Source of the DNA: a virus | Direction: 5' to 3' (one strand) | Length of the DNA stretch: 31,746 nucleotides | Virus record (IMG/VR): IMGVR_UViG_3300010160_000155 | Span: 1-31,746 of that record | Shown here: positions 1-31,746 of the stretch, in pieces | Layout: every line of letters starts with the position of its first letter | How positions within the stretch are numbered: position 1 is the first letter of the stretch | Position numbers and translations under genes: made by a program | The notes under the pieces: model-generated | What the model saw: the letters and a program-made list of their open reading frames with translations, nothing else | The model's database searches: none | What the model was told of the DNA's origin: nothing

Positions 1-513
1 CTCAGGAGCATTATGAGGCACCAGGGTAGGATATGCACCAAGTCTAGACACTTCATCTGCCCATGAACTACTAAACTGAGGGCTGCAATAACTGCACCGC
101 AGATTGCAAGCATGATTGAAATTGACTTCAACATAACTGGGAACAACATCTTCATCTCCTGTCGAATTTTTTATCTGTTCAAAATCCACGGCTGCCCACG
201 GCTCACCTGATCTGTAGTGTCGATCACTCAGCCGGCCTAGGTCTTCCATGTTCCAGCAATAACTACATTCTTTAGGACGTTCTTGCTGCAACATTATCTT
301 TCGCTGAGATTTTTTATGATCAGTGTTATGCAGAGCCGCAGGATTAACTGCTATTGCCACTGGATCAATTGTGTGTAGTGGTGGATGATAACAACTGTTA
401 TTGAGTCCAGTGGGCAAATGTAGGCTCACCTGTTTCCATTTGGCCAAGCACAATGCTGGCCCCAAATCGCGGTGCATCTGTTCAGCAGATGATAGAAAAT
501 TGCTTTTATTCAT
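1..513 (-). CDS. Radical SAM enzyme, N-terminal part (3' end outside window)
   Basis: The frame is open from ATG at 513 to the window edge (171 codons, no stop). Residues 136-143 read CNLRCSYC, the CxxxCxxC motif that binds the [4Fe-4S] cluster in radical SAM enzymes. Upstream is a second Cys pair, ECSYCW (C83, C86), followed by an ED..G..S.R pattern. This combination is typical of a phage and bacterial radical SAM subfamily often labelled 'twitch domain-containing'. After the cluster motif come SPQFSSSW and a Tyr-Pro-containing stretch, also typical of that group. Such enzymes cleave S-adenosylmethionine to a 5'-deoxyadenosyl radical; the substrate is not evident here, and peptide modification is only a guess. 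The ATG overlaps the upstream stop (TAATG), so translation is probably coupled. The C-terminal auxiliary-cluster region is not in the window. The family call is confident, the reaction is not. Confidence 0.85.
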   Translation of the reverse strand, partial: MNKSNFLSSAEQMHRDLGPALCLAKWKQVSLHLPTGLNNSCYHPPLHTIDPVAIAVNPAALHNTDHKKSQRKIMLQQERPKECSYCWNMEDLGRLSDRHYRSGEPWAAVDFEQIKNSTGDEDVVPSYVEVNFNHACNLRCSYCSPQFSSSWADEVSRLGAYPTLVPHNAPE

Positions 514-1460
514 TATATTTTTGTTATATCTGTGTTGTAGTGCTGATTAATCAGTAGATTATAATTGTGATCTAATGTATATTGCATATCCCAATACATG
601 GTTTCCAACCGATCGTGACTATGCCCTGCGATCCAATCTATTAGATCTAATATACGCAAATATCTCTCACGGCCTTCATACCCATCATATGTTTCGTCCC
701 AAAAATCGCCGAATGTTCTGAATCCCATTTGCCTTAGATAATTTAGGCAATCTTTTGCACCCATTAAAATCAATGGTTTTTTCAGCAGCATGGGACGTAC
801 TGTTTTTTCAGTTATGAAAAAAGAATTACCGCTAGTGTAAGTTTCTGCCACTATGTCAATGAAGAAATTCTTGTATACTCTTTCCGTTTGTTTAACAAAT
901 CCGTCAGTTAGTGTTGCACCAGGTGTGTATTGATCAACATCTTGATGGTAGCACGGAAACTGAGAAAACACATTAGAAAATTTAATTAAGCTATTAGGAT
1001 CATATTTCCACAATTCTAGAATTTCAAATAGTTCTCGTTGGTCTGAATCTGCAGGATTAATCAAACAACCAATCTCACTGATAGACTTATGCGACGATAG
1101 TAGATGGGATGCAATACCTATTCTATGCCATAGCGGGCGACCATATAACGTCCCAAATATCGATTGACGATTCCATATATGATGAGCCCGATCAATCGGT
1201 CTTGCTATGTCGAGAAATTTCCACGGGGCCGTATAGGAAACTTTGTATTGATTATGACTTTCCAATATGTTACCGGTTTCTATGGTAACATTACTAAATT
1301 TAAATTTATCCAACCACTTATATAACCCAATGGTGGTCGAACAGCATCCTTCGGTGCCATTGATTATAACAATGTCTTGATTTTGATATTCTATTAAAAA
1401 ATCAACCAACTCTGACAGATTCCAGATAAAAGTATCAGCTGGAATAATTTTAAATCTCAT
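513..1460 (-). CDS. Putative glycosyltransferase-like protein (EKT...P motif)
   Basis: This is a 315-residue protein. I place the start at ATG 1460 (MRFKIIPADT), which overlaps the upstream stop as ATGA. The frame stays open further upstream to 1568, but that extension would lie wholly inside the preceding gene and looks unlike phage protein. The C-terminal half has SFFITEKTVRPMLLKKPLIL (residues 213-232) and then GFRTFGDFWDETYDGY (246-261). This layout, with F-x-x-E-K-T followed by a basic-Pro segment and a G-F-x-T-F...D-E-x-Y-D block, recalls the nucleotide-sugar-binding C-terminal region of GT10/exostosin-like glycosyltransferases and recurs in uncharacterised aquatic-phage proteins. The N-terminal half is not recognised. 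Its place between an oxygenase and a radical SAM gene supports a role in the modification cassette. The enzymatic activity is inference. Confidence 0.7.
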   Translation of the reverse strand: MRFKIIPADTFIWNLSELVDFLIEYQNQDIVIINGTEGCCSTTIGLYKWLDKFKFSNVTIETGNILESHNQYKVSYTAPWKFLDIARPIDRAHHIWNRQSIFGTLYGRPLWHRIGIASHLLSSHKSISEIGCLINPADSDQRELFEILELWKYDPNSLIKFSNVFSQFPCYHQDVDQYTPGATLTDGFVKQTERVYKNFFIDIVAETYTSGNSFFITEKTVRPMLLKKPLILMGAKDCLNYLRQMGFRTFGDFWDETYDGYEGRERYLRILDLIDWIAGHSHDRLETMYWDMQYTLDHNYNLLINQHYNTDITKI

Positions 1461-1981
1461 TCTATTAGAAATCCCGATACTTGTAATGTGTACTTGTTTT
1501 GCATGCCTGCATTGGCTGATAGATGCAAGTGGGAAGAGTCCCACAATAGTCCGTCGCCTGCATTCCATTTAACACTTATCTCATCATCGTATTGAAGAAA
1601 ATGTCCTAGTTTCCAATCTTCAAGATAAATGTTGGCACGGACTTTGGGTTCTGTTCTATCCGGATATTGTTTGTTGATTTGATAAAAGGTATCTCGGTGT
1701 AGCGGTATCACACATCCCGGTGGCTGAGAAATACTGCTGACCGTAATTACTTCCATTCCTAATTGTCGCCCAATCTCTACAAAATCAACATCGTCTTTTT
1801 CCCACCATAGTTGATGTATTTTGGTATTTTCATAACAATAGGTAGTAGGAAATCCTCCATACCGATCATGGATATCTGTTAGTTCATAAACCTGGTGGCT
1901 GATACAGCTACCTTCATGTTGAGCATAGTCAGCAGACAAAATCTTTGAAAAATCATAATCTAAATTGATTATTTTAAGCAT
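1457..1981 (-). CDS. 2-oxoglutarate/Fe(II)-dependent oxygenase-like protein
   Basis: This is a 174-residue protein, the size of a single double-stranded beta-helix (cupin-type) domain. The iron triad expected of 2OG-Fe(II) dioxygenases is visible: HRD at residues 95-97 gives the H-x-D pair, and H153 in HLSAN is the best distal histidine, with Asn four residues later as in many family members. K163 in the KYTLQVSG strand is placed to bind the 2OG carboxylate, where Arg is more usual. The family hydroxylates or otherwise oxidises proteins, nucleic acids or small molecules using O2 and 2-oxoglutarate. The substrate is unknown. The gene begins one base after the preceding TGA and ends in an ATGA overlap with the next start, so it belongs to the same operon as the glycosyltransferase candidates. 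A hydroxylated side chain could be an acceptor for a sugar, but that is inference. Confidence 0.75.
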   Translation of the reverse strand: MLKIINLDYDFSKILSADYAQHEGSCISHQVYELTDIHDRYGGFPTTYCYENTKIHQLWWEKDDVDFVEIGRQLGMEVITVSSISQPPGCVIPLHRDTFYQINKQYPDRTEPKVRANIYLEDWKLGHFLQYDDEISVKWNAGDGLLWDSSHLHLSANAGMQNKYTLQVSGFLIE

Positions 1982-1982
1982 A

Positions 1983-2906
1983 TCACCATCCTTCTTGCTG
2001 GCGTATTACATCTATCTCTCGAACCATGGCACCACGGTTATGCCAATTTGATCGATAGTGATATTTGAAAAACGCACTCTGTTCAGCCTCTAGGATGGCC
2101 ATTGGCAAGTCCAATTGAGTACCAATCTCAGGACCTAACTGGTTACTTAGTATGCGTGGTTGGACATCTTTCACGGTTTCCCAAATTTCAGCTAACGCAT
2201 CAAAATCTTGAACCAACGTATGATCCCAATTGGTCAGCATGGTCATGTAGGTACCTTGTCTGGAACCAGCCATGCACCACTCTCCATTTTCCACGTCCGA
2301 ACCAATATTATGCCATATGGTCAAATGGTCGAGATTTCTCAACACTTGATTCTTGAATTCTTCAACAGTAGGCCGGGCACCTTTGTTCAAACACATCTTT
2401 ACACCTTCGCGGAATCCAGCGCGCCATGCATGGAATGGCGATTGAGCCGGGTAGGTTGTGCTGTAGCAATCATGCATGGCCCAGTACAACGGATCAAAGC
2501 AAAACTCCACTTGTGTTTCTGTGCGGCCGTCGGTGGCTTCATGGGTACGCATGGCATTTGCAAATTCACGTGTCCATGAGCTGATGCCGCCGTTGCCGTA
2601 CATGAGTCCATTCACATGATTTCTGGCACGCCACCGGAACACTGCTCGTTCATAGTCAGCTGTGGGGAATTGCAATGTCTTGTTGAAGAAATCTGCGGAT
2701 GGCAAGTTGTCACCATCTACCAGGATGAAACGCTCGGTATCACTGGCTGCGGCAGCGGCTTTGTGTGCTGCGTCCGATCCTTTGATGCCATCCACACGCT
2801 TGGCCCACGGGATCATGTTTTTTATCTTTACCCAAAACTCTTCACGTTGTGGCTCGTCGTAGGTGAGATAGATACAATCTAAGTCTGCTATATCAATTTG
2901 ATTCAT
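1983..2906 (-). CDS. Putative GT-A-type glycosyltransferase (DGD motif)
   Basis: This is a 307-residue protein starting MNQIDIADLDCIYLTYDEP. Residues 61-67 read ILVDGDN, with DGD (64-66) at the end of a hydrophobic strand as expected for the metal- and nucleotide-sugar-binding DxD motif of GT-A folds. It follows an N-terminal YDEP strand and a PWAKRVDGIKG segment with an Ala-rich helix. The same order, YDEP / PWA.RV.G / VDGDN, occurs in a family of conserved phage proteins usually annotated as hypothetical or glycosyltransferase. The middle is rich in Trp, His and Tyr, which suits an acceptor-binding lobe. It overlaps the preceding gene by 14 nt and ends one base before the oxygenase start, so co-translation is likely. 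The donor and acceptor sugars cannot be read from the sequence. Confidence 0.65.
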   Translation of the reverse strand: MNQIDIADLDCIYLTYDEPQREEFWVKIKNMIPWAKRVDGIKGSDAAHKAAAAASDTERFILVDGDNLPSADFFNKTLQFPTADYERAVFRWRARNHVNGLMYGNGGISSWTREFANAMRTHEATDGRTETQVEFCFDPLYWAMHDCYSTTYPAQSPFHAWRAGFREGVKMCLNKGARPTVEEFKNQVLRNLDHLTIWHNIGSDVENGEWCMAGSRQGTYMTMLTNWDHTLVQDFDALAEIWETVKDVQPRILSNQLGPEIGTQLDLPMAILEAEQSAFFKYHYRSNWHNRGAMVREIDVIRQQEGW

Positions 2907-3243
2907 ATGTTCTTTTGCTCCATTTGGTAGTGGGTTGTTGTTCTGACACCACTATGCTCACATCAGTAGGATCACAAGGTGTGCCAGTGTCTCCGGGAAT
3001 GAGTTTTACACTGGTGGTCCGTGCTATTTCAATCAACTTTCCATCCTTCACTCTCATGTTGGTGTAGGACCGCGCAAAAGTCTCGGCATCAATCTCAATA
3101 TATGTACCTGGAACATCTTCCATGCTGTAGAATAATATACGTCCTTGATCGTCGTGGTACAATCTAAAGAACACCGGTCGAGGCTCGGGCATTGCATACA
3201 ATGCAGCCCAGAATTGTTCTTCAGTTAAGGGTTGGTTTGACAT
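2893..3243 (-). CDS. Conserved-looking hypothetical protein, 116 aa
   Basis: I do not recognise a named family. The protein starts MSNQPLTEEQFWAALYAMPE and is soluble, with no signal peptide or membrane segment. The central part alternates short strands (VFFRLYHDDQGRILFYS, then GTYIEIDAETFA), which suggests a small alpha/beta or beta-rich domain; the last 25 residues look like a flexible tail. The ATG at 3243 overlaps the upstream gene's TGA region by 23 nt, and the 3' end overlaps the next gene by 14 nt. Both neighbours are glycosyltransferase candidates, so it may be an accessory subunit or a small regulator of that cassette, but nothing in the sequence proves this. The coding call rests on the tight overlaps and a plausible protein composition. 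Confidence 0.7.
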   Translation of the reverse strand: MSNQPLTEEQFWAALYAMPEPRPVFFRLYHDDQGRILFYSMEDVPGTYIEIDAETFARSYTNMRVKDGKLIEIARTTSVKLIPGDTGTPCDPTDVSIVVSEQQPTTKWSKRTYESN

Positions 3244-3994
3244 GATAGTGAAATGCTCCTGATTGTGCTAGGGTCTGAACACGCAGATTTCCTCGATCCC
3301 ATTCCCAGATCAGCTCTTTGGTCCAGTTTTCTGTTTGGGTACCAGCATGATGCCGTTTCATATGCACTATCCGGGGATATGTAGCAAACGGCAAAGTCAC
3401 TGATTCGGGTCCTATTATGTGTGCTGCCACAGCATACACAAGATCAGTTGATGGCACATCTTCTGGAAACTTCAGTAGTTTGCGGTACTCTGCCCAATGC
3501 TCGAATATGTTACGCACCAGCCCAAAGAACTCTTTTGCAGTTGGGCTCAGTCTCCAGTAAGTGATAGCGTTATACACATCGGGCAAGTTGTTTGCATCAA
3601 ACACTCGGCGATAATTTCTTGCTGGGCTGGCCCGATCTTGCCAGGTTCTGCAACCTGTGCTGATCACCAGATCACGCTTGCGGAACAGGTTCCACCAGTG
3701 ATCGATTGAACTGGTGATCCACATGTCGGCTTCCAGTTTGATGGTTTCTCGGAATGGAGATTGATAGAACACTTGCCAATCATCTGCGTAGGCATTGTCA
3801 AGATTGACTCGTGTGATCACACGCACATGATCAAATACAGTATCTGTGACATCTTGATCCGTGACCAAGCACACCCTGGCATCAGGATGCCAGTGCTTGA
3901 GTGTTTGTGCCAGTGACTTCGCGCAGTTGAAGTAATCAACCGTGGGCGAGTTCCAGGCTGCTATGAGATAGCCTTGCTCTTCTATGACTTTCAA
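3221..3994 (-). CDS. Putative GT8-like glycosyltransferase, second of a tandem pair
   Basis: This is a 257-residue protein. After an eight-residue leader it reads YLIAAWNSPTVDYFNCAKSL and then VCLVTDQD, the N-terminal nucleotide-binding strand pattern of GT8-type (GT-A) glycosyltransferases. The metal site is probably EAD (residues 88-90, in ETIKLEADMWI), a D-to-E variant of DxD. A Trp-rich segment, a CRTW turn and a C-terminal YPRIVHMKRHH segment follow, comparable with the late His/Lys motif of GT8 enzymes. Its first 45 residues align in pattern with the upstream neighbour (LIFAFN...DYIAMAAWSA...VAVVTD), so the two are probably ancient duplicates. The start at 3994 gives an unusually long 59-nt overlap with that neighbour. 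The later Met residues lie beyond the conserved N-terminal strand, so I keep this start. Donor and acceptor are unknown. Confidence 0.68.
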   Translation of the reverse strand: MKVIEEQGYLIAAWNSPTVDYFNCAKSLAQTLKHWHPDARVCLVTDQDVTDTVFDHVRVITRVNLDNAYADDWQVFYQSPFRETIKLEADMWITSSIDHWWNLFRKRDLVISTGCRTWQDRASPARNYRRVFDANNLPDVYNAITYWRLSPTAKEFFGLVRNIFEHWAEYRKLLKFPEDVPSTDLVYAVAAHIIGPESVTLPFATYPRIVHMKRHHAGTQTENWTKELIWEWDRGNLRVQTLAQSGAFHYHVKPTLN

Positions 3995-4775
3995 CTATGA
4001 CCTCTAAATCTCTTTTGCCCATGGCATGCAGATCCTGATTGGCTAGATCCACATGGTGTTTCTTTCCAGCTGAATCTGTCCATGTGATACGATAGCAATC
4101 TTCCTGCGTTTGTGTCAGTGTGTCACTGGGATACACATTGGTCAATGCACCCAAGATTGCATTGTGGGGTAGCACATGCCCATTCACGATGTTCATGGCC
4201 ATGCTCAGTGAGTAATCATTGCGGTATGTGCTGCTGTGAATATGGTAGATATCTCTGTAATGCTGCCAGTGCTGTTTGATCATGTTCATGCAATCAAATA
4301 TGTATTTGGCCTGTGGGCATTTTTGAAATTGCACCACCGTGGCCCATGACATGGGCATCAACGGATTTCCAAACCAATCTAGGTCTTGCCTTCCATGCAC
4401 ATCCACAGACCTTGCGTAGGCCTGCAGATCTCTACCGTTGCTACAGATGCCACGTAAATTGTCGCTGGCCACTATGTAGTCAGCATCCAATAATAGAGTA
4501 TTGTGCCAGGGTGTGAGATGGTATGCATCGGGTCTGCCGGCGTTGTGCCAGGTCACGGTTGCTTGGTAATCTTCAAAATTCCTTGAGCCACCTGAGCTGG
4601 ACTCTGAAAAGATCACTTGATCGAATACTGACAGATCTGCATGGTATTCATAGTCAGTGACCACTGCTACCGGAATCTCAAGATGTCTGTGTATGTTTCG
4701 TGCCGACCAAGCTGCCATGGCTATATAGTCAGTTTTTTCATTATTGAACGCAAATATCAATGCACCAGTGGTCAT
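3936..4775 (-). CDS. Putative GT8-like glycosyltransferase, first of a tandem pair
   Basis: This is a 279-residue protein. The N-terminus GALIFAFNNEKTDYIAMAAW leads to PVAVVTDYEY. A clear DxD motif, LLLDADYIV (DAD at 97-99), follows. This is the classic order of GT-A/GT8-type enzymes that transfer sugars from a nucleotide donor using a divalent metal. A later stretch (NGHVLPHNAILGALTNV) and the C-terminal HAMGKRDLE fit the end of the catalytic domain. The last 20 residues are coded in the 59-nt overlap with the next gene. The gene starts within the ATGA that ends the 101-residue gene upstream. The likely role is glycan addition to a virion protein or remodelling of a host or phage glycan. That role is inferred from the company it keeps, with no recognised acceptor. 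Confidence 0.7.
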   Translation of the reverse strand: MTTGALIFAFNNEKTDYIAMAAWSARNIHRHLEIPVAVVTDYEYHADLSVFDQVIFSESSSGGSRNFEDYQATVTWHNAGRPDAYHLTPWHNTLLLDADYIVASDNLRGICSNGRDLQAYARSVDVHGRQDLDWFGNPLMPMSWATVVQFQKCPQAKYIFDCMNMIKQHWQHYRDIYHIHSSTYRNDYSLSMAMNIVNGHVLPHNAILGALTNVYPSDTLTQTQEDCYRITWTDSAGKKHHVDLANQDLHAMGKRDLEVIVESHRRARLSHSSLELAHG

Positions 4776-5077
4776 CGTTTTTTGCTTAACTCATCATGTT
4801 CTACTAACCAGGCATTCATCTGTTCTTGCCAGTGTTGCATGGCCATGAGTCTCAGTTGTTCAGGATTGATTTTTACTGGTGTTTCGTACAAGTCTAATAT
4901 TACTGCGTCACCAGGTGGCACAGTGGCCAGTAATACCAAGAGTTCAGGACCAGCGCGCCACATACCACCGGCGTGGGCAAACAGCATCCGAGCCTCATAT
5001 TTTTCTTTAAGCAAGCGTCTAGCAGATTCGTGATTGAATCTAGAGCGGGCATGTGAGATTAAACTTTCTGTGTCCAT
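4772..5077 (-). CDS. Small conserved-looking phage protein, 101 aa
   Basis: This protein has a helical, charged N-terminus (SARRLLKEKYEARMLFAHAG), a short middle segment ending in GDAVILDLYETPVKI, and a helical C-terminus (MAMQHWQEQMNAWLVEHDEL). I recall similar small proteins beside tail and baseplate genes in T4-like aquatic phages, always without an assigned function, so no function is claimed. It is the first gene after the terminator at 5108-5131, and so the first of the accessory cassette. The 56-nt gap before it contains no TATAAATA-like octamer, so its promoter is not evident; readthrough or another promoter class would be needed. The ATG at 5077 is the first usable start, and the gene ends by ATGA overlap with the glycosyltransferase candidate. 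Confidence 0.72.
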   Translation of the reverse strand: MDTESLISHARSRFNHESARRLLKEKYEARMLFAHAGGMWRAGPELLVLLATVPPGDAVILDLYETPVKINPEQLRLMAMQHWQEQMNAWLVEHDELSKKR

Positions 5078-5100
5078 ATGTGCATATTACACGATATGCA

Positions 5101-5131
5101 ATCAAAAGTAAAGGGTTTTTGGACCCTTTAC
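5101..5131 (-). terminator. Rho-independent terminator after the tail-protein operon
   Basis: On the minus strand the sequence GTAAAGGGT, a six-base loop and ACCCTTTAC form a perfect 9-bp hairpin (5131-5108), directly followed by TTTTGATT. The stem starts two bases after the TGA (5136-5134) of the upstream structural gene. Stem, short loop and T-rich tail in this position are the textbook layout of an intrinsic terminator. It separates the late structural genes from the glycosyltransferase cassette. The T-run is short (four), so partial readthrough is possible. Confidence 0.85.
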
Positions 5132-5133
5132 GA

Positions 5134-6099
5134 TCAGACAGTGGTGGCAGTCACTGTTGGAGTTCCCCATGTATTAGAAAGATATGTTGTTTCTGGGGGA
5201 AAGTATGTGACAATGGTACAAGGTGCAGTTCCTGGAGTGGCGCCACTGGCAGCAGTTCCGCCTGATATTGGGTCAGGATCTCCGGGGCCAGAATCGTTGG
5301 CAGACCAAAGGGTTGTGATGGTGAGAACAGACCCAGTTGCATCTTTGGCCAAACTGTGTTGGATAAAGTCAGTGGTATATGGTGCAGTTGCAGAAAATTG
5401 TTTGTAAACGATTGTGGCAGCAGCACCAGATGCAAGTTGATTCCATCCAGTTCCAGTTGATAAAATTGCCGGGGTTCCTGTCCCGCCGATCTTGGTTGTA
5501 CCTGTGTATGCTGTACCAGCGATGGTGGCTGATGCTGCACCAGCGGTAAGATAAATGGCACCGCATAGTGTGCTGGACAAGTCATTCCACGGTGGATCGC
5601 CGGTGAGCCCGGTACTAGATTTGGCTACTTGAATTTTGATAGTGCCACCGGCGTTGAAAAAATATCCGGCAGCCGCAGCACTGGAGAATGTCACTGTGTT
5701 TGTAAATGTTATGGTCCATGCTGCACCCGATGTACCGCCTGTCTTAGAGTTGGTACCGGTCCACCCAGTGTATTGCGTGCCTTGTGAAACTGCATTGTAT
5801 CTGTTGGTGGTAACATTGGTAAGATCGGTGTTGACTGCTGCTAGCACACTGATTGTACTACCAGCAGTGGGGGCCGACCTTGCGGTAAGAGTCGTATTGG
5901 TATGGCTTCCTAGACTGCTCAAAGTATTGACCAGACTGGCCCATTGGGTGGCAGATACTGTGCCGGCAGCAGCCACTGTGGCTAACGCAGTTTGCCCATA
6001 CGCAGTATTCCAAACATCATTGATATTAGCATTGGCCGTTGTGCTAACAAAACCATTATAGTCTGTTGCTTGAATTAATCCACCTGATGAATAAGTCAT
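5134..6099 (-). CDS. Virion structural protein, probable tail/appendage component (321 aa)
   Basis: The protein begins MTYSSGGLIQATDYNGFVST, an N-terminus I associate with a structural protein that recurs in T4-like aquatic phages next to tail-fibre genes. Composition is extremely Ser/Thr/Gly/Ala-rich with almost no Lys or Glu, as in beta-rich virion appendage proteins. The first 120 residues are probably partly helical (VWNTAYGQTALATVAAAG, QWASLVNTLSSLGSH). The rest looks like repeated beta strands (AAWTITFTNTVTF, ATIVYKQFSATAPY). A conserved-looking FNAGGTIKI segment sits near residue 150. The ATG at 6099 has an AGGA nine bases upstream. It lies 14 nt after the 668-residue gene and is read from the same late promoter, ending at the terminator. 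An exact tail location is not supported by sequence alone. Confidence 0.75.
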   Translation of the reverse strand: MTYSSGGLIQATDYNGFVSTTANANINDVWNTAYGQTALATVAAAGTVSATQWASLVNTLSSLGSHTNTTLTARSAPTAGSTISVLAAVNTDLTNVTTNRYNAVSQGTQYTGWTGTNSKTGGTSGAAWTITFTNTVTFSSAAAAGYFFNAGGTIKIQVAKSSTGLTGDPPWNDLSSTLCGAIYLTAGAASATIAGTAYTGTTKIGGTGTPAILSTGTGWNQLASGAAATIVYKQFSATAPYTTDFIQHSLAKDATGSVLTITTLWSANDSGPGDPDPISGGTAASGATPGTAPCTIVTYFPPETTYLSNTWGTPTVTATTV

Positions 6100-6113
6100 T
6101 GGTCAGTTCCTGT

Positions 6114-8120
6114 TTAGTTCTTGATGGTTACTATGGCTTCAATTGTACCTGAATCCTGGGTGTGTTTGTCAACCAGACTTCTTCCAATTACATTGAATGC
6201 CGTAGCTTCCCCTGTTTTTGCTGCTCTTGCCAGGCCAGCGCCTGCAGAAACCAATCGATCGCCTTTGCGGATAACGCCAACAACCTTGACTGGAACACGT
6301 CCGGTCATGGCCACTTTGGGGTGAGTGGAATCTTCTCCTGCTCCGCCATTCATGGTGTATGCTGGGTTTGTGCTGATAACACCAAAAACATTTTCACTTA
6401 GATCCACAACAGATCTAGTGATCTCTTGGGTTCCACCTAATTCGACCACTGTGCCCGGTTCTAATACATCATCGGCTGCAAAGCGTTCAGCAACGTCAGC
6501 ATATAAAGCTGTGGTAGCTGTGGCAAACACTTGATTGAAGTAATTGCTAGAACTACCGATGTTGCCCACTGCATTGCTGCCAGTTTTGGCGATGCTAGAC
6601 GTACTTATGTTGGCGCCGGTGATATTGCCAGTCACCGAAAGTGTGGTTCCTTGATAACCGCTAGCACTGACGTTCCCTGACAATACTGCCCCGGCAGCAG
6701 TTACGGTACCTGTTACACTGAGGATACTGCCATTGTAAATGTTACCAAACACAGTGTTGAAGAAGCTGGTGCTGGATCCAATATTACCAACGGCGTTGGA
6801 TCCAGATTTGGTGATGCTCTGTGCGCTCAGTACATTGGCATACAAAGTGGTGGTATCAATCACTACCACATTGCTTACACCAGCCACGTTAAAGTTGATG
6901 TTGCCGTTGGTAGCACCCACATTACCTTCGCTGGTGCCATTAACAAACTTGGTAACACTAACACCCAGACTTAGACCGGTCAATTGACTACCGTTGCCCA
7001 GGAAGAAAGTGCCTGCCACATTAGCTGCGGCAGTAATATTGCCTGCCGCTGAGATCAATCCGCTGGTGCGCAAGTTGCCGCTATCCACGTTGCCCGAAGA
7101 TACCAGTGATACACCCGACACCGCAGCAACAGAAATAATATTTCCACCAGTTACGTTACCAGTTGCACTAACCTGCGCAGCAGTTCGTAGATTACCACCT
7201 GTGATGTTGCCTGTAGCAGAAATTGTAGTGCCAGCAGTCATGGCATTTGACACAGCAAACGTACCATTGGCACCAACTGCTTGAGCTACGTTATAAGTTG
7301 TGCCGCCCACGTTGGCCTGGATCACCAAGTTGCCGCCGGAGATTGCACTCTTGATATTGGCATCAGTGGTGGTGGTATTCACTGCAAATACGTTAGCAGC
7401 ACCCACAGTAAGCCCAAAATTGTTTAGCACAGCCAATGTGCCGGTAGTGGATGTGTTGGCCGTGGCGCGCATGAAGTCAGTACTGTCCAAGTTATCCAAC
7501 AATGCTGCATTGGTCACTGTGCCTGCAAACACAGGAGAACCAGTGTTATACAGTGTAATACCATTGTATATGGTAGGGAATGTGGTAACGGTAGGCGAGG
7601 ATGGGGTAAAACTGGAATCCTTGCTGACGATGGCCACTCTGGTATTGTTCACATACAAGCTGGTCACATAGTGAGGAGTAGCGCCCGAATCAGTGATCGT
7701 TTCTGGAATAGCACCTGCTGTTCCTTCAGCAGAAGTGTAGGCTGGGCCGACCACAGTCCAGGAAGCGCCGTTGTAAACTTTCAATTGCGAATTGGTTGTG
7801 TCCCACCATAGGTCGCCTGTGATAACATTGCTGGGTGCGCTGGATGCGCTGGTAGATCCGGTCATGACCTTGAAAGCTGTACCGTTGTACACTTTCATCA
7901 ATGCGTTGGTGCTGTCCCACCATAATTGCCCAGTGAGCGGTGCACCTGGTGCAGTGGTATTTGCAGCATTTTCCAGCAAGTGGATAAAGTTTTCGTCTAG
8001 AAATTCACCGTAGCCGGCGTAGTTTTTACCTACCAGTGTCATGCTACTAGCGGTATTAACGGTACCATCTGCGACAGTAGCAAAAATTGTACCGTTAGTT
8101 AGATTGATTGTGTATGCCAT
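6114..8120 (-). CDS. Tail-fibre-like structural protein with WWD repeats and C-terminal ADVAE/GVIS domain (668 aa)
   Basis: The N-terminus has GEFLDENFIHLLENAAN followed by two tandem modules, PLTGQLWWDSTNALMKVYNG and VITGDLWWDTTNSQLKVYNG. The middle (about residues 230-480) is a run of GNITGGNI/ATGNVTGGN-type short repeats, as expected for a trimeric beta-structured fibre shaft. Two copies of SNAVGNIGSS[TS]..F.[NT].VF precede YADVAERF. The last 130 residues (LEPGTVVELGG, VFGVISTNPAY, GRVPVKVVGVIRKGD) form a compact domain common at the ends of T4-like aquatic-phage fibre proteins. It resembles the Peptidase_G2-type intramolecular chaperone pattern; that last link is tentative, and I cannot point to catalytic residues. 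It starts 27 nt downstream of a perfect late promoter octamer. The likely role is host contact or a baseplate-attached fibre. Confidence 0.82.
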   Translation of the reverse strand: MAYTINLTNGTIFATVADGTVNTASSMTLVGKNYAGYGEFLDENFIHLLENAANTTAPGAPLTGQLWWDSTNALMKVYNGTAFKVMTGSTSASSAPSNVITGDLWWDTTNSQLKVYNGASWTVVGPAYTSAEGTAGAIPETITDSGATPHYVTSLYVNNTRVAIVSKDSSFTPSSPTVTTFPTIYNGITLYNTGSPVFAGTVTNAALLDNLDSTDFMRATANTSTTGTLAVLNNFGLTVGAANVFAVNTTTTDANIKSAISGGNLVIQANVGGTTYNVAQAVGANGTFAVSNAMTAGTTISATGNITGGNLRTAAQVSATGNVTGGNIISVAAVSGVSLVSSGNVDSGNLRTSGLISAAGNITAAANVAGTFFLGNGSQLTGLSLGVSVTKFVNGTSEGNVGATNGNINFNVAGVSNVVVIDTTTLYANVLSAQSITKSGSNAVGNIGSSTSFFNTVFGNIYNGSILSVTGTVTAAGAVLSGNVSASGYQGTTLSVTGNITGANISTSSIAKTGSNAVGNIGSSSNYFNQVFATATTALYADVAERFAADDVLEPGTVVELGGTQEITRSVVDLSENVFGVISTNPAYTMNGGAGEDSTHPKVAMTGRVPVKVVGVIRKGDRLVSAGAGLARAAKTGEATAFNVIGRSLVDKHTQDSGTIEAIVTIKN

Positions 8121-8146
8121 TTTGAATTACCTGTTCCTGTTATCAA

Positions 8147-8154
8147 TATTTATA
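8147..8154 (-). promoter_or_regulatory. T4-type late promoter (TATAAATA)
   Basis: The minus strand reads TATAAATA exactly, the -10 octamer recognised by the T4 late sigma factor gp55 with coactivator gp33/gp45. It lies 26 bases upstream of the ATG at 8120 and overlaps the stop codon of the 201-residue gene. The site should drive the 668- and 321-residue structural genes, down to the terminator at 5108. T4 late promoters need no -35 element, so no further motif is expected. Confidence 0.8.
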
Positions 8155-8755
8155 CAGCATTGATGTTAGTCAATGTCTGGATCCGCAGCGTGTAGTCGAT
8201 CTGTATTTGCCGATTTAAACTCTTTTGCACTGGGTGGAAAATTACGTGCGTAATCAATCGAAGATTTTCCGACGATCCATTCCAGGATTTTAGACCTAGT
8301 TCGTCAAAAACATATTCACCATTGAAATTGGTTGAATTATCAAAAGCCTGCTGTGTTGGAGGCTCGCCATAATCCAGCAAGCAACTTACCAAAATATCAG
8401 TGTAAAGATTACCCGATGTGTGTAACACAGTCATTTTGTTATTTTCAGGATCAGTGTCAGCTGCTGAATTATCATCCACTACTTTTTGATAGGTTTGATT
8501 GTATAAGTCTGCATTTTGCCCAGTGGTATTCGGGGGTAGATATGTGATTACACCGGTTGGATCCACCGAACTGCCACCATTGCCGAATGCCATTAGATAG
8601 ATATATCCTAGATCTCTATTGCTCAGAGTTTGCGCCATAGCGATAGAGATGTTTTCATAGTGGATAGCATTCTTTTTATCCACTAATATTTCTCCGGAAT
8701 TTGGATCATGTATCTTTACAAATCCTTCAATTTTGCACAGCCCTGGAGTGATCAT
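8150..8755 (-). CDS. Virion-associated protein, 201 aa, with N-terminal KIHDPNSGE...NAIHYEN motif
   Basis: The protein starts MITPGLCKIEGFVKIHDPNS, followed by GEILVDKKNAIHYENIS. This beta-hairpin motif (I.D..[ST]GE.LVD..NAIH.EN.S) recurs in uncharacterised structural proteins of T4-like aquatic phages. The remainder contains YIYLMAFGNGG, YVFDELGLKSW and a C-terminal strand pair (RQIQIDYTLRIQTL), which suggests a mainly beta globular protein. No enzymatic motif is visible. The start is fixed by a GGAGG seven bases upstream and by the ATGA overlap with the 49-residue gene. It lies between the giant protein and the fibre, so a tail or baseplate accessory role is likely but not proven. Confidence 0.75.
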   Translation of the reverse strand: MITPGLCKIEGFVKIHDPNSGEILVDKKNAIHYENISIAMAQTLSNRDLGYIYLMAFGNGGSSVDPTGVITYLPPNTTGQNADLYNQTYQKVVDDNSAADTDPENNKMTVLHTSGNLYTDILVSCLLDYGEPPTQQAFDNSTNFNGEYVFDELGLKSWNGSSENLRLITHVIFHPVQKSLNRQIQIDYTLRIQTLTNINAV

Positions 8756-8901
8756 GCTCGCCCCTCCACATAGGTTTTTTGTGTTTTTGGATCGTAGATC
8801 CTCATGTGAGCTTGCACCGAAATTGTCCCATTTTCATTGGGCTTTTTGGGCCGTGGTGCTGGCACAGGTATCACTGGCTTGGTTGGCGTTGTAGTTGGCA
8901 T
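8752..8901 (-). CDS. Small Pro-rich protein, 49 aa, sharing a motif with the next gene
   Basis: ATG at 8901 opens 49 codons ending in TGA at 8752. The first 21 residues are Pro/Thr/Lys-rich (MPTTTPTKPVIPVPAPRPKK), probably a disordered tail; the rest reads NGTISVQAHMRIYDPKTQKT and then YVEGRA. The second half resembles the start of the following protein: MRIYDPKT....YVEGRA against VKIHDPNS....LVDKKNA. It may be a free copy of the same beta-hairpin module or a small attachment peptide. The gene fills the 165-nt gap between the giant gene and the 201-residue gene. An AAGG lies about 13 nt upstream of the ATG, longer than ideal, and it ends in an ATGA overlap. Position, frame and motif similarity favour a real gene. 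Confidence 0.65.
   Translation of the reverse strand: MPTTTPTKPVIPVPAPRPKKPNENGTISVQAHMRIYDPKTQKTYVEGRA
8763..8767 (-). promoter_or_regulatory. Strong Shine-Dalgarno GGAGG for the 201-aa gene
   Basis: GGAGG (followed by GG) sits seven bases before the ATG at 8755, inside the last codons of the 49-residue gene. It is the clearest ribosome-binding site seen near a start here and confirms the 8755 start. It also gives the 201-aa protein its own ribosome entry besides the ATGA overlap. Confidence 0.7.
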
Positions 8902-8920
8902 GATATTTTATTTACCTTGT

Positions 8921-11900
8921 TTATAGACCACGTAAAAACCTTGCAGCAATAGTTTCAGTATCTTGCAGAGCAATACCATCACTTGGAGTGGTCGGCCCGC
9001 GTTGATACCAAGTCACTCCGTGGCGTACCAATATTGTGACTTCTACATTGGCCACAGGTGGTAGCAATGGTGGATATGCAGTGTCATCCACAACAAAATC
9101 CACAGCCAACGGATCAAAATCTGTCACAAACCAACGGTATTGGCTGGTAGCAGTGGTGTCACTGTAGGCATACTGGCGGATGCCAGCAACATATACTTCG
9201 ATAGCAGGTGCTTCGCTACTGCTGTCAACAAAATCATCAACATTTATGCTAGGTGCATAGAATACCGTGGTAGATCCATCACCTATGCTAGTGTCTGAAA
9301 CTATGTAATCTTGATAACTGCTCTGTAACAGATTACCACGGCTAAGATCATATACTGCTGCGCCTGTGTCATGATCTGCTGCTGCTGTACCAGCAGTACC
9401 TCGCATGAGCCCGTTGATACTGTTATCTACCAGATTAATGCCACGATACATGATACGTTCGCCATTTACGGTGCAAACACCAAACACACCAATATCTAAG
9501 TTAGGCTGTCCCAATGCGTTAGCATCTTCAACATACATGATATTACCGGTTGCAGTGAGTGGTTGCATCAATGCTGTGGTACTAGCAGGTGTGATACGAT
9601 ATGTGGCTTGTACTCCACGCATGTCCTGGAATATGCGGAATGCCATTGCATCAGGCACTATGCTGCTGGTCACTTCGGTTATGGCCATTATCTGGCCGGG
9701 CTCGATGGCACCTGATCCCAGTATGAGATATTCACCTTCCACTGTGTAATCTATGCTATTGGTCAGAGCATATCCATCTAGTGTGACCCATAATCTAGCA
9801 GCATTGACATTGGCACGCTCTAACCAGAATTGATTGTCATACACCGCATCTCCTTTGCTGTATGAGTAACTCCATTGTGTATCATTCACTGTTGCATAAT
9901 CAAAACTTCCCGGCTGGCTGTTATATGCCGGATCATTTGGCAATGGGTCAAATGGATCTACAATTTCCACACCAGTAACTATTGGACCGTTGAATACCAA
10001 GGTCAGCGGATATTGTTGTGAAGTATCATTGAAGGTTGTTACACTAAACAAGTCGTCGAGATTGACTGCTCCCACAATCTGCAAAGTGGTACCGGCCAAT
10101 TGATATCCAGCTTGAGTGGTCACTGTGATCAATATACGAGCACCAGCAGGAGGTGGTACATTAAACACGACCTCACGATCGTTAGTTCCTGAATAAGGTG
10201 TCACACTATAAACACCAGGCACACCACCAATACTTTGTTGTTGTAGTATGTTATCTACCCACACAATAACGTCTGTTGTGGCATTTATAATCGATTGACT
10301 GTACCCCCCACGGTTAGGCAATGCAAATGCCAATGAACTACCGTCACTGGTCCATTCACGACCTTCCGGAGGTTGTAATCTCAACCCATTGCGATCAACT
10401 ATCATGTTAGCAAGATTGCTACCTTGTACTGAATTGGTCAATGTGGTACTCTTGAACGTGACAAAATTAGAATCTGCTACAATATATTGTGTTTGTGGCG
10501 CGCTCCAACTATACACTGTAGATGCTTTACCAGTGCCCGATCCAATTCCGCTAGCAGTGAATACTGTTCCTACAGTATTTGCTCCAGCACCGATGGCCAC
10601 AAAATTAGTTGTACCCACTTCTGTGATGGTATATTGTCGGCCAATGATAAAGTACCCTGCATCTATGACAGATACCCCAAACGCAACTAGTGCTATACCA
10701 TCGGTATCATCATATACTGCCCCTAGATCAACAATTGATTGCAAAGTAGGAACATATTCTAACCAATACAATGGATCAGCAATATCGATACCGGCAGGCA
10801 CATCTTTTAATGCACGATAATAAGTCTCTGCTGAACTGCCATCATTGGTATTGACCAGGTCTTGTTTGGCATAGCTGTTTAGTTGATTCCAATCTACACT
10901 AGGTGTGTATGGAGTCCACCCCACTACAGTAGTAGATACACCATTTACAAATACTGCGATACTGATTATTTGTGCAGAATTGACTGGAATAATTGTGGTC
11001 TGAGATCCTGTTCCCGTGAAATTATCACGATACAATTGATTGCCGCCACCTAATTCATATGCCGTGACGCTAAGTATATCTCCGTTGGCCACAGTGAGTA
11101 CTGTGATTGTTTGTAGAACCCAATCCACTGAATAATCAATATTCAGAGCCAATGGAAGATTAGTAGTGGTATTTGTTACGAAGATTCCCACTGGGTTCTC
11201 TACCAGGCCTGCCCAACTGAATGTGTCTGTTACCGCAGCCTCGTAAAGATAACGAGTGTCCGCTAATTGGAATCCATGCCCATCTCTGTTCCAATCAGCA
11301 CCTGGACGTGTATAAACACGCAGGTCAAGTGTGTCAAATTCTGCACCATTCACTAGTTCTTCGGGGGCATGCCCTTCGTACAATCCGATAAATTCACCGC
11401 CATCTACGTTGATGCTGGTAAATGTGTTACCAAGTGTTGTATCAGTGAATGTGCTGGCATATATAGCATCCTCGGGAGCTGTGTCCAGGAAGTAATTTCC
11501 ATACACTTGCACTCCTGGATAGTCCACACCGTCAATCAACAACGGCAAATCCAATCCGGGTTGATTTGGTCCGGCAACATATAGACCCATGGTACGATCG
11601 ACACCAGTTAAATCTCTAGCTGGGATCAATGTCCAATCTTCAAGATTGAATGTGGGACCCACCACTGCTGTGGAATCTGCACTGGCAGCTTGCCACACAC
11701 GATCATCGTAGCGTACTAATTGCCCATCTTGATATGTTCCGCTCGGGCTCCAATCTCTTACATCGCTAAAGTATTGGAATCGATCATACTTGATCGTGGT
11801 CTTGAAGCTACGTGCCAATCCCGGAGTGATCCTTGCATATGCTATGGCTCCAGAGCCAACACCGCCACCGCCGCTGAACGATATGCTCGGAGTCGATCGA

Positions 11901-14900
11901 TAAACTGCGTCAGAGTAAGTGACATTCACTGCCACTACTTGTCCTAAACTGTTAATTACAGCAGTTGCTTCAGCAGCCAGTCCAGCATATGCCAGAGTAG
12001 CAGTACCGTTGGTTTGTAACCCACTGGTAGTGAAAGTAGGTGGCTCGATTCCAGTGATTCCATCCACGACCACTGTGTAGAGATTGGTTGTGTTGTTGTT
12101 TGCATAGAACAGTTGCTGATTGATAGTCACAGAGGTATTACTGGTCCATGCATCACCCACAATCACTATTGGAGGTTCTGTGTATCCTGTACCATTATCA
12201 ACAATTGTTACAGCAGTAAGGGTCAGCAGATAGTTGTTGTACCATTGATCGTACGGGAATGTGTTCCATACTGTGCTGTTAGCAGGCAAATCGCTTAAGA
12301 AGTTGGCCACATCTGACGATCCGTGTTGATAAGGCAGCAATATAGGACTAGTATATTGAGGTGTGGTCAGTGTGGTATTGTAGTAGGCTGGTAAATCAAA
12401 GTCAGTGAGACTGCCCTGGAATTGATCAAGCCCGTTATATCGTAGATTGAACTCACGTAATTGCACATGGTAAGGTTTGACTTCTTTTATGTAATCCAGC
12501 ACAAATTCTTGATTGTCCCTACGATAGTTTTGATAAGGTACTAGATTTCGAATTCTGTGATCCACATCGATCAAGCTGGTCTTGACTAACCATTCTGGTG
12601 CAGAGAATTCGCTCAATACAAAATTGAATACCAATGTCAATGCACGATTGCGTTCAATCGCCAATTCGTCAATCAACAATTCTTCATTAATCGCTTGTAT
12701 GATTTTTCGTGTTTCTTTTACAGGTTCTTGATCATAATATTGTGCATCAAATACTTCAATGTCAAATCCAAATCTGCCCAATTGATAATCCCACAATTCG
12801 GCCGAGAATGCAATAGTACCATCCTGTAATCCCACACGTTCCCATCCCGCATCGGTCAATAGATATATTTCCCATTTACCTTGAGCATTGGCTGTGATTT
12901 TCACACTACTACCCACTGCCACGGTTAATGTATCTAATCCAGCTTTATTAGGTATTGTGGCTATGACTTTACTGCTGGAATTGTATCCTGGAAGATACCA
13001 GTCGATATAACTCCAATAGTCGGCTGTGTTGTATCCTTGCACAAACGATAGTCGTAGAAGTCTTTTGCCTGCTGTTTGATCGCTGGCTGCCACTGTGTAA
13101 ATGGTCCATAGACCTTTGTTGTCGCTGTCGGTCACTACCAAATAGCGATAGCCCAATGGTACAGTATAGATGTTTTGGAATCCCAATATCTCTAAATTCG
13201 CCACACGTAGATTCCATAAACCAGTTGCTGCACTTGGTTCAGGTTCGGCGCTGTTGAGCAAATTAAAACTGCGACTTTCTGAGATTGAATACATGGACAA
13301 CACATCATTGACCCTGGTGAGATAGTTTTTAAGTGCAGCAAATCTATCCACAAACATACTTTGTCGTGGGCGGAACTGCACACCATATCGCTCAGCCGGG
13401 CCGAGATTTGGATCTGGTACGTTGTTGCCAAAGGTATCCACACCGCAGAAGCTGTCTTGTAACTTACGATAGAGATTGGTACTCAAGAAGGCGTCTGGTT
13501 TGCCTTCGGCTATTAGTTCATATTCAGTATGTACGTTACTGTCTGTGGCTTCTCTGTCAAAAGATATGTTGATCACTGTATCAGATGCCACGATGTACTC
13601 AGCGGCATTGTACAGGGCAATGGTGCTAGCATTTATAGGTGCCATGTAAGTGATACCACTGGATTTAGGGTCAGTGATATATCGTGCCACAGTGGCCACA
13701 CTCAGTGTTTTACCTTGTTGAGTAGCTGTGGTTGTGATACCTCGCACCCAGAAATAATATTCAGTAGCAAATATGCCGTCTCTGGTAAGTCTGGTATTGA
13801 TGCTGTAGCTGATTGTGCTGTATGGTGTTCCCGGTCCGGTATAGTTGATCGGAGGTACCGGACTCAGTATCCATTGATATACATCTACAGAACTGCCCGG
13901 GAATAGTTGTCCCCAACGACGACTAGCATAAGTTATGTCGTCTTGATTAGGGTCAATGAATCGGACAGTACTGGTGTCCCACCATACTTCGCTTGTGTGT
14001 CCGTCCCACCAGGTGGCACCGTTGATGCTAGTAGGGCCAATATTATAATTGGCCGGATCTATACCGCCGATGTAGTCAATATTTTGTCTAGCTGCACCTA
14101 GAATCTTGCCTTGTAATGGATCAAAGAAATCAAAGAACTGTGTAGTAGCACTGGTGACCCGATCATATGCAAACACTCCATTGATCAGTCTGATATCAAC
14201 CACAGGTTGTTGTTGTCTGATCACTGTCCAAGCTGGGTTACGATCGGGATTTTGGAATACAAACACACGACCGTAATCTGCTGTGCTGTCTCCTACATCA
14301 TTCTTTGGTGCGCCTGCTACTAGAATGCCATCTATATAGTTCACGGCTGTGCCAAATCCATCTAATGTGTTGATCTGGCTGTTGTTGATCTGTTGTCCAA
14401 ATATAAATTGCCCTGGATTTGATATGCTGAGAGTCGAAGATGGCAAATAATCATATGCATACACAGCACCACTGTTATTCACTGTGGTGATGAAGGTGGT
14501 GCTATCTGCATCAAAATCTGTGGTGCCATCATCAAACACTGTGATCAGATACAGAGTACCGTTTGGTGCTCCCACGACCACAGTGGTGGCCTGATCCGAA
14601 ACACTCACGCTGGATCCAAACGCACCATATTTTACAGGATATGGACTGAGGATCGTTTGTGTAAATGCAAATGTCTTGAATGCCAATGTAGTGAATGCTG
14701 TGCCAACTGAGCCCGGCGCTACTTGCAATTTATTAAATGCCGGTGCTGCATTGCTGTTCTTAACAGACACTGTAAGATATCCGGTTGAATCCACTATGGC
14801 AACAACATTTGGAACTGTACTGTTTATGTGGGCGGCCAGCGCACGTACATAGATGCTGGCAGCCACAGTTGTTGTGGTCACTGATGACCAGTAGCTTGCA

Positions 14901-17900
14901 TTGCTCAGTGCTGTGGCAGCAGGCACAGCCTGCAATGCCAGATAGATGGTGTATGTGGTACCTGACAAGTTATAGACCACATCATTTTTGTTGTATGTGG
15001 TCAAGCTGCTCCAGGCAGCAGGAACTGTTACATCCATGTTATTCACACGCAAGGTATTTCCTGAAGTCAGTGCAGCATTGGCCACTGTGGATGTGATAGT
15101 TCCGTAGATGCGGCTTTGATTTACATCACGTTCGACCACGCCGCCTTTGTAGATCTGTACGCTGCTTTGCGGAACACCCGAATACAAACTGCAATCATAT
15201 GAGCAGATATCCACAGTCTGCCCAAAATTCGAAAAGTTGGCTATGGTATTTTGAGTAAGCTCTTGCACCTGTGCAAATTGATTGGTTTCAATCTCAATCA
15301 CGTCACCATATTGCAAGTCCGCATTGATGGTCACTGTGTTGGCACCATTCCAGTAGAAGGTGTTGTCTGCACCAACTACACTGTCAGTCTGGTTGGTCAA
15401 GAATACATTATTAACAATAACGCCGATCGGTGCCACCGGGGTGCCTAACAATGTAAATGTTACGGTTGAGCCATCTTCACCATAGATAAATCTTTGTACG
15501 TTGCGATCAAACACATATACAGATCCTGCTTCAACATTCCCACTTTCGGTACTGTAAGGTGTGCCAATTAATAGTTGGCGGCCATCTGTGGTACAGGATA
15601 TTGAATGACCAAATCTGTCAGATGAACTTAATCCAATGGCTGTGATTGAATTAATATATGTGAAATAGCTTTTTGCCCTGGCCACAATAACTGCACCAGC
15701 AGCAGGACCTGTTCCGGTAAATGTCAAATCCTGGGTGACTGTGCTGAATGTGTAATCGATGTTGGGGCGATACAACACATTATTGACTTCAATACTGAAG
15801 CTGTAGATGTTGGTAGCAGTGAAGAAATATTCGTTCAATGAAAATACCGTAGCCAACGTAGGTGCAGTATATGCGATATTGAAATTACCCAATGTACCGC
15901 CAGTGCCTATTGAAGTAATGGTAAGCACAATATTGTTGGTGCCACCAAAACTTGCGCCGGCAATGGTTATGGTATTACCCACGGCATAACCCGAACCAAA
16001 TGATGTAGCACCTACGCCGCCCTGTGTTGAACCCGGTTGTCCAACTTCACCGCGCACACGGATTATGGTAAATTTAGCACCAAGGCCGCTGCCACTGGTA
16101 GATGTCTGTGGCACATCATAATAGGTCTGTGCATCCAGCTGTTGACTGCTGATTCTTTGCATTTTTATCAACACACCCGAGGCAGGAGCTGTGGTAAATG
16201 TGACTTTGTTGAATGCTGCATCCACTGAATAGCCTGACAATTGAATATTGCCATCCAATGTGACTTTGAGCTGGCTGCTGTTGTCGATTTGTATCACGTT
16301 GCCAATAAGGAATTGAGTAGTAACCCCGTCGCCTAGCACCGTGATAAATTGGTCTTCCCAGGTCACTCGCCCGTAAGCATAAACTGTGTTCAACCCTGGA
16401 GCACCAACGTACATCCAACGTTCATCTAAGCTCATGGCCACGGAATATCCAAACTCTCCGGCACCAGGAGTGGTTGATGTAGTGGTGCCTGGCAGGGTCA
16501 ATAGCTGCCATTGTGCAAATGGATTCACACCAGGTTGCCCTAATGCAGGATCTCGGTAGATCACCGCAGCATAACCATTGTTAGTTTCGCTACTGGGTCC
16601 GAGACTCTTGCTGGCACCGGCTACTGCCCAAGTTTGATTACCAAAATCTATAGCATTTCCGTAACCGCGAACACCGGTACGATCCAGAGTCAGGATGCCA
16701 TCGGCGTCGGCTATTGGGCTGACCGGAGAGTATGTGTCCCCTGAATTTTTAACATATACATACACAGCACCTTTTTCGGTGACTGTACCAAATCCATATC
16801 GTGGGCTACCCACAAACAATGCTGCTCTTGCGCTGGCCTGTGCCACAGCAGAACCATATTGTTCTCCCGCATCCAACAGTACTGGGCTGATCTGTGACGA
16901 ACTAGTGAATACATCTTGTTTCTGTATCACCTCCCAAAGATCTTCACCATTGTTATCCACCCATACTATGGCACCTGGCAGGATGTCGTTGGCGTATGGC
17001 AGATTGATCACGTCCGACGCTTGTGCCACACGCATGGTCTTCAATGTGAATCCCAATCCGGTACCATCGGCCACTGTGCGTTGGTTGGTAAATTGGAACG
17101 CAATATTCACTGTGGTTATATTGGGCACACTTAGTACATTATATACGCCATTGACTTCGGAATCAAAGAAGTTGATGATCAAGGTATCGCTGTATGATAA
17201 GCCGTGTGGCTGACTGAATATCACTCTGCTGGTTCCGTCAAGATTGTCGCATACGTGCTGTATGGCTCCCGGAACAGCCTGCGCACGATAGATATTCCAG
17301 TCGTAGTCATTTACTTTTGCGACCCATATTGAAGTACCAACTGCAATAGCATCAAGGTTGGCCGAGATATTACCCAGATCGTTTATGTCAAATACTGTGA
17401 TATCTGCATCATTAAGATTTACATATCCAGCAGTTGGCAGTTGTATATCTGTAGGCGATACAGTAGTAGTCGGCATAAAATCTGGAGAAGTCAGTTTGTA
17501 ACTTTGCTTCCATATGTCGCTAAACAATATCTGTTGATCTGCAGAGCTAGCTTGTTGTGGCAATACCACTTGTACTAGACTAGGGTTGCTGCTGAGATAT
17601 GCACGATTCAATCTAAGTTCAACAAAACTACGGTTGGCATTGGCGCCATATGTTGCTCGTAACACCGCCCAGTTTTCATAGATACTGTAGTCAGCCGCTT
17701 CTTTTCCTAGATTGGCATTGGAGAACAGCTCTGCACTGATGATTGTGCCTTTAGAGCCCAAGAACTGTCGATACACATTCAACTGACTCACATCATCTAG
17801 ATTTAATGCAGCCATGTACTGGCGAGGACGGAACCCAATCAGTCCATAGCTTAACAAATCATTATCGGTTTCAAGATTGGCAGAATTGATATTGTAACTG

Positions 17901-20900
17901 TTGGCCAATTGATCAGCTTTGTTGGCCAAGTTAGGCAACAATCCCAATTCAATTTGAGTGTAATCGCTCTGTGTCCAATCATTGAAGTTGAATTGCGCAC
18001 TTGGTTGTACGATGTTTAGCGCACTCCAATACACATTCTTGTACTTGACTATCTGCCCTTTGGTATAGCGTTTTAACCCAGTCCATTCTTGCACATTGTC
18101 TAGATTGAGTATGAATCCAGGCGTATCAATTTGTCCGGTCCAATCAGCAGTATTGGATGCTATGAGTATCAACCGGTTTTGGCGAGCACCGGTGGTAGGT
18201 TGATACATAAGATCTCCAAACACACTCTGATTGTCTAACACAATCATGTGCTCATAGGTAGTGTATTTTAGATCAATGTAGCTTAAAGTCTGAGTAGTCA
18301 ATGGCTCACAAACAAATGTATTGCCTATACGTACCACATTGAGATTACGTGTGGGCAATTCTCTATTGTTCTGATCCAGTAACACATTATCTATGGTTTG
18401 TACCGCGATGCTGTCTACCACTGCTTGCTCACGAGTGACTGTGAGTTTTGCTGCTAGTGGGTTGAGATTCAATAACGCATTCTCCCCCCACCCTTGTTGG
18501 CTCCAGTACAAGAATTCATTGCACATCTGTCCCCAGTCCAATACATATCCATTGGCACGATCGGTAAAGGTTATTCCTTGTTGTTGTAGTAATTGCCCAT
18601 AGCTTAACAAGAAATCACAAACACTTGTTTCATTGGTGAATATGGTTCCATACGGAACTTGAACCACAGTGTTGGTATAGAAGGTAGGCACACGCACAGT
18701 TGCGCCGCCCGAAGTTATTGTACGCAGTTGCCCTGTGGACTTACTGGCCAACACATTGAAATACGGTTGTGCCGCACTGTATCCATACACAGCATATCCC
18801 CCGGTCACATTCTGTATGACCACTGCCGAGTAGCTGGTGCGATCAAATGGTTGATTCTTGTACAACAACAGATTATAACTTTGATCAGGTATCATCAAAG
18901 TGGTGTTGGTAGAATTAGGGCTGGACTTTTCGGTGAATATTTTGATGTATTGTTTGTCTGAGAAACTGGCCATGCGATAGCACAATCTCACGTCAAGACT
19001 GGCCAGATCAGCTGTTAGCTCATCAGTAGAATTAATACCACTTTGGCGATTGTAATCAACTATCCAGTCAATGTAGCTGGCTTTGCTGACTCCATTACCA
19101 TATACTTCGATGCCATTGGCATCTAGACGATATCGATCATTCAATAGATACTGCCCAAATTCCACATTGTATCGATACAAGTCACGATCAGCAAACAATG
19201 CAAAAAACTTGGCTGTGCGAGTCACTGCCAGCACATGCATCACTGCAAATGGATAGCTAGAGCTGTTCCAGAACGAAGCTTCAACTGGGCCGCCATCTCC
19301 CGGTGCCCAACTCTTCTGGAATTGAGCATTGGCATAAGTTCCCATGGTGCTGTTGAATGGGCTGAGTAATTGCCCTTCATCACCAGTGGGAATAACTGGT
19401 GCCATGGAAGGATACGGGCCCGGTCCCCAAATACCGCTACGTGGGGGTTCGTCAGCAGATCCTATACTGGCTGGACGTGCATATTCTGGGCGGAAATACG
19501 GCGCCACTGGGTCAGCAACATAACCAGCGGCCAAATCATCCCACAACACCAAGTTGTCGCCGGTGTATGGTGCCGGACCATATTTGCCTTCCCACCACAG
19601 CGGCTGCTTGCTGAAGCCCAACATTTCCCAAGGAGTATATTGTGGTTGTTCGGTGTCGTAGAAATAACGATTGATACCGCGCCAGGCTCCTAGAAGATTT
19701 TCTTTGCTGTTTAATTTGTTCTGTGCGGAACTGTAGTTCCAAGTAAATTTGTTGTCGGCACGGAAATTTTGTGTGCGGTAATCAAGTTTGTTAGCACCCA
19801 CGTAGCTCAAGAAATCTTGATTCAATATGTTAGTAATTTCAGAATAGCTGAATCCTGTGTCACGGAACTGGCCTGGTAAGACATTTTCGATAGTAAGTGG
19901 TACCGGATTTCCATCTAGCTTGAGATTGTTATAAATCCTGGTTTCAAATTCCAGCAGTACCTGGTCGCGAATATCGTTGAATAGCGGAGTGATAGATCCA
20001 TCATGACCTTGTGTTACCTGCACCATACCACCGCTGGCTCGCTGAGTAATAACCTGTGGAACAAATGCTGGATACAATCCCAGTTTAGTCGGGGTGTTGG
20101 GAGCAAAACTTCCATAGGTGGCGCTGTATTCTTGAAGAACTAATTGGCTCCCCAACGGCAGATCAACTAGAACAGTTATACGAGGACCATCTGTGGCCAC
20201 TACATAGTCACGGTCTCTTGTGAGCAATGCCTCACCTAGATATACATTCATTCCCAAATAATTAGCTGAACGATAATTATAAACTTGTACTGTATCAAAA
20301 CTGCCAGTATCAGTATAGCCAATGGTATAGGTAGTGGTTGTATAAACTGCACCAGACGGTAACATATCAGACCAATAGAATGGCTGTGTTTCAACGCGAC
20401 CCAGGGTAACATTTTGTATTGCGGTGTCTAATATTTGCGAGATAGTATCAAAACCAATAGTTTGTTGTGTCACTGCATCCAACAGCTGATACTTGTATTT
20501 GTTATATTCTCTAGCAGCAAAACTCAATGAAGCAAAGATATTGTAGTCCGGTGACCGTAAAAAATAGCCAGCCAATGTCATTGGCGCACTTTGTTGCAAT
20601 ATAGTCAATCCATACGGAACTAGATTGCCCAGATCTCTGGTGTTGTTAGATCCATTCACTGGCCCTTGAACTGTCAACAGATTTTGACAGATACTTTCAT
20701 AATGTGTTCTTATGGTGCCCAGTGTAAATTCCGGACTATTTCCATTCAACGGATTGTTCTGCAGATTGATAGGCACTTGATAAAATGCTGTGGCGCTGGT
20801 CTGATCACTCAACACCAACACTTCAATGATATCACCGGGTATATAGGTGTTGTTTAATGTGATTGTTGTGCTAGTATCAGTAGTAAGATAGCTATAAACA

Positions 20901-23900
20901 CCGGGTTCCTGGAATACTGACCCTACATATATTTTAATTGGCGGGGTATTATTAACTGAACTGTTGGCTTTGACATCCAGCTTGAGTGTAGCACCGGTAT
21001 AGGTAAATTTAAACTGCTGATATGTTTGACTTTTTGTTGCAGCAGTCTGCCATCCTATTAGGCGTTGATAAGTTGCACGAGTGTCATACTCTCTCACGGA
21101 TCCTGAGCTGATGTCAAGTGTCACGCTGGCATTATCAACTACATACAAGAAAGTATCTTTGTATAAGTTATTAACAAAAACAATATCACCCACGTTGTTG
21201 ATATTGAGATATTGCAAAGGAAACTGCAATATAGGATCTATTATAGTAGTATCGCCCACTGCATAGCTGAACAACTTGCTGCCAGAAAATGTTGAGCTTT
21301 GATACACCGTCTGATCACCAAAGCTGTATCCAGAGGTGTTATATACATTGAACAACGGTGCCTGTTGTACTGCGGTTTTTTGTTGTGCTTCGATCCAGTT
21401 GGTGCCATCAAACCAAAAAGTCACACCAGCAGATGTTACGCCATTGAGACATACAGTACATTGATCGGCCAATACTTCACCATCTTCCGCCGGTGTGAGA
21501 TTGATAATAGGCTGTGCGATCAGCGGAGCAACAGTGTCTGGCACAATAAATGACACAACATATATCTTGTTTCTGACACTTTGATCTTCGTCTGCTGCAA
21601 ATATCACTCGACTGCCGTCAATCAATGTGTATCCATCAATGGTATATCCAGTGGATCCTTCTATATTGCTGAATGCGTCGGTCTGAGCAAAATCAATTAT
21701 ATCAACTGGGGTTTTACCTTCGGTACCCATGTTCCATAGTCTGATATCAGGACGGAACTGGATGATCGGACGTTTGGCTCTATAGTTGTTATCGAATGTT
21801 GCCACAGCATTATTGTATTTTGCTGTGGCATTAATCACATCAGTGTGGAACCAACGATTACTACGGCTCCATGCATTGCGATCCAAGCTAGCACGATTAA
21901 TAGTAAGATAATCAGTTGTGTCGGGTTCTGTATAGATTGTGCTGTCGTTGGCATCAACCACATACAATTCAGGAGTCACAAAGTTTTCAACGGGTAACAG
22001 CTCAATTGCAGTTCCTACTCCACTTACATAATATTCCAAATCGCTGACCACTGTGGCAGTGACATTGCCACTGCCGATATCCAATGGATATGCCCCACCA
22101 CCTTTTTGTGTGCTGATGCTAAATTGTATCCCATTAGCTGCTATGCTCTGTACATAGTATGTTCCGGGCAAGACGCCGCCAATGCTTTGACTGAATACTA
22201 TCTTTTCTCCAACATACAGATCCGCTGTGGATGCTGTTGTGAGATAATTGCTGCCTGGCTGAGCGGCAGTAATCACCAATGGAAAAGTTCCCGAGCCATA
22301 AGTGGCCGGTGACACATCACCAACAAATTTTACTTTGAGTCCGTTTGTAAAGACCACACCATTTGGGCTAGTATAAGATGGCTGGCCCAAGATGGCATCA
22401 ATAAACAAAGTGGTGCTGGCTGTTTGTTCTACCAAGCGGATACGGCCAAAGATCTCCGGATCTGTGCCGTCTTGATAATACAATATATCTTGTGCAGCGG
22501 TCAGCAAAGGAATGCGTTCAAATACACCAGCTGCGGTTTTATACCATTGGGTATTGCTGTATTGTATCCCATATCTTGCTGTGAATTTGTTCAGCACCGG
22601 AATATCCGAGATCTTAGACAAAGTCATGTAGGTGTAATGATCAACAGTCACATAGTTGATCTGCCACAGCTGATAACGATCTTCAGGAGGCACAGGTGAT
22701 GACTGGCTGAAGAACGTGGTATCATAGCTGCCTACTAATCCGTTGTTTGAACTGGTCTCGGTCAATGGATCAAAGAACGTATTCACTTGCCAGCCACCGG
22801 CTTCAGCATCAGTCACGGGTTCAGTGAATACCAATGTGCGGCCGTTGAGATTGGCTGTGCCATCGATGCCGCCGTATGTGGCCAAGAACTGCTCCACCGG
22901 TTGGTTATTGACCTGTTCAAATTTGAGATCACAAATTATATCTACAGGAGTGATCACTAGTCCATTAGAATTTACTCCAAACGGGGTCAATGAATAATAA
23001 AAATTCTGTGCAGTTTTTTGTGGCACATTGAATACCACTGTACCAAGGTCTGTACCATTGTCGGATACTCCCAACACATCTCTTGAACTGATATTTGGAT
23101 TGTTAGGATCTTTGCCATTCACTCCAGGAAAGGCTTGTATCCAAAATCCTGGTCCTGTACCTGGCACGCCGTCCACGATGTTTAGCGTACCTTGCATGTT
23201 CATTTGTGTTTGGCTGGCATAATACAGTGTGCTAGGTGCGTCTTGTGGCACAGTGAAGGTGACCAGGCCAGTTACCGCACCATTTCTTGTGACTCCAGTA
23301 TCATACACATCGCCCACTCCTGTGACCGGTGCTGTCTTGATCCAGAATGGAAAGTCTCCGACAAATACCAAATTAAACACATAGGTGTTACCACGCACAA
23401 GTGTAAGAGTGGGATTGCGTAATCCATCCAATAGGTATGCAGACGTTCCTGAATTGCCCACACGATAATTCACAGTTTCTTTAGTGTTCTGTGCTATTTG
23501 GAATGTATAGCTGCCACCACGCACAAGATCGATCACTGGATTGTCGCCAGTTACTCCTGAGAATGTGTAGACTCCATTTTCACGTGTGACTGCAAAGTTG
23601 TCAGTGGTGGGGATAGCGGCTGCTTGTACATCCACTGCATCGGGTCCGGCCGGCAGCCAGAAATACTGGCTGAAATTCACAAAGGTATCAAAATCTACAA
23701 ACGGATCCCAGCTGTAGTATTCACTCTCATACAGTCGGTCAGGTCGAGCACTATCGCCACCACTGAATCCCACTGCATCATTGATGCCCGGATAGGTGAT
23801 GGCATTTTTAATAGTGTTTGTATCAGGAACCAAACTGACCACGCCGGGTTCAAGTTGGTAATCGGTTCTGATAGCATCTGGTTCTACCACATAATTGTCA

Positions 23901-24061
23901 TTGGGATTCACACCGGGACCTACTGTTCGCCCGATGTATCCTTGTGTTTGCTTGAACTTTGGCTCTTGTGTGAGTTGATCCAATGTGGCAGCTAGAAACT
24001 GCTTGTTGGTATCAGTCTGAAAAATCTGTGGGAGTAAATCTACCGAACGTACAGTGGCCAT
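8921..24061 (-). CDS. Giant modular virion protein, 5046 aa, tail/baseplate-associated
   Basis: A single uninterrupted frame of 15.1 kb. The N-terminus (LLPQIFQTDTNKQFLAATLD, then YYSWDPFVDFDTFVNFSQYF) matches a conserved start I associate with giant structural proteins of T4-like aquatic phages. Modules seen: cupredoxin-like beta domains (about residues 154-380); 'GDGSTTxF...V.VNG...G..I.V' beta modules (about 1017, 1240, 2572, 2740, 2860, 4275, 4347, 4569, 4924); CBM5/12-like W..Y..GD.V modules (1992, 3014, 4099, 4387, partly 4725); seven FG-GAP-like units (2400-3271); a conserved core with DYIKEVKPYHVQLREF (about 3850); Gly-rich GxGYT..P units (2681, 3953); and a GTTNFVAIGAGAN module (4456). 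There is no signal peptide or transmembrane segment. The ATG overlaps the gp6 stop (TAATG), the position held by gp7 in T4. A role in a host-adsorption or baseplate-peripheral structure is inferred. The modules are by-eye assignments. Confidence 0.88.
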   Translation of the reverse strand: MATVRSVDLLPQIFQTDTNKQFLAATLDQLTQEPKFKQTQGYIGRTVGPGVNPNDNYVVEPDAIRTDYQLEPGVVSLVPDTNTIKNAITYPGINDAVGFSGGDSARPDRLYESEYYSWDPFVDFDTFVNFSQYFWLPAGPDAVDVQAAAIPTTDNFAVTRENGVYTFSGVTGDNPVIDLVRGGSYTFQIAQNTKETVNYRVGNSGTSAYLLDGLRNPTLTLVRGNTYVFNLVFVGDFPFWIKTAPVTGVGDVYDTGVTRNGAVTGLVTFTVPQDAPSTLYYASQTQMNMQGTLNIVDGVPGTGPGFWIQAFPGVNGKDPNNPNISSRDVLGVSDNGTDLGTVVFNVPQKTAQNFYYSLTPFGVNSNGLVITPVDIICDLKFEQVNNQPVEQFLATYGGIDGTANLNGRTLVFTEPVTDAEAGGWQVNTFFDPLTETSSNNGLVGSYDTTFFSQSSPVPPEDRYQLWQINYVTVDHYTYMTLSKISDIPVLNKFTARYGIQYSNTQWYKTAAGVFERIPLLTAAQDILYYQDGTDPEIFGRIRLVEQTASTTLFIDAILGQPSYTSPNGVVFTNGLKVKFVGDVSPATYGSGTFPLVITAAQPGSNYLTTASTADLYVGEKIVFSQSIGGVLPGTYYVQSIAANGIQFSISTQKGGGAYPLDIGSGNVTATVVSDLEYYVSGVGTAIELLPVENFVTPELYVVDANDSTIYTEPDTTDYLTINRASLDRNAWSRSNRWFHTDVINATAKYNNAVATFDNNYRAKRPIIQFRPDIRLWNMGTEGKTPVDIIDFAQTDAFSNIEGSTGYTIDGYTLIDGSRVIFAADEDQSVRNKIYVVSFIVPDTVAPLIAQPIINLTPAEDGEVLADQCTVCLNGVTSAGVTFWFDGTNWIEAQQKTAVQQAPLFNVYNTSGYSFGDQTVYQSSTFSGSKLFSYAVGDTTIIDPILQFPLQYLNINNVGDIVFVNNLYKDTFLYVVDNASVTLDISSGSVREYDTRATYQRLIGWQTAATKSQTYQQFKFTYTGATLKLDVKANSSVNNTPPIKIYVGSVFQEPGVYSYLTTDTSTTITLNNTYIPGDIIEVLVLSDQTSATAFYQVPINLQNNPLNGNSPEFTLGTIRTHYESICQNLLTVQGPVNGSNNTRDLGNLVPYGLTILQQSAPMTLAGYFLRSPDYNIFASLSFAAREYNKYKYQLLDAVTQQTIGFDTISQILDTAIQNVTLGRVETQPFYWSDMLPSGAVYTTTTYTIGYTDTGSFDTVQVYNYRSANYLGMNVYLGEALLTRDRDYVVATDGPRITVLVDLPLGSQLVLQEYSATYGSFAPNTPTKLGLYPAFVPQVITQRASGGMVQVTQGHDGSITPLFNDIRDQVLLEFETRIYNNLKLDGNPVPLTIENVLPGQFRDTGFSYSEITNILNQDFLSYVGANKLDYRTQNFRADNKFTWNYSSAQNKLNSKENLLGAWRGINRYFYDTEQPQYTPWEMLGFSKQPLWWEGKYGPAPYTGDNLVLWDDLAAGYVADPVAPYFRPEYARPASIGSADEPPRSGIWGPGPYPSMAPVIPTGDEGQLLSPFNSTMGTYANAQFQKSWAPGDGGPVEASFWNSSSYPFAVMHVLAVTRTAKFFALFADRDLYRYNVEFGQYLLNDRYRLDANGIEVYGNGVSKASYIDWIVDYNRQSGINSTDELTADLASLDVRLCYRMASFSDKQYIKIFTEKSSPNSTNTTLMIPDQSYNLLLYKNQPFDRTSYSAVVIQNVTGGYAVYGYSAAQPYFNVLASKSTGQLRTITSGGATVRVPTFYTNTVVQVPYGTIFTNETSVCDFLLSYGQLLQQQGITFTDRANGYVLDWGQMCNEFLYWSQQGWGENALLNLNPLAAKLTVTREQAVVDSIAVQTIDNVLLDQNNRELPTRNLNVVRIGNTFVCEPLTTQTLSYIDLKYTTYEHMIVLDNQSVFGDLMYQPTTGARQNRLILIASNTADWTGQIDTPGFILNLDNVQEWTGLKRYTKGQIVKYKNVYWSALNIVQPSAQFNFNDWTQSDYTQIELGLLPNLANKADQLANSYNINSANLETDNDLLSYGLIGFRPRQYMAALNLDDVSQLNVYRQFLGSKGTIISAELFSNANLGKEAADYSIYENWAVLRATYGANANRSFVELRLNRAYLSSNPSLVQVVLPQQASSADQQILFSDIWKQSYKLTSPDFMPTTTVSPTDIQLPTAGYVNLNDADITVFDINDLGNISANLDAIAVGTSIWVAKVNDYDWNIYRAQAVPGAIQHVCDNLDGTSRVIFSQPHGLSYSDTLIINFFDSEVNGVYNVLSVPNITTVNIAFQFTNQRTVADGTGLGFTLKTMRVAQASDVINLPYANDILPGAIVWVDNNGEDLWEVIQKQDVFTSSSQISPVLLDAGEQYGSAVAQASARAALFVGSPRYGFGTVTEKGAVYVYVKNSGDTYSPVSPIADADGILTLDRTGVRGYGNAIDFGNQTWAVAGASKSLGPSSETNNGYAAVIYRDPALGQPGVNPFAQWQLLTLPGTTTSTTPGAGEFGYSVAMSLDERWMYVGAPGLNTVYAYGRVTWEDQFITVLGDGVTTQFLIGNVIQIDNSSQLKVTLDGNIQLSGYSVDAAFNKVTFTTAPASGVLIKMQRISSQQLDAQTYYDVPQTSTSGSGLGAKFTIIRVRGEVGQPGSTQGGVGATSFGSGYAVGNTITIAGASFGGTNNIVLTITSIGTGGTLGNFNIAYTAPTLATVFSLNEYFFTATNIYSFSIEVNNVLYRPNIDYTFSTVTQDLTFTGTGPAAGAVIVARAKSYFTYINSITAIGLSSSDRFGHSISCTTDGRQLLIGTPYSTESGNVEAGSVYVFDRNVQRFIYGEDGSTVTFTLLGTPVAPIGVIVNNVFLTNQTDSVVGADNTFYWNGANTVTINADLQYGDVIEIETNQFAQVQELTQNTIANFSNFGQTVDICSYDCSLYSGVPQSSVQIYKGGVVERDVNQSRIYGTITSTVANAALTSGNTLRVNNMDVTVPAAWSSLTTYNKNDVVYNLSGTTYTIYLALQAVPAATALSNASYWSSVTTTTVAASIYVRALAAHINSTVPNVVAIVDSTGYLTVSVKNSNAAPAFNKLQVAPGSVGTAFTTLAFKTFAFTQTILSPYPVKYGAFGSSVSVSDQATTVVVGAPNGTLYLITVFDDGTTDFDADSTTFITTVNNSGAVYAYDYLPSSTLSISNPGQFIFGQQINNSQINTLDGFGTAVNYIDGILVAGAPKNDVGDSTADYGRVFVFQNPDRNPAWTVIRQQQPVVDIRLINGVFAYDRVTSATTQFFDFFDPLQGKILGAARQNIDYIGGIDPANYNIGPTSINGATWWDGHTSEVWWDTSTVRFIDPNQDDITYASRRWGQLFPGSSVDVYQWILSPVPPINYTGPGTPYSTISYSINTRLTRDGIFATEYYFWVRGITTTATQQGKTLSVATVARYITDPKSSGITYMAPINASTIALYNAAEYIVASDTVINISFDREATDSNVHTEYELIAEGKPDAFLSTNLYRKLQDSFCGVDTFGNNVPDPNLGPAERYGVQFRPRQSMFVDRFAALKNYLTRVNDVLSMYSISESRSFNLLNSAEPEPSAATGLWNLRVANLEILGFQNIYTVPLGYRYLVVTDSDNKGLWTIYTVAASDQTAGKRLLRLSFVQGYNTADYWSYIDWYLPGYNSSSKVIATIPNKAGLDTLTVAVGSSVKITANAQGKWEIYLLTDAGWERVGLQDGTIAFSAELWDYQLGRFGFDIEVFDAQYYDQEPVKETRKIIQAINEELLIDELAIERNRALTLVFNFVLSEFSAPEWLVKTSLIDVDHRIRNLVPYQNYRRDNQEFVLDYIKEVKPYHVQLREFNLRYNGLDQFQGSLTDFDLPAYYNTTLTTPQYTSPILLPYQHGSSDVANFLSDLPANSTVWNTFPYDQWYNNYLLTLTAVTIVDNGTGYTEPPIVIVGDAWTSNTSVTINQQLFYANNNTTNLYTVVVDGITGIEPPTFTTSGLQTNGTATLAYAGLAAEATAVINSLGQVVAVNVTYSDAVYRSTPSISFSGGGGVGSGAIAYARITPGLARSFKTTIKYDRFQYFSDVRDWSPSGTYQDGQLVRYDDRVWQAASADSTAVVGPTFNLEDWTLIPARDLTGVDRTMGLYVAGPNQPGLDLPLLIDGVDYPGVQVYGNYFLDTAPEDAIYASTFTDTTLGNTFTSINVDGGEFIGLYEGHAPEELVNGAEFDTLDLRVYTRPGADWNRDGHGFQLADTRYLYEAAVTDTFSWAGLVENPVGIFVTNTTTNLPLALNIDYSVDWVLQTITVLTVANGDILSVTAYELGGGNQLYRDNFTGTGSQTTIIPVNSAQIISIAVFVNGVSTTVVGWTPYTPSVDWNQLNSYAKQDLVNTNDGSSAETYYRALKDVPAGIDIADPLYWLEYVPTLQSIVDLGAVYDDTDGIALVAFGVSVIDAGYFIIGRQYTITEVGTTNFVAIGAGANTVGTVFTASGIGSGTGKASTVYSWSAPQTQYIVADSNFVTFKSTTLTNSVQGSNLANMIVDRNGLRLQPPEGREWTSDGSSLAFALPNRGGYSQSIINATTDVIVWVDNILQQQSIGGVPGVYSVTPYSGTNDREVVFNVPPPAGARILITVTTQAGYQLAGTTLQIVGAVNLDDLFSVTTFNDTSQQYPLTLVFNGPIVTGVEIVDPFDPLPNDPAYNSQPGSFDYATVNDTQWSYSYSKGDAVYDNQFWLERANVNAARLWVTLDGYALTNSIDYTVEGEYLILGSGAIEPGQIMAITEVTSSIVPDAMAFRIFQDMRGVQATYRITPASTTALMQPLTATGNIMYVEDANALGQPNLDIGVFGVCTVNGERIMYRGINLVDNSINGLMRGTAGTAAADHDTGAAVYDLSRGNLLQSSYQDYIVSDTSIGDGSTTVFYAPSINVDDFVDSSSEAPAIEVYVAGIRQYAYSDTTATSQYRWFVTDFDPLAVDFVVDDTAYPPLLPPVANVEVTILVRHGVTWYQRGPTTPSDGIALQDTETIAARFLRGL
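14250..16864 (-). other. FG-GAP-like propeller region of the giant protein
   Basis: Seven units share the pattern [YF]G.[SA][VI]...........VGAP......G.VY.Y. They begin at about residues 2400 (EQYGSAVAQ...LFVGSPRYG...VYVYVKN), 2462 (GYGNAIDF...VAGASKS), 2532 (EFGYSVAMS...MYVGAPG...VYAYG), 2811 (RFGHSISC...LLIGTPYS...VYVFDRN), 2941 (NFGQTVDIC...YSGVPQ), 3140 (AFGSSVSVS...VVVGAPNG...VYAYD) and 3228 (GFGTAVNY...LVAGAPKN...VFVFQN). Seven FG-GAP repeats make the beta-propeller of integrin alpha chains. Units 3-4 and 5-6 are separated by long insertions that contain other beta modules. Units 2 and 5 are the weakest. The propeller fold is inference from the repeat pattern. Confidence 0.65.
22925..23605 (-). 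other. Cupredoxin-like beta domains near the N-terminus of the giant protein
   Basis: Residues 154-380 contain repeated LVRG[GN][ST]Y[TV]F strands and then DFPFWIKTAP...GVTRNGAV...FTVPQDAP..LYYAS....MQG. This is the strand order of cupredoxin-like domains common in marine phage structural proteins. The usual Cys/His/Met copper ligands at the end (Y.C..H..M.G) read YYASQTQMNMQG here, so copper binding is unlikely. A further related stretch ends near residue 380. Confidence 0.5.
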
Positions 24062-27000
24062 TAAATTACTCCGCTGCCTGGTGCAGTACGCAGATTGGTA
24101 CTGGTAAGTGCTTCAATCACTTCAATATTGTCAATGGTTGCTGCATTAACGAACAACTCATTGGGGGCCGACCGTACCTCATATAAATCACCAAAATACT
24201 TCTGTGAGTTCAGTGGTACCAATACCACTGAACTGATGATGGTTCCTAACATACGGTGTAGATATGCTGCCAGCTCAGAGAAATAAAATGTGTCTCCAAA
24301 ATTCCATTTGTCAATGCTGAAGTAAGTATTCATCTCGGCCACAACTGAACTCTTGATCTCACTGGTGCTGGCTGTGCTATTAGAAGCGCGAATAACTTTG
24401 ATGGTAGCACGAAGTTCTGGTGCTGCTTTCATACCAAACATTGGTTTAAATATCACCGGGTTCAGGATAATGTTGTCGCTGATCATTTTGTAATTCTGCA
24501 GCCCTTGGTATGCTGTGTTCAGTTCGTCAATGGTGGGTAGATCAGGTTGTGCTACTGTACCAGTAGTATCTCTGATCCAATTTTGATAAGAGGTGTAATA
24601 GGCCTGGGGCACCACATACAGATCAATGATATTGGTAGTGCCTGGATCTATCCTGTTGGTTAATGGTGAGTTGTGACGATACTGATAGTAAAGGCTCTGG
24701 CGTCCTGTACGTGCTATCCACCCTGATACTTCAACTAATGTGCGTACTCCAGTTACCGAAATGCTGAGTTCGTAGAATGTGTCTTGGCTGTAGGCATAAA
24801 ATACCTGGCCCGGAGACCATTCACTCTTGACCAATTCAATATCATCTATAGTGGCATAGTCTGAATTCACTCGTCCTTGTTCTACCAACAGATAGCGTTG
24901 CAAATTATCAAAATCCACAGTCTGCTGCAAGAAAACTAATTTTTCATTTGCATTTGTGGCAGGAGCCACTATTTCTGTAAAGAAGTCTGGATTGTCCGGC
25001 ACACCATCACTGTCAGAATCTCGATAGCTGACCAGTACCTGGAAGTCATCCACGTATCCATCACTTTCAACTGGTTGGCCGATGATGGTCATTGGAATAT
25101 CACCAGGTAAGTGTGCAGTAGAATCTGGTTGTGTATTGACTGCCAACACATTGACATAATCCTTGATCACTGTGCCAGTGCGGCTGTCATAAACTTGTTG
25201 GCCATCATAAAAGAAGAATCGGGTCTGTAATACAGATCCAAAATTGTATTGTAATCCACGGAAAGTAATTGTGTAGCTTTGATTCACTGTGACAAACTGT
25301 ATCAACCAACTGGCATCTGTATTGACCCCGTTGGTGTTACCAGCCAGGCCCGGTACTGTTTGGCTCCAGGCAGCATCTTGATCCAAGTTGGTGCTGGTGA
25401 TCAGATACCACGAATACGGAGTTCCTGTGACAGATCCATCGTTGTCGTATCCCAATCCAAAATTGCGATACAACACGATCTGCTCACTGATGGCTGTTTC
25501 CAGAGACAATGGCAAGTCTGTCACAAACAACGGAATGATGCTGTCAACAATAGCGCCGGTAGGGACAAAATTGTTCAATGTGATTGGTCCTGTACCGGAT
25601 GGAAGATTACCCAATCCACCATTGTACCCATCCCCAAGCACCTGTAACGGGCTGGCCCAGATTTCTACTGTTTCATCTGAACGAGTGGGAGATCCTTGTA
25701 CCAATCGATTGTTACGATCAAAATAGTATCCAGTGGGTGAAACGAATTTGATCAATGCTCCTGGTGTCACAAAGTAAAATGGGTTTGTTATGCTCACAAC
25801 ATTGCCCACTGGTATGGGTGTGCCGCTGGGCCAAGTGCTGCTGACCGTGCTGTTACGGAAGAACCCAGTGGTTTGATTGGCCAGAGTGGTACTTTGTTGC
25901 CAAGTGCTCAGTGCTGTGGTTCCTGTATTGACCGCTTGACGAGGAAAATTTGCATAGTAGAATTGCTTTACAATGGGCGCAAGCAGTTGTGGTTGCACTT
26001 GATTTGTTATGACATCTGCGATTTCATTCCTGGTATTCCATGTGAATAGTATGGTAGGCAATACATTTTGTTCCCATAGACCGCCGTCGCTGCCAAAGGT
26101 ATTGGTACTACTGTATTTGCCGGTGTTATCCACTAGATCAAGATAACGGCTGGTGCCGATGCTGGCACGATTTACTGCCTTGCTCTTGAGAATGGAGTTA
26201 TACTGAGTGTATGGAAAGAGATTGTAATCCTCGCCATTGACCATTCTGTTTTGTGTGTAATACTGTGCCGGGGCACGTTGTTTGATCTGAGCGATAGGTT
26301 CGCGCGATTGACTATTGCTCACAGGTTGTGTGATACCACAAGTGAAAGTTACAGTTTCAAGATTGCCACTGCGACTGATATAACTGATAGGCAAGCTGAC
26401 TGCTTGCATTTCTTCAGGATTGATAATGTACTGTAATCCATTGGATGCACGGACATAGCAACGGAATGTACCAACTGGTATTTCACTGAATACGCCGTCG
26501 CCAAACACCAATGTGATCTGATCATTGGCTCTGCTGGTCACGGCAAATATAGGACGTAGGCTAGTTCCAATCTGTTCTGCGGCAGCCGAGTAAATGTTTT
26601 CCTGATACTGCCATTCACGGTTGATGTTGCCCACATTATCCAATTGAAACAACCAACGATCTTCTTGATTGACACCGTCAATGTTGATATTTACAGTACG
26701 GTTAGAAATACGCTCGGGCAGGTTGAAGTCTTGATTCTGTAGCACGCCCTGCTTGAACATAAAAAAATAACCGGTGTTGTTGCTGTTGAATCCCAGCTGA
26801 TCATTGCGGAACAATATGTTGAATGCCTGGCTGGGTTTAGGGCTTGGTTCGTATAGATAGTTTTCACCAATTGAAGTGCTGGTCATTGCTTCAAAGGGCA
26901 TGTTGATTCCATCCACTGTGGCAGTATAAGGGATCACCGGCAAGAAACCCGGTACTAGATTGATGCCATATTCATCGGTGCGCACACCCAAGATAGTCTG

Positions 27001-27524
27001 TCGATTTCCTGGACGTCCCACACGTTGGGTATCAACCAGTGCCGCATTGATGATAGTGGTGAATTGTTCTTGCCAGTCGGGGTTGGTAGGATCTGACCAA
27101 TCCACTGTGACGTTGCTGAGATTAACACCATTGTAATCTGTGACATTTTCTGTTGTGACAACAGAAAATACTTTGAGCAGACCTTGTGCTTCTGTGTTGC
27201 GTTTGCTGTGTAGCTGACTAAATTTGCCAACTGCACCACTGAATCTCTACGCTCGGCCGTGTCTATATAGTTTTCTCGTGTGTTGAGATCGGTACGGAAA
27301 GCCAGTGCTTGGCCCATGAATGCCATCACGTCCAGCAGAGCAATAAACTCGCTAGACTCAATGTAGTCGTTGAATGTTTCGGGATAGTACAGGCGCAGAT
27401 AATCAACAAAACTTTTGCGCAGAGTTTCAAAATCGTAGCTTTGGAAGTCAGCTTCGCGATAGGTCTGGTAGATCTGTTTCCAGTCCTCTACTCCAAAGAT
27501 TGCGGTTTGTCTAGTTGTTGCCAT
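24061..27524 (-). CDS. gp6: Baseplate wedge protein, gp6-like, split by a frameshift near 27203
   Basis: The gene begins at ATG 27524 (MATTRQTAIFGVEDWKQIYQ) and reads in one frame to about residue 107 (NLVSYTA). It then continues, one frame away, as RNTEAQGLLKVFSVVTTENV...VDWSDPTNPDW to the TAA at 24061. Rejoined with one extra A, it makes 1154 residues. The N-terminal helices, the SRE-like LDVMAFMGQALAFRTDLNTR segment and the C-terminal WNFGDTFYFSELAAYLHRML fit the gp6/baseplate-J family. That family forms the inner wedge ring joining baseplate wedges in contractile tails. The protein is much longer than T4 gp6 (660 residues), with a large central beta-rich insertion. It lies downstream of gp25, the usual order. 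Whether the split is a sequencing error, a mutation or recoding cannot be decided here. In the shifted frame the first internal start is GTG 27105. Confidence 0.85.
26955..27524 (-). CDS. N-terminal reading-frame piece of the gp6-like gene (189 codons, only first 107 native)
   Basis: This is the 5' open frame as it stands in the sequence. Residues 1-107 are the authentic N-terminus of the gp6-like wedge protein, including ADFQSYDFETLRKSFVDYLR and ENYIDTAERRDSVVQLANL. From residue 108 the product becomes NATQKHKVCSKYFLLSQQ and so on to a stop at 26955. That tail is the shifted translation of codons that, in the other frame, give the expected wedge sequence. If the deletion is real, this frame would yield a truncated 189-residue protein and the baseplate protein would be lost. 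It should be read together with the main gp6-like entry and not as a separate gene. Confidence 0.6.
   Translation of the reverse strand: MATTRQTAIFGVEDWKQIYQTYREADFQSYDFETLRKSFVDYLRLYYPETFNDYIESSEFIALLDVMAFMGQALAFRTDLNTRENYIDTAERRDSVVQLANLVSYTANATQKHKVCSKYFLLSQQKMSQITMVLISATSQWIGQILPTPTGKNNSPLSSMRHWLIPNVWDVQEIDRLSWVCAPMNMASI
27201..27206 (-). other. Apparent -1 nt indel in a poly-A run of the gp6-like gene
   Basis: On the minus strand TAC ACA GCA AAC GC breaks the protein; with a fourth A (GCA AAA CGC) it would read YTAKRNTEAQG and join the two frames perfectly. The run is AAA at 27204-27202. It is a short homopolymer, a common site of read or assembly errors. The local sequence is not a canonical X-XXY-YYZ slippery heptamer. 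Confidence 0.8.
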
Positions 27525-27552
27525 TGGTTTTGACCTTTTGTGCCTTGTTGTT

Positions 27553-27560
27553 TATTTATG
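27553..27560 (-). promoter_or_regulatory. Candidate T4-type late promoter (CATAAATA, one mismatch)
   Basis: The minus strand reads CATAAATA, one base from the TATAAATA late octamer, 28 bases before the gp6-like ATG. It sits in one of the few intergenic gaps (61 nt between gp25 and gp6). Its position relative to the start matches the perfect octamer at 8147-8154 (26 bases before its ATG). It would drive gp6 and the giant gene. Confidence 0.45.
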
Positions 27561-27568
27561 GACACAAA

Positions 27569-27582
27569 AAACTGCGTAGTTT
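27569..27582 (-). terminator. Weak possible terminator after gp25
   Basis: Three bases after the gp25 TAG the minus strand has AAACT, a four-base loop and AGTTT, followed by TTT. The stem is only 5 bp and A/T-rich, so it is a weak hairpin. It lies directly before the candidate late promoter at 27553-27560, which is the main reason to list it. Confidence 0.25.
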
Positions 27583-27585
27583 ATC

Positions 27586-27963
27586 CTAAACAAAACTAGC
27601 TCGTCGGCTTATGATATCAAAGAATATGCCCAGGCGAGTGGCATCAGTGGATGGCGTGACAGTGACTTCTATCTGTATCAAGATACCGTTTTCTTCAGGA
27701 AATATCTGTATGTCCGAAATAAACACTCTGGGGTCTCCTCCGGCCACACGTTGCACTTCGGCCACTATGCTATTCTGTAGTTCTTCAATTTGATTTTCAA
27801 ACAAGAAGTTCCACATTATGGTGCCATAGTCAGGACGCCCTGGCAGTTCACCTTGCCGGATATTGAATGCATTGGAAAGATCGCGTTTGATCAATTCAAA
27901 GTCAGTGAGAGTGAATTTCTTATACTGGTTGATGGTATTGAAACCTATGAATGTCTGCGCCAT
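27586..27963 (-). CDS. gp25: Baseplate wedge subunit, gp25-like
   Basis: This 125-residue protein is close in length to T4 gp25 (132). It has the GPW/gp25 layout: an N-terminal strand (FIGFNTINQYKKFTLTDFEL), the NAFNIRQGELPGRPDYGTIM segment that carries the family's R-x-G-E..-.P..G hallmark, then a helix (FENQIEELQNSIVAEVQRV), DPRV and paired strands (FISDIQIF, GILIQIEVTV). gp25 sits in the baseplate wedge core and contacts gp6 and gp53; the family is thought to help start sheath polymerisation. The gene lies between the 555-residue structural gene (20-nt gap) and the gp6-like gene. The ATG at 27963 is the only sensible start. Confidence 0.93.
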   Translation of the reverse strand: MAQTFIGFNTINQYKKFTLTDFELIKRDLSNAFNIRQGELPGRPDYGTIMWNFLFENQIEELQNSIVAEVQRVAGGDPRVFISDIQIFPEENGILIQIEVTVTPSTDATRLGIFFDIISRRASFV

Positions 27964-27983
27964 ACCGTATTTACCAATAGAAA

Positions 27984-29651
27984 TCAGCTGACATTGGTAG
28001 AGATACGTGTCTTCAATGCCTTGGCACGTTCTGCCAGGCTGGCAGTTAGTTTATACCGTTCTCGGACCAAGGCTTTGAGACTGAGTACAATTCTAAAGAA
28101 TTCGCTTTGTACTCGAGTGATGTTGTTTGCTGCAAATACATCGCCGGTTTCTTCTATAACCTTGCCTGCTATACCATTGCCGCCGCCGGCTGACACAGCA
28201 GCATCATACTTGGCCAGTGCTGGGTCATATGTGAGGGCATATGTTTTTACCGCAAAGTCTATTGCCGCTTTGAGACTAAATCTCATGTCATCATATTGCT
28301 GCTGAGATATTACTTGTTGATTCTCTAACACTTTTAATTTTTCACCCTCGGCATTGAGTTGTTTTGTTGTGAGTTCTATGTCATTCTTGGCAGCTTCCAG
28401 TGCGGCCAATAGGTCGGCACGTTGCGTGGCTCCGCCCAACACTGGCGGATAGCTAACATAGCTGGGTTCAGGTATCTTGTCATTGCCCAGTACTCTTGTG
28501 GTAGCCGCAGTGAGTGTTTCTCGATTGGTGGTATTTTCGGCCGGAACAGGTGTTACTTGTGCCTTGAACACTTCGGGCACTTTTTGTTCAGTATATCTTA
28601 CCGCATATGCAGTTGTATTAGCCACATCTGTATTAGAAACTCCGGGTGCGATTGCAGCCGCTGCGGTTGCGGCCGACGCTGGCACCCCGGCCGCAGCTGG
28701 CGCTCCTTTGAGCCAAGCTACAGCATTGGAAACACTTTTAGCAGCTAAGACAACAACAGCACCCAATGCAGGAGCACTAAGAGCTCCGGTTGGAACACCA
28801 AGAGTTGATAAACCGGCCAGTCCTTTGACCATTAGATCTTGCTGTATTTTTGCCTGGGCAGGCGCACTGGCCAGCAAATCTGCTCCACTTTTGATCCCCA
28901 GTTTACCGGTGAATGAAGATGCACTCTTGAACAGATCATTTAATGATGCACCTTTTACGGCGGCTAACAAAGAAGTTCCGGGTTTAAACACACCAGCTTT
29001 TTCCAACTGAGATGCATCGAACCCAAATGACCCTGCTCCTTTCAAGTTACTCAGTTTGTCTGTTGCTTGCCCCACTAGATTTTTCGCCGATGCCATGATT
29101 CCAGTCACATCCGGCACACTGAGTTTACCAATTGCGCCCAATGCTGGAATCTGTTTGGCAAAATCAGCTGTATTGATAGTTGCACCGCCAGGTACACCAC
29201 TAATGGCCTTATTGAGTGTGCCGATAGCAGTGGTAGCAAATGATCCAATGGTACCGGCTGCGCCGGACAATGACCCCTGGAGATTTGATACTGCCGGGCC
29301 TATCGCTCCTGTCAGTCCTGGAACACCTGCAGAAAGACTGCCACTCAATGCACCACCTATGCCGGCTAGACTTTTTGATGCACTGCCTACAAGGCCGGCT
29401 GCGCCGGGTATGCCTGCGCCTAAAGAACCTGTGACCCCACTCAATGCTTGCCCTATTTGAGCTTGAGCACTTTGTAATCCAGCCTGGGCTTGTGTGGATG
29501 CACTCAGCACATCTCCCGGCTTGAGACCGATCAATGATCCTGTGGCAGCTTGCTTGTCAAAGATGGCCTTGGCTTGATCAAAGTTAAGGCCCGGCGGCCC
29601 TTTGATTTCAAACGGCTGACCATTGGGTAAGGTAAATGTAAATCCGGCCAT
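27984..29651 (-). CDS. Ala/Gly-rich virion structural protein with helical C-terminus (555 aa)
   Basis: The protein starts MAGFTFTLPNGQPFEIKGPP, followed by FDQAKAIFDKQAATGSLIGL and KPGDVLSA. I associate this N-terminal unit (polymer of F.IKGP...A..IF..Q..TGSL.GL.PGD) with a structural protein next to gp5 in T4-like aquatic phages. Residues 50-345 are Ala/Gly/Ser-rich with repeated GAL.G.L..G.PGL-type segments and little charge, perhaps extended or packed against other tail proteins. From about residue 400 the sequence becomes charged and helical (DLLAALEAAKNDIELTTKQL, then a QQQYDDMRF helix), a likely coiled coil, ending in basic helices. No enzymatic motif is visible. It begins one base after the gp5 stop (TAACATG), so its translation is coupled to gp5. 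A hub or baseplate role fits the position; the exact role is unknown. Confidence 0.75.
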   Translation of the reverse strand: MAGFTFTLPNGQPFEIKGPPGLNFDQAKAIFDKQAATGSLIGLKPGDVLSASTQAQAGLQSAQAQIGQALSGVTGSLGAGIPGAAGLVGSASKSLAGIGGALSGSLSAGVPGLTGAIGPAVSNLQGSLSGAAGTIGSFATTAIGTLNKAISGVPGGATINTADFAKQIPALGAIGKLSVPDVTGIMASAKNLVGQATDKLSNLKGAGSFGFDASQLEKAGVFKPGTSLLAAVKGASLNDLFKSASSFTGKLGIKSGADLLASAPAQAKIQQDLMVKGLAGLSTLGVPTGALSAPALGAVVVLAAKSVSNAVAWLKGAPAAAGVPASAATAAAAIAPGVSNTDVANTTAYAVRYTEQKVPEVFKAQVTPVPAENTTNRETLTAATTRVLGNDKIPEPSYVSYPPVLGGATQRADLLAALEAAKNDIELTTKQLNAEGEKLKVLENQQVISQQQYDDMRFSLKAAIDFAVKTYALTYDPALAKYDAAVSAGGGNGIAGKVIEETGDVFAANNITRVQSEFFRIVLSLKALVRERYKLTASLAERAKALKTRISTNVS

Positions 29652-29652
29652 G

Positions 29653-31200
29653 TTATTTCGCTATGATTTCTACGCCGGCGGGCACCGGCTCTGCACCCGG
29701 TGGCGGTGTGGGTTTTCCTTTTTCAAAGTTGAACGTAGGAACATCCACACCTTTGTTGTGATATGGATATGGTTCATGCGTGACTATCCTGCTGCAAATA
29801 CTGTTCAAATCATCGGGTGCAGCCACCCAACCGTTGCTGGTGCTGAATTGTATGTCTGAAAAAAGAGTTTTGGTCACCGGGTTGGGTGTGGCAACACGGC
29901 CGGCAGCTGGTCCATTGATATCAACCTGCTCCGCAGTGACTATTAATTCACTGCCACTACCCCAGCTGCCGGACGCACTGTTGATAGTGAGGGCACCGTC
30001 AGCTTTGACTCCAATGGTGGCTTTGCTGTACATGGTTATGTCTTGTTGCGCATTGAGTACCATGTTGCCTGCACTTTCTAACTGCATGCGATTAGTACTT
30101 TTGATCTGTACGTTTCTACCGGCAAACATGTTGATGTCTCTGTCCGCGTGGAAATTTATATCCCCTGCGGTACGCATGTTGATAGAGTTGGTAGAATATA
30201 TATCTACTGTGCCTTCTGCTCCAAACTCCAACCAGGTTTGCCCATTGGCATGAACAATATAGAAAAAGTTTCCGCTATCATTCATGGTAATCTGATGACC
30301 TTTGCTGGTTCTTAGTCGGAATAGTTGATTGTTATCTTCAAGGTCACCATCATCCATTACCAAAGTATGACCGCCCACCCGCCCTAACACCTCTGCCTGC
30401 CCTGGTTTAATAGTTCCGTCGTTTATTTGCTTTCGAATGTTTTTGGGTTTCATACCACCCTGATAGATAGGACCGCCCGGAGTACTCACTCCAAACACAG
30501 CACTGGGTGTTTCACGTTGACTGGAACTTCTGATGGGTCCGCGCTCAGGATCGTTTATAAGCCCTTGCTGGAACATGATGCCTGCCACATAACTATGTAC
30601 AGGTTTAGGTTGATTGAAGAATGCCGGATTATTAAAAATTTCTGAGTTATTGGTATTGATTTCCGATACTGGCAATAACGGAACTGCATTAAAATATTGT
30701 TTTTGGTTTTCGTTATTGTCATCAATGATATATTGTGAACTGGACCCAATGGCCGGCAACATGCCGCCTAGCCCTTGTTCAGGCACAGTACCAATGTAGT
30801 ATCCTTGATCTCGTTGACCGTTCACAAATACACACAGCACAGTCACACCCACATCCGGCGGAGTAAACCACATGCCATAGCTGTTTTGATTTCCTGGGTA
30901 GCTGCCGAGTGAGTCGGTAGACCCACCAGCAGGAGGTGGAGGGGTAGACCCACCAAATTGTTGCATGTAGCTGACCGTGGTCCAATTCTGAGGATCGTCC
31001 TCGGGCGAAGTTGCGGCAACCACATTGGTTCCGGGATTCCCGGAAACAAACGCGTCAATGTATACCTGCAGTCTACCAGATCTAGTAGGATCCACAGTAG
31101 ATTTGATCACTCCAGTGAATGGACCAAATTCTGCCGGGTATCCACCACGATCAAATCTATAACTGGGGTCTTTTTTATTGCGCTGAATATTATTTGCCAT
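29653..31200 (-). CDS. gp5: Baseplate hub/needle protein, gp5-like without lysozyme domain
   Basis: Residues 22-140 show the gp5/VgrG OB-fold pattern (EFGPFTGVIKSTVDPTRSGR, then MWFTPPDVGVTVLCVF and DQGYYIGTV). Residues 273-308 (RVGGHTLVMDDG, LRTSKGHQITMND) are the strand region leading into the needle. Residues 309-432 are short repeats such as SINMRTAGDINFHADRDINM and NVQIKSTNRMQLESAGNMVL, about eight residues per turn, as in the triple-stranded beta-helix of the cell-puncturing device. T4 gp5 carries a lysozyme domain between these parts; here residues 140-270 show none of its motifs. The C-terminus has SRIVTHEPYPYHN (471-483), which recurs in cyanophage gp5 proteins. The ATG at 31200 overlaps the preceding stop (TAATG). 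The hub call is confident. Confidence 0.9.
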   Translation of the reverse strand: MANNIQRNKKDPSYRFDRGGYPAEFGPFTGVIKSTVDPTRSGRLQVYIDAFVSGNPGTNVVAATSPEDDPQNWTTVSYMQQFGGSTPPPPAGGSTDSLGSYPGNQNSYGMWFTPPDVGVTVLCVFVNGQRDQGYYIGTVPEQGLGGMLPAIGSSSQYIIDDNNENQKQYFNAVPLLPVSEINTNNSEIFNNPAFFNQPKPVHSYVAGIMFQQGLINDPERGPIRSSSQRETPSAVFGVSTPGGPIYQGGMKPKNIRKQINDGTIKPGQAEVLGRVGGHTLVMDDGDLEDNNQLFRLRTSKGHQITMNDSGNFFYIVHANGQTWLEFGAEGTVDIYSTNSINMRTAGDINFHADRDINMFAGRNVQIKSTNRMQLESAGNMVLNAQQDITMYSKATIGVKADGALTINSASGSWGSGSELIVTAEQVDINGPAAGRVATPNPVTKTLFSDIQFSTSNGWVAAPDDLNSICSRIVTHEPYPYHNKGVDVPTFNFEKGKPTPPPGAEPVPAGVEIIAK

Positions 31201-31746
31201 TATGGATCTCTACGTGTTAGATAAGGTGGTATATTTACTGCGGAAGCCTGCAATGCATCAATTGATGTTCGGCCTGCACCGGGCACCAGTACCGGAGGTG
31301 AATTCAGTACTGCCCCAAATCCGTATCCGCCCACTGTTTGTCCATTGCTGGTCACTGCTGTGGGAGGCAATGACGGTACCACATTTTGCACTTCAGTTAT
31401 TGGGCCCCGAGCGTTATCTATCGCGGCATATTGTTCTGCTGTGGTAGCTGGTACATTTGAACCGGCAACTGCTGCCGGCTGGGCCGGGGCCGGTGTGGTG
31501 CCTGTGCTGAGTGCTGCTGCCGATACCACTGATGCTGCTGCTGTATTAGTATTGGTTGCAAATCTGTTTGACGCCGATGCTGTTGCAGGTTGAGTTCGCT
31601 CGCTTGGAGACTCACCAATGGCCACTCGACTACTATCTGCAGCTGAGTATTGGGCTGCTGTGGTGATCTGCTTTGGTTTGTTGAACAGGCATATCAATCC
31701 TTCAATGGTCTGTTCAAATTGTCCGTTACGGAATTCATGCACTACC
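31200..31746 (-). CDS. C-terminal part of a baseplate/tail structural protein (5' end outside window)
   Basis: The frame is open to the window edge; the codons before the GTG at 31742 are also open (…VV-HEFRNGQFEQTIEGL), so this GTG is probably not the true start. The first visible segment, HEFRNGQFEQTIEGLICLF, looks like the C-terminal beta strand pair (F.NG.F.Q...G) that ends folded domains of tail-hub proteins. The rest is a long Ala/Thr/Pro-rich low-complexity linker (residues about 25-110) followed by a Gly/Pro-rich tail (GQTVGGYGFGAVLNSPPVLV). No enzyme motif is visible. It is directly upstream of gp5 and overlaps it by TAATG. A hub-associated identity is inference from position only. 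Confidence 0.6.
   Translation of the reverse strand, partial: VVHEFRNGQFEQTIEGLICLFNKPKQITTAAQYSAADSSRVAIGESPSERTQPATASASNRFATNTNTAAASVVSAAALSTGTTPAPAQPAAVAGSNVPATTAEQYAAIDNARGPITEVQNVVPSLPPTAVTSNGQTVGGYGFGAVLNSPPVLVPGAGRTSIDALQASAVNIPPYLTRRDP

Follow-up and report, generated by a model that had tools for sequence, protein, structure and literature searches.

The stretch of DNA analysed here, called the window, comprises 31,746 nucleotides of viral sequence. Its minus strand carries a giant virion structural protein gene (8921..24061), whose 5,046-aa product belongs to the phrog_10938 family. The start codon of this gene overlaps the end of the gene upstream (24061..27524, minus strand), which matches the PHROGs 'baseplate wedge subunit', is split by a frameshift in the window, and which we take to be gp6-like. 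A gp25-like baseplate wedge gene (27586..27963, minus strand; PF04965 over cut-off) precedes both. In the sequences compared, the position of the giant gene directly after a wedge gene recurs: a gene with a wedge name precedes the giant in four of five cultured jumbo phages (PA5oct, Atu_ph07, GAP32 and PBECO4), and in SCTP-2 the gene neighbouring the giant carries no function name. The PA5oct homologue of the giant protein is annotated ESI-MS/MS. In T4, the gp7 gene directly follows gp6. A phmmer search of PDB with the upstream wedge gene returned three weak, unrelated rows and no gp6. T4 gp7 was not found in PDB profile searches with the scaffold surrounding the propeller described below, nor by fold among the matches listed for the scaffold model, whose pTM is only 0.50. 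The gene context suggests that this propeller has its place in the baseplate.

The giant protein contains a predicted seven-bladed FG-GAP propeller with insertions (14237..16903, minus strand; approximately residues 2387-3275). Seven copies of an FG-GAP-like pattern had been proposed between residues 2400 and 3271 (window 14249-16864, minus-strand ORF 8921..24061), and they are recovered with a relaxed form, [YF]G..[VI] followed after 3-16 residues by G[ASTV][PS], which occurs seven times in the 5,046 aa, always inside this stretch (starts at residues 2402, 2467, 2537, 2817, 2946, 3148 and 3236). None of 1,000 shuffles reached seven (mean 0.24, maximum 3), and when a VYxY-like strand was also required five matches remained (shuffle maximum 1). 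The units, all on the minus strand, are unit 1 (16751..16873, residues 2397-2437), the degenerate unit 2 (16550..16678, residues 2462-2504), unit 3 (16364..16465, residues 2533-2566), unit 4 (15500..15625, residues 2813-2854), unit 5 (15140..15232, residues 2944-2974), which has a conserved CxxxC between strands A and B, unit 6 (14444..14632, residues 3144-3206), which has a long B-C loop, and unit 7 (14246..14365, residues 3233-3272).

General Pfam models are less sensitive for the units of the giant protein. Searched with protein halves, FG-GAP_2 (PF14312) matches one stretch of the window protein over its cut-off (36.9 bits vs 23), corresponding to unit 4. Across the window, three stretches match it at E<=1e-3, and the other units fall below the cut-off. 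FG-GAP (PF01839) was not found in either half at E<=1 and gives 13.5 bits on unit 1 alone, below the cut-off of 22.1. PF14312 matches all 40 aligned sequences at least once. By the yardstick of the preliminary description, fewer than five units matching an FG-GAP profile would count against the propeller. Pfam on the window sequence alone falls short of five, with a single unit over the cut-off, but a family profile recovers seven units in most homologues. Leave-one-unit-out profiles applied to the window sequence beat 200 of 200 shuffles for units 1, 3, 4 and 6 and did not beat all 200 for units 2, 5 and 7. When 40-row profiles of units 1, 3, 4, 5, 6 and 7 were compared with hhalign, 12 of the 15 pairings reached 87-97%, the weaker ones being 3-7 (21.5/29.9), 5-7 (58.6/17.4) and 6-7 (81.6/54.4). 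Judged by sequence, unit 2 is barely recognisable: its best hhalign value is 43.6, and the highest among 280 controls is 33.1.

The alignment used for these profiles, A1, was derived from 74 loci, of which 64 have both anchors and represent 41 non-redundant regions; its 40 rows omit the partial L026 and have the window in place of L004, to which it is 100% identical. The relatives kept were the best 80 of 585 and the best 80 of 593. The core is conserved, with 57 columns of A1 invariant in the 40 sequences. A wider set, 207 frames in which both anchors were found, includes cultured phages (though not SCTP-2) and repeats of contigs, and falls into 108 clusters. With the family profile, 95 of these show seven units, as do 64 of the 77 that have no profile member, 6 of the 77 being without a propeller. 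All 1,404 unit matches in the 207 frames, contig repeats included, lie inside the site and none outside. Five clusters have four or six matches and two have eight; in the five frames listed, the extra match seems to come from a single unit that was split.

An AlphaFold2 model of the segment, made from 40 aligned sequences, is confident (pLDDT 88.1, pTM 0.88). All 50 rows listed by VIA-align are integrin entries (Z 34.4-38.1), the best covering 363 residues at 2.9 Å with Z 38.1. The rows begin at model residues 3-5 and end at 894-902, and identity to integrins among those listed is 16-19%. The first three PDB rows from Foldseek are non-integrins, and when all 921 residues of the model are scored, the rows listed reach TM-scores of at most 0.31 by query length; large inserts would be expected to give such low values, although that is no proof. 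A profile search of PDB with A1 gave only weak rows, led by integrin alpha-IIb (E 0.41) and then CTLA-4, and phmmer of the propeller segment against PDB was of no help. Strands and motifs, rather than coordinates, gave the number of blades. The fold and its integrin likeness are predicted; sequence and prediction together strongly support the proposal that a giant phage tail protein contains a seven-bladed propeller of the integrin type.

The ring very probably carries foreign modules. Two long insertions had been described; the window has three, in blades 3, 4 and 5, besides the long B-C loop of blade 6. All three are on the minus strand and in C-D loops. Insertion 1, in blade 3 (15668..16363, approximately residues 2567-2798), is the largest in the window and consists of phage beta modules, with a weak DUF2460 match below cut-off. 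The corresponding insert of one relative, L049, matches the T7 tail-fibre N-terminal domain (PF03906) over cut-off, which is the clearest Pfam match within an insert; PF03906 matches 10 of the 40 regions, anywhere in the region. Insertion 2, in blade 4 (15302..15484, approximately residues 2860-2920), has no Pfam match. Nested in insertion 3, in blade 5 (14672..15118, approximately residues 2982-3130), is a CBM5/12-like module (14876..15016, minus strand; residues 3016-3062) that scores below the Pfam cut-off (PF02839, 14.9 bits vs 26.2, E 0.027) and is missing in, for example, L014 and the insert-poor L065. Flagellin_IN matches 5 of the 40 regions and falls below cut-off on insertion 3 of L014. 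The relatives' sequences show that modules of approximately 50-85 residues have been gained or lost in particular loops, also in blades 1, 2 and 4, where they occupy the B-C loop, with lengths that jump by module-sized steps. The same modules turn up in more than one blade and again close to the C terminus. This gain, loss and recurrence strongly supports the earlier view that whole modules are plugged into the propeller; the adhesin nature which that view gave them is putative.

Homologues with an empty site show where the ring is set. In L238 and L241 the propeller is absent, and a loop of approximately 25 residues stands in its place. In the L238 model this is loop 369-391 (pLDDT <50), between strands 361-366 and 393-399. 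A small domain precedes the propeller (16997..17287, minus strand, mapped approximately from L238). In L238, VIA-align matches it with moderate Z to domains from tail proteins, phage endosialidases and ubiquitin E1 enzymes; the scaffold rows fall mostly on it (model residues approximately 230-327, Z up to 10.1), and Pfam searches with two stretches of the domain found nothing. The giants of PA5oct, Atu_ph07, GAP32, SCTP-2 and PBECO4 are homologous to the window giant before as well as after the site but lack its FG-GAP propeller: FG units were not found between the anchors in GAP32 (spacing 122), PBECO4 (124 residues), PA5oct (spacing 336) or Atu_ph07 (1,548 residues), and PF14312 was not found in the SCTP-2 record, which was not anchored at the site. 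The propeller segment gave no tblastn match to cultured phages at 1e-5. A scan of genome contigs returned 30 pattern matches and no relative, and so pointed to neither a cellular donor nor a host. The tree (46 rows, midpoint root, long-branch warnings) needs two changes, either a gain plus a loss or two separate gains.

The propeller's most likely role is that of a baseplate platform for display or docking. In this model, residues 2387-3275, approximately, would form a single closed FG-GAP ring with seven blades, set in a loop that joins two strands of the giant baseplate-wedge-region protein. The scaffold would keep the ends of the ring together, making it a rigid, outward platform; the C-D loops of blades 3-5, and in relatives the B-C loops mentioned above, would display small beta modules around the ring, and these could dock fibres or bind to molecules of the host surface such as glycans. 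We consider it somewhat probable that a closed ring of integrin-alpha type presents modules outward in this way, and host contact by the propeller is plausible. A more specific version, in which the propeller is a baseplate receptor-binding head with swappable glycan-binding modules, is put forward tentatively; host recognition would then lie partly in a wedge protein and evolve by swapping modules among blades instead of by point change. Hypervariation, which would have hinted at host contact, was not found in the propeller among five close relatives. Excess change in the ring is small: identity is 80-83% in the ring vs 88-89% in the flanking core in three of the five and 70% vs 74% in another, and one has no excess change.

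The propeller might instead be a structural brace or fibre dock joining adjacent baseplate parts rather than a means of host contact, with loops that bind baseplate or fibre proteins, and we regard this as a possible though doubtful reading. The lack of hypervariation in the five close relatives fits it, as do the size of the blade-3 insert and the fibre-domain match of its L049 counterpart; for the T7 nozzle, PMC6702177 places the strongest contact of gp12 monomers at the propeller and describes a blade-3 loop that extends to another domain. Against a brace, modules come and go on several blades, seemingly beyond what a fixed interface would tolerate, and homologues exist without any propeller. 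That the ring is a tolerated hitchhiker, a foldable domain that came to lie in a permissive loop and contributes little functionally, is improbable; the empty sites and the two tree changes, which a gain plus a loss could account for, agree with it, but most clusters retain seven units and the invariant columns span all 40 sequences. Chance resemblance in a beta-rich protein of unrelated sandwiches, to which the single Pfam unit over cut-off might point, is ruled out for practical purposes by the confident predicted ring, the VIA-align integrin matches, the unit-unit hhalign values, the shuffle counts and the confinement of family-profile matches to the site.

On the preferred reading, a phage lineage with contractile tails has a propeller of the integrin type built into a giant protein of its baseplate region. 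No title describing such an arrangement was found in full-text literature mostly outside subscription journals. Since empty sites occur naturally and modules are gained in graded steps, the parts played by the ring and by each module can be tested, and these features may also partly explain how such tail proteins reach 5,000 residues.

The integrin alpha head shares with the phage segment the predicted fold over its whole length and the order of motifs. In integrins the N-terminal strand is the outer strand of blade 7, and the N-terminal strand of the phage propeller is assigned to the same position in the model. The integrin ring likewise has an inserted domain, the I domain, but this sits between blades 2 and 3, whereas the phage inserts are in C-D or B-C loops. 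Integrin alpha has calcium-binding DxDxDG loops in several blades; the phage propeller has none in any unit (0 of 280 unit windows, 40 sequences by seven units), and for this reason the protein is not filed as an integrin alpha subunit. It also departs from FG-GAP_2 (PF14312), with one window unit over cut-off and a set broken by long inserts. Among phage tail proteins, T7 nozzle gp12, as described in PMC6702177, is similar in its seven blades, velcro closure and extended blade-3 loop, and its propellers hold adjacent subunits together; the main text of that paper uses neither of the terms integrin and FG-GAP. T7 gp12 is a ring protein of a short-tailed phage, whereas the propeller described here is a domain inserted in a giant baseplate-region protein.

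The giant virion protein (minus strand, 8921..24061; 5,046 residues) contains seven matches of a relaxed FG…GAP pattern, all of them within the reported segment, compared with a maximum of three in 1,000 shuffles, which bears out the seven FG-GAP-like units of the preliminary description. Leave-one-out profiles and profile-profile comparison, the latter set against 280 control comparisons, indicate that units 1, 3, 4, 5, 6 and 7 are related repeats, although 3 of the 15 pairs among them are related weakly in the profile-profile comparison. Unit 2 is degenerate and is supported by the pattern and the structure. A search of viral contigs with residues 2380-3300 gave 74 relative loci, whose frames, where a contig end does not cut them, are mostly 4,400-5,213 residues long; a few are broken.

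The AlphaFold2 model of the propeller segment (pLDDT 88.1, pTM 0.88; input, a 40-row alignment) has a strand list consistent with seven blades of four strands each. Blades were assigned from this list and the motif positions rather than from a direct count on coordinates. By our assignment of the predicted strands, A, B and C are present at each unit, the outer D strands of blades 2, 3, 4, 5 and 6 are residues 2515-2522, 2799-2806, 2921-2936, 3131-3138 and 3218-3225, and residues 2387-2391 form the closing strand of blade 7; the D strand of blade 1 is an uncertain assignment. Integrins fill all 50 listed VIA-align rows for this predicted model, spanning the whole segment with Z of 34.4-38.1, and many appear among the listed Foldseek matches, the first at rank 4. 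The predicted structure agrees with the integrin-type propeller proposed earlier.

Two long insertions had been described for the window; three are found instead, in the C-D loops of blades 3, 4 and 5 (225, 70 and 148 residues, respectively). Over the 40 rows these C-D loops range from 133 to 242 residues in blade 3 and from 93 to 216 in blade 5, and that of blade 4 has 119 residues in one row. The B-C loops are constant in blade 3 (6 residues) and nearly so in blade 6 (33 residues in 39/40 rows); they have 65-69 residues in five rows for blade 1, 91 in one row for blade 2 and 95-96 in two rows for blade 4. C-D and B-C loops face opposite ways in standard propeller topology, so both faces would be used. 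Profiles derived from the inserts match within the site and elsewhere in the giants; that of the CBM-like blade-5 module has 64 matches inside the site and 61 outside, repeats of contigs included. A match to the T7 tail-fiber N-terminal domain lies in the blade-3 insert of L049. A 45-residue module, 'GTTNF…IGA…NTVG' (GTTN), has 29 matches inside the propeller site and 65 outside in the giants, repeats of contigs again included. It occurs at window residues about 4468-4512 and in L040, L054, L073 and other relative loci, and has the appearance of a mobile structural module.

The giants of GAP32, PBECO4, PA5oct, Atu_ph07 and SCTP-2 match the window giant to either side of the site. In L004, the window's twin, the fixed anchors lie 1,036 residues apart; without FG units the spacing is 122-124 in GAP32 and PBECO4, 181 in the viral-contig loci L238 and L241, 336 in PA5oct and 1,548 in Atu_ph07. 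Among the matches listed, seven units are matched in 95 of the 108 clusters of anchored frames, six in 4, four in 1, eight in 2 and none in 6. In L238 and L241 the propeller-flanking strands are connected by a short loop; in the L238 model (pLDDT 70, pTM 0.50 overall) the site loop, residues 369-391, is of low confidence. A tree of the flanks with 46 rows, which carries long-branch warnings, places these two loci beside the propeller-bearing L235 (support 97/86) and requires two changes for the propeller.

Directly before the site, at residues 230-327 of the L238 model (window about 16997-17287), lies a small domain that is similar, with Z of 7-10, to domains found in ubiquitin E1 enzymes, in phage endosialidases and in tail-tube proteins. 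Atu_ph07 has FG-GAP_2 units outside its giant, in a separate 409-codon frame (record 243045-243311), and an Atu_ph07 'Hemagglutinin protein' with a similar fold appears in BFVD matches to the propeller model.

Upstream of the giant, genes with matches to the baseplate wedge subunit, gp25 and baseplate hub families are present; the first and last would correspond to gp6 and gp5. A phmmer search of PDB with the wedge gene gave three weak, unrelated matches and no gp6, which counts against the first of these names. The gene directly preceding the giant in PA5oct, Atu_ph07, GAP32 and PBECO4 bears the annotation baseplate wedge subunit, and a gp25-named gene then follows in GAP32 and PBECO4; the preceding gene in SCTP-2 bears no function name. 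The PA5oct record of the giant notes mass-spectrometric detection. This gene context places the protein in the baseplate region. By T4 gene order its position is presumably that of gp7, to which no match was found in profile searches of PDB or among the listed fold matches. The upstream wedge gene is split over two frames at window 26955-27105, probably through a sequence error of the record; in the near-identical contig L248 (99.9% identity) it reads through as a single frame of 1,164 codons between stops.

We favor a role for the propeller as a display platform, because modules are gained and lost while the core stays conserved. Both ends of the ring would be held by the scaffold, the ring would supply stiffness, and the loop modules would point outwards. 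A serious rival, by analogy with T7 gp12 (PMC6702177), is that the propeller would act as a brace or fiber dock. Among close relatives the ring changes only slightly more than the flanks, which counts against host contact: identity is 80-83% in the ring and 88-89% in the flanking cores for L006, L007 and L009, and 70% and 74% for L008; L005 shows no such difference.

Among the titles listed by full-text literature searches, none concerns a propeller of FG-GAP or integrin type within a phage baseplate; PMC10607447 describes a gut-phage structural protein with a predicted propeller and cites those of T7, SU10 and K1F. In the viral structure library searched with Foldseek, the top match is an uncultured Caudovirales protein and several proteins named FG-GAP are also listed, so that the presence of FG-GAP proteins in viruses is not in itself new. 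Integrin units carry calcium loops, whereas the phage units are without them (0/40 sequences in each of the seven units searched). Blade 5 has a C-x-x-x-C between its A and B strands (window 15191-15205, residues 2953-2957), kept in 39/40 aligned sequences and possibly a metal site or a disulfide; at the corresponding A-B position in integrin blades, calcium may be held.
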